Shown: positions 1-64,000 of the stretch, piece after piece
How positions within the stretch are numbered: the first letter of the stretch is position 1
Layout: each line of letters begins with the position of its first letter
From: Terriglobia bacterium
Lineage (GTDB): Bacteria > Acidobacteriota > Terriglobia > Bryobacterales > Bryobacteraceae
Direction of reading: 5' to 3'
Assembly (NCBI GenBank): GCA_020073145.1
Contig: JAIQFS010000014.1
Coordinates: forward strand, 1 to 64,000
DNA: 64,000 bases
Translations under genes and position numbers: made by a program
Notes under the pieces: model-generated
What the model saw: the letters and a program-made list of their open reading frames with translations, nothing else
Told to the model about the DNA's origin: nothing
Databases searched by the model: none

Positions 1-126
1 GCAACTTCCGCAGTTCTTTCCGATCTTTGTTTGTGACATCAATTCGGAGGGCTGGACGGGCCATACCCAAAGTATGCCCCAAAACATTTTTGAATGGAAT
101 TGTTTTATTAGAACTTCTTCAGGCGG

Positions 127-1110
127 TCAGAGAACTAGTTCCAGCACGGTGCGCCGCACCACCGCTTTCGTCAGCGGCACCTTGTAGGCGTTCTTGGCGA
201 GCGGGGTGGCGGCAGCCAAAGCTGCCTCGCCCACCTGCGCGGCGAGTTCCGGAGTGACGCGCTGGCCGGCCAGCAGGCGCTCGGCAGCAGGAACACGCCA
301 CGGGATCGGGGCGACGCCGCCGAGCACGATGCGCGCGGAGCGGCAGACGCCCTGATCCATGTCGAGCACGATGGCGGCGCTGACCACGGCGTGGGTCCAG
401 GCTTCGCGGTCGAGGATCTTGTGATAGGTGCTGCGCATGCCCGTCGCGGCTGCGGGCAGATGGATGGAGGCCAGCACTTCATCGTCCGCCAGGGCGTTCT
501 CGCGAGCGGCGTTCTGTTTGGGCAGGACGAAGAAATCGGCGGCCGCGATCGTGCGCTCGCCGGCCGGTCCCACGATGCGGAACTGGGCATCCAGCGCGAC
601 CAGCGCGGGCGCGGTATCCGAGGGATGCACGATGAAGCTGGGGCCGCCGCCGAAGATCGCATGAAACTGGTTTTCGCCGGTGACCGAGAAGCACTGGTTG
701 CCTCCGGCTTTGTAGCACGGAAAGCCGTTTCGGAAATACCAGCACCAAGGGCGCTGGCAGACGTTGCCGGCCAGCGTGCCCACGTTGCGGATCTGGGGCG
801 TGGCTACGCTTTCGGCGGCTTCGGCCAGCGCCGCGTAGCGGCCGCGGACGAGGGAATGGCCGGCCAGGGCATCGAGCGTGATCAGGCCGCCGATACGCGC
901 GCCGCCCGACTCCGCCGCCACCTGGTCGAGACCCTTGACGGCCCGCAAGTGGACCAGAATGTCGGGCGCGACCAGGTGATCCTTGATCATGCCGAGCAGA
1001 TCGCTGCCGCCGCCGGCGATGGCGGCGGTGCGGCCCGCGGCGCGCGCCTGCTGCGCAGTCTTGACGGCTTGCGGCAGATTCCGCGGATTGGCGTTGGTGA
1101 AGCTTTTCAT
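127..1110 (-). CDS. Molybdenum hydroxylase FAD-binding subunit (PaoB/YagS-like)
   Basis: 327 aa. This is the FAD subunit of a xanthine dehydrogenase/aldehyde oxidase-type complex and passes electrons from Fe-S clusters to FAD. The N-terminus has the FAD-binding pattern 'AGGSDLLGMIKDHL' (about residues 33-46) and the middle has 'IRNVGTLAGNV', the second FAD-binding signature. It is followed by a cysteine-rich insert ('CQRPWCWYFRNGFPCYKAGG' and one further Cys) like the insert that carries an extra 4Fe-4S cluster in E. coli PaoB/YagS. The ATG overlaps the stop of the upstream gene by 4 bp (ATGA), so the two are translationally coupled. The reading frame is open far upstream, but that part is antisense-type shadow of the upstream gene; the start used here gives a normal family N-terminus. 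No signal peptide is seen, so export would have to be as a passenger of the Tat-tagged partner. Substrate unknown. Confidence 0.9.
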   Translation of the reverse strand: MKSFTNANPRNLPQAVKTAQQARAAGRTAAIAGGGSDLLGMIKDHLVAPDILVHLRAVKGLDQVAAESGGARIGGLITLDALAGHSLVRGRYAALAEAAESVATPQIRNVGTLAGNVCQRPWCWYFRNGFPCYKAGGNQCFSVTGENQFHAIFGGGPSFIVHPSDTAPALVALDAQFRIVGPAGERTIAAADFFVLPKQNAARENALADDEVLASIHLPAAATGMRSTYHKILDREAWTHAVVSAAIVLDMDQGVCRSARIVLGGVAPIPWRVPAAERLLAGQRVTPELAAQVGEAALAAATPLAKNAYKVPLTKAVVRRTVLELVL

Positions 1111-3887
1111 GCCAGCACCCCCAGGATCTTGTCGCGCGTGATGGGCAAGTCTTTCATGCGGTGGCCCAGCGCATTGAAGACGGCGTTGGCCACCGCGCCC
1201 ACGGCCGGCACCTTGCCTGACTCGCCGATGCTCTTGGCGCCGTAGGGGCCGTAGCCATCGTCGCTCTCGACGAAGAGGACTTCGATGTTGGGCGCATCCC
1301 GGTGAGTCAGCACGCGGGCGCCGTAATACCCCGCGGTGAGCGGCTGGCCGCTTTGCGGGTCGTACAGCAGATCTTCGTGTAGCGCCATGCCGATGCCCAT
1401 CAAAGCCCCACCCTTGATCTGCCCTTCGGCGGTGAGCCGGTTGATGATGCGGCCGCAATCCTGCACGGCCAGGTATTTCAGCACGCGCACGTGGCCGAGC
1501 TCGATATCGGCTTCGACCTCCACGAAGTGCGCGCCGAAGGTGTTGCGCACCTTCCCGCCGGCAATGGTGGGATTGGGGCTGGCTTCGACGGTGAGGAATT
1601 CGGCGCCCTTGGGCAGCCCCTTGTCGGCGATCTGCTTTTTCAAGGCGCGCGCCGCTTCGATGACAGCCCAGCCGGTCTGGATGGTCGTGCGGCTGCCCGA
1701 TTCGCCGACGGAATAGGGACACCGGTCGGTATCGCCCCAGACCACGGTGACCTGCGATAAGGGTACGCCGAGCGCCTCGGCGGCGATGATCCCCATGGTG
1801 GTCTTGGCGCCCGCGCCGACATCGGTCACGCCCACGTGCGCGTAATAGCGGCCCTGGGCATCCACGCGCATGACCGCGTTGCTGCGGCCCACGCCGGAGC
1901 GGAAGGCCATGAAGGCCATGCCTGCGCCGCGCTTGATGGGGCCGCGGTCGGAGCCCGGCTCGGGATGCCAGCGATTCTTCCAGTCGAAGGCTTCGGCGCC
2001 GCGGCGGATGCATTCTTCCAGAGTGTAGTTGGTGAACTCGGCCCGGTCGTTGGATTTGCGGGTCCGGTTCTTGAGCGCGAACTCCACTGGATCCATCTTG
2101 AGCTGAGCGGCCACGTGGTCCATCATCGACTGGAAGCCGAAGTAGCCCTGCGGGAACTCGGGGCCGCGGAAATTTCCGGAGACGGTGCGGTCGGTGTAGA
2201 CGGGATAGACGGTGCTCTCGATGTTCGGGCACTGGAAGGCGTCCATGCCGCCGATGGCGCCGGAATTCTTGCGGTAGCCGCCCATGCCGCTGTAGCCGCG
2301 CAACTGAATGGCCTGCAGGACGGCCTCGCGGTCCACCCCGACTTTGAAGTACTGGACGGTAGGCCAGCGGCCATGCATGCCGATGAAGTCTTCTTTGCGC
2401 GACATCTCGAGCCTCACCGGCGCGCCGGCTTGTTTCGCCAGCACGGCGGCGATGAGGTCGGCATCCTGATTCTGATTCTTGTTGCCGAAATTCCCGCCCA
2501 TGTATTGCGAGATGACGCGCACTTTTTCATCCGCAATGCCCAGGTCGCGAGCGATATCGTGCTGACAGTTGGTAATGCCGCCGGTAGGGGTGTAAACGGT
2601 GAGCTTGTCTCCGTCCCAGGCGGCCAGCGCGGCGCGCGGCTCCATCTGCGCGTTGTGCACGAAGGTGGTGGAGAAGCGGTTCTCGAAGACGCGCTCGGAG
2701 GCGCGCAAGCCGTCCTCGATTTTGCCGCGCGCCTGGCTGAGCGGCTTCGCCTCATTTTGATTGTTGAGCGAGAGGTTGCCTTCCGGCCAGAGCTGCGGGG
2801 CGTCGGGCTTCAGCGCCTCTTCGGGATCGAGCACGTGAGGCAGCACTTCGTAGTCGACGGTGATTTGGGCGAGGGCCTCTTCGGCGAGGTGCCGGTCGGT
2901 GGCGGCGACGGCGGCCACGGGATCGCCCACAAAACGCACGGGGTTGTTGAAGGTGTAGCGGCGCTGCTTGGTGATCTTCTTGATCTGATCGTTATACTGG
3001 ACGCCGCCGGCGGCGCCGCCCGCGCCCCAGACCACCGCGCCGTTCTCGTGAGTGATGACGGCCTTGACGCCCGGCATGGCGGCGGCCTTGGCGATGTCGA
3101 TGCTGCGGATGCGGGCATGCGGGTGCGGGCTGCGGAGCACGCGGGCGTACAACATGCCGGGCAGGTGGAAATCGGCGGTGTAGGCGGCCTTGCCGGTGAC
3201 GCGTTCGAGGGCGTCGATGCGCGGCGTGGGATGGCCGGCGGTCTGTAGCGTCGCGAGCGGCGCGCCCCCAGCGGCTACGTATTGGGCGGTGCCGCCGGTG
3301 GGAATGGGCGAGGCGGCGGCAAGCGTGGCCTCCACATAGCGGTTGTAGGCCGAGCAGCGGCAAATGTTGCCGGTGAGTCCGGCCTGCACCTGGTCGGACG
3401 TGGGGTGCGGATTACGCGACAGCAGACCTTTGGCCGCCATCAACTGGCCGGAGGTGCAGAAGCCGCACTGGGGAGCGTCGTGCTCGATGAAAGCCTTCTG
3501 CAGAGGGTCGAGTTGTTCGCCGTGAGCGAGACCCTCGACCGTCTGAATGGCGCGGCCGTCCATCCACACCGCCAACTGGCTGCACGAGTAGACGGGCTTG
3601 CCGTCGGCGAGCACGGTGCAGGCGCCGCATTCGCCGCGATCGCAACCGATCTTGGTGCCGGTGAGCATGAGGTGGTCGCGCAGCACTTCGACCAGAGTCC
3701 AGCGATCTTCCACCTGGAGGCGGTGAGCGATTCCGTTGACGGTGATGCGAATGGCCGTGGCGGGAGCGGAAGCCGCGGGCTTCTCCTGCGCTCGCAGAGG
3801 AGGCGCCTCGGCGGCCGCGACCAGGGCGACGCCGGTGCCTTCCAGAAATGTACGGCGGGAAATTTGGCGTTTGCTTTTCCTGCTCAT
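1107..3887 (-). CDS. Tat-exported fusion of 2Fe-2S and molybdopterin subunits of a xanthine dehydrogenase-family oxidoreductase
   Basis: 926 aa. Residues 1-34 are a twin-arginine signal (RR at 11-12, 'SRRTFLEG', then a hydrophobic stretch). Residues about 45-195 are a two-cluster 2Fe-2S domain: C82, C87, C90 and C102 for the plant-type cluster, and C141, C144, C176 and C178 for the second. From about residue 215 to the end is the molybdopterin-binding hydroxylase domain, ending with the 'GESG' motif whose Glu (about 889) is the family's catalytic base. In most relatives (PaoA/PaoC, CoxS/CoxL) these are two separate genes, so the fusion is unusual. The FAD subunit gene follows with ATGA overlap, giving a periplasmic three-domain aldehyde or aromatic-heterocycle oxidising enzyme. 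Substrate cannot be told from sequence. No XdhC/CoxI-type maturation gene is seen in the window. Confidence 0.9.
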   Translation of the reverse strand: MSRKSKRQISRRTFLEGTGVALVAAAEAPPLRAQEKPAASAPATAIRITVNGIAHRLQVEDRWTLVEVLRDHLMLTGTKIGCDRGECGACTVLADGKPVYSCSQLAVWMDGRAIQTVEGLAHGEQLDPLQKAFIEHDAPQCGFCTSGQLMAAKGLLSRNPHPTSDQVQAGLTGNICRCSAYNRYVEATLAAASPIPTGGTAQYVAAGGAPLATLQTAGHPTPRIDALERVTGKAAYTADFHLPGMLYARVLRSPHPHARIRSIDIAKAAAMPGVKAVITHENGAVVWGAGGAAGGVQYNDQIKKITKQRRYTFNNPVRFVGDPVAAVAATDRHLAEEALAQITVDYEVLPHVLDPEEALKPDAPQLWPEGNLSLNNQNEAKPLSQARGKIEDGLRASERVFENRFSTTFVHNAQMEPRAALAAWDGDKLTVYTPTGGITNCQHDIARDLGIADEKVRVISQYMGGNFGNKNQNQDADLIAAVLAKQAGAPVRLEMSRKEDFIGMHGRWPTVQYFKVGVDREAVLQAIQLRGYSGMGGYRKNSGAIGGMDAFQCPNIESTVYPVYTDRTVSGNFRGPEFPQGYFGFQSMMDHVAAQLKMDPVEFALKNRTRKSNDRAEFTNYTLEECIRRGAEAFDWKNRWHPEPGSDRGPIKRGAGMAFMAFRSGVGRSNAVMRVDAQGRYYAHVGVTDVGAGAKTTMGIIAAEALGVPLSQVTVVWGDTDRCPYSVGESGSRTTIQTGWAVIEAARALKKQIADKGLPKGAEFLTVEASPNPTIAGGKVRNTFGAHFVEVEADIELGHVRVLKYLAVQDCGRIINRLTAEGQIKGGALMGIGMALHEDLLYDPQSGQPLTAGYYGARVLTHRDAPNIEVLFVESDDGYGPYGAKSIGESGKVPAVGAVANAVFNALGHRMKDLPITRDKILGVLA

Positions 3888-3968
3888 GACAGCACCGCTC
3901 CAATCTGGTGGCTTATTATACTGCTTTGAGTCACGCGTGGCAGGGGCGAACGGGCGGCTGCAATTGGC

Positions 3969-5051
3969 TCAACGCAACACGCGGATGCGGTGGGCCTCGC
4001 TGTCGGCCACATAGAGCACACCGTTGGCGAAAAGCACGGCGTGGGGGCGCGAGAGTTTGCATTCGAGCGGGTTGGGCTCGGGGCCGTCGCCGCGCGCGCC
4101 GGTGCCGAGCACCGTGGTGATGATGCCGCTCGTGAGATCGATGCGACGGATGGCGTGGCTTTCGGTGTCGGCCACGTAGAGCGTGTTGTCGGGTCCGAGG
4201 GAGAGACCTTTGGGACCGGCCAGGCGCGTGCCGGGAGCGCCGCCGAACTTGGCATCGAGCGCCTGGCCGTTGTCGCCGCTGTAGCCGACCTCCCCGGTCC
4301 CGGCCAGGCGGTGCCAGGTCTGGGTCCGGGCGTCGAGGCGGTAGAGGACGTCGCCTTCGCGCAGCGCCAGATACAGGTCGCCATTGGCGGCCAGGGCCAT
4401 GGTGCGCGGGCCGGTGAGCGGCGTTCCCTTCACCGGCGCGCCATCGGGAGTGGGTTTGGTCTCGCCGGTGCCCGCATAGGTTTCGATGATGCCGGTGTCG
4501 AGATGCAAACGGCGGATGCGGTGGTTGCCGATGTCGCAGATGAGCAGCGAGCCATCGCGGTCGAGGACGATGCTGTGCGGCTGGCGGAGTTGGGCTTTCG
4601 TGGCCGGGCCGCCGTCGCCCGAAAAGCCCGCCACGCCGGTGCCGGCGACGGTAGAAATGACGCCGGTCTTCATATCGACTTTGCGGATGACGTGGTTGTC
4701 GCGCTCGGCGATGTAAAGATCGCCCTTGGCATCGAACAGCAGTTCGTGCGGCGCGTTGAGAGAGGCGTCCACGGCCGGACCGCCATCGCCGCGGTAGCCG
4801 CGCTGGCCGTTGCCGGCGATGAGCGTCAGCTGGTGGGTGCGCAGGTCGAGGCGGCGGATGCGATGGTTGTCCACCTCGCAAAAATACAAGGCGCCGTCGG
4901 GGCCGATGGTCATGCCGTAGGGATTATTCACCTGGGCGTCGGAATAACCGGGCGTTCCGTTGCCCGCCAGGGTGGTGACGGTGGAGAAGGGTGCGCCTGC
5001 CGCCAGGGCCGCGAAGGCCCAGGCCGCGCCAAGGAATGTCAATCTCTGCAT
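3969..5051 (-). CDS. Exported NHL-repeat beta-propeller protein
   Basis: 360 aa with a short N-terminal signal peptide ('LTFLGAAWAFAALAAGAPF'). The rest is about six NHL-type repeats, each with the pattern 'G(D/N)LY(I/V)(A/C)(D/E)xxNHxIRR(L/I)D' followed by 'TVAGTGxxGxSGDGGPA'. These form a beta-propeller. Such proteins are abundant in Acidobacteriota genomes and are usually secreted; none of the repeats carries a catalytic signature I recognise. The gene stands alone: the molybdenum hydroxylase gene starts about 80 bp downstream in the same direction and DUF190 genes start divergently. Function unknown; a binding or scaffold role in the periplasm is inference. Confidence 0.85.
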   Translation of the reverse strand: MQRLTFLGAAWAFAALAAGAPFSTVTTLAGNGTPGYSDAQVNNPYGMTIGPDGALYFCEVDNHRIRRLDLRTHQLTLIAGNGQRGYRGDGGPAVDASLNAPHELLFDAKGDLYIAERDNHVIRKVDMKTGVISTVAGTGVAGFSGDGGPATKAQLRQPHSIVLDRDGSLLICDIGNHRIRRLHLDTGIIETYAGTGETKPTPDGAPVKGTPLTGPRTMALAANGDLYLALREGDVLYRLDARTQTWHRLAGTGEVGYSGDNGQALDAKFGGAPGTRLAGPKGLSLGPDNTLYVADTESHAIRRIDLTSGIITTVLGTGARGDGPEPNPLECKLSRPHAVLFANGVLYVADSEAHRIRVLR

Positions 5052-5122
5052 GAGACTACTGTAAACCCGCCGGGGCCCGTCGCTTCCCGCGCGCCGGGTG
5101 ATACCCTCTAAGAGGCACCGAC

Positions 5123-5842
5123 ATGCTGCAGAAAGGCACCGCGAAGAAAGTCACCATCTATGTGAATGAGGACACGCGGCACCACCTGGGGCCGCTGTAC
5201 GAAGCGATCCTGAACTTTCTGCTGCACAAAGGCGTGGCGGGCGCCAGCGCCACGCGGGCCATGGCCGGGTTCGGAGCGCACCAGGTGATGCATACGGCAA
5301 AGATCGAAGTGCTGGCGCAGCACCTGCCGATCCGCATCGAGTTCATCGAGACGGCGGGGCGGGTGGAGGAGCTGCTGCCGACGCTCTACGACATGGTGGG
5401 CGACGGCGTTCTGGAAGTGAGCGACACGGAAATCGTCAAGGCGGCCAATCAGGACCTGCCGGCGGAGCCAAAGACCCCGCACGCCGAATTCCGGGGCAAG
5501 GCGCGGATGATGCGCATCTACCTGGGCGAATCGGATCAATGGGAAGGCAAGCCGCTGTATGACGCCCTGTTGCAGCGGCTGAAGGCGATGGACATCGCGG
5601 GCGCCACGGTGTACCGCGGGATCCTCGGCTACGGCGTGAAGGGGCACACGCACAAGAGCGGCGCGCTGCCGTTCTCGCGCGATCTTCCCATTATGATTTC
5701 GGTGGTGGACACGGAAGAGAAACTCCGCCAGGCGATCGATGCGGTGGAGGCGATGATGCAGGATGGGCTGATCGTGCTGTCGGACGTGGACGTGATCCGC
5801 CTGCTTCACAGCCGGCCGGAGTCCTCGCATGCGAACGGCTAA
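5123..5842 (+). CDS. Tandem DUF190 (PII-like) protein
   Basis: 239 aa made of two consecutive DUF190 domains: residues about 5-108 ('VTIYVNEDTRHHLGPLYEAI' start) and about 125-235 ('MMRIYLGESDQWEGKPLYDA'). DUF190 is a small PII-like ferredoxin-fold family, normally about 110 aa and trimeric, often encoded beside the fluoride channel gene crcB. The second copy keeps the canonical 'EGKPLY' and 'GATVYRGILGYG' signatures; the first is more divergent ('LGPLYEAI', 'GASATRAMAGFG'). An 'agagg' ribosome site lies 7 nt before ATG. It overlaps the following single-domain DUF190 gene by 14 bp. Cytosolic, no transmembrane segment. Ligand unknown. Confidence 0.9.
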   Translation: MLQKGTAKKVTIYVNEDTRHHLGPLYEAILNFLLHKGVAGASATRAMAGFGAHQVMHTAKIEVLAQHLPIRIEFIETAGRVEELLPTLYDMVGDGVLEVSDTEIVKAANQDLPAEPKTPHAEFRGKARMMRIYLGESDQWEGKPLYDALLQRLKAMDIAGATVYRGILGYGVKGHTHKSGALPFSRDLPIMISVVDTEEKLRQAIDAVEAMMQDGLIVLSDVDVIRLLHSRPESSHANG

Positions 5843-6173
5843 GCAGGCGCGGCTGCTCCGGCTGCATTTTTCCGAAGGCGACCGTTATCAGGGAAAGCCG
5901 CTGTACGAAGCCATCGTGGACCGGGCCAAGACGCTCGGCATCGCCGGGGCCACGGTGTTCCGCGGCCTGGAAGGGTATGGCGAGACGGCGGAGATCCATC
6001 GCAAGCACCTGATGCGGCACGATGAACCGATCGTGGTGACGATTGTCGACAGCGCCGAGAATCTGGAGCGATTGATCCCCGAGGTGGAGGCGATGATGGA
6101 TACCGGTCTCATTGCCACTTCGGAAGTGGAGGCAATCCGGATCGAGCGGCGGGGGAATCCGGCCGGCGGCTAG
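5829..6173 (+). CDS. DUF190 (PII-like) protein
   Basis: 114 aa, the usual length for a single DUF190 domain. It has the typical elements 'EGDRYQGKPLYEAIVDRAK', 'GIAGATVFRGLEGYG' and a C-terminal 'MMDTGLIATSEVEAIRI' strand-helix. The start lies 14 bp inside the end of the preceding tandem-domain gene, so the two are co-translated and could assemble as a mixed trimer: one two-domain chain plus one single-domain chain gives three domains, which matches the family's trimer (inference). No crcB-like membrane gene lies on either side, unlike many family members. Confidence 0.9.
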   Translation: MRTAKQARLLRLHFSEGDRYQGKPLYEAIVDRAKTLGIAGATVFRGLEGYGETAEIHRKHLMRHDEPIVVTIVDSAENLERLIPEVEAMMDTGLIATSEVEAIRIERRGNPAGG

Positions 6174-6180
6174 CGCCACG

Positions 6181-7665
6181 CTACGCCGGATGGTAGAAGC
6201 CCCGCAGTGCCGGATACAAGGATTGATACGCGCGATGCCCGCGCGCATAGAGTTCCTGCTCCGGCGGCCGCGGGGCCACCGATTCGATTTCGCGGATGGC
6301 GTCGCGGCACAGCTCGCCTACGGTGGCGTAGCCGCCGGTCCCCACCAGAGCTAGCAGGGCCGCCCCGTAGGCCGAACCTTCCTGGGTTTCAAGCATCACC
6401 GCGCGCCGGCCGAACACGTCGGCCAGCATCTGCCGCCAGAAGGCGCTGCGCGCGCCGCCGCCCGAGACACGTACCGATTCCACCGCAGCGCCCATCTGCT
6501 CGATGATTTCGAGGCAGTCCTTCTGGCTGTAGGAAACACCTTCAAGCAGAGAGCGGATGAGGTCCGCCCGGGTGTGGCTGGCGGTCAGTCCGACCCAACC
6601 GCCGCGCACCGCGGCATCCAGGTGCGGCGTGCGCTCCCCCATCAGGTACGGCAGCCAGAACAAGCCGTTCGACCCGGCGGGCGCTTGGGACGCCTCGGCC
6701 GTGAGAGCGTCGTACTCGGCGCCGGGCGCGATCTGATTCCGGAACCATTGCAGGCTGAGTCCCGCGCCTTGCGTGACCCCCATGACATGCCAGGCGCCGG
6801 GGACGGCGTGGCAAAACGTATGGACGCGGCCCGGCGGATCGTAGGCCGGCGACGCCATGTGAGCGAAGACCACGCCGGATGTGCCGATGGTACACGAGAC
6901 CAGGCCGGGCTCCACGATGCCATTGCCGACCGCGCTGGCCGCCTGGTCTCCGGCCCCGGCGACCACGGGCGTGCCTTCCGCCAATCCGGTGGCCGCGGCG
7001 GCCGCGCGCGACACCTTGCCGCTGACCACGCTCGATTCCCCGACGGCCGGCAGAATGCCGCGATCGAGTCCCAGGCGGTCCGCCATCTCGTACGACCATT
7101 GGCGCCGCACCACGTCGAACAACGCGGTGCCCGACGCATCGGAAACGTCGCTGGCATACTCGCCGGTCAGACGGAAGCGCACATAGTCTTTGGGGAGGAG
7201 GACTTTTCGCACGCGGGCGAACTGCGCCGGTTCGTGATCGCGCACCCACAGCAGCTTGGGCAGGGTGAAGCCCGTGAGCACGGGGTTGGCCGTGCAGGCG
7301 AGCACGGTTGGCTTGCCCACGGTGGCGTTGATGGCATCGACCTGCGCCTGGCTGCGCTGATCGCACCAGATCAGCGCCGGGCGGATCACTTGATCGGAGG
7401 CATCCAGGATCACCAGGCCATGCATCTGGCCGGAGAGCCCGATGCCGCGCACGTCCGCGCCCGATGCGCCGGCCTGCGCCAGAACACCGCGCACCGCCAA
7501 TTGCGCGGCGTCCCACCAGTTCTCGGGACGCTGCTCGGCCCACAGCGGGCGCTCCATGCGCATGTCTTCGTGCGGCGCCGTGCACGCGTGCCGCACCTTG
7601 CCGCGGTCGTCGATCAGAAGCGCGCGCGTTCCGCCGGTGCCGACATCAATTCCGAGCCAGTACAT
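6181..7665 (-). CDS. xylB: Xylulokinase (FGGY family)
   Basis: 494 aa, normal length. It phosphorylates D-xylulose to xylulose 5-phosphate in the cytosol, feeding the pentose phosphate pathway. N-terminal FGGY domain begins 'YWLGIDVGTGGTRALLID' with the ATP phosphate loop; the substrate-site stretch 'GIGLSGQMHGLVILD' contains the Met-His-Gly typical of xylulokinases; the C-terminal domain has 'SGGGARSAFWRQMLADVFG' (FGGY signature 2 region). It is the last gene of a three-gene set with the xylose isomerase (9 bp upstream) and the GH115 alpha-glucuronidase, which supports the xylose assignment. It converges on the DUF190 genes with only 7 bp between the two stop codons. Confidence 0.92.
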   Translation of the reverse strand: MYWLGIDVGTGGTRALLIDDRGKVRHACTAPHEDMRMERPLWAEQRPENWWDAAQLAVRGVLAQAGASGADVRGIGLSGQMHGLVILDASDQVIRPALIWCDQRSQAQVDAINATVGKPTVLACTANPVLTGFTLPKLLWVRDHEPAQFARVRKVLLPKDYVRFRLTGEYASDVSDASGTALFDVVRRQWSYEMADRLGLDRGILPAVGESSVVSGKVSRAAAAATGLAEGTPVVAGAGDQAASAVGNGIVEPGLVSCTIGTSGVVFAHMASPAYDPPGRVHTFCHAVPGAWHVMGVTQGAGLSLQWFRNQIAPGAEYDALTAEASQAPAGSNGLFWLPYLMGERTPHLDAAVRGGWVGLTASHTRADLIRSLLEGVSYSQKDCLEIIEQMGAAVESVRVSGGGARSAFWRQMLADVFGRRAVMLETQEGSAYGAALLALVGTGGYATVGELCRDAIREIESVAPRPPEQELYARGHRAYQSLYPALRGFYHPA

Positions 7666-7674
7666 AGACGATCA

Positions 7675-8913
7675 CTAGACCGCATAACTGCGGCCGCGAT
7701 GGAGGCCCAGCAGAATCTGCACCAGGCGGTGCGCGATCAACTCATGGAGCGTCAACAGCTCCTTGTTGGCCTCGGCGATGGCGTGCGCATCGGCGCCGGC
7801 CGGGACGCCCGATCCGGCTTTCAAGGCTTCGGTGGCCTCCCGAAGAATCGCATCCTCCATCACTTCGCCGGCCATCTCCCACAGGGTGATGAAGCGATCC
7901 ACCGCGGTGGGAAAGCTGACGGCGAAGACGCCGTGATTGCTGGTGGTGCGCGGCGGCTTGAAGTCGAGATTGAACGGACCGTTGAAACCGTGCGAGCGCA
8001 GCAGGACCAGCACGTTCAGCCAGTCGAGCGGATTGACCAGGCCGACGCCGATGTCGACGTCGTGCTTCAGGCGATAGCCATCGTTGATGTCGAAATGCCA
8101 GAGCTTGCCGGCCAGCAGCGCGCGCGCCAGAGCCGCCCGCGGCGCGCCTCCCCACATCAGCTCGTGGAGATATTCCGGATTCAGCCCGACCATTTCCGGA
8201 TGGGTCAGCAGTCCCGACGCGATGAAGCCGAGCATGGCGTCGCTGGTGGGCAGCAGGATCTCGGCTTGCGGCTCGAAGGGCTTGGCTTCGAGACAATGCT
8301 TCAGAGTGGGGCGGCCTTTCTTTTTCGCGACTTCGATATCCCGCTCGCAGGCGGCGTTGAGCGCGTCCGCGTACCAGCGCAGCGTTTGCGTCTCTTCGAT
8401 GGCGCCCTGCGTGTAGTAGCCCAGCGAGCCCGGCCAGTAGACCGCAAACTGCGCGCCCAACTCGTGGCCGATGTCCACGGTATTGCGGACCCGGAAGGCC
8501 GCGTAGTCGCGAACGTCCGCGGCCTCGGCCGCGGGGCCGGCGGCAAAGACCTCATGAAAGAACGTCTCGGTGGTCACCATCGAGCATTTCAGACCGTGGT
8601 CCGCCAGGCTCTTCTGAATGCGCGCGACGATTTCCCGTTGGCCGTCTTTCCCCATCTGGTCGGCGGGAATGACGTCGCTGTCGTGGGTGCACCAGTAACC
8701 GATGCCGATTTTGGCGTATTCGCGGATGACGTCCTCAAAGCCGATGGGACAGCGGGTCGGCGCGTGGAACAGGGCTTGCCCCTGGTATGCGGCGGCCCAC
8801 TGCGGGCCGGTGATGAAATACTTGCGGCGGGTTTCAGGGCGGTAGGCGCCGCCGCAGGCAGTCATGAGCCGTTCGACGAGGGCCTGCTGCTGATTGGGAG
8901 GTACAGGTTTCAT
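7675..8913 (-). CDS. xylA: Xylose isomerase
   Basis: 412 aa. Converts D-xylose to D-xylulose in the cytosol using two divalent metals. Visible motifs of the family: 'THDSD' (H77, D80) for ring opening, 'LEAKP' (E209, K211) for metal and hydride-shift chemistry, 'GLNPEYLHELMWG' (metal-binding Glu and the following His) and 'WHFDINDGY'. It is a divergent member: the usual 'HDDD' is 'HDSD' and 'EPKPNEPR' is 'LEAKPFEPQ'. It starts 6 bp after the GH115 gene and ends 9 bp before xylB, an arrangement that makes xylose the likely substrate. A related isomerase acting on another pentose remains possible. Confidence 0.88.
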   Translation of the reverse strand: MKPVPPNQQQALVERLMTACGGAYRPETRRKYFITGPQWAAAYQGQALFHAPTRCPIGFEDVIREYAKIGIGYWCTHDSDVIPADQMGKDGQREIVARIQKSLADHGLKCSMVTTETFFHEVFAAGPAAEAADVRDYAAFRVRNTVDIGHELGAQFAVYWPGSLGYYTQGAIEETQTLRWYADALNAACERDIEVAKKKGRPTLKHCLEAKPFEPQAEILLPTSDAMLGFIASGLLTHPEMVGLNPEYLHELMWGGAPRAALARALLAGKLWHFDINDGYRLKHDVDIGVGLVNPLDWLNVLVLLRSHGFNGPFNLDFKPPRTTSNHGVFAVSFPTAVDRFITLWEMAGEVMEDAILREATEALKAGSGVPAGADAHAIAEANKELLTLHELIAHRLVQILLGLHRGRSYAV

Positions 8914-8919
8914 ATTCGT

Positions 8920-11775
8920 TTAGGGTGCGCGAAGGCTTTCGGGCGGCCCAAGGTAGCTCGGCTTGAGGCCGCCGCAATCAATGACCAGTTTCTGGAGAAC
9001 CACGCCGGGGTCGACCATCCAGATTTTCAAGAGGTGGGACCCAGGCTTCACGGCTGGCCCCTTCCAGACGACCGTCCGGACGCCATCCTTGACCGTTTGC
9101 TCCCAGTCCTTCTGCGTATTGTGCGCGAGGGCATCGACAATCTGCGGCGGCCGATCATCCCAGGCGATTGCAAACCGGAGGCCGCGGCCGGGCACGAAGT
9201 CCAGGGTCGGCGAGAGAATCAAATGGACGTACGGTGCGCCGGCCTCCAGCAGGTAGACCGGGTACTCAAGCGAGGGCGCTGCCGGCGGCTCGAGGCTCGG
9301 CGACGTCACGGGAAACACCGTCATGCAGGAAAGCGTGCGCCCGCAATCGGGGATGCGATCCCAATGCGCGCCGCCGGCCTCCGTTTTCCGGGAGTAATGC
9401 TCCGCCTCGATGGAAACGGAGCCGGCGGACTCGACGAAACCATGCGCGGCTCCGCGGCCGTGGAGCGCCTTGAACCGGATGGTCACGGGTTTCCCATCCG
9501 GGCCTCGGACGAAGACCTCGCCGTAGTCCATCCCCAGCGGCGCCTTGGTCCAATCCACGCTAACCCACAACCGATCCTCTTTTTCGACCCGGCCGCCCGT
9601 TTGGCTCAGAACGATCCAGGGAGCATCCGCCTCAGCCGAGAATTGGACCGCAGCGCGGCCGCGATTGAAAATTTCGATGGAGCGGCGTGGGTTGGAGTAT
9701 GAATCGAAGGATGGTGCGGTCAACTGCCTCAGCAGCCCTTCCGGCACCACACCGATTTTCGCCTCCTGCGGCAACTCGATCTCCGTAACCGGGGGCATGG
9801 TGTTGACCGGCGGCTCTTGCCAGGTGGTGTAGCCGATGTGCGTCTGGTCCATCATGTGGTTCCACTTGCCGCCGGCCAGTTGATGGTTGTACTGCGCGGA
9901 TAAGTCGGCGTCGGCCTGAAACAGCGATCGGACCTTGGCGGCGAGATCGTTGGCGCCGGCCCACTCCGCGGCAGCGTACCTGCGGTTCTTGCCGGCCGCA
10001 ATGTAGAGTTCGGTCACCTGCGCGCTGGCCTTGACCGGGTACAGCACCAGCTCGAAAAACGCGTCCTTTTCGTTGTGCGGCAGGTGGGCGTAGATTTGCT
10101 CCGCCTGCCGGGTGAGCGATTGCCAGCCGTTGAGCACGCGGTCCGCCTCCTGGTAATTCTCCAGGCTGAATGTGTCCGGTTCCAGAAGTTCGGGCTTGCG
10201 CCAGCCGTTGTATTTCGTGTATTTCGAGATAATATCGGCGATGCCGTTGGCTTCGGCCGGCCCAAATTCCCGCGCCGCCCAGAGACGCGTGAATTCCAAA
10301 AGCTGATCCTTGGACCAACGCTCCGGATCTCGCGCCATGCTCAGGAAGAACTCGATGGGAAACTCCAGCGGCTTGAGGTCGCCCACGTTGACGATCCAGA
10401 TCCGGTCGGCTCCGTAGTGGTACGCCAGGTTCATCTGCTCCCACACCTTGGTGATGGGAACCGTGTTCAACCACTTGTAGGAGCGGGGGCCGCCGACATA
10501 ATCGAAGTGGTAGTAGATGCCGGCGCCGCCGGAGCGCTGGCGTTCGCCGGCGGTGGGCAGGCGGCGCAGGTTGCCCCAGTTGTCGTCGGACCACAGCAGG
10601 GTCACATCGTCAGGCACGCGCATCCCGTGCTCGTAGTAATCCTGCACCTCTTTATAAAGCGCCCAGAGTTGCGGAACCTGGGCCGGGTCGGGATTCATCC
10701 GCTGGGCAATGATGGTTCGCTGAGCGGCCACGATCTTTTCCAGCAGGGCGACATTGGCGGCCATGTCGCCGCCGGGGGCCATGGGCCGGTCCCCATCGCC
10801 GCGCATGCCGATGGTGATGATGCTCTCGTAGTTCTTACTACGCTGGACCCCGAAGTCCCAAAAGGCGCGCAGTTCCGCGGCATTGGTGTTGTAGTCCCAT
10901 GGGCCCGTGCCGTGGCGCTTCCATTCCTGCTGGGCGCGCAGCATGGGTTCATGGTGCGAGGTGCCCATGACAATTCCGTATTCGTCGGCGAGCCGGGGAT
11001 TGAGCGGGTCGTCCTCGTTGAACGCGCTGGCCCACATCGCCGGCCAAAGGTAGTTGGCTTTCAGCCGGAGCAGGAGCTCGAACACCTTCTCGTAGAATTG
11101 ATGATTGAACCCGCCGAATTTCTCCTTGGTCCAGCCGGAAAGCGCCGGGGCTTCGTCGTTCAGAAAGATGCCGCGGTATTTGACCGCCGGCGGGCCTTGC
11201 ACGAATCTCCCGGGTTGGACGTAGAGAGCGTCGCGGTGCGCGACGGGCACATCGGCCCACCAGTACCAGGGCGAGACGCCGATCTGCTCGGAGAGATCGT
11301 AGATGCCATAGATGGTGCCGCGTGGATCGCTGCCGGCGATGACCAGAGCGCTCTGCAGACCGGGCCAGGGATCGGCCACCACCTGGAGGAAGAACGCTTC
11401 CCACTTGCCGGAGATCGGCGCCGGGTCCACTTTGCGCTCTCGGATGAGCCGCTCTAGGACGCGGCTCTTGCCGATGGTGCCGATCAAGATGGCGCGGGCA
11501 CCCAGGCCCTGCTCCTGGTGAGTCAGCGCCGGGGTGCGGCCGGTGACGCGCGCGAGATCGGCCTGCAGATCGCCGGCGGCACGGATGACGCCGGGGGCGT
11601 CGCCCGCATCGACGAAGAGGGGGGCGAGGTCGGGGCCTTGCGCGATGCGGAAGCTGCCCGGGCTGGGGGTGGTCTGTAGGTAGCGAGTCTGACCGAGGGC
11701 GCGGCTGTCGCGGGCGCAGGCGAAAAAACCGAGCGCCAGAAGCAAAAGGGAGCGGGTTGGTCCCCAGGGGATCAT
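8920..11775 (-). CDS. GH115 xylan alpha-1,2-glucuronidase
   Basis: 951 aa from the start chosen here. GH115 enzymes remove (4-O-methyl)-glucuronic acid from internal as well as terminal xylose units of glucuronoxylan. Residues 1-25 form a signal peptide ('RSLLLLALGFFACARDSRA'), so the protein is exported; a start 24 codons further upstream is open but would place charged residues before the signal. Diagnostic stretches: 'GTIYGIYDLSEQIGVSPWYW', 'KYRGIFLNDEAPALSGW', 'LRLKANYLWPAMWASAF' and 'YGIVMGTSHHEPM'. The C-terminus carries the 'SIEAEHYSRK' domain typical of GH115. It is the first gene of the GH115-xylA-xylB set. The plus-strand sensor kinase starts about 100 bp away divergently and could respond to the same substrate. 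Confidence 0.93.
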   Translation of the reverse strand: MIPWGPTRSLLLLALGFFACARDSRALGQTRYLQTTPSPGSFRIAQGPDLAPLFVDAGDAPGVIRAAGDLQADLARVTGRTPALTHQEQGLGARAILIGTIGKSRVLERLIRERKVDPAPISGKWEAFFLQVVADPWPGLQSALVIAGSDPRGTIYGIYDLSEQIGVSPWYWWADVPVAHRDALYVQPGRFVQGPPAVKYRGIFLNDEAPALSGWTKEKFGGFNHQFYEKVFELLLRLKANYLWPAMWASAFNEDDPLNPRLADEYGIVMGTSHHEPMLRAQQEWKRHGTGPWDYNTNAAELRAFWDFGVQRSKNYESIITIGMRGDGDRPMAPGGDMAANVALLEKIVAAQRTIIAQRMNPDPAQVPQLWALYKEVQDYYEHGMRVPDDVTLLWSDDNWGNLRRLPTAGERQRSGGAGIYYHFDYVGGPRSYKWLNTVPITKVWEQMNLAYHYGADRIWIVNVGDLKPLEFPIEFFLSMARDPERWSKDQLLEFTRLWAAREFGPAEANGIADIISKYTKYNGWRKPELLEPDTFSLENYQEADRVLNGWQSLTRQAEQIYAHLPHNEKDAFFELVLYPVKASAQVTELYIAAGKNRRYAAAEWAGANDLAAKVRSLFQADADLSAQYNHQLAGGKWNHMMDQTHIGYTTWQEPPVNTMPPVTEIELPQEAKIGVVPEGLLRQLTAPSFDSYSNPRRSIEIFNRGRAAVQFSAEADAPWIVLSQTGGRVEKEDRLWVSVDWTKAPLGMDYGEVFVRGPDGKPVTIRFKALHGRGAAHGFVESAGSVSIEAEHYSRKTEAGGAHWDRIPDCGRTLSCMTVFPVTSPSLEPPAAPSLEYPVYLLEAGAPYVHLILSPTLDFVPGRGLRFAIAWDDRPPQIVDALAHNTQKDWEQTVKDGVRTVVWKGPAVKPGSHLLKIWMVDPGVVLQKLVIDCGGLKPSYLGPPESLRAP

Positions 11776-11877
11776 GGATCTCGACCTTATGATATCTCCT
11801 AGCGGGATTTTGTTGTGGACTCGAACTGTATAGGGTTGGCCCTCCATGCTGAAGTTTTCGAGGGGTTCCTCCGATAG

Positions 11878-14800
11878 GTGGGTGTGAAGGCGCGGAGGCT
11901 CGATCGGAGCCGGCTCGAAGTGTGGGCGTTGGCCGGTGCACTCGCTGCAGGTCTAGCGGGAGGCGGATGCGCCCCCCTCGACCGGAAGGCGCCGGCGGAG
12001 ACGCTCACCAGTGTGGAGCAACTGCGCCGGCTGCCGGCGCAGCCCGCGGCAGCGGTCCCGGTCCGCGTGCGCGGGATCATCACCTATCTGGCGGCGACGC
12101 GGCAGCAGGCCTTCCTCCAAGACGCCACGGGCGGGGTGCGGGTGGAGAATGTGAGTCTCGATCCCAATCTGGACCCCGGAACCCGGGTGGAGATGGAGGG
12201 AACGGCGGTGGCGGGCGGCGCGAGCCCGGTGATGACGCGCGAGCGGGTGCAAGTCCTCGCGCCTCCGGGACAGCTTCCCACGGCAGCGGCGGCCGGCGCG
12301 GCCGACCTGACCTCGGGGCGGCTGCAATACCGTTTTGTCGAAGTTACCGGCCTGGTGCGCTCGGCGCTGATCGACCACCGAGGCCGGCTGGCGTTGACCG
12401 TCCGGGTGAGCGAGCAGGACGTGGACGTGAGGGTGCGAGAAGTGCGGGGCGTCGACGCTTCGACCTTCGTGGACGCCTCCGTACGCGTACGCGGGGTTCT
12501 GTCCGCCAGTGCCGACGCCCGCGGGGCCGTCGCCGCGGTCAAGCTTTTTGTCTCGTCCACGCAGGAGCTGGCGGTGCTGACGATGGCTCCCCCGCTGTCT
12601 GAGATTCCCGTGCAGACGGTCCAACAGGTCTTTGGAGAAGAGCGGAATCGGCCGCCGCCGCATCGGGTACGGCTGCGAGGCGTTGTGGCGCAGGACAACG
12701 AGAGATTTCGGCTTCAGGATTCCACCGGAACGGTGGCTCTGCGGCCGGCCTCATCCGAGTCGCTGCGCGCGGGTAGCGCCATGGAGCTGATCGGTTTCGC
12801 CGCCTGGGAGGGCGGCTCGCCCGTATTGGAAGAATGCCTGGTGGACGAAGCGCCGCGGAGCCGCTCGGAACTGCGGGTGCTGACGAGCGCCGGGGAGGCG
12901 CACAGTCTCCCCGAGAAAGAGGCCCGGCGTGGCTATCCGGTGCACCTGCGCGCTGTGGTGACGTACTTCAATCCGATCGGCCGGACCCTGGTCGTACAGG
13001 ATAGCACCGGCGGCATTTTCGTATCGGCGATCTCCGAGAATCTATCGGTGTTGCGAGTCGGGCAGTTGGTGGAGATCCACGGGTTCAGCGGGCCGGGCGA
13101 TTTCGCGCCTGTGATCACCACTCCCTCCGTTCGGGTGATTGAACAGCAGGCTTTGCCCACGCCGCTGCATCTGACCATGGAACAACTCTTCACGGGGGCC
13201 TCAGACAGCGTGTGGATCGAAGCTGGTGGAATCGTGTACTCGCTGGGGAACGTGAATGGGCGCGCCCTGCTCGGCATCCGCGCGGGCGCCTACCGGTTCC
13301 AGGCGGGGGTAGCGGGGGTCCGCGAGTTGCCCCACTCCCTGCTTTACGCGAGAGTCCGCGTGCAGGGAGTGTCCGCTCCGCGGTTCAACTTCAAACGGCA
13401 GATGCTGGGGGTTTTGATCCGGGTGCCTGACCGTTCGTTCATCGAAGTGGTCGAGACGCCCGGCAGGCCGGCCGTCCGGGGCATCGAACAGCTGCTCCAG
13501 TTCTCGCCGCAGGCGGACCCCGACCGGCCGTCGCGGATTCGGGGAGTCGTGACCCTGACCCATCCCACCGGCCCGACCTACGTGAGCGATCCGACGGGCG
13601 GAGTGGCCATCCAGGAACACGGCGACGCGCACCTCGCGATCGGAGACCTGGTGGAGGCCACGGGCTTCGCCGAAGCGGGTCCATTCAACTCGGTGCTGCG
13701 GGATGGGAATTTGCATCGAGTCGGCCACGCCAGCCTGCCGCCGCCTCCGCGATTGACGGCTGACGACATTCTGGAAGAAGGCTGGGATTCGAAACTGGTG
13801 TCGGTAGACGCCTGGCTGGTGGACCCGGTGGTGGGTGCGGCCGACCAACGGCTGGTGTTGCGGGACGGCAACACACGATTCAGCGCCCTGCTGGAGGGCG
13901 GGCGGCTCCCCGGTCTGTCCCCAGGCAGCCTGGTCCGCGTCACGGGAATCACGGCCGTGGAAGCGCCCGGTATCGGGGCCACAGCGCCGCGGGGTTTTTC
14001 GCTGTTGCTGCGCTCGCCGGCCGATGTCACGGTGCTGCAGGAGGCGTCGTGGTGGACCGCGCAGCGAACGTTGTGGCTGGCGGCGGCACTGACGGCGCTG
14101 GCCGCTTTGGCGTTTGCCTGGGTGGCCGCTCTGCGCCGCCGCGTCCGGAGGCAGACGGAAGACCTGCGCCGCGCCAAAGAGGCCGCGGAAGCCGCCAACC
14201 AGGCCAAGAGCGACTTCCTGGCGAATATGAGCCACGAAATCCGGACGCCGATGAACGGCGTTCTGGGGATGACCGAACTCGCCCTGGATACCGAGCTGTC
14301 GCCCGAGCAGCGCGAGTACCTCTCGATGGCCCGATCCTCGGCCGATGGACTGCTGTCGCTGGTCAACGACATCCTGGATTTCTCCAAGATCGAGGCCGGC
14401 AAACTAGAACTGGACGAGGTGTCGTTCGCACTGTACCCGACCATCGCGGAGATGGTGCGGCCGCTGGCGGCCCACGCCGCGCAGAAAGCGCTCCGGTTCA
14501 CCAGCGATCTGGCGCCCGGCCTACCCGAGCGAGTCATCGGCGACCCCGTCCGTTTGCGCCAGATTGTCGTCAACCTGATTGGAAACGCCATCAAGTTCAC
14601 GCCCGAGGGCGAGATTGCGCTGCGGGTGGAATCGGAGGAGCGCGGCGTCGAGAGCCTGACTCTGCACTGTGCCGTGCGCGACACCGGCATCGGTATTTCC
14701 ATCGAAAAGCAGAAGACCATCTTCCACGCCTTCACCCAGGCGGACGGGTCGGTCACGCGGCAGTTCGGTGGCACAGGCCTGGGGCTTTCCATCGCGTCGC

Positions 14801-15342
14801 AACTGGTGGAGAAGATGGGAGGGCGGATCTGGCTGGAAAGCGAGGCCGGCTGCGGCAGCACGTTCCACTTCACGGCGAGGCTCAAAGTCGATCCCGCGGC
14901 GCACCCGCCGCCACTTGTCGAAACCGCCGCTGCTGCACCGCGGCGGAACTGGCGGACGCCAGAAAAGAGGCTAGCCATTCTGGTGGCCGAGGACAACCCC
15001 GTAAACCAGCAACTGAGCTTGCGCCTGCTGGAAAAACTGGGTCACTCCGCGGTGTTGGCGCGGAACGGGCAGGAAGCCGTCCGCGCCTTCGAACACCAGA
15101 CGTTCGACCTGATCCTGATGGATGTCCAGATGCCGGAGATGGACGGATATCAGGCGACCGCCGCGATCCGGGCACGCGAACGCGGCGCGCAACGCACGCC
15201 GATCATCGCTCTCACCGCGCGAGCCATGAAAGGGGACCGCGAGCGCTGCCTGGCGGCGGGCATGGACGGCTACCTCAGCAAGCCGATCAAGGCGGCTGAA
15301 CTGCAGGAGACGCTCGAAGGGCTGACGCGCGCGAGCGCCTGA
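11878..15342 (+). CDS. Hybrid sensor histidine kinase with an OB-fold-like sensor array and receiver
   Basis: 1154 aa, GTG start. Residues about 13-35 are a hydrophobic leader. Residues about 40-720 contain repeated OB-fold-like units, each built as 'xRGxVT...LQDxTGGVxV' (clear copies near residues 62-90, 263-288, 355-382 and 553-580, weaker copies between). A transmembrane helix lies at about 730-752 ('[21 protein letters not shown]'-like). Then come HisKA (H786 in '[12 protein letters not shown]'), HATPase with N box '[11 protein letters not shown]' and G boxes 'DTGIGIS' and '[10 protein letters not shown]', and a C-terminal receiver with phospho-acceptor D1082 in '[13 protein letters not shown]'. 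The sensor part would be periplasmic. It sits between the two xylan operons, so it probably controls them (inference). There is no HPt domain or DNA-binding domain, so an unseen partner regulator is needed. Confidence 0.92.
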
Positions 15343-15348
15343 TGCCGC

Positions 15349-18021
15349 TTACTCCACCGGCCGGGCCTCTCCCACGATCTGCATCTTCCCCGTCAGGACA
15401 CCGGTGGCGCCGCGGCCGGGCTGCTGCCCTCCCACCGAGACTTCGACCGCGCCGGGCCGGACCAGCCGTAGGCCTTGGGAATTGACGTTGGAAAGACGCC
15501 GCGCGTCCAGCGTGAACTGCACCGTCTTGCGCTCCTTGGGCCGCAGGGCCACCCGCTCAAAACCCTCCAGTGAGCGGATCGGGCCGGGGCTCGCGCCGCT
15601 CACATAGAGCTGGACCACTTCCTCGCCCGCCATCGCGCCCGTGTTCTCCACCTCGACCGTAACCTGGGCGGCATTGCCAGCCGTGATCTGTTTGGGCAGC
15701 TTCAGATTGCGATACGCAAACGTGGTGTAGCTCAATCCATATCCGAAGCGGAACAGGGGCTGGCCTGCGAAGTAGCGGTAGGTCTTCCCCTTCATGCTGT
15801 AGTCGGTGAAGGGCGGCAGTTGATCGGCGGATTGGTAAAAGGTGACCGGCAGGCGCCCCGCCGGGTTGTAATCGCCGAACAGAACGTCGGCTAACGCCGT
15901 GCCGCCGGCTTGCCCGGGATACCAGGCTTCGACAATGGCGGGAACATGGCCGTTCGCCCAGTTGACCGCCAGCGCGCTGCCATTCAGCAACACCAGCACC
16001 ACGGGTTTTCCCAGGGCCGCCACTTTCTCGAGCAGGCCTTCCTGAACCGCGGGCAAGCCCAGTTGGACGCGGTCGCCGCCCTGGAATCCCTCCACCTGAA
16101 GGCGCATCTCCTCGCCTTCGAGCCGCGGCGAGAGGCCCAGCACCATCACCACGGCATCCGCCTGCCGGGCGGCGGCCAGGGCCTCCTGTTCCAGGTTGCC
16201 GCCCGGCTTCGACCACACCAACTGGACGCTGGCGTCCCCGGCATATTCGTGAAAGTTGAGGCGGACCGGGTATAGCCTTCCGGCCTCGAGTTCGACGGGC
16301 CCGGAGCGGTAGTTGAGGCCCGAGGTGCTGTTCGATTCCACGACCAATTGGTTATCGAGGTAGAGTTCGAAAGCGTTCAAGGCGCGAGCCCCGAGCTGAT
16401 ACGTTCCGGTGACCGGGGCCGAGAGGTAGCCGGTCCAGCGAACGCCGAAATCGTCATCGTTCAGATCCGGCCGCGGCGCACCGTCCCACCAGTTGAAGTC
16501 GATTTGCGGATCGACGCGCGTGAGCAGGGGCTGGGGATTGGGAGGAATCACGCCCACCAAGCGGTCGGAACGCGGCGTGGTCTGCTCGCGCGGCTGATGG
16601 AGCACGCCATCGAAGTTGCTGGAGTTGAAATACTCGCCCAACAGACCGGGCCGCCGATCCGCCGAGTTTGCCGTGAACAGTGCGGTTGCCGGCACCACTT
16701 CGAAGCCGGGCACATTGGCGGCGATGTCGCTCCCGCGCGCATAGAGCACGCGGGCGCCGGGGAGTTTGCGGCGGATCCCTTCGAGCGGCGAGACGGGCTC
16801 GGAGGGAAAGCCGTTGTAGTTGCCGTACATGACGGAGACCTCATCCGCGTTGGGCCCGATGACGGCGATGGTTTTGAGCGATTTGCTCAGAGGCAAGGCG
16901 CGGCGGTCGTTCTTCAGCAGAACGATGGATTTGCGCGCGGTTTCCAGGGCCAGTTCGCGATGGGCCGGGCTGTCGTTGTCGCTATAGGGGATGCGCGCCC
17001 AGGGCACCATGGCCGGCGGATCGAACATTCCGAGCTTGAAGCGCGCCAGCAACAGCCGGTGTAGGGAGCGGTCGATATCGGATTGGGAGAGCAGGCCGCT
17101 GCGCACCGCGGGGAGCGCGTTCTCATACTCGATGCCGCACTCCAGGTCGGTGCCGGCCCGGATGGCGCGGGCGACGGCTTCGGGCGCGGTGGCGACGGCC
17201 TTGTGGGTGGCAAAGATATCGCGGATTGCTCCGCAATCGGAAACCACATACCCCTGGAAGCCCCACTGCTTGCGCAGAATGTCTTCGAGCAGGCGCGGAT
17301 TTGCGCAGGCGGGCAGGCCGTCCACGCTGTTGTACGAGCACATCACGGAATACGCGCCACCCTCTTTGACCGCGGCTTCGAAGTGCGGCAGGTAGGTTTC
17401 CCAAAGATCCTGCTCGCTGGGCACGGCATCGAAGCTGTGGCGCAACGGCTCGGGTCCGCTGTGCACCGCGTAGTGCTTGGCGGTGGCCACGGTCTTCAAG
17501 TACTTGGGGTCATCCCCTTGCATGCCTCGAATGAACGCCACGGCCATGCGGCTGGTGAGGTAAGGGTCCTCGCCGTAAGTTTCCATGCCGCGGCCCCAGC
17601 GCGGATCGCGAAAGAGATTGATGTTGGGGGTCCAGAACGTGAGGCCCTGGTAGATGTTGTGTTTGCCGCGCCGGAGATACTCGTGGTACTTGGCGCGCGC
17701 TTCATCGGAGATGGCGGTGGCCACGCGGAACAGGAGGCCGGTGTCCCAGGTGGCGGCCAGGCCGATGGCTTGCGGAAACACCGTGGCGCGGCCGGAGCGG
17801 GCCACACCGTGCAGGCTCTCGTTCCACCAGTTGTAGGCGGGGATGTCGAGACGCGCGATGGCCGGCGAATCGTTCATGAGCTGCGAGACCTTCTCTTCCA
17901 GCGTCATGCGCGAGAGCAGATCGTCGACGCGCCGGTCCATGGGCGCGCCGGGATCCTGATAGAGAGGCGTCTGGGCGAACAACGTCGACGCCGCCAGAGC
18001 CGTGCACAGGAGCCACTTCAT
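15349..18021 (-). CDS. Exported GH3 beta-xylosidase/glucosidase with PA14 insert
   Basis: 890 aa. Signal peptide at 1-17 ('MKWLLCTALAASTLFAQ'). The GH3 N-terminal barrel has 'RMTLEEKVSQLMND', 'AYNWWNESLHGVAR', 'DPRWGRGMETYGEDPY', 'KHYAVHSGPE' and the nucleophile Asp in 'VVSDCGAI'. The (alpha/beta) second domain is interrupted by a PA14-like insert (starts near 'GLLGEYFNSSNFDG'), a carbohydrate-binding module that shapes specificity in GH3. The C-terminus is a fibronectin type III-like domain ('QVTVEVENTGAMAGEEVVQL'). The 'NWWNESLHGVAR' motif is usual in bacterial beta-xylosidases. Last gene of the seven-gene xylan operon, 2 bp after GH10. An open frame extends upstream of this ATG but reads antisense-like sequence in the GH10 gene. 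Confidence 0.92.
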   Translation of the reverse strand: MKWLLCTALAASTLFAQTPLYQDPGAPMDRRVDDLLSRMTLEEKVSQLMNDSPAIARLDIPAYNWWNESLHGVARSGRATVFPQAIGLAATWDTGLLFRVATAISDEARAKYHEYLRRGKHNIYQGLTFWTPNINLFRDPRWGRGMETYGEDPYLTSRMAVAFIRGMQGDDPKYLKTVATAKHYAVHSGPEPLRHSFDAVPSEQDLWETYLPHFEAAVKEGGAYSVMCSYNSVDGLPACANPRLLEDILRKQWGFQGYVVSDCGAIRDIFATHKAVATAPEAVARAIRAGTDLECGIEYENALPAVRSGLLSQSDIDRSLHRLLLARFKLGMFDPPAMVPWARIPYSDNDSPAHRELALETARKSIVLLKNDRRALPLSKSLKTIAVIGPNADEVSVMYGNYNGFPSEPVSPLEGIRRKLPGARVLYARGSDIAANVPGFEVVPATALFTANSADRRPGLLGEYFNSSNFDGVLHQPREQTTPRSDRLVGVIPPNPQPLLTRVDPQIDFNWWDGAPRPDLNDDDFGVRWTGYLSAPVTGTYQLGARALNAFELYLDNQLVVESNSTSGLNYRSGPVELEAGRLYPVRLNFHEYAGDASVQLVWSKPGGNLEQEALAAARQADAVVMVLGLSPRLEGEEMRLQVEGFQGGDRVQLGLPAVQEGLLEKVAALGKPVVLVLLNGSALAVNWANGHVPAIVEAWYPGQAGGTALADVLFGDYNPAGRLPVTFYQSADQLPPFTDYSMKGKTYRYFAGQPLFRFGYGLSYTTFAYRNLKLPKQITAGNAAQVTVEVENTGAMAGEEVVQLYVSGASPGPIRSLEGFERVALRPKERKTVQFTLDARRLSNVNSQGLRLVRPGAVEVSVGGQQPGRGATGVLTGKMQIVGEARPVE

Positions 18022-18023
18022 GT

Positions 18024-19154
18024 TCAGCGGGACAATCCTTTCGGTTGGCCGGCCAGCCGGATCACCGCGTCGAACGCGGGTTTGGGGCGGTCTTGACGAT
18101 CGAAGAGCAGCGGATAACTCGTCCTTCCCCGGACCGGCCAGTTGTTGAGCCAGGAATCCCCATCGGCGACTCCCCAAAAGGTCACCCGGCCGATCTCGCC
18201 GCGATGCTTGAGAAAGACGCCGAACAGATCGGCGTAGCGTTGGGCCAAGGCTTGCTGGACGGCGTCCGGCAGGCCGTTGGGGTAAGGGTTGAGGCTGGCC
18301 TGCGAATTGGCGGTGATTGCCACGTCGGCGCTGGTTTGCGCGGTGGCGCGGGGCAGCACATCGATGTCGAGCTCCGAGATATTGACCTTCACGCCGAGCC
18401 GGGCGAAAGTGGTGATCGCCGCGTCCTCCAGTTCGACCGACGGCCAATCCATTTTGTCGTGCCCTTGCACGCCGATGGCCGCCACCAGCACTCCGGCGGC
18501 CTGCAGTTTGCGGATGAGGTCGACGACGCCGTTGCGCTTGGCGTCGTTCTCGATCGAGTAGTCGTTGTAGTACAGCTCGGCTTGCGGATCGGCCTCGTGC
18601 GCGAACTCAAAGGCCTTGACGAGGTAATCCTCCCCGATGATCTTCAGCCAAGGCGACTGGCGCAGCGTGCCGTCATCGTTGAGCGCTTCATTGACGACGT
18701 CCCAGCCGCCGATGCGGCCCTTGTAGCGGCCGACCACGGTGCGGATGTGCTCGTGCATGCGCTCGAGCAGGGTGGCGCGATCCACGGGATGCCCCTGGCC
18801 GTCTTCGAACACCCAGCGGGGCGTCTGGCTGTGCCAGACCAGTGTGTGGCCGACGATGAACATATGGTTCTGCTCGCCGAAATCCACGTAGCGGTCGGGC
18901 AGGTCGAAATCGTAGGCGCCGGGTCGGGGGTGGACGCGCTCCCACTTCAAGACATTCTCGGGGGAAATCGTATTGAACTGAGCGGCGACCAGCGCGGCGG
19001 CACGGGCATCCCTGCCCGTGAACTGGGCTTCATTGAGCGCCGCCCCTACGCGGAACGCGCCCCGAAACGCATCTTTGAGCGTCATTTGCGCGGGGGCGGT
19101 GGCGGCAGCCCCCAAAGCCAGCGAGATGACCGCAAAACGCGAGCAGTTTCGCAT
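18024..19154 (-). CDS. Exported GH10 endo-1,4-beta-xylanase
   Basis: 376 aa. Cleaves the xylan backbone internally with retention. Signal peptide at 1-23 ending 'TAPAQ'. The single GH10 barrel has the acid/base Glu156 in 'WDVVNEALND' and the nucleophile Glu261 in 'VNISELDID', with subsite motifs 'WERVHPRPGAYDF', 'GHTLVWHSQTP' and 'FWGVADGDSWL'. No carbohydrate-binding module. The start is fixed by the signal peptide, since the frame upstream is only shadow of the transporter gene. It begins 8 bp after the GPH symporter gene and ends 2 bp before the GH3 gene. The enzyme may sit in the periplasm to cut imported oligosaccharides, or outside the cell. Confidence 0.95.
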   Translation of the reverse strand: MRNCSRFAVISLALGAAATAPAQMTLKDAFRGAFRVGAALNEAQFTGRDARAAALVAAQFNTISPENVLKWERVHPRPGAYDFDLPDRYVDFGEQNHMFIVGHTLVWHSQTPRWVFEDGQGHPVDRATLLERMHEHIRTVVGRYKGRIGGWDVVNEALNDDGTLRQSPWLKIIGEDYLVKAFEFAHEADPQAELYYNDYSIENDAKRNGVVDLIRKLQAAGVLVAAIGVQGHDKMDWPSVELEDAAITTFARLGVKVNISELDIDVLPRATAQTSADVAITANSQASLNPYPNGLPDAVQQALAQRYADLFGVFLKHRGEIGRVTFWGVADGDSWLNNWPVRGRTSYPLLFDRQDRPKPAFDAVIRLAGQPKGLSR

Positions 19155-19162
19155 GAGTCCTC

Positions 19163-20524
19163 CTAGGATGTAGCGGCCGCACTTCCCTTGCGGCGTTGGG
19201 CTAGATCGTCCGCGATCGACCGGGTGTTCTCGCGAGTGAGCGGATACAACAAGAGGCAAGCCGCGGTGGCCAGGAAAAAGACGCCGGCGTAAACGCTCGC
19301 GGTGAGAACGATGCCTTGCTGCGTCTCTACCGTTTGGACGGCAGCCCCGGATTCCAGGCCGTAGGCGGCCAGCAGCCATCCGGCGATGGCGCCGCCGAGC
19401 GCCAGACCCGCCCACAACGCAAAGACGATGCCGGAAGTCACAGTGCCGGTAGCGCGGCGCCTCGTCTTCCATTCGCCGTAATCGGCAACGTCGCCCATCA
19501 TCGCCCACAAGATCGGGCCCGAGAGCCCGAACGAGAATTGGCGCAGAACTTCTACCGCGATGATGACAGAAGTAGAGTGTGGCGGGATCACGTAGAGCGC
19601 CAACGTGAAGATACCCGTCAAGGCCATACTGGCGATGAAGAGCTGCCGCTTGCCGATGCGAACCGACACGGCGGTGGAGAAGGCCACACCCACCAGCAGC
19701 GAAGCGAGACCGAAGCCGTTGAACCAAGAGAATAGGGTGGCATCGCCCGCGACAAACCGAAAGTACGGCAGCATGACATTGCCGCGCACGAGAATCGCCG
19801 TGAAGTAGAACAAGGTCACCAGAAACAGCACGACCCAGGGCCGGCTGCGGAAGAGATCCGACAGGTCCTGGCCGAGCGAGGTTTTCTGCAGGGGATCGGG
19901 CTGGATGCGCTCTTTGGTCACAAAGAAGGTGATGAAGAAGAAGACGATGCTGAGCAGCGACAAAAAGCCCATGGTCAACTGGTAGCCGCGCGCATCATTG
20001 CCGCGCCCGAGGAACGCCACCATGGGAACGGCGAGGCTCTGCACGATGAACCCCGCGCTGTTCGCGGCGATCTGGCGGTACGACGAGATGCTGGTGCGTT
20101 CGTCCGGGTCCTGGGTCATGACCGCCGTCAGGGAAGCGTATGGGACGTTGTTGACGGTGTAAATGACGCGCAGCAGGATGTAGGTGGTCCAGGCGTAGGC
20201 GATCTTGCCGCCCGCGCTGAGCTGGGGTGTGGTGAATGTCAGGATGCTGATGATCCCAAACGGCACGGCTGTCCACAACAACCACGGGCGGAACTTGCCC
20301 CACCGGCTGTTGGTCCGGTCCGCGATGATTCCCATCACCGGGTTGAAGCACGCAACGCCCAAGCCGACGACGAGGAAGAGAGTTCCGGCCTGGGCCGCGC
20401 TCAGACCGAAGGTACGGGTATAGTAGTCCAGCTGCAGGGCCAGCATGGCTTGAAAGACGAAATTCGCGGCCATGTCACCCAAGGCGTAGCCGGTCTTTTC
20501 ACCAACCGAAAGTTTCTGGATCAT
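19163..20524 (-). CDS. GPH-family (MelB/XynP-like) sugar:cation symporter
   Basis: 453 aa, about 12 transmembrane helices. The N-terminus '[16 protein letters not shown]' and the loop '[20 protein letters not shown]' are the signatures of the glycoside-pentoside-hexuronide:cation symporter family; this loop is the conserved cytosolic 2-3 loop. The central '[25 protein letters not shown]' region (shortened here) also matches the family. Given neighbours GH10, GH67 and GH3, the cargo is most likely xylo-oligosaccharide, xylose or an (aldo)uronate. It starts 24 bp after the cytosolic GH3 gene and ends 8 bp before the xylanase gene. It would be the inner-membrane step after the TonB receptor. Confidence 0.9.
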
Positions 20525-20548
20525 ACGCGCCTCGCTCTGCTGGTGCCG

Positions 20549-22861
20549 TTATGGCGTCACGGTCAGGGTGATCTTTGTCAGGTCCTGGTCGCGCGATGAA
20601 GTGCCGACCATGATTTCGAATTCGCCGGGCTCGACGATGTACTGCATGTCGATGTCGTAGAAGGCGAGCCGGTCCGGCGTGATCTCAAACGCGACGGTTT
20701 TGGTTTCACCGGGTTGGAGCGGGACCCGTTCGAACCCTTTCAACTCTTTGACGGGCCGCGTGACCGAGCTGACGCGGTCGCGAATGTACATTTGAACGAC
20801 TTCGGTTCCGGGGCGCGCGCCGGTGTTGCTGACGTCGGCCAGGACACGCGTGGAGCTGTCCCGGCGGATCGTCTGTTTTTCCAGCCGCACATTCTTGACC
20901 GCGAAGGTGGTGTAGCTCAGGCCATACCCGAAGGCATAGAGCGGGGACACGTCGTCGAAGAGATAGCCGCGGCGGGCCGACGGTTTGTGGTTGTAATACG
21001 CGGGCAAATGGCCGACGGAGCGAGGGACAGTGATGGGCAGCTTGCCGCCGGGGTTGAAATCGCCGAATAAGACCTCGGCTACGGCCCGCCCGGTCTCCTG
21101 GCCGAGATAGAAGCATTCCAGGATTGCCGGCGCGCTCTGACTGACGGCATTGATCGAGAGGGGCCGGCCATTGAACAGCAGGACGATGACAGGCTTGCCC
21201 GTAGCGAGCATGGCCTTGACCAGCTCGTCCTGCTTGCCGATCAAATCGAGGCTGGTCCGGTCGCCCATGTGTTTCAGGCTCCAGGCTTCGCGCGAAGTCT
21301 GCTCGTTGCCGCCGATGGCCAGCACAATCAAGTCCGCCTTCTTGGCGATCACGACGGCCTTGGCGATCTGTTTGCGGTCTTCCTGGGGGTCGCTGGGGAT
21401 GACCTCGTCCTGATTCCACGAACCGCCCACCGTGATCTTGCAGCCCTCGCTGTACACCACTTTGGCGCGGTCGCCCACTTTGTTGCGGATGCCTTCGACC
21501 AGGGTGACGTTGGCCTTGGGCACGCCGCTATAGCCGCCCAGCAGGCTGCGGTTGGCGTTTGGACCGATGACCGCGATGGACTGAATCCCATCGAGACTCA
21601 ACGGCAGCAGGTTGTTGTCATTCTTGAGCAGGGTGATGGCTTCGCGCGCGCCCTGCAAGGCCAGCTGGCGATGCTCCGGACAGCCGACGACGCGATCGGC
21701 CTCGGCGGGGTCCACGTAGGGATCGTCAAAGAGCCCCATCTGGAATTTCCAATGAAGCATGGGGGCCACCAGATCGTCTAATTGCGACTCCTGGAGCGCG
21801 CCCTCGCGGACGAGTTCGACCAGGTGCAGGTAGCAATCCGGTTCCGGCAACTCGATATTCACGCCGGCCCTGACCGCGAGCGCGCACGCCTCTTTTTTGC
21901 CGGCCGCCACAAAGTGGCCATGGGTGTCGGGACGGTCGCCCAACTCCCAAATGGCATAGTAGTCGGCAACCACGAAGCCCTGAAAGCCCCACTCCTTGCG
22001 AAGCACGTCGCGCAGCAGCCACTGGTTGGCGTGAGAGGGCACGCCGTCGATTTCGTTGTACGACGCCATCACGCTGATCGCGCCGCCTTGTTCGAGCGCT
22101 TGTTTGAAGGGGTACAGGAACGTTTCGCGCAGCACGCGCAGCGGGACATTGGCCGGGGCGCAGTTCATGCCCGATTCCGGCTGGCCGTGGCCGACGAAAT
22201 GCTTCAAGGTGGCGATCACGCGCCGCTTGTCGCGGAAGGAAGCATCGCCTTGAAACCCGCGCACGGCCGCGATCCCCATGCGCGAAACCAGGTACGGATC
22301 TTCGCCGTACGTTTCTTCGACGCGGCCCCAGCGCGGATCGCGCGCCACGTCCACCACCGGGGTGAGGGCCTGATGGGCGCCGCGCAGCCGGGCCTCGGCC
22401 GCGGTCATGGTGAAGAGCGATTCCACCAGTTGCGGATTGAAGGTGGCGGCCAGCGCGATGGGTTGCGGAAAGCTGGTCCCGCCGAGGGCCGCGTGACCGT
22501 GCAGACATTCCTCGTGAAAGATCACGGGGATGCCGAGGCGGCTGTTCTCCAGGAAGAACTTCTGGATGGCGTTGGTCAGCTCCGCCATGCCGCGGGCGTC
22601 CTTGCCGGTACCGGCATCGCTGGGACGGCCGACCTGTCCCAGCCCGTGTCCTTCTTGGAACGCGGTCCCGGCTTTCTCGAAGTCGAAATCGCCGTCGGCG
22701 TCGAGCAGCGTCTGCGCCTTTTGCTGCCACACGCACATCATCTGCGCGGCCTTCTCTTCGAGGGTCATGCGCGAGAGGAGATCCTGGACCCGTTTCGCCA
22801 CGGGTAAGCCAGCAGTCCGATACAGCGCGGCCTCGGCTTTGTTACTCGGAGTTTTCATCAT
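20549..22861 (-). CDS. Cytosolic GH3 beta-xylosidase/beta-glucosidase
   Basis: 770 aa with no signal peptide or transmembrane segment, unlike the other two GH3 enzymes here. Motifs: 'RMTLEEKAAQMMC', 'FHEECLHGHAALGGTSFPQP', 'DPRWGRVEETYGEDPYL', 'KHFVGHGQPESG', the nucleophile Asp in 'FVVADYYAIWEL', then the second GH3 domain ('FNGRPLSIN', 'GNEQTSREAWS') and a C-terminal fibronectin III-like domain ('DVSNTGARPGTEVVQMYI'). There is no PA14 insert. It should hydrolyse imported xylo-oligosaccharides in the cytosol. The GTG/ATG context shows 4 bp overlap (ATGA) with the GH67 stop; a second ATG directly follows, so the start could be one codon later. Confidence 0.92.
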   Translation of the reverse strand: MMKTPSNKAEAALYRTAGLPVAKRVQDLLSRMTLEEKAAQMMCVWQQKAQTLLDADGDFDFEKAGTAFQEGHGLGQVGRPSDAGTGKDARGMAELTNAIQKFFLENSRLGIPVIFHEECLHGHAALGGTSFPQPIALAATFNPQLVESLFTMTAAEARLRGAHQALTPVVDVARDPRWGRVEETYGEDPYLVSRMGIAAVRGFQGDASFRDKRRVIATLKHFVGHGQPESGMNCAPANVPLRVLRETFLYPFKQALEQGGAISVMASYNEIDGVPSHANQWLLRDVLRKEWGFQGFVVADYYAIWELGDRPDTHGHFVAAGKKEACALAVRAGVNIELPEPDCYLHLVELVREGALQESQLDDLVAPMLHWKFQMGLFDDPYVDPAEADRVVGCPEHRQLALQGAREAITLLKNDNNLLPLSLDGIQSIAVIGPNANRSLLGGYSGVPKANVTLVEGIRNKVGDRAKVVYSEGCKITVGGSWNQDEVIPSDPQEDRKQIAKAVVIAKKADLIVLAIGGNEQTSREAWSLKHMGDRTSLDLIGKQDELVKAMLATGKPVIVLLFNGRPLSINAVSQSAPAILECFYLGQETGRAVAEVLFGDFNPGGKLPITVPRSVGHLPAYYNHKPSARRGYLFDDVSPLYAFGYGLSYTTFAVKNVRLEKQTIRRDSSTRVLADVSNTGARPGTEVVQMYIRDRVSSVTRPVKELKGFERVPLQPGETKTVAFEITPDRLAFYDIDMQYIVEPGEFEIMVGTSSRDQDLTKITLTVTP

Positions 22862-25350
22862 TCGGGTGATGGTTCAATTTCGATGTAATCGAGGCCCGCG
22901 GCTTCACCGCCATCGGGCTTGCCTTCTATGCGGATCTGGTCCCCGGGCCGGAGAGCGATACCGGCAATCGCGCGCCGCGCCGACGAAGAGCCGTCCATTT
23001 CCTTAGTGGGCACGCGATCGTCAGCCGCCCATTCATCGACCACCTGGTTCGAAACGCGGACACGGTAATGAGCGACGCCGGTGTTCTGGTCGAAATACCG
23101 TACCCGCAAGGTGTACCAGCCTGGCGCCCCAGTGTAGCGGACGCTGGCGGCGCACTGGGCGAGAGGACAACTCACGGCTTTGCCGCCGGACGCGGCCTCC
23201 CAGGGTGTAACGTCCACCGTCTGGTAGCCCTCCAGGCTCATCGATTCGGCCTCCACACGGCCGGGGTAATGGCCCACGCGGCCGTGTGCATCGGGAACGC
23301 CGGATTCGCGCAAAAACCAATTGGAGACCGCGTCGCGCCAGAGCTCCGCCTGCCCGGCCTGGTACTCCAACTGTTTGTGCACGGCGCGGTATCGCTCATC
23401 GTCGATGCGGCCGGCCAGCGATTCCCATTCGTCCGCGTAGCCCTCGGCGGTCTCCGCGCCCTGGTAGTGCGAGTCGTAGAGGGACTGGATCACCGTCTTG
23501 CCGGAATGGAGGCGATAGGTATACGGCACGTGGTGCAGGAACAGCAGCAGTTCGTCGGGGCAGGTCTCCAGCGATTCGTACCCCTTGGCCACGGGCGCGC
23601 GGTATTGACCGATGAAGCCGGTGCCGGTGGCGACGGTCCGATCCATGCCGACGCCTTGACGGTCGGCGCGGTGCCACTGGCCCCACCCGTTGCGCTCGGA
23701 AGCCTCCACGTTGACGCCATAATGATTGCCGACGATGTCGGTGAGGCCCTGCAAGCCGAGCGGGCCGGTGTAATCCTCATAGGCGCGCCAGGACTTGAGC
23801 TGCATTCCGGTAATGGTGTCGACGACCTTGGGGTCGCTGCCGAAGGTGAGGCGGGTCCACTCCTCCGCGATTTGCCGGGCGCTCCGATCGGGATTCCAGG
23901 CCAGCCGCCCGAAGCCGTAGAGGTTCGCCTGCGACAGGTGATTGCCGAGCCAGTTGTCGTCGAGGCCCACATTGACCACGCCCACGAAGCCGCCGGTCGG
24001 CCGATGGAACACCTTGCCGGCCACGAGCGATTTCACCGGGCCGGGGCCCAGGTCAAAATCCAGCGTCTCTTTCCACATGGGGACCAGGAACACCAGGAAC
24101 CGGGCCTGCCCCATGTATTCCTGGGTGACTTGCAGTTCGGCGGCCTGGTTGGTGTTTTCAAGCCCGCCAAACAGCGGGGAGGCGGGCTCGCGCACCTGGA
24201 AATCGATCGGACCGTTCTTGATCTGGATCACGACATTGGCGTCGAACTGGCCGTCGAGCCCGTGGAAATTGTCGTAGGCGGCGCGGGCGCGATCGTTCTT
24301 CAAATTGCGCCAGTCCATGTGATGATCGTAGACGAAGCCGCGATAGAACAGAAGGCCGCCGTGCGGCTGGAGAGCGCGCGCCACCACGTTGGCGGCGTCG
24401 GCGTGCGTCCGGCCATAGGTGGAAGGACCGACGCGCCCTTCCGAATCCGCCTTCATCACGAAGCCGCCCAGGTTGGGAACGGCGGCGTAGAGTTGGTTCG
24501 CCTCGGCTGTCCACCACGCGGCGACTCGGGGATCGAGCGGGTCGAACGTGTCCAGACCGCCGAGCGTCTTCGGGCTGCCGAAATCCACCGAGAGCGCCAC
24601 CTGAACACCCCAGGGACGAAACGCGGCGGCGATGCGCGCGAGTTGGGGCAGGAAATCGGGCCCCAGCAGGCGCGGGTCGGCATTCACGTTGCTGATGGAG
24701 CAGCCGTTGATGCCGAGCGAAGCCAGTAGGCGGGCGTACTCGCCGACGCGAGTCAAGTCGGCGCGGGCGTGACCATTCTCCCAGAAGATGGAGCGTCCGC
24801 CGTAGCCGCGCTCGATGGAGCCGTCCAGGTTATCCCACTGATTGACCCACCGGATGGGAGCGTAGGGCTCCTGCCGTTCGTCCAGATCGGCGATCGGCTC
24901 GCCCAACCCGATCTTGCGGAGCAGCGCAAAGCTGCCATACAGAACGCCACGGTCGTTCGCGGCGGTGACGACGGTGTAGCGGATGCCGTTGGCTTCGACA
25001 GTCTTGAGCCAGTAGCCGTCTGGCCCGAGGGTGGCGGCGAGGGAGAACTGGGGGGCGGCACGGCGAATCTCCGCCAGGGTGCCCAGCACGAACGCGGGTT
25101 CGGCCGGCACGCCGGCCTCGATCCGCAGGGTGCGGCCGAGCATGCCGCGGACTCCGCGGATCATCTCCTGCCGGGCGCTCTCGAGAACAACCGAATCGCT
25201 CAAGACCGTCACCACGGCGGGCAGCGCCTGGCGATACGGGCGGGCGGCGGCGTCATCGAGCGCGGCGTAGCGCAGCCAGGCGTTGGCACCGTTCTCCGCA
25301 TGCAGACTGCACGCCGCCAGCACAACCCATAGCCAACCGAGCCGGGGCAC
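22858..25350 (-). CDS. GH67 alpha-glucuronidase with C-terminal carbohydrate-binding-like extension
   Basis: 830 aa, longer than the roughly 680-730 aa usual for GH67. Signal peptide at 1-18. The catalytic barrel has E304 in 'MKADSEGRVGPS', D383 in 'KNGPIDFQVREP' and E411 in 'VTQEYMGQ'. The 28-residue spacing of the last two matches D365/E393 of the Cellvibrio enzyme, so the general acid and the water-activating pair are intact. GH67 removes (4-O-methyl)glucuronic acid from the non-reducing end of aldouronic acids. After the GH67 core, residues about 690-830 form an extra beta-rich module beginning 'PGRVEAESMSLEGYQ' and containing 'YTLRVRYFDQNTG', like a CBM6/CBM35 family fold. It overlaps the GH3 gene by 4 bp and follows the SDR gene by 9 bp. 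Confidence 0.93.
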   Translation of the reverse strand: MPRLGWLWVVLAACSLHAENGANAWLRYAALDDAAARPYRQALPAVVTVLSDSVVLESARQEMIRGVRGMLGRTLRIEAGVPAEPAFVLGTLAEIRRAAPQFSLAATLGPDGYWLKTVEANGIRYTVVTAANDRGVLYGSFALLRKIGLGEPIADLDERQEPYAPIRWVNQWDNLDGSIERGYGGRSIFWENGHARADLTRVGEYARLLASLGINGCSISNVNADPRLLGPDFLPQLARIAAAFRPWGVQVALSVDFGSPKTLGGLDTFDPLDPRVAAWWTAEANQLYAAVPNLGGFVMKADSEGRVGPSTYGRTHADAANVVARALQPHGGLLFYRGFVYDHHMDWRNLKNDRARAAYDNFHGLDGQFDANVVIQIKNGPIDFQVREPASPLFGGLENTNQAAELQVTQEYMGQARFLVFLVPMWKETLDFDLGPGPVKSLVAGKVFHRPTGGFVGVVNVGLDDNWLGNHLSQANLYGFGRLAWNPDRSARQIAEEWTRLTFGSDPKVVDTITGMQLKSWRAYEDYTGPLGLQGLTDIVGNHYGVNVEASERNGWGQWHRADRQGVGMDRTVATGTGFIGQYRAPVAKGYESLETCPDELLLFLHHVPYTYRLHSGKTVIQSLYDSHYQGAETAEGYADEWESLAGRIDDERYRAVHKQLEYQAGQAELWRDAVSNWFLRESGVPDAHGRVGHYPGRVEAESMSLEGYQTVDVTPWEAASGGKAVSCPLAQCAASVRYTGAPGWYTLRVRYFDQNTGVAHYRVRVSNQVVDEWAADDRVPTKEMDGSSSARRAIAGIALRPGDQIRIEGKPDGGEAAGLDYIEIEPSPE

Positions 25351-25359
25351 TTCTTCCTC

Positions 25360-26133
25360 CTACGAATTCACTCCGGAGGCCAGGTAGCCTCCGTCCACGG
25401 CAATACACTGGCCGGTCAGGAAGCTGGCGGCGTCGGAGGCCAGCAGCACGGCGACCCCCACCAACTCTTCCGGACTTCCGAAGCGCCGCATCGGGGTGCG
25501 CATCAAAATCTCTTGCCCGCGCGGCGTATCGAGCACAAACTCGCTGTTCAATTCAGAGGGAAAGACGCCGGGGGCGATGGCGTTGACGGAAATACCGTCG
25601 CTCGCCCATTCGCAGGCCAGGCTTCGAGTGAGAGAGAGCAGGCCGGCCTTGGCGGCGCAATACGCGGCCACCTGGTGAAAGGCCAGAAACGATCCCAGCG
25701 AGGCCAGGTTGATGATGCGCCCCCGCCCGCTCTCCTTCAAGGGCGTGTAAAACGACTGGCACGCGCGCAACACGCCACTCAAATTGGTGTCGATCAGGCA
25801 GGTCCAGAGCTCTTCCTGCATGGTGGCCGTGGGTTCCTTGAAGGTGTAGCCGGCGGCATTGACCAGAATGTCGACGCGCCCGAATTGCAGCAGAACCGCT
25901 TGCCGCAGAGCATCGATCGACTTGCGGTCGCGGACGTCCGAGGGCTGGCGGATGGTGCGCCCGCCGGCGGCTTCGACATCCCGGCAGGCCTCTTCGAGGT
26001 GCTCTTCGCGGCGGCCCGTGGGAATCACGTGGGCGCCGTGTTCGGCGAGGCCCACGGCGAGCGCCCGGCCCAGGCCGGAAGTGGCGCCGATCACTACGGC
26101 CACGCGATCAGTCAGGTCCAGGCGGTTCGGCAT
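25360..26133 (-). CDS. Short-chain dehydrogenase/reductase, sugar-acid type
   Basis: 257 aa, classical SDR. The nucleotide-binding motif is 'GATSGLGRALA' near residue 17; catalytic residues include Ser in 'NLASLGSF' and the 'YCAAK' Tyr/Lys pair; 'NAAG' is present at about residue 89. It resembles gluconate 5-dehydrogenase and 2-keto-3-deoxygluconate dehydrogenase (KduD)-type enzymes. It lies between the sugar-acid dehydratase gene (6 bp away) and the GH67 gene (9 bp away) in the glucuronoxylan operon. A role in reducing or oxidising glucuronate-derived keto acids, for example a fructuronate reductase step, is inference from context. Confidence 0.85.
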   Translation of the reverse strand: MPNRLDLTDRVAVVIGATSGLGRALAVGLAEHGAHVIPTGRREEHLEEACRDVEAAGGRTIRQPSDVRDRKSIDALRQAVLLQFGRVDILVNAAGYTFKEPTATMQEELWTCLIDTNLSGVLRACQSFYTPLKESGRGRIINLASLGSFLAFHQVAAYCAAKAGLLSLTRSLACEWASDGISVNAIAPGVFPSELNSEFVLDTPRGQEILMRTPMRRFGSPEELVGVAVLLASDAASFLTGQCIAVDGGYLASGVNS

Positions 26134-26139
26134 GTCCGT

Positions 26140-27384
26140 TCAGTAGGGGATGCGCACCGGCCGGGAATCGTTGGGGTCGGCCCAGCGGTCGTTGGGGACA
26201 ATCGGCGCCCAGCCCGGGCGGGCCGGGTCCTGATCATACGGGTAGTTTCCCAGCCGCTGGTAGAGTTCATGGTATTGCCGCAGCTTGTCGCGGTCCAACC
26301 GGACACCGAGGCCGGGCCCGCGCGGCACCGCGATCGCACCATCCTGATAACGCATCAGTCCCCCTTCGATGATATCGTCCGTCAGGTGATGATAGTGGGC
26401 GTCGGCCGCGAAAGAGAGGTTGGGAAGGACCGCGCCGAGGTGCAGCATAGTGGCCAACTGAATTCCTAATTCGCCGGAAGAGTGTACGGCGACGCCCAGT
26501 TGAAAGGTCTCGCAAACTCCCGCCGCTTTCACGCAGGCGCGGACACCTCCCCAGAACGTGGTGTCGAGCAGGATTACATCCACGGCCGTATCGAGCGCGT
26601 TGGCGGCCAGTTGCTCGAAGTTCACGACCACGGTGTTGGTGGCGAGCGGAATCCGCACCATCTGCCGGGTGCGGCGCATCCCATTCAGGCCGAAGACCGG
26701 ATCTTCGAGATAGTCGTTGCGCAACCCTTCGATGGCCTGGCCGAAGCGAATGGCCTGTTCGGTGGACCAGACGCCGTTGGGGTCGAAGCGCAGCGAATCG
26801 CCGGGGAGCGCGGCGGCCAGCGCGCGATAGGCTTCCAATTCATAGTCGGGCGGAAAGACGCCGCCCTTGAGCTTGTGCGTGGTGAAGCCGCAGCGGCGCT
26901 TGAGATCGCAGGCATAAGCGGCCAACTGCTCGATCGCGCGAACTTCGCCGGCGCCGCTTTGGGCATCGGGATAGCGGAAAAAGCAGTAGGAGGCGAACGG
27001 CACGCGGTCCCGCAGCCGGCCGCCCAAGATGTCACAGACCGGAACATCCCAGGCCTGGCCGAGGATATCGAGACAGGCAAACTCGAGAGCCGCCAGCACT
27101 TGCGTGCGGTTGTTATAAAGCGAAGCGGTGGGGTTGGCGATGAGGAAGCGCATCTCCTCCAGCCGCGCCGGATCGTGCCCCACCAGATACGCCTTGAGGG
27201 AGCGGAACACGGCTTCGGCCGATTCGCCTCCGCCGCCCATCTCGCCCAACCCGATCAGGCCGTTATCCGTCTCGACTTCGACGATGGTACGGACAAACCG
27301 ACCCCAGTGGCAGCCATTGGCGTGGCGCAATGGGGCCTCCAGCGGAACGGTGACCGTAGTGGCCCGGATGTCACGGATCTGCAT
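26140..27384 (-). CDS. Enolase-superfamily sugar-acid dehydratase (glucarate dehydratase-like)
   Basis: 414 aa. Mandelate-racemase/muconate-lactonising fold: N-terminal capping domain, then a barrel with the Lys-x-Lys motif in '[14 protein letters not shown]', metal ligands Asp in 'RFDPNGVWS' and Glu in 'YLEDPVFG', and the catalytic His in '[13 protein letters not shown]'. This set is the one used by glucarate dehydratases (GudD), giving 5-keto-4-deoxyglucarate. The start at 27384 fits the family N-terminus ('[19 protein letters not shown]'); longer open frame upstream is non-homologous. It is the first gene of the seven-gene operon, so it would act on the uronic acid freed from xylan, but an oxidised (glucarate) or isomerised form could be the real substrate. 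Cytosolic. Confidence 0.85.
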
Positions 27385-27559
27385 AGCAGTTAATCCAATC
27401 CTACAACAATATGTGCAGAATCGAACACCAAAGGGCCTGGGGCCGCACCGGCCTCGGCCGCGGAACGGGTCGGGTTCCAAATTGGGACCCGGGGCCTGGA
27501 CCCCCTGCCAGCTGAGTGTAAACCCACCAGAACGCGTCCGCTTCCAAAAACCGTATTCC

Positions 27560-27571
27560 AGTTTCTAAACT
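27560..27571. promoter_or_regulatory. Candidate operator palindrome
   Basis: AGTTTCTAAACT: two perfect 5-bp arms around a 2-bp centre, 30 bp upstream of the putative -35 box of the TonB receptor. It lies between the divergent xylan operon and receptor, where a ROK, IclR or response-regulator site would be expected. Short palindromes occur by chance, so this is weak. Confidence 0.25.
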
Positions 27572-27600
27572 CCGTAATCCGGACATCGGACAAAAGGGCC

Positions 27601-27632
27601 TTGACTTTTAGAATCAGTGAGGTATATATAAT
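27601..27632 (+). promoter_or_regulatory. Putative sigma70-type promoter of the TonB receptor gene
   Basis: TTGACT at 27601-27606 and an AT-rich block (TATATATAAT, 27623-27632) that offers a -10 box at 16, 18 or 20 bp spacing. The receptor ATG is 55 bp further on with an 'aggaaga' ribosome site. This is the strongest consensus-like promoter seen in the window. Confidence 0.45.
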
Positions 27633-27686
27633 TCTAGACCACAACTAAATGGACTCTCAATTGCTGAGGCAAGGGCAGGAAGAACT

Positions 27687-30600
27687 ATGAGAAGAAGGAC
27701 TTCGTCGTCTCTGATCTGGTGCGCCGCTGCGCTCCTGGTGTTCGCCGGGGCTGGCAGTGTTGCCCACGCTCAAGTACTCTACGGATCGCTTACCGGAAAC
27801 GTGATCGATCCCGCCGACGCCGCGATACCCGGCGCGAAAGTGCAAGCGGTGAATGTAAACACCGGGGTTACGCGGCAGGACGAGACGGACGCCCGGGGGG
27901 CCTTCCTGTTCAACAACCTCCAGTTGGGAACCTACAAGGTCACCGTCGAGGCCAAGGGCTTCCAGACCACCGTCGTTTCGGACGTGGTAGTGAACGCCAA
28001 CGAGGTGCGGCGCGTCGACTTCAACGTGGCGATCTCGCGGGCCACGCAGACCGTGGAGGTATCTGCGAACGCGGCGGTGCTGCAAACCGATAAGTCGGAC
28101 GTGCATCAGGTGATCACGGCGCAGCAGGTGACCGAACTGCCGTACTCCGGCGGCGAAGGCAAGAACTTCCAAAGCCTCCTCTACCTGGTGCCGGGCGCGC
28201 TTTTCCCCGCGACCAAGGAACCGAATTCGGAAGCCGGCAATCCGATGCGCGGACAAGCGTTACAAGTGAACGGCGTCTCTTCCTCGGCCAACAGTTATAA
28301 GATGGACGGCGCACCGATCATTTATCCGTGGCTTCCCGTGGATGTGGCGTATGTCCCGTCGACGGAAGCGATCGAAACCGTCAATATCAGCACCAACTCG
28401 TTCGATGCCGAGCAGGGCACGGCCGGTGGCGCGGCGACCAACGTCACCATCAAATCGGGCACGAACGAGGTGCACGGGTCGGCCTTCGAGCGGAACCAGA
28501 ATAACGACCTGGTGGCAGTGAACAACTACTTCAGCCACCCTGGCAGAGCGGCCAAGAACATTTTCAACAATTACGGCTTCGCGTTCGGCGGGCCGGTGTT
28601 CATCCCGAAAGTCATCAACGGCAAGAACAAGCTGTTCTTCTTTCTGGACTATCAGAACATCGTGCGCCGCCAGTATGCTTCGACTCCCAACATGACGCTG
28701 CCTACCACGGCCATGCGGGGCGGAGACTTCAACGGCACCGGCATCACGATCTATGACCCGCTCACGGGCAACCCGGATGGCACCGGCCGGCAGCCGTTCG
28801 CCAACAACGTCATTCCCACGAACCGGATCGACCCCGCGTCGAAGACGCTGGCTGGCTTATTGCCCGCGAACCTCACCCGGCCGAATCAGTACACCAGCAA
28901 CTACGACGCGTACGGCGGCACTCAATACAACCGCTACGCTTGGGATTATAAGGTGAACTACGATCCCACCGAGAAGGCCGCGATCTGGGGGCGGTACAGC
29001 TTTTCGCCCATATCGATTCCCGGCACCTTCGCGCTGGGAGCGGCGGAAGGCGATGCCCTGGGCGGCGCCCAGCCCGGCGTAGCCGGCGGGCGTGTGCAGA
29101 CGACCGCCGCCGGTTTCACTTACACCATCTCGCCCACCGTGCTGCTGGACGGCAACGTCGGCTATACGCGCCAGAACATCGGCGCCAATGGCGACTCGCA
29201 ACAAGGCAACTATGGGTTGACGACGCTGGGCATTCCGGGGACCAATGGAGTTGGCCCCGATTACGCAGGCATCCCGGGCTTCCAAGTCACGGGTATCGCC
29301 AACATTGGCAATACCAGCACCGGCAGCCCATTCCTGTTCCGCGACAACCAATACACCACCAGCTTGAACTTAGGCAAGGTCTCCGGGTCGCACAACCTGC
29401 GCTTCGGTTTCGAATACGACAAAGCGGCTCTGAATCACTTCCAACCGCAGGGAGGCACCTTCGGCACGGCGCGCGGCACCTTCGGGTTCAATGGTTCGAT
29501 GACCGTGCTGTGTAACGCGGTCAGCGCCGCGGGTGTCTGCAATTCCAGCCAGACTCCTAACGCGAACGGCAATCCGGCTAATTCCTGGGCCGATTTCCTG
29601 CTGGGGTACCCCAACCGAATGGGAAAGGTCACCCAGTTCCAAGATCCCAACGCGCTGCGCTTCTCCACCTGGGGCCTGTACGCACGCGATCAATGGCAGG
29701 TGACCCGTAATCTGACCGTCACCTACGGTTTACGTTGGGAATACTACCCGATTTTCTCGCACAACTGGTACGGCGCTGTGCGGTATGACCCGGCCACCCA
29801 CAATATTCTGATTGGCGGCGAAGGCAGCACTCCCTGGGACACGGGGGCTAGCGCCTCGAAGACCGGCTTTGCGCCGCGTTTGGGGATTGCGTATCGGCTC
29901 GGTTCCAAGACGGTCGTCCGCTCCGGCTATGGCATTACCGTCGACCCGGAAAACATGCGGAATCAGCGCAACTCGTTCCCCTCAGTGGTCAACCAGGACT
30001 ATCCAGCGCTCACCGATCAATTCGTGTCGATCGCGGGTTTCTGCACGCAATGCACGCTCCGAAACGGCCTGCCTACCGGCGCCGGCCTCACGCCGAACAT
30101 TTCGCAAGGCGTGATCAGCCCGGCCCCCGCCGGGACGACCGCGGCGACGCTACTCTCCACCAACTACCTGCCCACCATCAGCACGGGCACGTTCCCGGCG
30201 GACATGAACCGGGGATACATCCAAAGCTGGAACCTGTTCGTCCAGCGGGAGATCTCTTCGAGCATGACTGCCGAGGCGGGGTACGTCGGCACGCATGCGG
30301 TGCATCAGACCTTCGGCGTCAACATCAACGGGTCCGCAGCCGGCACCAATACCACGACCGCACGCCCACTCGCTCCCTATCTCACCGGGGATCTAAACAG
30401 TTATGAGCCGTTCGGCAACATGACGTACAACGCGCTGCAAGCACGCGTGACCAAACACATCGGCTCGTCGGTGATCGGCGCGTCGTACACGTTCTCGAGA
30501 GCCATCGACAACTTCAACGGCACCGGTAGCGGAACCCAAGGCGACAACGGGGATGGCAGCCTATTTCGGGCCTTTCCCTCGTCTTACGCTTTAGACAAAC

Positions 30601-31205
30601 AGTTAGCGGGCTTCGACCGAACCCATACCTTCGTGCTCTATCACGTCTACAACTTCCCGTTCGGGAAGGGACATAAGTTCCTCAACCACGGCGTGATCGC
30701 GCAGATCGTGGGCGGATTCCAGATCGGCGGTACGCTCACGCGATACAGCGGACTGCCGTTTACGGTCGGATCCAGCGTGGCCACCAATGGCGGCGGACAG
30801 TCGCAATCGGCGACCCAGATCAACCCGGTTGTTCAGATCATGAGCGGCCACGACGCCAATTCGCCTTACTTCGACGGAACGGCTTTCGCCAACCCGGCGA
30901 CGGGGACGTTGGGAACCACAGGCAGAAACATTCTTCGTGGTCCCGGGCTCTTCAATATGGATGAGAACGTTTCCCGCACCTTCAGCTTCAAGGACGGCAG
31001 AATCAAATTCCAGATCGTCGGCGAGGCGTTCAACTTGACCAACACGGCGTCGTTCAATACTCCCGGCAGCAGCGGAACCACTACGTTCGCAAATCCCACG
31101 CTGAATGCTGCGGGCCAGATCACGAGCTACGGCAATTTCAGCGTGATCACCAGCACGCTGTCCACTCAGCGTCAGTTGCAAGTGAGCGCGTATCTGAGGT
31201 TCTAG
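27687..31205 (+). CDS. Oar-like TonB-dependent outer-membrane receptor
   Basis: 1172 aa. Signal peptide at 1-29 ('LLVFAGAGSVAHAQ'). Residues about 30-115 are a carboxypeptidase-regulatory-like beta domain ('GSLTGNVIDPADAAIPGAKV'), followed by a plug domain (about 125-260, 'LPYSGGEGKNFQSLLYLVPG') and a large beta-barrel ending in an aromatic residue ('SAYLRF'), as outer-membrane proteins do. This is the receptor class greatly expanded in Acidobacteriota, analogous in role to SusC. Its position divergent to the glucuronoxylan operon suggests it imports xylan fragments. No SusD-like lipoprotein gene is next to it. An 'aggaaga' ribosome site precedes the ATG and a strong terminator follows the stop. 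Confidence 0.92.
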   Translation: MRRRTSSSLIWCAAALLVFAGAGSVAHAQVLYGSLTGNVIDPADAAIPGAKVQAVNVNTGVTRQDETDARGAFLFNNLQLGTYKVTVEAKGFQTTVVSDVVVNANEVRRVDFNVAISRATQTVEVSANAAVLQTDKSDVHQVITAQQVTELPYSGGEGKNFQSLLYLVPGALFPATKEPNSEAGNPMRGQALQVNGVSSSANSYKMDGAPIIYPWLPVDVAYVPSTEAIETVNISTNSFDAEQGTAGGAATNVTIKSGTNEVHGSAFERNQNNDLVAVNNYFSHPGRAAKNIFNNYGFAFGGPVFIPKVINGKNKLFFFLDYQNIVRRQYASTPNMTLPTTAMRGGDFNGTGITIYDPLTGNPDGTGRQPFANNVIPTNRIDPASKTLAGLLPANLTRPNQYTSNYDAYGGTQYNRYAWDYKVNYDPTEKAAIWGRYSFSPISIPGTFALGAAEGDALGGAQPGVAGGRVQTTAAGFTYTISPTVLLDGNVGYTRQNIGANGDSQQGNYGLTTLGIPGTNGVGPDYAGIPGFQVTGIANIGNTSTGSPFLFRDNQYTTSLNLGKVSGSHNLRFGFEYDKAALNHFQPQGGTFGTARGTFGFNGSMTVLCNAVSAAGVCNSSQTPNANGNPANSWADFLLGYPNRMGKVTQFQDPNALRFSTWGLYARDQWQVTRNLTVTYGLRWEYYPIFSHNWYGAVRYDPATHNILIGGEGSTPWDTGASASKTGFAPRLGIAYRLGSKTVVRSGYGITVDPENMRNQRNSFPSVVNQDYPALTDQFVSIAGFCTQCTLRNGLPTGAGLTPNISQGVISPAPAGTTAATLLSTNYLPTISTGTFPADMNRGYIQSWNLFVQREISSSMTAEAGYVGTHAVHQTFGVNINGSAAGTNTTTARPLAPYLTGDLNSYEPFGNMTYNALQARVTKHIGSSVIGASYTFSRAIDNFNGTGSGTQGDNGDGSLFRAFPSSYALDKQLAGFDRTHTFVLYHVYNFPFGKGHKFLNHGVIAQIVGGFQIGGTLTRYSGLPFTVGSSVATNGGGQSQSATQINPVVQIMSGHDANSPYFDGTAFANPATGTLGTTGRNILRGPGLFNMDENVSRTFSFKDGRIKFQIVGEAFNLTNTASFNTPGSSGTTTFANPTLNAAGQITSYGNFSVITSTLSTQRQLQVSAYLRF

Positions 31206-31227
31206 CCACAATCCAGGCAACACCCTC

Positions 31228-31270
31228 GCGCACCCAAGCCCCCCACGGCTTGGGTGCGCTTTCCTTTTAT
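31228..31270 (+). terminator. Rho-independent terminator after the TonB receptor
   Basis: A perfect 13-bp stem (31228-31240 with 31247-31259, GCGCACCCAAGCC and its complement) around a 6-nt loop, followed directly by TTTCCTTTT on the plus strand. It lies 22 bp after the receptor stop and reaches just into the end of the convergent RACo-type gene. Confidence 0.88.
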
Positions 31271-33096
31271 GCCCGCCCCAGGGCCAGGGCGTCCGTGAAG
31301 ACGCTGTTGAACTGGGGGTGACCGGAGAGCTCAACGGGTTCCACGTGCTGAGGCATTTGGCGGGCGGCTTCCCGTTCGGCGCGCGAGAGCAAAGCGATCT
31401 TCGCGCCTTCCCCAGCGGCGTTTCCCACCGCGGTGATGCGCTCCAGCGGCACGTCGGGCACCAGCCCGATGGCCCGCGCGCTAGCGGGGTTCAGGTACGA
31501 TCCAAACGAGCCGGCTAACAGCACTTCGTCGAGATCCTCGGTCCGGACGCCCAGGCGTTTCATCAACACTTGCGTGCCCGAGGCGATGGCGGCCTTGGCC
31601 AGTTGCAGCGCCCGCACATCCGCCTGGGTCAGGATGATGCCGTCTTCGGGAGCGCTCAATAAGAATCCCGGAATGCCGTCCTGCAAGATCAAACGGTCGG
31701 CCAAGGCCGCGGGCAATCTTCCAGGCACCGCGTCCGGCCTCACAAAGCGCCCCGACGGCTCCAGCAGACCGCACCGCAACAGCTCGGCCACCGCATCCAC
31801 CAGCCCCGAACCGCAGATTCCCACCGGGCGCGGCAGCCCACCGACGATGCGCAGCCAGACGTTGCCGTCGATCGCGAGGCCTTCGATCGCGCCCGAGGCG
31901 GCCCGCATGCCGCACCGAATCTGCGCACCCTCGAAGGCTGGGCCAGCGGGGGCGGCCGTGGCCAGATAGCGGTCGTCCCGGCCCAGCACAATTTCCGTGT
32001 TGGTTCCCACGTCGAGATACAAGCGCAGCTTCCCGTCGGCCCGCCGCACCCCGTCGGTTGCCAACAACCCCGCCACGACGTCTGCGCCAACGTACGCGCC
32101 CACCAGCGGCAGCGTGCTCAGGCGGGCTTCGGGGTGCAGCCGCAGCCCGGCGTCCGCCGCGGGCAGGGTGAGGGCCTGCTGAAACGCGGGAACGAACGGG
32201 CTGACCCCGATCGGCGCTGGATCGACACCCAGCAGCAGGTGCAGCATGGTGGCGTTACCGACGGCCACCGCTTCATAAATGTTCTCGCGGGGCACGCCGC
32301 ACTTCGCCCCGGCGGCTTCCACCAGCTGGTTGACCGTCCCGGCGATGCGGCTCTGCAAGGCTGCCAGGCCGCCCTCGTGGAGAGTGGCGTAGCCGATCCG
32401 CGCGATCACATCCGCGCCGTACGTTGCCTGGGCGTTCAGGAGGGATTCGACTGCCTCGATGACGCCGGTTTTCAGATTGACGAGCGTGCCGACCACCGTG
32501 GTGGTGCCGAGGTCCAGAGCCAGGCCATAGTTCCGGTCCGTGGTGTCGCCCGCTTCCACGGCGATCCATTCGTCGCCGCAAATCACGGCCGTGATGTCGA
32601 AGGCGCCGTGCCGCAGCACCGCGGGGAGCGCGCGGCTGACATTGGGGACGGCCCGGGGCTCATAGCCGGCGGCGCGCAGCGCATCGAGCACGCGCGTGAG
32701 GTAGGAGCGCGGGTCTGCCAGAGACGGTTGGGCCAGTTCCAGATGCACCTTGCAGACGTTGGGATCGAGGGCGACGGATCGTCCGGACCCAGGCAGCGCC
32801 ACTGGAGGCTCGGAGCTCCCGCTCGGCGCTTCGACTACGCAATCGGCATGGACGGTGGCGCAGCACGCCAGCCGCCAGCCGTCTTCCAATTGAGCCGCGT
32901 CGAGAAACCGGCGGTCTGTTTCCGCAGCGGGACCAGCGCCCTCCCGCATCCGGACCTTGCACTGGCCGCACGTGCCGCGCCCCCCACAAATGGTTTCGAT
33001 CGGGATGCCCGCCCAGTTGGCCGCGCTGAGGATGCTGGCGCCGTCAGGCGTGGACGCGGTCCGGTGTTGCGGAAGAAATGTGATTCGATGCGTCAT
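31267..33096 (-). CDS. RACo-type reductive activator of corrinoid proteins (2Fe-2S + ASKHA ATPase, DUF4445)
   Basis: 609 aa. Residues 1-90 form a plant-type 2Fe-2S domain (C37, C43, C46 and C78 or C79: 'CGGRGTCGQC' then 'LACCATV'). From about residue 165 is the DUF4445 ASKHA-fold ATPase domain with 'GLALDLGTTTVVGTLVNLKT', 'VGNATMLHLLLGVDP', 'YLDVGTNTEIVLG' and 'VLLAGSFGSYLNPASA'. Proteins of this build use ATP to drive electrons onto an oxidised Co(II) corrinoid, restoring Co(I) in methyl transfer systems. The start is set by the ferredoxin domain and lies 53 bp inside the preceding pterin-binding methyltransferase gene. Last gene of the methyl-transfer set, convergent with the TonB receptor. 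Confidence 0.88.
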   Translation of the reverse strand: MTHRITFLPQHRTASTPDGASILSAANWAGIPIETICGGRGTCGQCKVRMREGAGPAAETDRRFLDAAQLEDGWRLACCATVHADCVVEAPSGSSEPPVALPGSGRSVALDPNVCKVHLELAQPSLADPRSYLTRVLDALRAAGYEPRAVPNVSRALPAVLRHGAFDITAVICGDEWIAVEAGDTTDRNYGLALDLGTTTVVGTLVNLKTGVIEAVESLLNAQATYGADVIARIGYATLHEGGLAALQSRIAGTVNQLVEAAGAKCGVPRENIYEAVAVGNATMLHLLLGVDPAPIGVSPFVPAFQQALTLPAADAGLRLHPEARLSTLPLVGAYVGADVVAGLLATDGVRRADGKLRLYLDVGTNTEIVLGRDDRYLATAAPAGPAFEGAQIRCGMRAASGAIEGLAIDGNVWLRIVGGLPRPVGICGSGLVDAVAELLRCGLLEPSGRFVRPDAVPGRLPAALADRLILQDGIPGFLLSAPEDGIILTQADVRALQLAKAAIASGTQVLMKRLGVRTEDLDEVLLAGSFGSYLNPASARAIGLVPDVPLERITAVGNAAGEGAKIALLSRAEREAARQMPQHVEPVELSGHPQFNSVFTDALALGRA

Positions 33097-33949
33097 CCAT
33101 CGCCTTCCGTTTCTCCCGATAACGCGCCAGCCAGTGAGCGGCGTTTTCGTCGCGAGCGCACAATAAGTCGCCGGCCAGCACCGCCTCCCGAACGGCCGGT
33201 TGCGTGATATCGGCAATGGCGGAGGTCAGACCGCACGACATGGCCATGGGCAGAAAGGCGGCGGTCAGCGCCGCCCGGTCCGGCAAACCGAATGAGACGT
33301 TGCTGGCTCCGCAGCACAGGTTGACGCCCAGTTCGCCGCGGATGCGCCGCATGGTTTCGAACGTGACCAGGGCAGACCGGGGATCGGTGGCGACGGCCAG
33401 ACACAGCGGATCGAGGATCACGTCGCTGGCCGGAACGCCGTGATCGCGGGCGCGCTCGACAATCTTGCGCGCCACCGCCAGACGCGCACCGGGGTCATTC
33501 GAGATGCCGGCATCGTCGCTGACCAGGCCGATCACGGCGCAACGGTACTTGCGGATCAGCGGAAGGATGAGCTCCAGGCGGGCCTCTTCACCCGTCACGG
33601 AATTCACCAGTGCCTTGCCGGAATAGATGGCCAGAGCCGCCTCCAAGGCGTCCGCCCGCGAGGAGTCGAGGCATAACGGCACATCTTCCACTTCTTGAAT
33701 CGCAAGGACGGCTTGGCGGAGCATGACGGTTTCATCTCCCAGAGGAGAGCCGGCGTTGACGTCCAGCACGCGGGCGCCGGCCGCGATCTGTGTTTGCGCA
33801 TCCCTGCGCACGGCAGTGAAATCGCCAGCCGCCATTTGCGCGCCGAGGCTCTTGCGGCCGGTGGGGTTGATGCGTTCGCCGATCAGGACGAAGGGCTGGT
33901 CCGCTCCGATGAGGACGGTCCGGTTCCGGGAGTGCAATTCGGTATGCAT
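33044..33949 (-). CDS. Pterin-binding methyltransferase (methyl-H4folate:corrinoid type, DHPS fold)
   Basis: 301 aa single-domain protein. Motifs of the AcsE/MetH-type methyltetrahydrofolate-binding barrel: 'LIGERINPTGRKSLG', 'VLDVNAGSPLGDE', 'PLCLDSSRADALEAAL', 'NSVTGEE' and 'CCGASNVSFGLPDRAAL'. True dihydropteroate synthases (FolP) lack the 'ASNVSFGLP' signature, so a folate synthesis role is unlikely. In O-demethylase systems this kind of enzyme (methyltransferase II) moves the methyl from a corrinoid to tetrahydrofolate. The start at 33949 gives the family N-terminus; upstream in-frame sequence has no homology. It follows the UroD-family gene by 13 bp and overlaps the RACo-type gene by 53 bp. 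Confidence 0.87.
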   Translation of the reverse strand: MHTELHSRNRTVLIGADQPFVLIGERINPTGRKSLGAQMAAGDFTAVRRDAQTQIAAGARVLDVNAGSPLGDETVMLRQAVLAIQEVEDVPLCLDSSRADALEAALAIYSGKALVNSVTGEEARLELILPLIRKYRCAVIGLVSDDAGISNDPGARLAVARKIVERARDHGVPASDVILDPLCLAVATDPRSALVTFETMRRIRGELGVNLCCGASNVSFGLPDRAALTAAFLPMAMSCGLTSAIADITQPAVREAVLAGDLLCARDENAAHWLARYREKRKAMDDASNHISSATPDRVHA

Positions 33950-33962
33950 GACAGACCGCTCG

Positions 33963-35021
33963 CTAGCGGTGTTCCACCAGCGATTCATTGAACTCGCGGG
34001 CCGCCGCCACCAGCGCCTCAATGTTCGCCTTGGGCATTCCCGGGCTGACCCCGCCGCCCACCGAGAGGATCAGGTTGCGGCCTTCGGTTTTGCGCAGCAC
34101 TTCGAGCGCCGCCGCCTTGACCTGATCGGGCGTGCCGCGCACCCCCAGGTCCAGGGGAGCGACGTTGCCCATGAGACACATGCGGCCGCCGGTCCGCCGG
34201 TGCGCCTCGCCGATGTCCAGCTTGTGGGTGAAGTTCAATACATCGAAACCGGTGTCGGGGAGGTCTTCCAGGCATTGTTTGACCGAGGCATCGTTGTGGT
34301 AGACCTTGACCCAATCGGAGGGAAACGCATCGCAGATCTGTTTGAGGTACGGATGCGCGAATTTCCGGTAGAACTCGTGCGAGATGAAACCGACGATGTC
34401 GTCCAGAATGAAAATGCCTTCGACGCTGGGGCCGATCACGTCGGCCTGTGCTTTCAGCCACTGGATGGTCGCCTCGGTGGTGTAGGCGAGCAAGCGGTGG
34501 ACGCCGGCGGGGTCTTCCGCCATATTGAGCATGAGCCGGCTGAGGTCATGCAGGAACGCAGCGGTACACAGGGGGCCGCGCGCGGTGGCGACCGGAATGG
34601 TGTAACCTGCGTCAAAGATCCGCTGTTTCTGCATGCGGTAGCGCTGCAACGCCAGCGACATGAAGCCATCGGCGTAGGGATCGACCGGGGCCAACCGGTC
34701 CACGTCATCCAGATGAAAGAGCATGGCGCGCATGCTGGGCGTCTGGTCGGCGGCGAAGGAAATCCGCGCGCCCATGGCGGAAGGCTCGATGGCCATGCCG
34801 TATTCCATCCACCACGAAGGGAAGAAGATGACATCCGGAAACTCGCGCAGCACCCGCGCGTTAGCCTGAAACCAGACTTCGGGGTCAAGGAAAAAATCGA
34901 AATGGTTGATGCCCAGATAGCCCGGAATCCAGGGGCTATCGACAATCAGGGCCGTCGGCACCGCGGCCACCGCCTGGCGTTTGGCTGCCTTCTTGAAGAT
35001 TTGCCACTGTTCCGGGCGCAT
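33963..35021 (-). CDS. Uroporphyrinogen decarboxylase-family (MtaA/CmuA-type) methyltransferase
   Basis: 352 aa single URO-D-fold domain. It shows 'FFPSWWMEYGMAIEPSAMG', 'ATARGPLCTAAFLHDLSRL', 'FILDDIVGFISHEFYRKF', 'VKVYHNDASV' and 'LMGNVAPLDLGVRG', typical of the corrinoid-dependent branch of the family and not of heme-pathway HemE. No corrinoid-binding DxHxxG motif is present, so it is not a CmuA-like fusion. In methylotrophic and O-demethylating systems such enzymes transfer a methyl group from substrate to a corrinoid protein. Its position directly before the methyl-H4folate-type enzyme and RACo supports that role. The start (35021) was chosen over one 21 codons upstream because homology starts at 'RPEQWQIFKKAAKR'. 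Confidence 0.85.
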   Translation of the reverse strand: MRPEQWQIFKKAAKRQAVAAVPTALIVDSPWIPGYLGINHFDFFLDPEVWFQANARVLREFPDVIFFPSWWMEYGMAIEPSAMGARISFAADQTPSMRAMLFHLDDVDRLAPVDPYADGFMSLALQRYRMQKQRIFDAGYTIPVATARGPLCTAAFLHDLSRLMLNMAEDPAGVHRLLAYTTEATIQWLKAQADVIGPSVEGIFILDDIVGFISHEFYRKFAHPYLKQICDAFPSDWVKVYHNDASVKQCLEDLPDTGFDVLNFTHKLDIGEAHRRTGGRMCLMGNVAPLDLGVRGTPDQVKAAALEVLRKTEGRNLILSVGGGVSPGMPKANIEALVAAAREFNESLVEHR

Positions 35022-35151
35022 AGGGACACTTCTCGAGGGGGGCTCGTGCCGCTGCTGGGCCGGCCCGACGCATTTGTTCGACAATCAAATTATAGACTCG
35101 ACAGAAGGCGCCGTCAAGAGAAAACAGATATTCAGGACTGTTTTTCCAGGA

Positions 35152-36330
35152 CTAGGCCGGCACTTCGCGCACGGGGCCGAAGTGCTTTTGCAGGACCAGG
35201 GCCACGGTGCCACGGAGGCGGGCCAGGCCGTCTTCGTGGGCGGGGATGAGGCGCGGGGGACAGCCTCCGGGCAGCACCTGGGCCTGGACTTCGGCTTCGA
35301 TGACCGGACCGAATCGGTGCCAGGAGCGAGTCAGGTCGCCGATCATGATAATGCGCTCGGGAGCCAGGCCGGCGACAATCATGCGCATGCCACGGCCCAG
35401 GTAGTGTGCCATCTTCTCGAGCGCCTTGGCGGCGCGCGCGTTGCCCTGGTCGGCCAGGCTGAGCAAGTCGGGAAAGCTCAGGCCTTGCTCGTGAGCGGCG
35501 GACTCGTGGTAGTAGCGGAGGGCGGCGCGATTGGAGGCGAACACCTCCCAACAGCCGCGGCTTCCGCAGCCGCATTTCGGCCCGTCCGGTTCCAGCGGCA
35601 CGTGGCCGAACTCTCCGGCCATCCCCTTCAGGCCGCGGGCAAGCTGGCCGTTGATCAGGACCCCGGCGCCGATGCCTTCCGAAACCGTGACCACCACCAG
35701 GTTGCGGCAGGTTTCCATGCGATCGAACCACACCGCCGCCAAGACGCAGGCGTTGGCGGCATTTTCGAGCTCGACTTCGAGACCCGTGGCCTTGGCCAGC
35801 GGACCGCTGATATCGAAATCGGCCCACTTGAGGTTGGGGGCGAAGACCAGTTGTCCGGAGCTGATGCGGCCGGGCAGGCTGATTCCGATCCCCTCGATTT
35901 TCTTTCCCCGGCAGGAACGGGTGAGCGCCTGAATGCGTTGGATCAGAGCCTCCACTCCGGCCTTGGGATCGCGCGGCGTGGCCATCACTTCCTGCGACGC
36001 GAACTTGCCGTTGACGTCGGCCAGCGCGACCGTGGTTTGTGTGGGGCGCAGGTCCACGCCAATGATGACGCGGTCCTCATTGAGGCGCAAGAACGTGGGA
36101 CGGCGGCCGCGCGGCAGGCGGCCGGTAGGTCCTTCCAGGACCCAATGCTGCTCGACGAGGGCCTCGACAATCAGAGAAATGGTGCTGCGCTGCAGGCCGG
36201 AAACGCGCGCCAGGTCGGCGCGGGAAATGGGCTGGCGGGTGCGAATGAGGTTGAGGACGATGCGCCGGTTGATATCGCGAACGACTTCGCTCGACGCTCC
36301 TTGAATCCGCTCCAAATCGATGACGGACAT
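35152..36330 (-). CDS. ROK-family transcriptional repressor (XylR/NagC-like)
   Basis: 392 aa. N-terminal winged helix (about 15-75, 'VLNLIRTRQPISRADLARVS') followed by a ROK sugar-kinase-like domain with 'GVDLRPTQTTVALADVNG', 'GIGISLPGR', 'AANACVLAAVWFD' and the zinc motif 'GHVPLEP...KCGCGSRGCWEVFAS'. The build is that of XylR, Mlc and NagC, which release DNA on binding a sugar or sugar phosphate. It lies between the uronate-isomerase-like gene (123 bp upstream) and the methyltransferase gene (130 bp downstream), all on the minus strand. It is a good candidate regulator for the xylan or uronate genes (inference). Confidence 0.9.
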   Translation of the reverse strand: MSVIDLERIQGASSEVVRDINRRIVLNLIRTRQPISRADLARVSGLQRSTISLIVEALVEQHWVLEGPTGRLPRGRRPTFLRLNEDRVIIGVDLRPTQTTVALADVNGKFASQEVMATPRDPKAGVEALIQRIQALTRSCRGKKIEGIGISLPGRISSGQLVFAPNLKWADFDISGPLAKATGLEVELENAANACVLAAVWFDRMETCRNLVVVTVSEGIGAGVLINGQLARGLKGMAGEFGHVPLEPDGPKCGCGSRGCWEVFASNRAALRYYHESAAHEQGLSFPDLLSLADQGNARAAKALEKMAHYLGRGMRMIVAGLAPERIIMIGDLTRSWHRFGPVIEAEVQAQVLPGGCPPRLIPAHEDGLARLRGTVALVLQKHFGPVREVPA

Positions 36331-36453
36331 TTCGTCCGGTACCTGGACTTCCGAAAGCCTAGTGTAGCAAACGTGTTCGCGGCGGCCGATGCACGATGCC
36401 AGCCGCTCGCGAGGCGCTCTAGCCGGCCCGCAAAGGGCGCCGGCGCCGATCCC

Positions 36454-37728
36454 TTACCCTTCCGTGAACCGCTCGAAATTGGCGCGGAACAGGCGGGTCA
36501 CGTCGCGGCAGACGTCGTCACGGGTAACCGCGCGGCCGTCCTGAGCCAGAAGGCGGTACGACTGAGCCAGCAGCGGCCCAATGGTGCGCCGGGTATTGCG
36601 CCATTTATAAATCACTTGTTCCAAAATCCGGGCATCGGAGTGCTGCGGGATGAAACTGGCGCCGAGCATCTCCAGCCGCTCGCGGGTGATTTCTTCGACT
36701 ATCGACGGATTATTCAAAAACCACCAGCAGCCGAACGGCATCAGGTTGGCGAACTTGCGCGCATAGACGCAGAGTTCGTGCTGATTCTCACGGCTGAGGA
36801 CGCTGACCAGAAACCGGTTTTCCGGGAACTCGCGGCACAACGTTTCCAGCGCCAGCAGGTCGGCCTTGCCCGCTGCGTCACCCGCCAGGCGCAAGGCGGG
36901 ATTGACCTGGCGGCGCACGCCGATCATCAGCGAAATCGGAACCTTCAAGTCGCGGCACGCCGGGAGGATGGCGCCTGCCAGCAGTTTCGTGCGGACATCG
37001 GCGGCCGGAAACCGGAAGGTATCGGGCAGAGAAACCGCCAGGTACACCGGCTTCATCCGGACCGCCCAGTCCGTCACAAAGCGCCGGACTTCCGCCAGGG
37101 TGGAGCCACCGGCGTCCGCTTCGACCGCATACCCTTTGGCGGCGAGACGTCCGCAGTGAGCGGACCAATCGTTCAAAATCCGGTCGAGCCGCAATGCTGC
37201 GTGAAAGCGCGGGTCCGGCTGGATGCCGCGGTTCCACCATTCCGTTTCGGTTTCATCCAGCGGGTCATTGGTCATGACCACGGCGCTGACCCCCGCCAGG
37301 TCCAACACGCGCGGGAGATACGCAGGCAGGCTCTGCGCCTGAAAGAATTCTCGGATGGGCGAGAGAGTGCGAGCGCGAGGGTCCAGCCCCAGCGCCGAGA
37401 GCACCGCCACCACGCCGCGCGCCGCCTCAGACACGGGCGTGTTCTCCACGAACAGAGTCTTCCAGATGAGGTCGGCTTGCCGCGTTTTGTCGAGGGCGAA
37501 GTACTGCTCCGGCGGGATGGGCGAAAAGCGGAACAGCTCCGCCTCCAGATAGTGGTACGTGAGCAGTTCGTCGATGCCCCAGAGCCCGAAGCCGCCAAAT
37601 TCCGGGGCAAACAGGTGGGTGTGAATGTCGATCACCGGCGTGGCGGCCAGGACTTCTTCCACCACGCGGCCCAACTCTTCGGCGGCGATCGGCCGGTCCA
37701 CGGGAGCCGCTACGGAACCCTCCATCAT
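36454..37728 (-). CDS. Uronate isomerase-like (UxaC-type) amidohydrolase-superfamily protein
   Basis: 424 aa. The metal-binding 'IDIHTHLFAPEFGGF' opens the barrel. 'LTYHYLEAELFRF' parallels the 'HYKWR.MR' stretch of UxaC, and the C-terminal 'CWWFLNNPSIVEEITRERLE' plus 'PQHSDARILEQVIYKWR' corresponds to the UxaC 'WWF...' and 'TDSRSF' regions. UxaC converts glucuronate or galacturonate to the ketouronate. This copy is divergent and may have another uronate or a methylated uronate as substrate. A GGAG site 6 nt before the ATG at 37728 fixes the start (a TTG one codon earlier is possible). It is the first gene of the run that continues with the ROK regulator and the corrinoid-type methyltransferases. 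Divergent from the IclR gene. Confidence 0.68.
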   Translation of the reverse strand: MMEGSVAAPVDRPIAAEELGRVVEEVLAATPVIDIHTHLFAPEFGGFGLWGIDELLTYHYLEAELFRFSPIPPEQYFALDKTRQADLIWKTLFVENTPVSEAARGVVAVLSALGLDPRARTLSPIREFFQAQSLPAYLPRVLDLAGVSAVVMTNDPLDETETEWWNRGIQPDPRFHAALRLDRILNDWSAHCGRLAAKGYAVEADAGGSTLAEVRRFVTDWAVRMKPVYLAVSLPDTFRFPAADVRTKLLAGAILPACRDLKVPISLMIGVRRQVNPALRLAGDAAGKADLLALETLCREFPENRFLVSVLSRENQHELCVYARKFANLMPFGCWWFLNNPSIVEEITRERLEMLGASFIPQHSDARILEQVIYKWRNTRRTIGPLLAQSYRLLAQDGRAVTRDDVCRDVTRLFRANFERFTEG

Positions 37729-37867
37729 CAATCGCTCCAGTATAGCTGGCGCCGGCGTTCAGCCAGGTTTAGTTCGACCCTACAACAAGATACCACGCGA
37801 CACCTTCCGGCGGCAGGGGAGCCCTGGAGTATACTGGCGCTTCGCGGCGGCGACGACCGCCCGTGTC

Positions 37868-38710
37868 ATGAAGGCTGCCACCAATTCGCTCGAACGCGCG
37901 CTGGCCATTCTGGAAATCCTGGAGGGAACTCCCGGCGGTCTGCGGAATGCGGAAATCAGCGCACGGATGCACATTCCGAAGAGCACCTGCTCCTACATCC
38001 TGGCCCGCCTGGAACAGAAAGGCTATCTCACGCGCGACAGCCACACGGGCCGCTACCGGATCGGTCTGACCACGGTGGCGCTGGCGCATGGCGCGCTGCG
38101 CGACATGGGGATTCGCTCGATTGCCGAGCCCGCACTCTATCGACTTGCGAGCGAGACCGGCCTGTCGGCCGGGATTGGTGTATTGGAACGAGGCCGGGTC
38201 TTGATCGTCGATCGTGTGGAGGGCGCCGAGTTCGTTCGCGACGCGGTGGAGATTGCGGCGGGCGCTCCGGACCCTTGGCCCGGCGTGGCGCGGAAGTACC
38301 GCATTCGGGCAGAGCGCGATATCGGACGCGAACTACCCGCGCACTCGACGGCATTGGGCAAGGTGCTGATGGCGCACCTGGCGCGGGAAGAAGCTCTGGC
38401 CCTGATCCCGGAGCGCGGGTTGGCCCGGCAGACGCGGAAGACCATCGTATCCAAAGCCCGCTTTATGGAAGAGCTGGCGCTGGTCCGGAAGCAGGGCTAT
38501 GCCACGGCAGACGAGGAGCACCACGCCGGAATCCGCTCCATCGCCGCCCCGATCTTCGGCGCTTCGTCAACCGTAACCGCCGCCGTCGCGCTGAATGGAG
38601 GCCTGGCGGAAGCGGCATGGCGGGAGCCGGCCGTGCTGGTGGAGCGGGTCAAGGCCGCCGGCCGGGAAATCTCCCGCCGGGCGCGCGTCCCGCGGCGTGC
38701 AATAGATTGA
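37868..38710 (+). CDS. IclR-family transcriptional regulator
   Basis: 280 aa. Winged helix at about 5-65 ('NSLERALAILEILEGTPGG', 'ISARMHIPKSTCSYILARLE') and a C-terminal IclR ligand domain ('HSTALGKVLMAHLAREEALA', 'VRKQGYATADEEHHAGIRSI', 'APIFGASSTVTAAVALNG'). The IclR family includes KdgR, which controls uronate and 2-keto-3-deoxygluconate genes. It is divergent from the uronate-isomerase-like gene, the usual layout for a regulator and its target. The ATG has no strong ribosome site; a TATACT box lies 32 bp upstream. Target and ligand are inference. Confidence 0.9.
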   Translation: MKAATNSLERALAILEILEGTPGGLRNAEISARMHIPKSTCSYILARLEQKGYLTRDSHTGRYRIGLTTVALAHGALRDMGIRSIAEPALYRLASETGLSAGIGVLERGRVLIVDRVEGAEFVRDAVEIAAGAPDPWPGVARKYRIRAERDIGRELPAHSTALGKVLMAHLAREEALALIPERGLARQTRKTIVSKARFMEELALVRKQGYATADEEHHAGIRSIAAPIFGASSTVTAAVALNGGLAEAAWREPAVLVERVKAAGREISRRARVPRRAID

Positions 38711-38768
38711 ACAGAGGATTGAAGCGCCCGCCGCTTTCCGTTACACTTCCAGACCGAGGAGTCGCTGA

Positions 38769-39200
38769 ATGACAAAACCATGGACTGCGGCGTGCCTGTT
38801 GGCCTCCTGGATGCTGGTGGCCATGCCGGCCGGGGCCCATCACTCGTTTGGAGCTGAGTACGACGCCAACAAACCCATCACGCTGACGGGCGTCGTCACG
38901 AAGGTCGAGTGGACCAACCCGCACATCCACTTTTATATGGACGTGAAGGGCAGCAACGGCGCAGTGGCCAACTGGAAGTTTGAAGGATTCCCGCCGAACG
39001 TCCTCTACCGGACGGGCTGGAAGCGCGACGTCACCATGAAGCCGGGGGACACGGTGACGGTGTTCGCCTGGCGCTCGCGGGACGGCACGAACTGGGCGCA
39101 CGCGCGGCAAGTCACGTTCAGCGACGGCAAGAAGCTGTTTTCCGGGCCTCCGTCCGGCACCGGCGATGGCGGCAATGTGCCGGCCGTCGCCGAGCCGTAA
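38769..39200 (+). CDS. Small exported DUF6152-type protein
   Basis: 143 aa. Signal peptide at 1-24 ending 'MPAGAHHSFGAEYD'. The mature start 'HHSFGAEYDANKPITLTGVV' followed by 'KVEWTNPHIHFYMDVK' is the DUF6152 pattern, a small beta-rich exported family common in Acidobacteriota and Proteobacteria. Function is unknown. A 'gaggag' ribosome site lies 7 nt before the ATG. The next gene, also exported, starts 23 bp later. Confidence 0.85.
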   Translation: MTKPWTAACLLASWMLVAMPAGAHHSFGAEYDANKPITLTGVVTKVEWTNPHIHFYMDVKGSNGAVANWKFEGFPPNVLYRTGWKRDVTMKPGDTVTVFAWRSRDGTNWAHARQVTFSDGKKLFSGPPSGTGDGGNVPAVAEP

Positions 39201-39223
39201 TCGGCCGGAATGAGGAGGGAAGC

Positions 39224-40048
39224 ATGAAACATCTCATGGCGATCGGCATCGCTCTCGCGTTCAGCGCTCCGGCGGCGTTTCCGCAGCGCGCAGCGTCGAT
39301 TCCGCGCGGGGCCGACGGCAAGCCGGATTTCACCGGGGTTTGGCAGGCCGGCAGCAATCGGCGTGGAACCTGGGAAGAGGCCAATGCCAGCGGCGCGCTC
39401 GGCGGTCCCGGCGGCTTTCCCCCGGGAGAGGGGCAGGGCGCGGCCAAGCAGGCGCCGCCGCGAGCGCCCGCGCGGGAACCGGCCCCCTATCAGCCCTGGG
39501 CGGCCAAAAAGGTGCTGGAGTCGTTCAATCGCCGCGCCATCGACGATCCCCAAGCCCAATGCCTCCTGCCCGGTGTGCCGCGCGTCACCACCGTGGGGCT
39601 GTTTCCCATGCAGATCGTCCAGACGCCTCAGACCATCGTGATGCTGTATGAGTATCTCAACGTCTTCCGCACCATCCCCATCAACGCCAAGCACCCGGAC
39701 GACCTGGAACCCACATTCATGGGCGACTCGGTGGGGCACTGGGAAGGCGACACGCTGGTCGTGGACGTGACCAGCTTCAACGACCGGACCTGGCTAGTCG
39801 GCACCGGAACGTTTCACAGCGACGCGCTGCACGTTACCGAGCGCTACACGCGCGTGGATGCCGACACGATCCAGTACGAAGCGACCATGGTCGATCCCAT
39901 GGTGCTCACCAAGCCTTGGGTATTCCGTACCACCATCATGAAGCGCGACGGCACCCGCTTGCGGGAATACGAATGCCAGGAGAACAACCAGGACCGCGAG
40001 CAGTACGAGAAGCTTCTGAAAGACGAGTCCGTATTCCGCCGGAAATAG
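39224..40048 (+). CDS. Exported protein of unknown function ('DGKPDFTGVWQ' type)
   Basis: 274 aa. Signal peptide at 1-20. The mature protein begins 'RGADGKPDFTGVWQAGSN', the usual opening of a large family of exported acidobacterial proteins, and continues with 'DPQAQCLLPGVPRVTT', 'FRTIPINAKHPDD', 'PTFMGDSVGHWEGDTLVVDV' and 'RYTRVDADTIQYEATMVDP', which suggest a beta-barrel (lipocalin-like) fold. It is often next to DUF6152 genes, as here. A strong 'gaggagg' ribosome site precedes it. Function unknown. Confidence 0.8.
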   Translation: MKHLMAIGIALAFSAPAAFPQRAASIPRGADGKPDFTGVWQAGSNRRGTWEEANASGALGGPGGFPPGEGQGAAKQAPPRAPAREPAPYQPWAAKKVLESFNRRAIDDPQAQCLLPGVPRVTTVGLFPMQIVQTPQTIVMLYEYLNVFRTIPINAKHPDDLEPTFMGDSVGHWEGDTLVVDVTSFNDRTWLVGTGTFHSDALHVTERYTRVDADTIQYEATMVDPMVLTKPWVFRTTIMKRDGTRLREYECQENNQDREQYEKLLKDESVFRRK

Positions 40049-40052
40049 AAAG

Positions 40053-40826
40053 TTAGCGCGGCTCCATGCCCTTGGCCTGATACACGGGCGCGGCGGCGGA
40101 CCCTTTGAGAAACCGAAGCAGCGCTTTGGCAGCCGCGGCGTTGCTGGCCTTGGCGCTCACGCCACCGGAGAAGTTGACGTAGTTCTGGACTTCACCGGGC
40201 AGCGGGCCGACCAGCGTCACCCCCGGCGCCGGCAGGATTTCGCTGACCAGAGTGAGAATATACTCCGCGCCGCCGGCTTGCACGCGGGCATTCGCCGCCA
40301 CGGACCCCGATTCGAGCAGTGTCTTGGCCTTCATCTCATCGCCGATTCCGAACCGCTGGAACATCTGTTCGAGGTAGACGCGGCTGGCGCCATCCCGCGC
40401 GAAGGTGATGGATTTGGCATTGTGCAGCGCCTGTTTGAGCGCGCCCGGCGTGCGAATGTCGGGCTTGGATGCGCCCGTGCGCATGCCCACGCCAATTCCG
40501 CAACGGGCCAGGTCGGTGCGCGAATCGGCGGCCAGCTTGCCTTCCTTCAGCAAATCGGCGACGGCTTCGGAGGTGAGCACGGTGACGTCGAAGTTCTCGC
40601 CCGCCTCGATGCGCTGCTTGAGCCCGGTAGTGGTCCCGAACTGGAAGGCCAGAGGATGCCCGAGGGCTCGCTCGAGTTGCGGCCGCAGGTCATCGATGAC
40701 GGCTTTCATGCCATTGGAGACGAAGGCGTGGACTTCCGTTCCCTGCGCCGCCGCCGGGCGCGCCGAGAACATCACCAACCCTAGGGCGCCGGCCGCGAAC
40801 AGGGCCGTTGTGGAGCGCGTCTTCAT
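40053..40826 (-). CDS. ModA-like extracellular solute-binding protein
   Basis: 257 aa. Signal peptide at 1-27 ('ALGLVMFSARPAAAQG'). The mature part shows the molybdate-binding (type II periplasmic) pattern: 'HAFVSNGMKAVIDDLRPQLE', 'FGTTTGLKQRIEAGENFDVTV', 'ITFARDGASRVYLEQMFQRFGI' and 'GAEYILTLVSEILPAPGV'. No modB or modC genes are adjacent, so it is an orphan. It could supply oxyanion to a distant transporter or bind another small anion. It converges on the exported protein gene with a 4-bp gap. The start was chosen at the signal peptide; upstream in-frame sequence is not homologous. Confidence 0.8.
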   Translation of the reverse strand: MKTRSTTALFAAGALGLVMFSARPAAAQGTEVHAFVSNGMKAVIDDLRPQLERALGHPLAFQFGTTTGLKQRIEAGENFDVTVLTSEAVADLLKEGKLAADSRTDLARCGIGVGMRTGASKPDIRTPGALKQALHNAKSITFARDGASRVYLEQMFQRFGIGDEMKAKTLLESGSVAANARVQAGGAEYILTLVSEILPAPGVTLVGPLPGEVQNYVNFSGGVSAKASNAAAAKALLRFLKGSAAAPVYQAKGMEPR

Positions 40827-40977
40827 AAAACCTCCCGCTTGCCTCCGAAGATGATGGGCGGTTGCGGAGGCGAATCCAGCTGTCTGCGCCGCGCCAATCG
40901 TTAGCATTCTGGCACATCCGTCAACGGGATGCACACCCGGTTGGCCGTTGTGGCGGAACAGTCTCGAAGATCTCTCC

Positions 40978-41313
40978 TCAGTACCTCGGCACGCCCGGAT
41001 CCACGTTGGTGGACCAGCGATCAATGCCCCCGGTCATGTTGGTCAGGTTCCGGTGGCCGCGCTCCGCCAGCGCCAAGGCCACTCGCATGCTGCGGATCCC
41101 GTGATGGCAGAAGAGGACCAGCGCCTGGTCTTTGGGCAGCCGGTCAACCCAGTCCGCCGCCCGGCTCATCGGACAGACCAGCACCTCGGGCAGCGCGGCG
41201 ATCGCGATCTCCTCGGGCTCCCGCACATCGACCAGCAGCAGATCCTCGCCGTTTTGCAGGCGTTGCTGGATCTCCTCCGGAGTCGCTTGCTGGATCGGTG
41301 GGGCCGCGCTCAT
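40978..41313 (-). CDS. Single-domain rhodanese
   Basis: 111 aa, cytosolic. The rhodanese fold shows 'LLLVDVREPEEIAIAAL' and the active-site loop 'LFCHHGIRS' with Cys69, and ends 'NLTNMTGGIDRW'. It would carry sulfur as a persulfide. It stands alone about 150 bp upstream of the ModA-like gene in the same direction. Partner unknown. Confidence 0.88.
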   Translation of the reverse strand: MSAAPPIQQATPEEIQQRLQNGEDLLLVDVREPEEIAIAALPEVLVCPMSRAADWVDRLPKDQALVLFCHHGIRSMRVALALAERGHRNLTNMTGGIDRWSTNVDPGVPRY

Positions 41314-41503
41314 ATTCCCTGGAAGACGCTCAGTCCAGACTATCCTAGGGGCGAGCCTGCCCAGCCGTCAAGGGCCAGCGGCACAGGACTGAATTCCGGG
41401 GGCCTTGAGCGGGCTCCGGCGATTTCAGCCATGATTGGCGTGATTTCGAGAGCGGCCTCGCTTATCATGAGGCTGATTCGGTTGTGGACAGTTGAGGAGG
41501 ACT

Positions 41504-43654
41504 ATGTCGTATTTACGCAGCGAGTCTGTCCAGGCGGGCGGGCTCTCGAAACCGGCCGAGGTTCGATTGCGGTTTCTCGGTGCCGCGGTGATGGGGCTCA
41601 TCGCCGCAGCGGGGGCGCCCCCGGCGTGGGGCCAATCTTCCTGTCACGTCGTTCCGGTCCAGAGCGGCGCAACGCCGCCGAGGGCGGGAAACAATGCCGA
41701 GGCCATTTCAGCAAAACTGGACGGCATCCAGAGCGGCATCGGCGTCAAGGCCCTCGACCGGTCCACTCTGCTGGTATGCGCCGACGCGGCGACCACGGCG
41801 GAGTTGGTCAAAGCGGTCGAACGCCTGTCAGCCGACGGGAGCCCAGCTCCGGAGCCTTCTGACGGGCATTCCGTCCGACTGTTCTTCAATCGCGATGCCG
41901 CCAGCATCGCCACCGCCCTGAGCGGTATTTTCAAAGACCTGAAAATCCAAGCGCTGGGCTCGGACACGCTCGTTTTTCAAACCAGCGATCGCAATCAGGA
42001 GAAGAACATTCATGAACTGAGACGCTGGATCTCGATCCTCGATTCCCCGCGTCCGGAGGTTTCGCTGAACATCTGGAGCGTTCAGCTGAGCTCCCATAAA
42101 CGCGAGGCGGTCGCTTCCGAATCGGAAGCGGTGCAGAGCACCGTCTCGCAATACAACTACCAGCTGCAGAGCGCACTGGAACGGGCCTGGAAGCAACTGG
42201 ACAGCCGGCGGCGCGACGCCACCGCGTTTTTCGATCCAATCTTCGTGAGTTATGTGACCACCCCGTATGGTCCGGGGGCCGGCAGCGCGTACCGGGCGAC
42301 GCTCGACGACCCCCGCCGGCCGGCGCGCTGCGACCCGCCGGGCTATTGCCTCGGCTTTGAAGGCGCATTCAACCCACTGCAGCCCGCTCTGACTCACATG
42401 CTGGGTGTGCTGTCGGCCGCCAAGGAACCCATCCAGAATGCCGCCGACAGCTTCGTGAATGCCCTGGAGAATCGAATGACGACGCCAGCCGGCGACGCGA
42501 CCGCGGACTGCGAGGCGGCTGACGACAATGCCCTTCCTGACGGCCAACCGGCCATCCCCACTCCGGCGTTCCATTGCCTGCGGCAACAGCTCCACGACAG
42601 CCTCAGCCCCAAACGCAAGGCGCTCCTGCGCCGGGCGATCGCGGACTTTCTGTTTCAGTACAAGATCTCCATGCAGTATCCGCACGACTTGAGCCCGTAC
42701 GATTTTTCGACCAGCGCCCAGGCTCTCGATAACCAGTTCGACCCGCTGCTGGTGGCGTTCAATCGGGATATTGCCGCGTACCTCCGTCATCTGCAGCGGC
42801 GCGTTGCCGAACGGACGAAGGGCTCCGCGGTGACGTTAAGTTCGTACGGGATTGTGACGGCGCGGACGATTTCCGGCGTCGAATCCGAGCTCGATTCCAC
42901 CACTCAGAACTCGTTTAAGAATACGCCGCCGCCGTTGGTGCAGGACTTCGTCGCCCAATTAGGAAAAGCCGAGGCCGCCGGCGGCACGACCGACTTGATG
43001 AAGGCCAATCTGCCCGCCCACGCGGCCACCGCGCTCGCCGCTTTCTTGAACTCCGGACAGAGCTCGACGGTCACCATCGGGCGGGCGTTGAATCTGAAGA
43101 TCACTCCAGTGAGCCTGCAGGGCGCCAGCTCCGCGGAATTGAAGCTCCATCTGGAAAGTAAGGATGACGGCACTCCGCAAGTGGTCGCCCCCGATGGCAC
43201 AGCCAAGAACGACACCACCGACCGCGTCTCCAGCCAGACCGTCGACACCAGCATCCGGGTCGAATCCTTGAAACTCTTCGAGGTGTCCTCTTTCTCGGCC
43301 GGCATGAGTCACGGGCGCGACCCCATTCCTCTGCTCCCGCCCCTGGTTCGTCTGCCCTATATCGGCAGCTTCCTGCAGTTGAACCGGTCCCCGGCGTCGA
43401 GCTACCACCAGACGTTCGCGATTGTCAGCGCCGTCGTGGTTCCGACCGCGTCCGATATGCTCAATGGATTGCGCTTCCTGACGGACAACGACCCTCACGG
43501 CGTTCCGTACAATGAGCCGCCGGTTTCAGCCGAAGACATCCGCTATTTCCATCAGAAGGAACTGGCTTGCATCGTCGCGGAAGCAAACCCCGCGGACGAG
43601 ATCCCGTATCAGGAGCAATGCCAGAAGCTGCAGATGCCACGGCCGAGCCGATAG
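41504..43654 (+). CDS. Exported secretin-like protein (N1-like domains plus degenerate secretin C-terminus)
   Basis: 716 aa from the ATG that follows a 'gaggagg' site. Residues about 25-45 are a signal peptide ('AAVMGLIAAAGAPPAWGQ'). Residues about 60-185 hold two units resembling the N1 ring-building domains of secretins ('NAEAISAKLDGIQSGIGVKAL'-like and 'RDAASIATALSGIFKDLKIQ', each ending in a 'DRNQEKNIHELRRWISILD' helix), followed by 'PEVSLNIWSVQLSS'. The C-terminus 'DPIPLLPPLVRLPYIGSFLQ' then 'HQTFAIVSAVVVPTASDML' resembles the 'VPLLGDIPxxGxLF...LLIFLTPxIV' end of secretins. The middle (about 200-500) is unusual and partly helical. No other secretion genes are near. Function unknown. Confidence 0.6.
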   Translation: MSYLRSESVQAGGLSKPAEVRLRFLGAAVMGLIAAAGAPPAWGQSSCHVVPVQSGATPPRAGNNAEAISAKLDGIQSGIGVKALDRSTLLVCADAATTAELVKAVERLSADGSPAPEPSDGHSVRLFFNRDAASIATALSGIFKDLKIQALGSDTLVFQTSDRNQEKNIHELRRWISILDSPRPEVSLNIWSVQLSSHKREAVASESEAVQSTVSQYNYQLQSALERAWKQLDSRRRDATAFFDPIFVSYVTTPYGPGAGSAYRATLDDPRRPARCDPPGYCLGFEGAFNPLQPALTHMLGVLSAAKEPIQNAADSFVNALENRMTTPAGDATADCEAADDNALPDGQPAIPTPAFHCLRQQLHDSLSPKRKALLRRAIADFLFQYKISMQYPHDLSPYDFSTSAQALDNQFDPLLVAFNRDIAAYLRHLQRRVAERTKGSAVTLSSYGIVTARTISGVESELDSTTQNSFKNTPPPLVQDFVAQLGKAEAAGGTTDLMKANLPAHAATALAAFLNSGQSSTVTIGRALNLKITPVSLQGASSAELKLHLESKDDGTPQVVAPDGTAKNDTTDRVSSQTVDTSIRVESLKLFEVSSFSAGMSHGRDPIPLLPPLVRLPYIGSFLQLNRSPASSYHQTFAIVSAVVVPTASDMLNGLRFLTDNDPHGVPYNEPPVSAEDIRYFHQKELACIVAEANPADEIPYQEQCQKLQMPRPSR

Positions 43655-44062
43655 CCCGCCGCGCCTTGCGTCGCGTTATCGAATTCAGATCGGGCCTCCC
43701 GGAGACGATCGCCGCATGGCCCCATCGCCTTGCCGGCACAGCGGATTGGTATGCCAAACCGTTCTGCAGTCAAGCCAGTATTTTCGTCGAGAGGTGATCC
43801 ACCGCATTCACAACGGACTTCCAGGAACTCGAACCGATCTCGCAGTTCATTGCAACTGCAGAACTGAGGAGATTCCTGGAGGAACGGCTCGTTCGGAAGT
43901 TCTGATGCTCAATAGAGCTGACGGCTCCTAACCATAGACGCACACCAATGGATACCGGATGCGTTGCGGACGTCCATGAAGGCATCCAGAGCATGATCGA
44001 GGAACCGCCGGGCATGTTCATGCCGGCGATCGCCGCGACCGACTGGGGCGCTGATCCGATTG
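43655..44062. other. Intergenic stretch with possible coding remnants
   Basis: About 410 bp between the secretin-like gene and the VKOR-like gene. On the plus strand one frame gives about 35 codons after a stop (from about 43798) reading 'TDFQELEPISQFIATAELRR' and onward to a TGA at 43903-43905. The same frame then continues to a 40-codon ORF starting at 43948 ('MDTGCVADVHEGIQSMIEEP') and ending at 44070. These read more like protein than the other frames do, but I recognise no family, and they may be a broken gene. Confidence 0.3.
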
Positions 44063-44066
44063 CTCG

Positions 44067-44465
44067 CTAAAGGGCAAAAGCCGCCCATACCAGGAGCGGC
44101 ACAAGACCAGTGGTGAGCATGCAGTAGAAACAGTAAGCACCCAGTCGAGTCATGTCCACAACACCAAGTCCATTCGCCAGGGCAGCCACTACGGCAACGA
44201 GCCGGATCCCGTATCGAACCCATGTAGCATGAGGATTGACGAACGCGAGGACGATCAGCAGACTGTAGAGGCCGGCTGCGATGAAGCCATCCGGGATGCC
44301 GAAAGGCCGGGCGAACGGCGCATCGGCGACTGCTTCACACCCGTGCTTCAAGAGCGGACAGCTCATGTGTTCGATGGCGCGCACCTGGTAGGCCGCTACA
44401 TACAGCATGGCCACTCCACTGAGGGCGGAGATCGCTGTCAGGGCGTGGCGCGCCGTCAGTACCAT
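44067..44465 (-). CDS. VKOR-like integral membrane thiol oxidoreductase
   Basis: 132 aa, four predicted transmembrane helices. It has the paired cysteines of vitamin K epoxide reductase-family proteins: C36 and C43 in 'SCPLLKHGCEAVADAP', then 'FGIPDGFIAAGLYSLL' (the family's G-P...G...Y segment), and the redox CxxC C112/C115 in 'YCFYCMLTT'. VKOR-family proteins pass electrons from a disulfide-forming protein to a quinone. ATG is preferred (GGAG at 6 nt); it overlaps the methyltransferase stop as TGATG. A GTG one codon upstream is also possible. Last gene of the radical SAM operon, where it may make or break a disulfide needed by the pathway (inference). Confidence 0.8.
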   Translation of the reverse strand: MVLTARHALTAISALSGVAMLYVAAYQVRAIEHMSCPLLKHGCEAVADAPFARPFGIPDGFIAAGLYSLLIVLAFVNPHATWVRYGIRLVAVVAALANGLGVVDMTRLGAYCFYCMLTTGLVPLLVWAAFAL

Positions 44466-45271
44466 CACGCTCTCCGGGCCGTAACCAGGCTATATCCCAG
44501 CAGGCCGGCCCGGACCGCGTCCGCGGCGGCGCGCGCCAGCGCCTTGGCTTGGACCAGGTCCGCGCCGGGAAGATTCAGGCCTTGCAGTTTGACGATCAAC
44601 TCGGCTCCCAGGAGCTTCCCTTGGATGTCCCGCACCATCTCCGCCAGGGCCTGATTGTGTTTTTCGGTTCGCGCATCGCTCAAGCCGGCTGCATAGAGGT
44701 AGCCGACGTATTCGTCTTCGGGCCGGGCATCCGCGATGCAGGAGACCCATGCCAGCAAGCCTTCTAGTTCCGAAGGGAGCGGACCGGAGCGCGTCAGATC
44801 GCTGAGCCCGGCTCGACCCGAAGGCCTCAGAACCCGCATGAACTCGGCAGCCGCACTGCTCTTATCGGGAAAAGTGCAGAAGGCGCACTCGCAAATCACG
44901 GCATGGAAGGCCGCGTCTGGATAATCGATCTGTTCGGCGTCACCCTGCGCAAAAGTCGCCAGATGCGCCACGCCGGCCGCCGTAGCGCGGCGCGATGCCT
45001 CCACCACGGCCTCCGCGCCGAAGTCGATGCCCACCACCTCGCACCCGAAGCGCTGAGCAAGGAAGATCGCGCTTTCTCCGTTGCCGCTGGCGACGTCGAG
45101 CACCCGGCTCGTGGGGCCGAGTTCGAGTAACGTGCCCAGCCGCTCCGTCAGCTTCATGCCGCCCGGATGGAAGGATTCGCCCAGCAGCAACCGGGCGAAG
45201 TCGCTCTGGTATACGGCCGCGCAGCAGCTCTTGACATGGCCGGCGTCAGCCGGCTGTACGGGACCGGTCAC
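44465..45271 (-). CDS. Class I SAM-dependent methyltransferase (ArsM/UbiE-like fold)
   Basis: 268 aa, GTG start with GGAG at 8 nt. The start codon overlaps the radical SAM gene stop as GTGA. N-terminus contains 'VKSCCAAVYQSDFARLLLGE' with a Cys-Cys pair, then the SAM-binding motif 'VLDVASGNGESAIFLAQRFG', motif II 'VVGIDFGAEAVV', 'QGDAEQIDYPDAAFHAVICE' and 'AAAEFMRVLRPSGRAGLSDL'. The fold is close to arsenite and small-molecule methyltransferases, but it lacks the full cysteine set that would prove arsenic use. Context with a Tes/COG1964-like radical SAM protein suggests a shared substrate, perhaps a lipid or cofactor (inference). Confidence 0.82.
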   Translation of the reverse strand: MTGPVQPADAGHVKSCCAAVYQSDFARLLLGESFHPGGMKLTERLGTLLELGPTSRVLDVASGNGESAIFLAQRFGCEVVGIDFGAEAVVEASRRATAAGVAHLATFAQGDAEQIDYPDAAFHAVICECAFCTFPDKSSAAAEFMRVLRPSGRAGLSDLTRSGPLPSELEGLLAWVSCIADARPEDEYVGYLYAAGLSDARTEKHNQALAEMVRDIQGKLLGAELIVKLQGLNLPGADLVQAKALARAAADAVRAGLLGYSLVTARRA

Positions 45272-46803
45272 GTCTTCTCTCCATACGAAAAGGTCACTGG
45301 TTGAACCTGGTATGGTTTCCCGGCGCGCCGGGCGGCCTGACGATGCGGTTCCTGCGCCACCAGCTGCGCCCGGGCCTGCTCCCGATAGCCGACCGTATTG
45401 TAGGCGCAGAAGGGAATTTGTTTTCCTCCCGGCAAAAGAAACTCTTTGCAGCACTTCATGAGGTTCTTCTGGTTGAAGGTCCAGGGATCCATGAAGTCCT
45501 GCAGCATGATCATGAAGATGAAATTCGAGAGCCAGTTGACGTCCAGACTGCCATCCGGCAATCCGCATGCCGAGCAGGAAAACGAGAACTCACGCGCGAC
45601 CTTCTCCGAGCCGAGCACGGCGGAGGACGACCACAAGCCTTCCAGCGCGCGCTTCACCTCCGCGCCCAGGTCGGGCATTACGCGATTGGCGATGTAATCC
45701 AGGTAATCCTCCACATTTAGAATGCGGGGGAGCGGAGTGACCTTTCGCTCTTCATCGATATAAGCGTACGTGACCGAATTGCATGTTGGAAAACAGCACG
45801 GCACGGGGACGAAGTCGCTCGGGCGGAACACGCCTTCGGTTTGCGCCTCGATGAGCCGGATGATGTCGGGATTCGTCATGCGCTGCATCGGGTCGTGGCG
45901 GCCATGGCGCCCGGTACGGAAGGCCGGTTGGAAGTTGATTCCCTTGACGGCGGGGTGATCCAGACCGAAACGAACGATCTTTCCGATTTCATGATCGTTG
46001 ACGCCGCGCTCCACTGCCGGCACCAGGATCACGGTGCAGCCGATCTCGGCAAGCCGGTCGAGCGCCCGCATTTTTTTCGGGAGGATGTCGGCTTCGCCGC
46101 GGATGAGGCGGTAGGTCTCACTGTCAAAACCGTCGAACTGGAAATAGATGTTCGGCCGAACCTCGGCCAACTCCGCCAGAAACCGGTCGTCGTGCGCGAT
46201 GCGTTTTCCGTTGGTGTTCAGCATGACATTGGAAATGCCGCGGTGCTGGGCCGCCCGTATCATGGGGATGATCTGCGGATGAATCGAAGGCTCCCCTCCG
46301 GAGAACTGCACCACCTCGGGATTGCCTTCCGTGGCTACCAGGTGATCCAGGATGTCTTCGACTTCTTCGAGAGTCAGGCTGAATCCCGGAGCCGCTTCGG
46401 AGAAGCACAGGGGACAATTCATATCGCAGTTGCTGTTGACTTCGATGATGCCGAGGCAGGCGTGCTGTTGATGGTCTGGGCAGAGTCCGCAATCGTGCGG
46501 GCAACCGTTTTGAACTTCCGTGGAAAACTGAAGCGGGATCGTACCGGGCTTATTGAACTTCGCCGACCGCGCGTACAACTCCGCGTCGCCGTAAACCAAA
46601 GCTTCGAAGACGCCATGATCGGGACAACGCTTCCGCATGTAAACCTTGTTGTCTCGGATGAGGACTTGGGCGTCGATGACCCGCCGGCACGTAGGGCAGA
46701 TGCTGCGCGTGAGCTCATAAAAGACGTAATCGGCGTCCTTCTTCGGCTCCGACAACTTTGGCAGTGTATGGGTTGGAGTCTGCACAGATAAGGAATTGTA
46801 CAT
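45268..46803 (-). CDS. Multi-cluster radical SAM protein of the Tes/MJ0619 (COG1964) type
   Basis: 511 aa. Near the N-terminus is a zinc-ribbon-like 'CPTCRRVIDAQVLIRDNKVY' plus 'KRCPDHGVF'. Next come 'NGCPHDCGLCPDHQQHACLG' and the radical SAM cluster motif CxxxCxxC in 'NSNCDMNCPLCFSEA', with 'VQFSGGEPSIHPQIIPM' (GGEP motif for SAM). The C-terminal half has more cysteine sets: 'VPVPCCFPTCNS', 'FSCSACGLPDG', 'LMKCCKEFLLPGG' and 'PFCAYNTVGYR', which suggests extra Fe-S clusters. The order matches the archaeal tetraether synthase/MJ0619 family, whose bacterial members are mostly uncharacterised. ATG at 46803 is used; a TTG three codons upstream is possible. First gene of a three-gene operon with a methyltransferase and a VKOR-like protein. 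Confidence 0.82.
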   Translation of the reverse strand: MYNSLSVQTPTHTLPKLSEPKKDADYVFYELTRSICPTCRRVIDAQVLIRDNKVYMRKRCPDHGVFEALVYGDAELYARSAKFNKPGTIPLQFSTEVQNGCPHDCGLCPDHQQHACLGIIEVNSNCDMNCPLCFSEAAPGFSLTLEEVEDILDHLVATEGNPEVVQFSGGEPSIHPQIIPMIRAAQHRGISNVMLNTNGKRIAHDDRFLAELAEVRPNIYFQFDGFDSETYRLIRGEADILPKKMRALDRLAEIGCTVILVPAVERGVNDHEIGKIVRFGLDHPAVKGINFQPAFRTGRHGRHDPMQRMTNPDIIRLIEAQTEGVFRPSDFVPVPCCFPTCNSVTYAYIDEERKVTPLPRILNVEDYLDYIANRVMPDLGAEVKRALEGLWSSSAVLGSEKVAREFSFSCSACGLPDGSLDVNWLSNFIFMIMLQDFMDPWTFNQKNLMKCCKEFLLPGGKQIPFCAYNTVGYREQARAQLVAQEPHRQAARRAGKPYQVQPVTFSYGEKT

Positions 46804-46904
46804 CCTTTGCAAGAAGTCCGTTCACGGCGAGGCACTGCCACGACGCCGCGGAGAGGTGGACGCGCGGCGGGCTCGCGATCGCCGAACGCCCGCCGCCAGG
46901 TCAG

Positions 46905-47261
46905 CTACTTCTTCTTGGCCATCGCAATCTTGGACACGGTGATGGTGTCGCCGTTGACGTTGCCAGTCAAATGGACGGACTCCCCAGCGTCCTTCTGCAA
47001 CGCCGCCAGATCCTGGTTGGCGATTTGGTAGACTTTCCCCTCCGAGACAAAGACGTACTTTCCTCCCGCTTTCACGCAAGCCAGAGTGCAGTCGCGCTCG
47101 GTCATCTTGGCGTCCTTGTGCATCTCCATCATTTTCGCGTGGCTCGCGCCGCACATGCTGTCGCTGATCATGCCGGTCATCGTCATGGGGGCCGCAGACG
47201 CGAGCGAAGCTAAGCCCGCAACCAGGCTGGCACAGCACAGACCTCGTACCGTTTTCTTCAT
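46905..47261 (-). CDS. Small exported protein, DUF5818-like
   Basis: 118 aa. Signal peptide at 1-23 ('LVAGLASLASAAPM'). Mature 'TMTGMISDSMCGASHAKM' with 'TERDCTLACVKAGGKYVFVS', 'VYQIANQDLAALQKDAGESV' and 'VHLTGNVNGDTITVSKI' is a pattern common to small exported acidobacterial proteins (DUF5818-type). Three cysteines and several Met/His residues might bind metal, but there is no proof. It stands alone about 100 bp upstream of the radical SAM gene in the same direction. Confidence 0.75.
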   Translation of the reverse strand: MKKTVRGLCCASLVAGLASLASAAPMTMTGMISDSMCGASHAKMMEMHKDAKMTERDCTLACVKAGGKYVFVSEGKVYQIANQDLAALQKDAGESVHLTGNVNGDTITVSKIAMAKKK

Positions 47262-47405
47262 CGTTTTTCTCTCCTTCAACGCCCCTTCCAGGGGCAGATT
47301 CCACAGTTGTTTACCCACGAGGCCCGAGTTGCGGCGCCGCCGGGGTAACGGTTCTCCCGTCGTCTCTACGCTCGTTGGTGTATTCGCTGGAGAGCAGCCC
47401 ACAAG

Positions 47406-48227
47406 TTACGGTTGTCTTTCTGAAACACGTCGAATCGCCTGGGCAACGAGGATACCCATGAGACTCGAGGCGACGAGCACTCCCCCATGCCACGCCAACA
47501 GATGCCCTGCATCCTGCCGGCTGCATGTGAATTGCAGCACGGTCGCACTCAACAAACCGGCAATCGCGCCCAGAGTGCCGCCCAGGCTAGTGATGGCCAG
47601 TGCCGCGCCACGGCGGACCAAGCGCCAAAACAGAAATGCGGCGGGAACTGCCATTGCCATTCCCACTCTGAAGCAGTGCCAGCCGCGGGCAAAGAAGGCT
47701 TCGGGAGCGTGCCAAGGGAACAAAAGTGAAGTGGCCAGCAGGAAACCAGCAATCAGCACCCGAACGGCCACCTTACCAGGAATCCGGTGCAGACTGCCGG
47801 GCGTCATTTGCCAGGCCAACGACAGTGAAACGACCACGCCTCCCAGCACCAAAACCACGGTGATACCGGCCATCTGGAACAGGTCCATTTGGCGCAGCCC
47901 CGCAAGCCCCATCATGGCGATTGCCGGGAAGGCGAACAGCAGGAATAACATCCAGAACCGGGCCGCCAAAGAACGAGTGGACGCTTGCGGCTTCACTGGC
48001 TTAAGGGATGATCGAAGCCGGCTCTGGATCTTGCTGTAGAGCTCAGCCGACCCGGGGGCGGGGACGAATTCTTCCGTCATCCACTGATACAAGTTGCGGC
48101 ATCGTTCACACTCCCCGAGATGCCTGCGCGCTTGCGTGGAAATAGCGGAGCTTCGTGTTCCCAATTGCCGATCCAGTTCCCGATCGACCAGTCTGCAATC
48201 GGCAGTGAGTTCAGGAGGCATATTCAT
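47406..48227 (-). CDS. Membrane anti-sigma factor with zinc-binding N-terminus
   Basis: 273 aa. The N-terminal cytosolic part has an anti-sigma zinc motif H-x3-C-x2-C in 'ARRHLGECERCRNLYQW' (about residues 35-50). From about residue 88 it has six transmembrane helices, like NrsF/DUF1109 anti-sigma factors. Its start overlaps the ECF sigma gene stop by 4 bp (ATGA), the classic arrangement for a sigma and its inhibitor. A periplasmic or membrane stress signal would release the sigma factor (inference). Confidence 0.82.
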   Translation of the reverse strand: MNMPPELTADCRLVDRELDRQLGTRSSAISTQARRHLGECERCRNLYQWMTEEFVPAPGSAELYSKIQSRLRSSLKPVKPQASTRSLAARFWMLFLLFAFPAIAMMGLAGLRQMDLFQMAGITVVLVLGGVVVSLSLAWQMTPGSLHRIPGKVAVRVLIAGFLLATSLLFPWHAPEAFFARGWHCFRVGMAMAVPAAFLFWRLVRRGAALAITSLGGTLGAIAGLLSATVLQFTCSRQDAGHLLAWHGGVLVASSLMGILVAQAIRRVSERQP

Positions 48228-48808
48228 GGTCGTTTCTCCCCCAGCGTGAGCCGTAACCTCTCGTAAGCACGATGGGCTTTCTGCTTGATCGCCCCCACGG
48301 TCGAGGAAGTCGCTCGGGCTACGTCTTCCAGGCTCATACCCGACACCTTCAGCATGAGAAGCACCTCCCGCTGGCTTTCCGGCAGGCTCTCCACCAACCG
48401 AAGGAACCGGTCCTCATCGGCTGCCGGCGCCTGCGCGGCCAGGGAATACGTTTCTGGCGGATTGGCGACAAGCACCTCTCTGGATTCCCGGCGCCTCCTG
48501 CGGCGGTATGCATCGAGGCGCGTGTGCCGGGCAATCGCAAAAATCCACGGTAAGACGGGTTCCTGAGGACGGTATGTATGTCTGGACCGGTGGATCCGTA
48601 TCCAGCAGTCCTGTAAGAGGTCCTCTGCATCGGCGCGATCGGCCTGAAAGCCGCCAAAGAAGCGGAGCAGTCTCGGAGAGAGCCGGCGGACAAGCTCCTC
48701 CACTGCCTCCGGCTCGCCCGCTTGATAGCGCGCCATGAAGCCTGGTAATTCGCCTTCCCCGGCGCCTTCCTCGCGCTGCATCGCGGCTTTTGTAGCTCCT
48801 GGGATCAT
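48224..48808 (-). CDS. ECF RNA polymerase sigma factor
   Basis: 194 aa. Region 2 has 'RADAEDLLQDCWIRIHRSRH' and 'PWIFAIARHTRLDAYRRR'; region 4 has 'LPESQREVLLMLKVSGMSLE' and 'GAIKQKAHRAYERLR', a helix-turn-helix for the -35 element. It is co-transcribed with the anti-sigma gene that follows and lies 83 bp downstream of the TlpA-like gene. A start at Met10 is also possible. Target promoters are not identified. Confidence 0.92.
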   Translation of the reverse strand: MIPGATKAAMQREEGAGEGELPGFMARYQAGEPEAVEELVRRLSPRLLRFFGGFQADRADAEDLLQDCWIRIHRSRHTYRPQEPVLPWIFAIARHTRLDAYRRRRRRESREVLVANPPETYSLAAQAPAADEDRFLRLVESLPESQREVLLMLKVSGMSLEDVARATSSTVGAIKQKAHRAYERLRLTLGEKRP

Positions 48809-48891
48809 CCCGGCCGTCGTCCTCCACGGTAGCCTGTATTAATACTTCGTTGCAGACGGCCATTTGGTTACGCTCGGGGCGTAGGCGCCCT

Positions 48892-49416
48892 TCAGCGGTT
48901 TAACAAGCTGCCGATCTCGCTTTCATAGGCGCTCTTGCTGACCAAGCCAACGTGTCTGGCCGCGATCTTGCCTTCCCGATCGATAAGGAACGTCGTCGGG
49001 AGCGAACGGATATCGCCGTAGCGTTGAGCGAGTGCATCGGTTCCGATTACCACCGGGTAGTTGACTAGCTGCTGTGCGATGTATGGCTTCACGGCCTGCC
49101 AGCCCTCCTCATCCATCGAGACGCCGATCACCGTGAAACCGCGGTCGCGATACGCTTTCTCAAATGCAACGAACCAGGGAATTTCGATTCGGCAAGGGCC
49201 GCACCAGGTAGCCCAAAAGTTGACCAATACGACTCTGCCTCGGTAATCGGACAGCTTCAATTCCGCCCCCCGAGCGTCTTTGGCCGTAAAGTCCGGCGCG
49301 ACCTTTCGGTCCTTCATGGGGCTAACTGAGGCAGACACCCCCGGCGACGATGAATAGGTGATAGCGAGCGTGCCCACCAACAGGATGGCCAATAACAACG
49401 AAATTCGCAGAGACAT
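48892..49416 (-). CDS. TlpA/ResA-like exported thioredoxin
   Basis: 174 aa. N-terminal signal anchor (residues 5-22), then a TlpA-type thioredoxin domain: 'VAPDFTAKDARGAELKLSDY', active site 'FWATWCGPCRIEIPWF' with C72 and C75, and the cis-Pro loop 'SLPTTFLIDREGKI'. It reduces periplasmic disulfides, for example in cytochrome c maturation. It is directly upstream of the ECF sigma/anti-sigma pair, so it may belong to the same regulon. Confidence 0.9.
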   Translation of the reverse strand: MSLRISLLLAILLVGTLAITYSSSPGVSASVSPMKDRKVAPDFTAKDARGAELKLSDYRGRVVLVNFWATWCGPCRIEIPWFVAFEKAYRDRGFTVIGVSMDEEGWQAVKPYIAQQLVNYPVVIGTDALAQRYGDIRSLPTTFLIDREGKIAARHVGLVSKSAYESEIGSLLNR

Positions 49417-49679
49417 CGAAATCCTCTCTTCTCCGAGTTCGCTGGATTGAAGGTGCCGAGTTACGGATGAGGCCGGCTACGATGAAAGCAGGGCGTTCGC
49501 CGGCGATGACCATCGTCGTGAAGCTTTCGACATTTGGTTTCACGCGAAAGACGTGTAGGAATCAGCGGAATGCGGACTCGGGAAGCAGGCTGATTTTCGA
49601 AGATATCCGGCCCCCCAAGCCGTGAAGCCTTGGGATCGTGCCTCGCTATCGATTCGTCTCGTGTGCCCCGTCTGCGCCC

Positions 49680-50945
49680 TTACCGGCCGCTCGCAGCAGG
49701 CGCGGGCTCGATGCGCATCAACGCGCCATCGTTTTCCGCGGTCAATACGTAGAGGTAGCCATCGGGACCCTGGCGCACATCCCGAATGCGCTGCTGCAAC
49801 TCGCGCAGCATCGATTCGCGATGGAGTTCTTCCCACTTGTCGTTGAAATCAATCCGCTCCAGATGGCCCGAACGCGGCACTTCGCCCTGGCGCATGCCGC
49901 CCACGAAGACATTGTTCTTCCAGTTGGGAAATTTGTCGCCCGTATAGAACGTCATGCCGGAAATGGCGATGGCCGGCACCCAGAACACCAGCGGCTGCTC
50001 CATCCCCTCCTGCCAGGGGTGTTCGGTCACGCGCGGTCCCAGATAGAAGCGGCCGAAGCTCACCACCGGCCACCCGTAATTCTTGCCCGGCTGCAGCACA
50101 TTGATCTCATCGCCGCCGTTGGGCCCATTCTCGCATTCCCAAATGGCGCCGGTGTCCGGCTCGACTGCCAGCCCCAACGCATTGCGATGGCCCAGGGTGT
50201 AGATCTCCGGACGGTATCCCGCGCGGCCCACAAACGGGTTGTCGGGCGGAACGCTGCCATCGTCGCGCAGCCGCAGCACCTTGCCGGCCAGGTCATTGGG
50301 GTCTTGCGCGCGCATCGCGGCCGGAGGATCGCCGATGCCCACCGTCATATACACCATGCCGTCCCGGCCGAAGACGATCCGCGAGGCGTTGCCGGATGCG
50401 ATCGCGGAAAAGACGTCGCGGACTTCCACCAGCGCGGCGCCATCCCATCGTCCGCGGGCCAGCGTGATGACCCCGCCGTTGTTCCCGGGGCCGCCCGGCG
50501 TTTCCGGCGGCTTGTGGTACGTGAAGTACACCAGATGGTTCTCGCTGAAGCGGGGATGGAGCGCCAGGTCCATGAGTCCCGACAGGCCCTGCGCCTGGAT
50601 TTTGGGTAAGCCGGCGATGGGATTCGGATCGAGCACGCCGTTGCGCACGATGCGCAACCGTCCGGGGCGTTCGGCAATCAGGATGCCGCCATCCGGCAGA
50701 AACGCCATGCTGAAGGGCTGATTGAGTCCCTTGGTCACGACCAGGCGGATCTGGTGCTGAATGCCGGTGTCGAGCACGATCGGTCCGTCCGCAAGCGGTG
50801 GCGACGGCCAGGTGATGGGCGGCGGCGCGGTGGGCGCGCGCCGCGGGGCAGGCTGCTGCGCGTGGCCCGCCACTCCCGCCCAAGCCGTCATAATGACGGC
50901 AAGACAACCTTTCGAATACCCGCGAAACGTCCCGTTCGATCGCAT
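49680..50945 (-). CDS. Exported PQQ-dependent aldose/sorbosone dehydrogenase-like protein
   Basis: 421 aa. Signal peptide at about 10-29. Six-bladed quinoprotein propeller of the soluble glucose/sorbosone dehydrogenase family: 'GLNQPFSMAFLPDGGILIAE', 'GLSGLMDLALHPRFSENHLV', 'SRIVFGRDGMVYMTVGIGD', 'YTLGHRNALGLAVEPDTG' (with the base His) and 'WECENGPNGGDEINVLQPGK'. It oxidises a sugar in the periplasm using PQQ and calcium. Last gene of a four-gene exported set (39 bp after the preceding gene). PQQ synthesis genes are not in the window. Confidence 0.88.
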   Translation of the reverse strand: MRSNGTFRGYSKGCLAVIMTAWAGVAGHAQQPAPRRAPTAPPPITWPSPPLADGPIVLDTGIQHQIRLVVTKGLNQPFSMAFLPDGGILIAERPGRLRIVRNGVLDPNPIAGLPKIQAQGLSGLMDLALHPRFSENHLVYFTYHKPPETPGGPGNNGGVITLARGRWDGAALVEVRDVFSAIASGNASRIVFGRDGMVYMTVGIGDPPAAMRAQDPNDLAGKVLRLRDDGSVPPDNPFVGRAGYRPEIYTLGHRNALGLAVEPDTGAIWECENGPNGGDEINVLQPGKNYGWPVVSFGRFYLGPRVTEHPWQEGMEQPLVFWVPAIAISGMTFYTGDKFPNWKNNVFVGGMRQGEVPRSGHLERIDFNDKWEELHRESMLRELQQRIRDVRQGPDGYLYVLTAENDGALMRIEPAPAASGR

Positions 50946-50984
50946 CGGCGTCAGCCTCGATATCGATATCTGTGACAGCCCTGG

Positions 50985-51953
50985 TTATCGCGGCGGAGGG
51001 GGCGGCGCTCCGCCCGGGGCCCCCGCGGCCGCTCCCCCGCGTCCCGCGCCTGCGCCCCCACGGCCGCCGGCCGGGCCGCCGCAATTCAGCGTGCACTTCG
51101 CGGGCAAAACGAATTTGTCTTTGATCTCCTTCCGGAAATCGGGATACATGGTTTTCGCCCCGCCCAGCGCGGCTTCCCGGGGAATGCCGTAGAGTTTGGT
51201 CAGCTCATCCATGAATGGATTCTTGTCTGGAAGGAAATGCGGCACCACGCCCTCCTGCGGCCCTTCATCGCCGACAATGCACGGCGCGGCAGCGGGCGTG
51301 ATCGGATTGGTGCTCAATTGATACGACCGGGTGATGATGTACGGTTCTGACAGGTTGACCGGGTCCTCGATCACCCCGGCCACCGTCAGCAGGTCGCCAT
51401 GCCGGAAGAAGTGCAGAATCATCGTGGCCTTGTCGCTCGATGGCGAGCCGTTGCGCCGAATGTATCCGGCCGGCATGTCCGTGGTGGTCGACGTCAGCAC
51501 CTCGCCGTCCCATTCCCCGGTGGTGAAGCCGCCCTTGGGGTGAGGCGCGTACTGAGAAGGATGGGCACGGCCGTCCATCCAGATGGTGGTGGTGTCGCGG
51601 TCTTCCCACGCGCCGATCTTCCATGCAACGGTCCGGCCGTTGAGAGGTTCGGTTTCGTTCCAGATCTTGATGCCGAACGGCCCCAGCATCATGTGGAAGG
51701 GCGTGTAAAACGCGCAAATGCGCTCCGGCATGGAGAGCTGCGATTGCGAGTAACTCAACGCCCGGGCGCGGCCATTGTCGTTGAACGGGATCCCGGCATA
51801 GTCCACCGTATAGGGGCCGCCGCCGCGCTCGAGCGAGTCTTCGTGATTGATGGACGCCCACGATCCCGAGAGATCAATCTGGGCAAAGCCGGGAACACTG
51901 GCTACCAGCAGAATGCAGCCGGGGACAATTCGGTGAAACATCGCGCGGTTCAT
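50985..51953 (-). CDS. Exported protein of unknown function ('DLSGSW' type) with Gly/Pro tail
   Basis: 322 aa. Signal peptide at about 1-24 ending 'VPGFAQ', then 'IDLSGSWASINHEDSLERGG' and 'YSQSQLSMPERICAFYTPFH', 'NGRTVAWKIGAWEDRDTTTI' and 'FTTGEWDGEVLTSTTTDMPA'. The tail from about 294 is low-complexity Gly/Ala/Pro. The beta-rich pattern resembles other acidobacterial exported proteins of unknown function, including the next gene. Partner of the PQQ-type dehydrogenase by position only. Confidence 0.78.
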   Translation of the reverse strand: MNRAMFHRIVPGCILLVASVPGFAQIDLSGSWASINHEDSLERGGGPYTVDYAGIPFNDNGRARALSYSQSQLSMPERICAFYTPFHMMLGPFGIKIWNETEPLNGRTVAWKIGAWEDRDTTTIWMDGRAHPSQYAPHPKGGFTTGEWDGEVLTSTTTDMPAGYIRRNGSPSSDKATMILHFFRHGDLLTVAGVIEDPVNLSEPYIITRSYQLSTNPITPAAAPCIVGDEGPQEGVVPHFLPDKNPFMDELTKLYGIPREAALGGAKTMYPDFRKEIKDKFVLPAKCTLNCGGPAGGRGGAGAGRGGAAAGAPGGAPPPPPR

Positions 51954-51974
51954 TGGTCCTCCAACCTTATCGGC

Positions 51975-52778
51975 TTACCATCGGGACGAGCACGCCGTGG
52001 GATCCCAGCCGGCGCCGTCCGCCTGTTTCTTGAATTGCGAACTGGTGACAAACTGCTGCGTGAGATATTTGGGATCGTTCACCACCGTGGTGACCACCAG
52101 ATATTGTTCGCCCGTGTGCTCCCGCGCTATATCGAAATATTCGGTGACGGTCGCGTCTTCACTGTAGGGGACGCCATTCTTCCGCAAGTAGCCGGCCTTG
52201 AGATGAGTGGTGGTGACCTTGAGGCTCCCCGATTTCGGCGCTGCCGCGGGCCCTCCGAATCCTCCGCGGCCGCCCCGCGGCACTTCCCACTCCGCCACCG
52301 AGTCTCCTTGCCAGCCGGGCGCGCCGCCGGGCGCTTTCCAGTCGCCGAAGTGGAATAGGCGGGTCTGCGTGCCCGCATCGATGTCCATGCGCAGCGTCTG
52401 GTCATCCTCCCACGTCATGTGCAAACGCTCCGGCAGGCGCAGAACCGCGGCCGCGCCGTAGGCCTTGCATTGGTTGCCTGCCGCCTCATCCTTGGCCGGA
52501 TCCCACGCATCGGCCACCCGCTTGGACTCTATGTTCATGGGGACGCTCTGATAGTCCCCGAGCGTGGGGGTCACCATGCGGTAGCGCCAGTCCTCGGTAA
52601 TGACGGACACCCAGTAGCCGGTCAGGTCGATGGGCGCCGTTGCTTTCGGTGAGGGAGGAGGGCCGCCGCGTCCACCGCCCCGCTGGGCCTGAACCCCCAC
52701 CGGCACAAGCAGTAAACCCGCCAGGGCCGCCAGCAGGACGCGCGTGTTTCTTCCTCTTGCAAGACTTGGATGCCTCAT
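51975..52778 (-). CDS. Exported protein of unknown function ('DLTGYWVS' type)
   Basis: 267 aa. Signal peptide at about 10-32, a Gly/Pro-rich linker, then 'IDLTGYWVSVITEDWRYRMV', 'GDYQSVPMNIESKRVADAWD', 'GNQCKAYGAAAVLRLPERLH' and 'TRLFHFGDWKAPGG'. This is a recurrent exported family of unknown function. It starts 1 bp after the end of the metallo-beta-lactamase-fold gene, so the two are co-translated. Confidence 0.8.
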   Translation of the reverse strand: MRHPSLARGRNTRVLLAALAGLLLVPVGVQAQRGGGRGGPPPSPKATAPIDLTGYWVSVITEDWRYRMVTPTLGDYQSVPMNIESKRVADAWDPAKDEAAGNQCKAYGAAAVLRLPERLHMTWEDDQTLRMDIDAGTQTRLFHFGDWKAPGGAPGWQGDSVAEWEVPRGGRGGFGGPAAAPKSGSLKVTTTHLKAGYLRKNGVPYSEDATVTEYFDIAREHTGEQYLVVTTVVNDPKYLTQQFVTSSQFKKQADGAGWDPTACSSRW

Positions 52779-52779
52779 C

Positions 52780-53802
52780 CTATTTTTTCCCCGTCAGGCT
52801 CTTGTACACCGCTTCCACGAAGGCGTTCGTCGTCCAGTCGCCGGAATCGGCGCCGTACTCCTTGTCGTAGGGCTTGGTGGGATTGGCGGCCTTGATCTGG
52901 TCGAGCGTCATGCCGCGCTTGATCATGTCCTGAATCACATCGCGGATGATCACCACCATGTCGCGGTACTCCACCACATCGAACTGGGAGCAGATCCGGC
53001 CGTGTCCCGGCATGACCTCGGTGCCGCCTTCCTGGTAAATGAACGGCCCCGGCGGAATCGCCATTTCGATCAAGCGGTTCAGAGCTTCGATTTCACCTTT
53101 AATGCTTCCGCCCTTGGCGACATCGATCACGGGATACCGGGTGGTGTCCAAGATATCGCCCGCGGCAACCACATCGGACCGGCGAAAGAACACGAAGCTG
53201 TCGGCATCGGTATGAGCCGCCGGCTGCAACGCAATCTCGATGCCCTCGCGATTGAAGTAGATCGATTTGCGCGGTGTATAAAAGGCTTCGGTCGGCCAAG
53301 CCTCGGCGGGATAGGCCGCCACCGCGCCGGTGGGCGCGCTCATCCGCAGCAAGACTTTTTCGGGCGCCAGGATGGAAGCCGCACCGCCGTTGGTCATGGC
53401 ACTGGCGAACCCGTTGCCGCCCTGGGTATTCGGAAAGATACTCTGACCGGCTTTGGCCACCTTCGCGTTGCCGCCCACGTGGTCCGCGTCCGCATTGGTG
53501 TCGAGAATGAACCGAATCGGTTCATCGGTCAGTTTCTTGATGGCGGCCACCACCTGGTCAGAGACTTCGGCGCGTCCGGCGTCCACCAGCAAGACGCCAT
53601 CGGGACCGATTTGCACCGCGATGTTGCCGCCGGCGCCGGCGATCACATAGAAGTCCGGCCGGAGCTTCAGGACTTCGATTCCGTCATTGCCTTGCGCGGC
53701 GCGCGCCGTGAAGGCAGCGCCACCGGCCATCAGCACCAGCGCGGCCCCAGCCATTCCAGCGGAGACGGCCGCTTTCCGGCTCAACCCGAGAGATCCCTTC
53801 AC
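52780..53802 (-). CDS. Exported metallo-beta-lactamase-fold protein with altered metal motif
   Basis: 340 aa. Hydrophobic leader at 10-36. The fold is clear ('GGNIAVQIGPDGVLLVDAGR', 'ADSFVFFRRSDVVAAGDILD', 'GGTEVMPGHGRICSQFDV'), but the canonical HxHxDH metal motif reads NADADH (N103, D105, D107, H108). The first two zinc histidines are thus Asn and Asp, while the later motifs remain: 'AAHTDADS' (His), 'AAGDILD' (Asp) and 'MPGHGR' (His). It may bind another metal or have one site only. First gene of the four-gene exported set ending with the PQQ-type sugar dehydrogenase. Confidence 0.82.
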   Translation of the reverse strand: MKGSLGLSRKAAVSAGMAGAALVLMAGGAAFTARAAQGNDGIEVLKLRPDFYVIAGAGGNIAVQIGPDGVLLVDAGRAEVSDQVVAAIKKLTDEPIRFILDTNADADHVGGNAKVAKAGQSIFPNTQGGNGFASAMTNGGAASILAPEKVLLRMSAPTGAVAAYPAEAWPTEAFYTPRKSIYFNREGIEIALQPAAHTDADSFVFFRRSDVVAAGDILDTTRYPVIDVAKGGSIKGEIEALNRLIEMAIPPGPFIYQEGGTEVMPGHGRICSQFDVVEYRDMVVIIRDVIQDMIKRGMTLDQIKAANPTKPYDKEYGADSGDWTTNAFVEAVYKSLTGKK

Positions 53803-53965
53803 CAGTGCAGCCTCCGTGCCCGCGTCTCGCGGACCAAGCTTGGGTCCTTACCCCTATGGCATGAAACTCAAATGATTTTATCGCAGTTTGATGGGATGCT
53901 GAGAGGTGTTCCCCCAAACGAGCAGCGCCGGGCGTATACTCAACCCTGAGCGAGGTTTCATTCCC

Positions 53966-54742
53966 GTGAGCGACTCATCCCGAAGACTCTTCCTTCAAAC
54001 CGCCGCCGCCGCGCTGGCTGCGCCGCTGGCTTCCGCCGCCGATCCCGTCATGGGCATGATCTTCCCGCCCGCCAACTATCCCGTGCCGCCCGAAGCGGAG
54101 TTACTGTATCCCAAGGGCGTGACCTTCCTGGCCGAAGGATTGGCGTTTCAAGGCATGACGCTGGAGAGTTACGCCGAGGCCGTTCCCCGCATCGTACCCT
54201 CGGCCCTCAAACTCAAGCAGCGCGGGGCCACCGGGATTTCCATCATGGGAACGTCCCTGACGTTCTACAAGGGAGCGGCGTTCAACCAGGAGCTGATCGA
54301 CCGGGTGCACCAGGCCACGGGCCTGCCCACCACCTCGATGTCCAGCGGGATTGTGGATGGCTTGAAGGTAGCGGGCGCGAAACGCGTGGCCGTGGCCACG
54401 GCATACACCGATATCGTCAACGCCACCCTCGAGCGGTTCCTGAAAGAGAGCGGTTTTGAGGTCTCCGTCATCAAAGGACTGAATCTGATCCGGGCGACCA
54501 ACGCGGTCACTCAGGAGAAGTTATTCGATTTCAGCGCGGGAGTGTTCGCGGCCGCTCCAAAAGCCGACACCCTGTTGATTTCGTGCGGCGGCTTGAAAAC
54601 CATCGATCTTCTGGTTCCCCTGGAATCGAAATGCAAGGTGCCGGTGGTATCCAGCACGCCGCACGCCCTGATGAACGCCGTTCGCCTGGTGGGCGTGAAC
54701 CCGCGCGCGTCCGGCTACGGCAGCGTGCTGGCGAAGGCCTGA
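53966..54742 (+). CDS. Tat-exported arylmalonate decarboxylase-like protein (Asp/Glu racemase superfamily)
   Basis: 258 aa, GTG start with GAGG 10 nt before it; a TATACT box lies at 53935-53940. Residues 1-25 are a Tat signal (RR at 6-7, 'SSRRLFLQTAAAALAAP'). The rest follows arylmalonate decarboxylase closely: 'ISIMGTSLTFYKGAAFNQE' with G95, T96 and S97 at the places of AMDase G74, T75 and S76; 'AVATAYTDIVN' with Y147 matching Y126; and 'LLISCGGLKTID' with C207 matching the catalytic C188. AMDase and maleate isomerase relatives are normally cytosolic, so export is unusual. It probably decarboxylates or isomerises a malonate- or maleate-like acid in the periplasm; substrate unknown. Confidence 0.8.
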   Translation: MSDSSRRLFLQTAAAALAAPLASAADPVMGMIFPPANYPVPPEAELLYPKGVTFLAEGLAFQGMTLESYAEAVPRIVPSALKLKQRGATGISIMGTSLTFYKGAAFNQELIDRVHQATGLPTTSMSSGIVDGLKVAGAKRVAVATAYTDIVNATLERFLKESGFEVSVIKGLNLIRATNAVTQEKLFDFSAGVFAAAPKADTLLISCGGLKTIDLLVPLESKCKVPVVSSTPHALMNAVRLVGVNPRASGYGSVLAKA

Positions 54743-55004
54743 CCGCGCGCCCCACCAAGACCGGAGACTGGCGCAACGCCAGGACAAGCTATCCGTGGCC
54801 CGCGCCGCGGTCTAGTTTCTCCAGTAGAGGCCTTGCGAGCCGAATAACGCCGCCCTTGCCTGCCATCGGGCCTTCCATCGGGCCGACAAAACGACTAAAA
54901 TCGCTTTGTGATTTAGCTGTTAACCCGTCCGCTTTCCGCGCGTCTTACCAGAGACGCTCCACACCCAAGGGCTGCATTGCGTCATAGCGAGGAGGAGATG
55001 ACTC

Positions 55005-56141
55005 ATGAAGATGCCGACACTGTTGATGATCGCCGTGGCCGCCTTGCCGGGAAGCGGCGCGCTTGCGCAGGATATTACCGGGACCTGGCAGGGAACGGTG
55101 GTCGCCGGCCGGGAATTACGGACGGTCGTCAAAATCGCGAAAACGCCGGGAGGCCTCCTGAGCGCGACTCTGTACAGCATCGACCAACCGGCGCCGCCCA
55201 TTCCGGTCACCTCCGTCACCTTTCAAGGCTCGGTCCTGAGATTCACGGTTGCGGCCATTGGCGGCACCTATGAGGGCAAGCTGAGCGGGGATGGCAACAC
55301 GATTACCGGGACGATGAGCCAGGGGCCCACGCCGCTGCCGCTGAACCTGACGCGCGCCACAGCCCAAACGGCCTGGGCGATTCCGGAGCCGCCGCCGCCC
55401 CCGAAACTGGTGCCGGCGGATGCCAATCCGGTATTTGAAGTCGCCACCGTCAAGCCGAGCAATCCCGATGAGCGGCGCTTCGGGATCAATGTCCGGCCGG
55501 GTGGGGCCTTCGCCACCGTCGGAACCACGCTGCGCGATTTGATGACGTTCGCCTTTGGGATTCACGCCCGCCAGATCATCAGCGAACCGGGGTGGGGGGC
55601 AACCGATAAATTCGATATCACGGCCAAACCCGACATCGAGGGCATCCCGAATGACCGGCAGATCCGCGCGATGATGCAGAAACTGCTCGCGGACCGCTTC
55701 AAGCTGACCATCCATCACGACCAGAAGGAACTAACGGTCTACACGATTACCGTGGCTCAGAACGGGCCCAAGCTGACCAAAAGCCAATCCAATGGGGTCG
55801 CCCTCCCCGGCCTGGGGTTCCGCGGACCCGGGAACATGATGGCCCGCAACGCGACCATCGGGGACGTAGCTAACCTGCTGCAGACCATGGTTTTCGATCG
55901 GCCGGTGGTGGATCAGACCGGCCTCAAGGACCGATTCGACCTGACGCTGAACTGGGCGCCCGACGAGACGCAATTTCGCGTGCGGGGCGATCAACCCCCC
56001 CCGCCTCCTCCGGCCGAAGCCGACACGCGCCCCGACCTGTTCAAGGCGATCCAGGAACAGCTCGGACTGAAGCTGGAGTCGACCAAGGCGCCGGTCGATG
56101 TTCTGGTCATCGACCACGTGGAAAAGCCCGAGTCGAACTAG
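55005..56141 (+). CDS. Exported TIGR03435-family protein
   Basis: 378 aa. Signal peptide at 1-22. Residues about 23-125 are a lipocalin-like region ('DITGTWQGTVVAGRELRTVV'). Residues about 145-375 are the TIGR03435 domain: 'FEVATVKPSNPDERRFGINV', 'TLRDLMTFAFGIHARQIISE', 'LADRFKLTIHHDQKELTVYT', 'PVVDQTGLKDRFDLTLNW' and 'LGLKLESTKAPVDVLVIDHV'. The family is expanded almost only in Acidobacteriota and its role is unknown. Strong 'aggagga' ribosome site. The GH3 gene follows 60 bp later in the same direction. Confidence 0.9.
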   Translation: MKMPTLLMIAVAALPGSGALAQDITGTWQGTVVAGRELRTVVKIAKTPGGLLSATLYSIDQPAPPIPVTSVTFQGSVLRFTVAAIGGTYEGKLSGDGNTITGTMSQGPTPLPLNLTRATAQTAWAIPEPPPPPKLVPADANPVFEVATVKPSNPDERRFGINVRPGGAFATVGTTLRDLMTFAFGIHARQIISEPGWGATDKFDITAKPDIEGIPNDRQIRAMMQKLLADRFKLTIHHDQKELTVYTITVAQNGPKLTKSQSNGVALPGLGFRGPGNMMARNATIGDVANLLQTMVFDRPVVDQTGLKDRFDLTLNWAPDETQFRVRGDQPPPPPPAEADTRPDLFKAIQEQLGLKLESTKAPVDVLVIDHVEKPESN

Positions 56142-56201
56142 TCGCACGACGATCGCGACCTCCCGAGGCGCCCATCGGCGCCGCATGATACGCTCGGGGT
56201 C

Positions 56202-58805
56202 ATGCGGATACTTAGAGTCGCGGCGCTCGCCTTTGTAGCTGCCCGCGTGTGGGCCCAGCAGCCCGCCTATCTGAATCCGTCAGTTCCGATGGACCAGCGA
56301 GCGGACGATCTGATCGGCCGGATGACGCTCGAAGAAAAAGCATCGCAGTTGGTGAACCAGTCCCGCGCGATTCCGCGCTTGCAGGTCCCCGCTTACGACT
56401 GGTGGAGCGAAGCGCTCCACGGCGTGGCCTTTGGGACTGCGACTGTCTTCCCAGAACCCATTGGATTAGCCTCGACCTTCGATCCCGCGCTGATCCACGA
56501 CATGGCGGTAGTCATTGGCACCGAGGCGCGAGCCAAGCACAATATGGCGGTGCGCGCCGGAAGACGCAGCATCATGGAAGGCCTCGACTTCTGGTCGCCG
56601 AACATCAACATCTTCCGCGATCCACGCTGGGGACGGGGCCAGGAAACCTACGGGGAAGATCCGTTCCTCACGGCCCGCATGGGCGTCGCTTTTGTCACTG
56701 GAATGCAGGGCGACGATCCCAAATACGTGCGCGTGATTGCGACGCCCAAACACTACGCGGTCCACAGCGGGCCGGAACCCGCCCGCCATAGCATCGATGT
56801 GAAGGTGTCGAAGCACGACCAGGAAGACACCTACCTACCCGCGTTCCGGGCCACCGTGGTGGAGGGCAAGGCCTGGTCCGTCATGTGTGTCTACAACAGC
56901 GTGAACGGGCAACCGGGTTGCGCCAACCAGTTTCTGCTGCAAGACCAGTTGCGCGACAAGTGGAAATTCAACGGCTACGTCGTGTCCGACTGCGATGCCG
57001 TGGCCGACATCGAGCGCGGCCATCACTACGTGAAGACCCAGGCGGAGGCCGCCGCGGTATCTCTGAAAGCAGGCACGGACAATGAGTGCGCCGACTTTTT
57101 CGCCCCGGTCCGCGATAATTCCGATTATAAAAAATACCTGGATGCCGTCAAGCAGGGATTGCTTACCGAAAAAGACATCGATGTCTCGGTGAAACGCCTG
57201 ATTCGCGCGCGCATCGCCCTCGGCATGTTCGACCCGCCGTCGATGGTGAAGTACGCGCAGACGCCCGATTCGGAGAACGATAGCGAACCGCATCGTCAGC
57301 TGGCGTTGCAGGCGGCGCGGGAGAGCATGGTCCTTCTGAAGAATGACGGTACCCTCCCGCTTGCGGCCGGCGTCCAACGCATCGCGGTGGTGGGCCCGCT
57401 GGCCGATCAGATTCGGGTTCTCGAAGGGAACTACAACGGAACTCCGTCGCGCGCCACCACGGCGCTGGACGGCATCCGCAAGCAGTACCCGTCCGCGAAA
57501 GTCGTCTTTGAGCCTGGCACCAATTTCCTGCGCCCGCCGGTTCCGGTGCCGCCGGATGCGTTGACCACCGACGAGGGGAAGCCCGGCGTGAAGGTGGAGT
57601 TCTTTCATGGCACCAAGCCCGAAGGCGTGCCGGCGGTGACGCGCACCGACAAAGACATCAACATCGATCTGACATCGCATGTGACGCCGCCGGGCCTCAC
57701 GCGGTTCTCCGTACGCTGGAGCGGATGGCTGACGGCTCCGGAATCCGGAACGTGGGCGATCGGCCTCCAAGGCGCCGGGAATCGGCTGTACCTGGATGGG
57801 AAGCTGATTCTGGATGGGTCGGGCTCGGAGTGGCCGGAGAAAAAGAGCGCGAAGCTGACGCTGGAGAAGGCACGCAAGTACGCTCTTCGGCTGGATGAAT
57901 CGTGGGATAACGGCCTGTTCCAGAAGCTGACCTGGAGCCGCGAGATTCCGGACGCTCTCTCACGCGCCGTGGCTGCAGCCAAGAATGCCGACGTGACCAT
58001 TGCGGTGGTGGGGCTCACGTCCGACCTCGAAGGCGAGGAGATGAAGGTCGACCTTCCCGGGTTCAAGGGCGGCGACCGCACCAGTCTCGATCTTCCAAAG
58101 GAAGAGGAAGACTTGCTGAAAAGCGTGCAGGCGACGGGTAAGCCGCTGATCGTCGCCCTCATGAGTGGCAGCGCGCTTTCGGTGAACTGGGCGGCGGAGC
58201 ACGCCAACGCGATTCTGGAAGCCTGGTATTCGGGGGAGGAGGGCGGTGCGGCGCTGGCCGAGACGCTGGCGGGCGTGAATAATCCCGCGGGACGCCTGCC
58301 CGTTACCTTCTACAAGGGCGTGGATCAGCTTCCGGACTTTTCCGACTATTCGATGAAGGATCGAACCTACCGGTACTTCCACGGCCAGCCGCTCTATCCG
58401 TTCGGATTCGGCCTGAGCTATTCGAAGTTCGAATACAGCAACCCGAAACTCTCGACCGCATTGCTTCCTGCGGGCGATCCGTTGACCGTGGAGGCGGACG
58501 TGAAGAACACCAGCGGCCGCGCCGGGGACGAAGTGGTCCAGGTGTACTTGAGCTTTCCTCCCGTAGCCGGCGCGCCGATCCGCGCGCTGCGCGGATTCGA
58601 GCGTGTTCGTCTGGGCCCGGGCGAAACGCGGCGCGTGCGGGTTACGCTGCAGCCCCGTGACCTCAGTATGGTCAACGAAGCGGGAGACCGGCTGATCGCC
58701 GGCGGCGCGTATCGGCTCAGCATTGGCGGCGGCCAGCCCGGCACATCCGCCGCGGTTGCCAGCGCCGCCTTCACCGTTGCGGGAGAGCAAAAACTGCCGG
58801 AGTAG
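56202..58805 (+). CDS. Exported GH3 beta-xylosidase/glucosidase with PA14 insert
   Basis: 867 aa. Signal peptide at 1-18 ('MRILRVAALAFVAARVWA'). The same architecture as the GH3 enzyme at 15349-18021: 'RMTLEEKASQLVNQ', 'AYDWWSEALHGVAF', 'DPRWGRGQETYGEDPF', 'KHYAVHSGPEPARHS', nucleophile Asp in 'VVSDCDAVADI', a PA14-like insert ('VKVEFFHGTKPEGVPAV' onward), second GH3 domain ('MSGSALSVNWAAEHANAILE') and a fibronectin III-like end ('VKNTSGRAGDEVVQVYL'). The two are paralogues. It lies about 29 kb from the xylan operon and may act on a related substrate. It converges on the DAHP synthase gene with 31 bp between. Confidence 0.92.
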   Translation: MRILRVAALAFVAARVWAQQPAYLNPSVPMDQRADDLIGRMTLEEKASQLVNQSRAIPRLQVPAYDWWSEALHGVAFGTATVFPEPIGLASTFDPALIHDMAVVIGTEARAKHNMAVRAGRRSIMEGLDFWSPNINIFRDPRWGRGQETYGEDPFLTARMGVAFVTGMQGDDPKYVRVIATPKHYAVHSGPEPARHSIDVKVSKHDQEDTYLPAFRATVVEGKAWSVMCVYNSVNGQPGCANQFLLQDQLRDKWKFNGYVVSDCDAVADIERGHHYVKTQAEAAAVSLKAGTDNECADFFAPVRDNSDYKKYLDAVKQGLLTEKDIDVSVKRLIRARIALGMFDPPSMVKYAQTPDSENDSEPHRQLALQAARESMVLLKNDGTLPLAAGVQRIAVVGPLADQIRVLEGNYNGTPSRATTALDGIRKQYPSAKVVFEPGTNFLRPPVPVPPDALTTDEGKPGVKVEFFHGTKPEGVPAVTRTDKDINIDLTSHVTPPGLTRFSVRWSGWLTAPESGTWAIGLQGAGNRLYLDGKLILDGSGSEWPEKKSAKLTLEKARKYALRLDESWDNGLFQKLTWSREIPDALSRAVAAAKNADVTIAVVGLTSDLEGEEMKVDLPGFKGGDRTSLDLPKEEEDLLKSVQATGKPLIVALMSGSALSVNWAAEHANAILEAWYSGEEGGAALAETLAGVNNPAGRLPVTFYKGVDQLPDFSDYSMKDRTYRYFHGQPLYPFGFGLSYSKFEYSNPKLSTALLPAGDPLTVEADVKNTSGRAGDEVVQVYLSFPPVAGAPIRALRGFERVRLGPGETRRVRVTLQPRDLSMVNEAGDRLIAGGAYRLSIGGGQPGTSAAVASAAFTVAGEQKLPE

Positions 58806-58836
58806 GCCAGCCGCCGACTGTTCGCGAGGACAAGGC

Positions 58837-60224
<1,388 letters not shown>

Positions 60225-60228
<4 letters not shown>

Positions 60229-62048
60229 GGTCTGGCGCTCCCTTCGCCGCTCGAATCGAACGCGAACGAGCCTCCGACCCGGTGGCCCGAGGCAAGATAG
60301 TCGCGAACGCGCCCCCGGTTGGGCCCCGCCGCCTTCACGGCGTCGATGAGGCAATCGAGGGCTGCGGCGACGGGCGTATCCGGTTCCAGCCGGAAGATCC
60401 AGGAAATGTTGGTGGTGGTCAGCTTGCGGTCGGCCGACAAAGCCAACACCGGTAGGAACGTCTTCACCGCAATCTGCTCGGCCAGGTGGGCGGAGGCCCG
60501 ATCGGTGGCGATCAGCCCGATGGCGTGCTGCTGGTACACCAGGTTGACCAGCTCCGTGGAAGACTTGCCCCACGAGACCTCCGAGGGGATGCCGACAATG
60601 CGGTAGCCCTTCCGCTCGAGCGAGGCCGCCAGTTGGTCGGCCCGGGGCCCGAAGAGCCCGATCGTCATGGGCGCCCCGTTCACATCTTCGGAGGGCGGCC
60701 CGGCGAATTCCACCGGACGCTGGTTCACGGCTGCGTACGGTTGGTTCATCGGGTAACGGCGATACGTCAGCTTGCCGTCCTTCACCGTTCCCAGGTAGAG
60801 CGGCGCGATGTTCTTGGCGTTCGGATCGAAGATCATCTCGCCGGTCACGCCCTTGAACCGTTCCAGCCCGTAGAGCGCGTCGCGAATCGCACCGCGGTTC
60901 AGGCCGGCCCGGCAGATGGCGTCCAGCAGGATGTTCATGGTGTCGTATCCCAGGGCCGCGAACGAATCCACCGGCGCAGCATACTTCCCGGTAAAGCGCT
61001 TTTGGAAGTCCAGCCAGGCCGGATCATCGCGCGTCGGGTCGAACGGGTACACCACTTCGAGGCCTTCGGCCGCCTGCCCCGCGATGCCGAACAGGTCCGT
61101 TCCCACCACGCGCGCCGCGCCAAAGACGCGCTGTTTCATTCCCATCGCGCGCATCTGCTTCAGGATCATGCCCGAGGGCGCGGCGTCGGCCCAAAGGACG
61201 ATGCCCTCGACGTCCGAGTCCTGAATGACCCGCAGTTGGCGCGTAAAATCCATATCGCCGGGGGTGAACTTCTGCTCGATGATCAGCGGATGCCCCAGGC
61301 GGCGCGACGCGTCGCGGAACTTGATCACGCCGAAGCGACCGTAGCGCTCGTTCACGCGCAGCAGGGCGATCCGCGTGAGCCCCAGGTCCGAATAAATCCG
61401 CCGGGCGAGCGTATACGACTGGACGCGGTCGTCCTGAATCGAGGTGAGGATCCAGGGAATGATCGTCTCGGGAATCGTGGGGTCGGTGGCGGCGCTGTTC
61501 ACGATCGGTAGTTCCGCGCGCAGCGACACGCGCAGCGCGATGTGGGTGGAATCGCCGCTGATGGATCCGAGCATGGCCCAGACCTTGTCGTCGTAGACCA
61601 TCTTGACAATTTCGTTGCTCGACGATCCCCACAAGGCGCCATCGTTGTGAATTTTGAGGGCGAACGGTTTGCCGCCATAGCCGCCGCGGGCGTTGGCTTC
61701 GTCCATCGCCATCTGTGCGCCGTGCAGCATGGCTTGGCCGAGCGCTTCATCTTTGTGTTCGCGGACCGGGCCGAGAAATCCGATGGCGACTTCGGAGACC
61801 TCGGACGGCTTCAGCGTCGGGACGGCGCGCGCCGCGCCGTTGTACTCCACCTCCTTGGTGTAGTTCTCGTAATAGGGCTTGGTGAAGCGCGAGAACGGGC
61901 GCAAGTCTTCCGGTGTGGTCGCATACGGCGCCAGGGTGCGGCTCGGCGGCGGCCCGGGCGGGTCCGCCCCGCAGGAGCAGGCGGGCGACTGCGCGTGTGC
62001 GCCGGCCGCGGCCAGCAACAGTAGGGCTCCCAACGCCTGCGTGCGCAT
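60225..62048 (-). CDS. Exported branched-chain amino acid-type binding protein with partial repeated lobe
   Basis: 607 aa. Signal peptide at 1-19 followed by 'CSCGADPPGPPPS'. Residues about 75-440 form a type I periplasmic binding (LivJ-like) domain: 'EVAIGFLGPVREHKDEALGQ', 'LHGAQMAMDEANARGGYGG', 'TIPWILTSIQDD'-like lobe crossing and 'FAALGYDTMNILLDAICRAG'. Residues about 475-600 repeat one lobe ('MTIGLFGPRADQLAASLERK', 'STELVNLVYQQHAIGLIATD'). No permease or ATPase genes are adjacent. Gene overlaps DAHP synthase by ATGA and follows the RidA gene by 2 bp. Confidence 0.82.
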
Positions 62049-62050
62049 CG

Positions 62051-62539
62051 CTACTCCTTTCGCGGCGGGATAAACATGGCGATGGCTTCCATCTCCACCA
62101 GGAGGTCCGGCCGGCACAAAATCGCCTGGATGCCCGTGGAGGCCGGAAGCGGATCCAGGCGCTGCTCCTGGAAAAACGCCGTGCGCTCCTCGTTGAACGC
62201 CGCATAGTCCCGCTCGATGTCGCGCAGGTAGCAGGTGGTCCGGACGATATCCTTCCACGTCGCGCCGGCCGCATGCAGCAGTTCCGTGATGTTTTGGTAC
62301 GTGCGTTGAACCTGCGCCCGGAAGTCGCCGACGTGGATGCTCGCGCCGTTTTCATCCACGCTGGCGGTGCCAGAGATCAACAGGATCGCCAAACCGTTCA
62401 AGTCGATCCGCAGCGCGCGAGAGAAGGAACTGGGACGCTCGTAGTCATATGCCTCGTTCAAGACGCGCGGCGCGCTGATCGCGCGCTTTTCCACCCGGGT
62501 AGCACCGCTCATCTGGTCAAGCGCTTCGGTGATGGTCAT
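62051..62539 (-). CDS. RidA/YjgF-family protein
   Basis: 162 aa. RidA-type (chorismate mutase-like) fold: 'LAILLISGTASVDENGASIH', 'FRAQVQRTYQNITELLHAAG', 'VRTTCYLRDIERDYAAFNEE' and 'PLPASTGIQAILCRPDLLVE'. Family members hydrolyse reactive imines or enamines, but this one may belong to a specialised subgroup. No signal peptide. The start overlaps the propeller gene stop by 4 bp (ATGA), and the binding-protein gene begins 2 bp after it. Confidence 0.87.
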   Translation of the reverse strand: MTITEALDQMSGATRVEKRAISAPRVLNEAYDYERPSSFSRALRIDLNGLAILLISGTASVDENGASIHVGDFRAQVQRTYQNITELLHAAGATWKDIVRTTCYLRDIERDYAAFNEERTAFFQEQRLDPLPASTGIQAILCRPDLLVEMEAIAMFIPPRKE

Positions 62540-63597
62540 TTTCTTGAGATCTCCTGTCTGATCCGGATTCCGTGGCTGAGGCCTTGGGCCGTCGCCACCC
62601 AAATGTCGTCGCCTTGAAAATCAACGCCGAAAATGTAGTTGTGCGCGGGCGCTGTGTCGACCGCGATTCTCTTCACCTGCCCCTGTGCGTCGCGCACCAG
62701 CATCTCGGGCGCGTGCGTGTCGAGCGCCGGCCGGTAGGTTGCCCACTCTTCGCCGTCGAAATACGCCAGTCCCTTGTCCGTCGAGAACCAGGTCCGGATG
62801 CCGTCCACCGTCTTCACCTGGTTCAGGAAATTGCTCGGCAGGCCGCTGTCTTTATCCAGAAAGTTGCGCCAGTTGCGCCCGTCGTACCGGCTCGCCCCGA
62901 AGTAGGTGGCTACCCAGAGAATCTGGTGGACGTAACTGACCGAAGTGGTGATCTCATGGATCAGCCCCTGGTCTTTGAAGAGCACCAGCTCGGTTTCGCC
63001 GTCCGGGTCGTTGTAATCCTTCCAACGTTCGGTTTTCACGTCGTACTCAAGCACCCCGCCGCCCCACACCGCGTAGTAGACTTTGTCCTCCGTCGCCGTC
63101 ACGCTGTAGGTCCAGATCTCGTACATGGGCGTGTTGCGCTCGTTGAAGAGGCTCCATTCTCCGGTGCGCTTGTTCAGGCGGCTGGCGCCCGCTGCCGTCG
63201 CCACCCACACGAAATCGCCCAGCGCCGAAACGCCGTACACCACGTCGTTGGCCAACCCGCTGTTGAGCTGGGTGAAGGTGTCGAAGCGGCCGGCGGAGTA
63301 CCGGCTCAACCCTCCCATGGTGGCGGCCCAGAGATCGTGCGTCTGCTTGTCGACCGTGACGTAGAGAACCGCTCGATGCGCCAGGCCGTCTTCCGGCGTG
63401 AACACGCGCCACTTGCCGTTCTGATAGAGTGCCAGGCCATTATCAGTGCCGGCCCAGATTTTGTCGCCGTCCACTGAGACGCTGTAGACGCGGTTATTCG
63501 GCAGGCCCTGGGCCGTGGTGAAGTTCTCCCAGCGGAACCGGGGCAACTCCCCGGCTCCGAGCATGCCGATGCTTGCGAACAGAATCGCGAGTCTCAT
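62536..63597 (-). CDS. Exported two-component-regulator-type beta-propeller protein
   Basis: 353 aa. Short signal peptide at 1-16. About seven blades with patterns like 'GLPNNRVYSVSVDGDKIWAG', 'GLALYQNGKWRVFTPEDGLA', 'VTVDKQTHDLWAATMGGLSR' and 'TVDGIRTWFSTDKGLAYFDG'; this is the 'regulator propeller' repeat, usually the sensor part of hybrid kinases. Here it stands alone, without kinase domain. It overlaps the RidA gene and the cytochrome gene, each by 4 bp. Confidence 0.85.
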   Translation of the reverse strand: MRLAILFASIGMLGAGELPRFRWENFTTAQGLPNNRVYSVSVDGDKIWAGTDNGLALYQNGKWRVFTPEDGLAHRAVLYVTVDKQTHDLWAATMGGLSRYSAGRFDTFTQLNSGLANDVVYGVSALGDFVWVATAAGASRLNKRTGEWSLFNERNTPMYEIWTYSVTATEDKVYYAVWGGGVLEYDVKTERWKDYNDPDGETELVLFKDQGLIHEITTSVSYVHQILWVATYFGASRYDGRNWRNFLDKDSGLPSNFLNQVKTVDGIRTWFSTDKGLAYFDGEEWATYRPALDTHAPEMLVRDAQGQVKRIAVDTAPAHNYIFGVDFQGDDIWVATAQGLSHGIRIRQEISRK

Positions 63598-64000
63598 AAC
63601 GTCTTCAAGTACTCAATCAAATCGTTCAGCTCATCCTTGGCCAGGTCATTGCTGACGCCGTGCGTGTCTTTGGGATTGAACACCGTCCAGATTTCTTCCA
63701 GGGTCTTGGCGGAACCGTCATGCAGGTACGGAGCGCTCAGCGCGACGTTCGTCAGATGCGGGGTGTCGATCAGCGGAGAGCGGTCGGTGGGTTTGCCGGT
63801 GCCCACGTCCGCCAGTTTCTGGTTGGTGTGGTACTTGCCCGAATGGCAGAACGAACACCGGTTCTCTTCCGGGATCGACGATCCGTCCTTTCGCCGCTCG
63901 CGCTCGAAAATGGCCTTGCCCCGCTCCTGCGCGGGCGTCAGTTCGCCGGTCGCTGCGCGGTAGCGGTTCGGCCGCAGTGGAATGGATGCGACATAGGTGA
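63594..64000 (-). CDS. Cytochrome c / di-heme peroxidase-type protein (5' end outside window)
   Basis: At least 135 codons; the start lies beyond the window end. The visible C-terminal part contains one heme c site, CxxCH in 'NRCSFCHSGKYHTNQKLADV', followed by 'TPHLTNVALSAPYLHDGSAK' and 'LEEIWTVFN', a pattern of the MauG/bacterial cytochrome c peroxidase C-terminal domain in which the Met of the family would be expected nearby. Periplasmic by the heme attachment. First visible gene of the operon that runs to the DAHP synthase. Confidence 0.85.
   Translation of the reverse strand, partial: TYVASIPLRPNRYRAATGELTPAQERGKAIFERERRKDGSSIPEENRCSFCHSGKYHTNQKLADVGTGKPTDRSPLIDTPHLTNVALSAPYLHDGSAKTLEEIWTVFNPKDTHGVSNDLAKDELNDLIEYLKTL

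Follow-up and report, generated by a model that had tools for sequence, protein, structure and literature searches.

A candidate corrinoid-dependent O-demethylase linked to glucuronoxylan genes in Acidobacteriota and other phyla

We analysed a 64-kb window (the whole stretch of 64,000 nucleotides from a Terriglobia bacterium) in which genes for a methyl-transfer system lie near glucuronoxylan genes, and we consider it likely (probability roughly 0.7) that its UroD-superfamily methyltransferase (UroD) is the MT1 of a corrinoid-dependent O-demethylase acting on xylan-derived 4-O-methylglucuronate or on the first metabolite of this sugar acid. An earlier sequence-only reading had proposed 4-O-methylglucuronate as the substrate, and the comparative evidence strongly favours this idea. 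In hardwood xylan, most of the glucuronic acid bears a 4-O-methyl group, whose removal by bacteria is, to our knowledge, poorly described. Both MeGlcA and GlcA are among the xylan substituents mentioned in an excerpt of PMC7071571.

The route that we infer, including substrate, uptake, catalysis, and the intermediate to be demethylated, would start with the release of 4-O-methyl-D-glucuronate from glucuronoxylan by GH67 and GH115 and its uptake by an MFS carrier. UroD would bind this acid, or the first compound made from it, and hand the ether methyl group over to a small B12 protein whose corrinoid is in the Co(I) state. In this way the 4-OH required by the uronate pathway would become free, and inactive Co(II) would be reduced again by the corrinoid activase RACo with ATP. 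In the window genome, the methyl-H4folate:corrinoid methyltransferase (MeTr) might then pass the methyl group to H4folate, and in many relatives a homocysteine S-methyltransferase (HcyMT) might use it to form methionine, aided by a stand-alone MetH-reactivation-like protein.

Gene content of the window

The sequence-only reading had described a minus-strand run of five genes (UxaC-like, ROK, UroD, MeTr, and RACo) near GH67 and GH115, and open reading frames and profile searches locate all of them in the same 64-kb window, with the run at 31267-37728:

6181..7665, minus strand, FGGY sugar kinase, perhaps xylulokinase (PF00370, PF02782)
7675..8913, minus strand, xylose-isomerase-like TIM barrel (PF01261)
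8920..11847, minus strand, GH115 alpha-glucuronidase (PF15979, 523 bits; PF17829)
19163..20524, minus strand, MFS_2 sugar transporter (PF13347, 307 bits)
20549..22861, minus strand, GH3 glycoside hydrolase, one of two GH3 genes in the window (PF00933, PF01915)
22858..25350, minus strand, GH67 alpha-glucuronidase (PF07488, 464 bits; PF07477; PF03648)
25360..26133, minus strand, short-chain dehydrogenase (SDR), KduD/gluconate-5-dehydrogenase-like (PF13561)
26140..27384, minus strand, enolase-superfamily (MR/MLE) acid-sugar dehydratase, glucarate-dehydratase-like (PF13378)
31228..31259, no strand assigned, hairpin with 13 pairs in the gap where the RACo and OMP genes converge, terminator-like on the plus strand
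31267..33096, minus strand, RACo-type corrinoid reductive activase, 609 aa (PF14574, PF17651, PF17650, PF00111)
33044..33949, minus strand, MeTr, proposed MT2, 301 aa (NF005719, PF00809)
33963..35021, minus strand, UroD-superfamily methyltransferase, proposed MT1 (ether demethylase), 352 aa
35071..35090, minus strand, imperfect palindrome that overlaps the -10 box and might be a ROK operator, found once in the window
35089..35117, minus strand, promoter-like site TTGACG-17-TATAAT just before UroD, 11/12 matches
35152..36330, minus strand, ROK-family regulator, probable control gene (PF00480, 203 bits)
36454..37728, minus strand, uronate isomerase of the Bh0493 type (UxaC-like), 424 aa
37868..38710, plus strand, IclR-family regulator, divergent to the isomerase gene (PF01614, PF09339)

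MeTr scores 303 bits against NCBIfam NF005719 (cut-off 259), and RACo, the only one in the window genome (single PF14574 match), contains the complete series of Fer2 (2Fe-2S), RACo linker, middle, and ASKHA C-terminal domains. UroD starts at an ATG codon at residue 22 of its longest open reading frame, a conserved start position. The three genes are 13 bp apart or overlapping, with an overlap of 53 bp between RACo and MeTr. The UxaC-like protein, for which no Pfam or NCBIfam match was obtained, aligns over ORF residues 18-423 with the solved uronate isomerase Bh0493 (463 bits) and shows no notable difference from that type. The window enolase reaches 156 bits against TIGR03247, which is under the cut-off of that model, and the NCBIfam matches shown for the SDR are all below their cut-offs.

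UroD and its proposed methyl-transfer partners

UroD matches PF01208 with 158 bits and falls well below the cut-offs of both the MtaA/CmuA family (TIGR01463, 98.5 versus 235.4 bits) and the uroporphyrinogen decarboxylase HemE (72 versus 303 bits). Its predicted model (pLDDT 93) has the UroD fold, with Z scores of 31-36 to UroD and MtaA structures; the best structural match among those listed is 4ay7 (Z 35.7, 22% identity), and no other MT1 structure, such as CdmB, is among them. All 100 of 100 UroD orthologues have His242-Asn-Asp244 together with Gly-Gly-Gly, that is, a His-x-Asp arrangement in which the third Cys is absent. A metal site in which a carboxylate or a non-ligand replaces one or both Cys residues is described for O-type rather than S-type methyltransferases in an excerpt of PMC10418091, and the UroD site fits this pattern. 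The soluble coenzyme M methyltransferases MtaA/MtbA and the Mlp clusters (Kountz and Balskus, PMC10418091, in part) share the superfamily and the fold, but their His-Cys-Cys zinc site is absent from UroD in both the orthologue alignment and the alignment with 4ay7. In the window genome PF01208 matches two further proteins, one at HemE strength on contig C71 (410 bits), the other weakly (31 bits); neither a second MtaA-like UroD nor an MttB was found there. UroD is absent from all four other genomes of the genus (4/4).

The absence of any corrinoid protein from the genome would have spoken against the sequence-only reading. A search outside the window located one on another contig:

contig C60 of the window genome, 30691-31359, stand-alone methyltransferase-type corrinoid protein, adjoining a DUF1638 gene

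This protein of about 220 aa consists of a B12-binding domain with a helical cap (PF02310, 112 bits; PF02607, 76 bits; 214 bits to 1y80) and is the genome's only stand-alone corrinoid protein of the methyltransferase type; it would probably serve there as the partner of UroD. MeTr and RACo are linked to UroD in the window and the corrinoid protein is not. In relatives, the type to which the C60 protein belongs serves another system. Within the order of the window genome, 4 of the 46 UroD genomes have no match to a stand-alone corrinoid protein, and these are drafts of 62-94% completeness.

The kits of relatives were examined in 105 non-overlapping UroD loci (40 in set A and 65 in set B). A dedicated corrinoid gene is found in 56 of them, and 38 also carry RACo and HcyMT (7/40 in set A and 31/65 in set B). 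Gemmatirosa kalamazoonensis KBS708 (locus L191) is a named strain with the full kit. Some relatives with HcyMT also have MetF and a MeTr-like protein. A further gene often present, c19, encodes the MetH-reactivation-like protein: residues 1-208 of its model superimpose on 1j6r with a Z score of 20.4 (194 residues, rmsd 2.1), and its profile matches the 1j6r chain with an E value of 0.006; among 22 members, Pfam gave nothing with an E value below 0.05. We propose that these kits are a taken-apart methionine synthase with an ether demethylase as input. Compared with MetH, the relatives hold its modules as separate proteins (PF02574 homocysteine, corrinoid, reactivation fold, and sometimes a MeTr-like pterin protein), whereas the methyl group would enter from an ether via UroD, RACo is added, and the reactivation-like protein carries an additional C-terminal domain, rich in Cys, for which no clear match was obtained. 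The earlier proposal that the methyl group is recovered as methyl-H4folate fits the window genome, but the acceptor varies, and many relatives carry HcyMT. On balance, we lean towards a multi-phylum methyl salvage, in which an O-type UroD and a dismantled methionine synthase would convert the 4-O-methyl group of glucuronoxylan to methionine or methyl-folate.

Distribution of UroD and alternative substrates

GH67 or GH115 lies within the fetched stretch in 30 of the 105 UroD loci (21/40 in set A and 9/65 in set B) and is absent from it in the other 75; of 21 control loci, taken around the other type of corrinoid protein, none has either gene. UroD orthologues in Acidobacteriota, Verrucomicrobiota, Ignavibacteriota, and Planctomycetota adjoin GH67 or else GH115, GH10, GH43, UxuA, or a glucuronoyl-esterase-like gene; neither GH67 nor GH115 is annotated near the Acidobacteriaceae UroD operons that we looked at. 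Constant company of genes for a different methyl donor would have undermined the sequence-only reading; among the annotated neighbours of close UroD homologues, no genes for any other known donor occur. The UxaC-like gene proved to be a local feature: the proposed demethylase lies near a uronate isomerase in the window, but no such neighbour occurs in the other fetched UroD loci, and UxaC was rejected as a conserved partner.

Co-occurrence across genomes, which the sequence-only reading had suggested checking, shows enrichment in two orders. GH67 is present in 38 of 46 UroD genomes and 45 of 211 UroD-negative genomes of the window's order, and in 14/14 UroD genomes versus 83/235 others of a second sampled order. 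For the latter, 9 of the 14 UroD loci were fetched and none has GH67 or GH115 nearby, implying that the presence of UroD tracks GH67 even where the operon stands alone. Either glucuronidase was found in 42 of 50 sampled UroD genomes and neither in 8/50; in the window's order, 4/46 have neither. Considering that GH67 occurs without UroD in 45/211 and 83/235 genomes, many glucuronidase users do without UroD. One of the four UroD genomes of the window's order with neither gene, G221, carries part of a GH67 gene at the edge of a contig.

The substrate might instead be a lignin-derived methoxy-aromatic of the vanillate or syringate type; the joint degradation of lignin and xylan would then account for the place of the demethylase in xylan loci. 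The C60 corrinoid gene of the window genome adjoins an Amidohydro_2 gene and two genes read as RraA-like, which resemble the protocatechuate 4,5-cleavage genes of aromatic catabolism, and the UroD-superfamily O-demethylases named in an excerpt of PMC13222342 act on methoxylated aromatics. However, genes for xylan and uronates make up most of the annotated surroundings of UroD, the LigJ-like, RraA-like, and HIBADH-like markers of C60 match no UroD locus searched, and UroD follows GH67 even when unlinked, so that we regard this explanation as unlikely.

We give a similarly low probability to demethylation of a later intermediate (4-O-methylglucarate or 4-O-methyl-fructuronate) or of another methylated plant sugar. 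The glucarate-dehydratase-like enolase and the KduD-like SDR adjoin GH67 and at times UroD, but no enolase is found in six non-Acidobacteriota loci with UroD and GH115 or GH67 (L136, L145, L147, L162, L164, and L176), and the enolase occurs without UroD too. In a sample chosen by us of 20 of the 45 UroD-negative GH67 genomes, the GH67 locus has an adjoining enolase in 12/20 and an SDR of at least 300 bits in 7/20, which weakens the candidacy of both as demethylase parts. The retention of the enolase in these 12 loci and its likeness to glucarate dehydratase could also suit a route in which it frees the methoxyl group as methanol by beta-elimination across C4-C5 of a methylated uronate or aldarate, the UroD kit then using methanol; by our own reasoning, the C5 proton is alpha and the C4 methoxyl beta to the carboxylate. 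This route appears very improbable, since many UroD loci have no enolase (it is present in 17/40 of set A and 2/65 of set B) and the known methanol MT1 (MtaB) belongs to another family than UroD.

Known systems and transcription signals

Demethylation of 4-O-methylglucuronate by UroD would resemble known O-demethylases whose MT1s (MtvB, OdmB, VdmB, and MtoB) are of the UroD superfamily (PMC13222342, in part). The acetogen MtvABC, OdmABD, and VdmB systems and the archaeal MtoABCD likewise combine such an MT1 with a small corrinoid protein, an MT2, and an activating enzyme, according to the same excerpt. In contrast to these, the present system is linked to glucuronoxylan genes rather than aromatics, many of its members carry HcyMT with a split-MetH set, and the corrinoid protein is unlinked in the window. 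The phyla that carry it are not known for acetogenesis. In the open-access literature, we found no paper on corrinoid- or cobalamin-dependent O-demethylation of methylglucuronate or glucuronoxylan, and the sole sugar-ether demethylation found was the oxidative P450 route for 6-O-methyl-galactose. This P450 demethylates 6-O-methyl-D-galactose in marine bacteria (PMC10033563, in part) so that here too a sugar derived from a polysaccharide loses a methyl ether, but the P450 reaction is oxidative and yields formaldehyde, whereas the proposed transfer would keep the carbon at the methyl level. If our proposal is true, soil bacteria, presumably including aerobic ones, could draw one-carbon units from hemicellulose. 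With a corrinoid route, the methyl group would be retained as methyl-folate or methionine, the breakdown of xylan would become coupled to the supply of B12, and the range of corrinoid O-demethylation would widen from aromatics to include sugars. We know of no earlier corrinoid demethylase that acts on a sugar ether.

Regarding transcription, no cobalamin riboswitch was detected at gathering thresholds in the window or in loci L009, L065, and L069, and a search of 26000-38800 with E values up to 1 gave one chance match only. The single promoter-like site just before UroD suggests that UroD, MeTr, and RACo are probably one transcription unit, with UxaC and ROK in others; one sigma-70-like site was found in 31200-37900 versus 0.7 expected in shuffles. 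The palindrome at 35071-35090 is present upstream of UroD in 1 of 47 stretches, which is the window itself (background 10/2000), and a local ROK operator is only a suggestion from the sequence. ROK homologues occur in 7/40 UroD loci of set A, six of them with identities of 70-82% and the seventh with 31%. The hairpin at 31228-31259 was rejected as the RACo terminator: it is terminator-like on the plus strand, that of the OMP gene, with no T-run scored on the side of RACo, so it would serve the OMP gene at best.

Demethylase candidates beside a glucuronoxylan locus

The five minus-strand genes proposed in the sequence-only reading were all confirmed at 31267-37728, and are transcribed in the order uronate isomerase, ROK regulator, UroD-superfamily methyltransferase (UroD, the proposed substrate-side enzyme), pterin methyltransferase (MeTr), and corrinoid activase (RACo).

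The five minus-strand genes at 31267-37728
36454-37728, minus strand, uronate isomerase (463 bits against Bh0493, a uronate isomerase of solved structure; no match in Pfam or NCBIfam)
35152-36330, minus strand, ROK regulator
33963-35021, minus strand, UroD-superfamily protein
33044-33949, minus strand, pterin-binding methyltransferase MeTr
31267-33096, minus strand, RACo activase

Considering that UroD, MeTr, and RACo are spaced by 13 bp or overlap and that a single promoter-like site (11 of 12 matches; 0.7 such sites expected by chance in the region) lies 5' of UroD, the relevant unit probably consists of these three genes. The neighboring glucuronoxylan locus, with both GH67 and GH115 as previously described, was also recovered; it further contains two GH3 genes, an MFS sugar carrier, an FGGY kinase, and a xylose-isomerase-like protein.

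The predicted fold of UroD (pLDDT 93) is nearest to methylcobalamin:CoM methyltransferase 4ay7 (Z 35.7), with UroD structures scoring Z ≤34. According to Kountz and Balskus (PMC10418091), the metal site is His-Cys-Cys in the S-methyltransferases of this superfamily, and carboxylates or non-ligands replace one or both Cys residues in its O-methyltransferases. His-Asn-Asp at the metal site and Gly-Gly-Gly were found in all 100 orthologues of the window UroD; His-x-Cys was found in all 18 other UroD-family proteins examined from control loci (21 loci centered on another corrinoid protein type, one in the window's genome and 20 elsewhere in its order). MtvB, OdmB, VdmB, and MtoB are described as UroD-superfamily O-demethylases, and zinc as dispensable for some such enzymes, in a Nature Communications article (PMC13222342). 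The window system is thus very probably a corrinoid O-demethylase (probability roughly 0.88), and independent comparative tests support the corrinoid demethylation suggested previously. Given the GH67/GH115 locus context, we infer that the ether cleaved is the evident one, the 4-O-methyl group of glucuronate; the substrate is probably 4-O-methylglucuronate or its first metabolite.

Corrinoid machinery in the genome and in relatives

In the window's genome, which comprises 88 contigs and 6.3 Mb and is listed with 100% completeness, eight B12-binding matches were found. One is a stand-alone methyltransferase-type corrinoid protein of ~223 aa on another contig, C60 (PF02310 and PF02607; 214 bits against 1y80); a second (131 aa) adjoins a putative methylmalonyl-CoA mutase subunit gene, read by eye; the remaining six lie within long frames (471-1193 aa) and were taken for MetH and radical-SAM enzymes. 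The small corrinoid protein sought in the genome is therefore present, but unlinked to the window operon. There is one RACo gene, and a search for MttB found none. Apart from the window UroD, PF01208 matched a protein of HemE strength and, weakly, one other. Among the families searched, this leaves the window UroD as the sole clear candidate for a methyl donor enzyme serving the C60 corrinoid protein and RACo. The C60 protein may well be the corrinoid carrier of this system. Its gene precedes one for DUF1638, with a divergent Amidohydro_2 gene and RraA-like genes (read by eye) nearby.

UroD orthologues (E up to 1e-30) were detected in 46 of 257 genomes of the window's order, the window's own included, and in none of the four congeneric genomes. 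When named genomes were scanned by pattern, 357 relatives were confirmed, the best 80 of which include Acidobacteriota, Verrucomicrobiota, Ignavibacteriota, Bacteroidota, Planctomycetota, and candidate division KSB1; Gemmatimonadota is a further phylum, with UroD on a plasmid of Gemmatirosa kalamazoonensis. Two sets of loci were compared: set A (40 loci, drawn from 40 of the 45 UroD genomes that the order has besides the window's own) and set B (64 named-genome loci without overlap to set A, plus the G. kalamazoonensis KBS708 locus; n = 65). A dedicated corrinoid gene lies near UroD in 13/40 and 43/65 loci, respectively, and jointly with RACo and homocysteine S-methyltransferase in 7/40 and 31/65, all counts being lower bounds because many contigs are short. 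Across phyla, this corrinoid protein is 73-90% identical to the copy in one fetched locus, L069.

Two further genes, both without matches in Pfam or NCBIfam, accompany this kit. The first, c16 (~110 aa), occurs alongside other kit genes in L069 (15588-15926) and 28 other loci and has a conserved K(L/I)C(D/E) motif near its N-terminal start. The second, c19 (~410 aa; for example, 5775-6995 in locus L066), has a predicted N-terminal domain folded like the reactivation domain of MetH (1j6r over 194 residues, Z 20.4, rmsd 2.1; mean pLDDT 84.8, pTM 0.56) and a C-terminal domain that has many invariant Cys residues and no clear match in structure comparison, perhaps a metal-cluster site. MetF-like and MeTr-like genes are also present in some UroD loci. 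In effect, the relatives' kit resembles MetH modules as separate proteins, except that UroD is a new methyl input, whereas the acceptor gene in the window is MeTr. In locus L126, UroD is divergent from RACo, with a homocysteine methyltransferase gene nearby and no corrinoid gene match in the 21-kb stretch.

In a tree of 100 orthologues (the 105 loci minus any lacking a 320-aa ORF), which has several long branches and was midpoint-rooted for drawing only, the linked corrinoid gene is missing in 27 of 28 rows on the window's side and present in 53 of 72 on the opposite side. Members of the window's side must use another corrinoid protein. By hand count in the window's order, a stand-alone corrinoid protein (E <1e-40) occurs in 42/46 UroD genomes versus 59/211 others.

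A separate second corrinoid system was also observed in genomes of the order (L097-L104, L107, and L108), comprising a corrinoid protein, mostly homocysteine S-methyltransferase, DUF1638, one or two other UroD-family proteins with His-Cys-Cys or His-Cys-His sites, and RACo. In the window's genome, this system is represented by no more than the C60 corrinoid protein and its DUF1638 neighbor; speculatively, the RACo and MeTr genes next to the window UroD may have originated from it.

Linkage and co-occurrence with xylan enzymes

GH67 or GH115 lies within the fetched stretch in 21/40 loci of set A and 9/65 of set B, and in 0/21 control loci. Six such loci are outside Acidobacteriota, in Verrucomicrobiota, Ignavibacteriota, and Planctomycetota (L136, L145, L147, L162, L164, and L176), some adding GH10, GH43, UxuA, or a glucuronoyl-esterase-like protein. 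At the whole-genome level in the window's order, the co-occurrence earlier proposed for checking was borne out: genomes with UroD versus those without contain GH67 in 38/46 versus 45/211, GH115 in 27/46 versus 20/211, and either family in 42/46 versus 55/211 (Fisher p = 8e-17 to 3e-12, kinship ignored). Among 249 sampled genomes of another order, that of G269, GH67 is present in 14/14 with a UroD orthologue (≥55% identity) versus 83/235 others (p 1e-6, kinship ignored); two distant UroD matches (36-37% identity) occur without GH67. Since none of nine fetched loci from these 14 genomes has GH67 or GH115 near UroD, this order shows co-occurrence without linkage. Among the first 50 of the 64 named-genome loci, 36 genomes have GH67 and six of the remaining 14 have GH115 (42/50), a sample that includes nine of the same 14 genomes and at least one (G305) that looks already counted in the order, its GH67 contig coordinates equaling those of G224.

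Several observations speak against 4-O-methylglucuronate demethylation. The counts above show that GH67 is common without UroD in both orders, and an enolase-GH67 pair occurs in 12/20 loci from UroD-negative genomes; such bacteria must therefore keep the methyl group, lose it by another route, or encounter it only in small amounts. Conversely, neither family is found in 8/50 named UroD genomes and 4/46 of the window's order, and 75/105 UroD loci, annotated Acidobacteriaceae operons among them, have no GH67 or GH115 nearby. The neighbors of the unlinked C60 corrinoid gene recall aromatic catabolism.

In the window, GH67 is grouped with SDR and enolase genes at 22858-27384. This set recurs in other genomes, both with and without UroD, where the enolases are 74-88% identical to that of the window, and it may be an undescribed branch of glucuronate breakdown that runs through glucarate.
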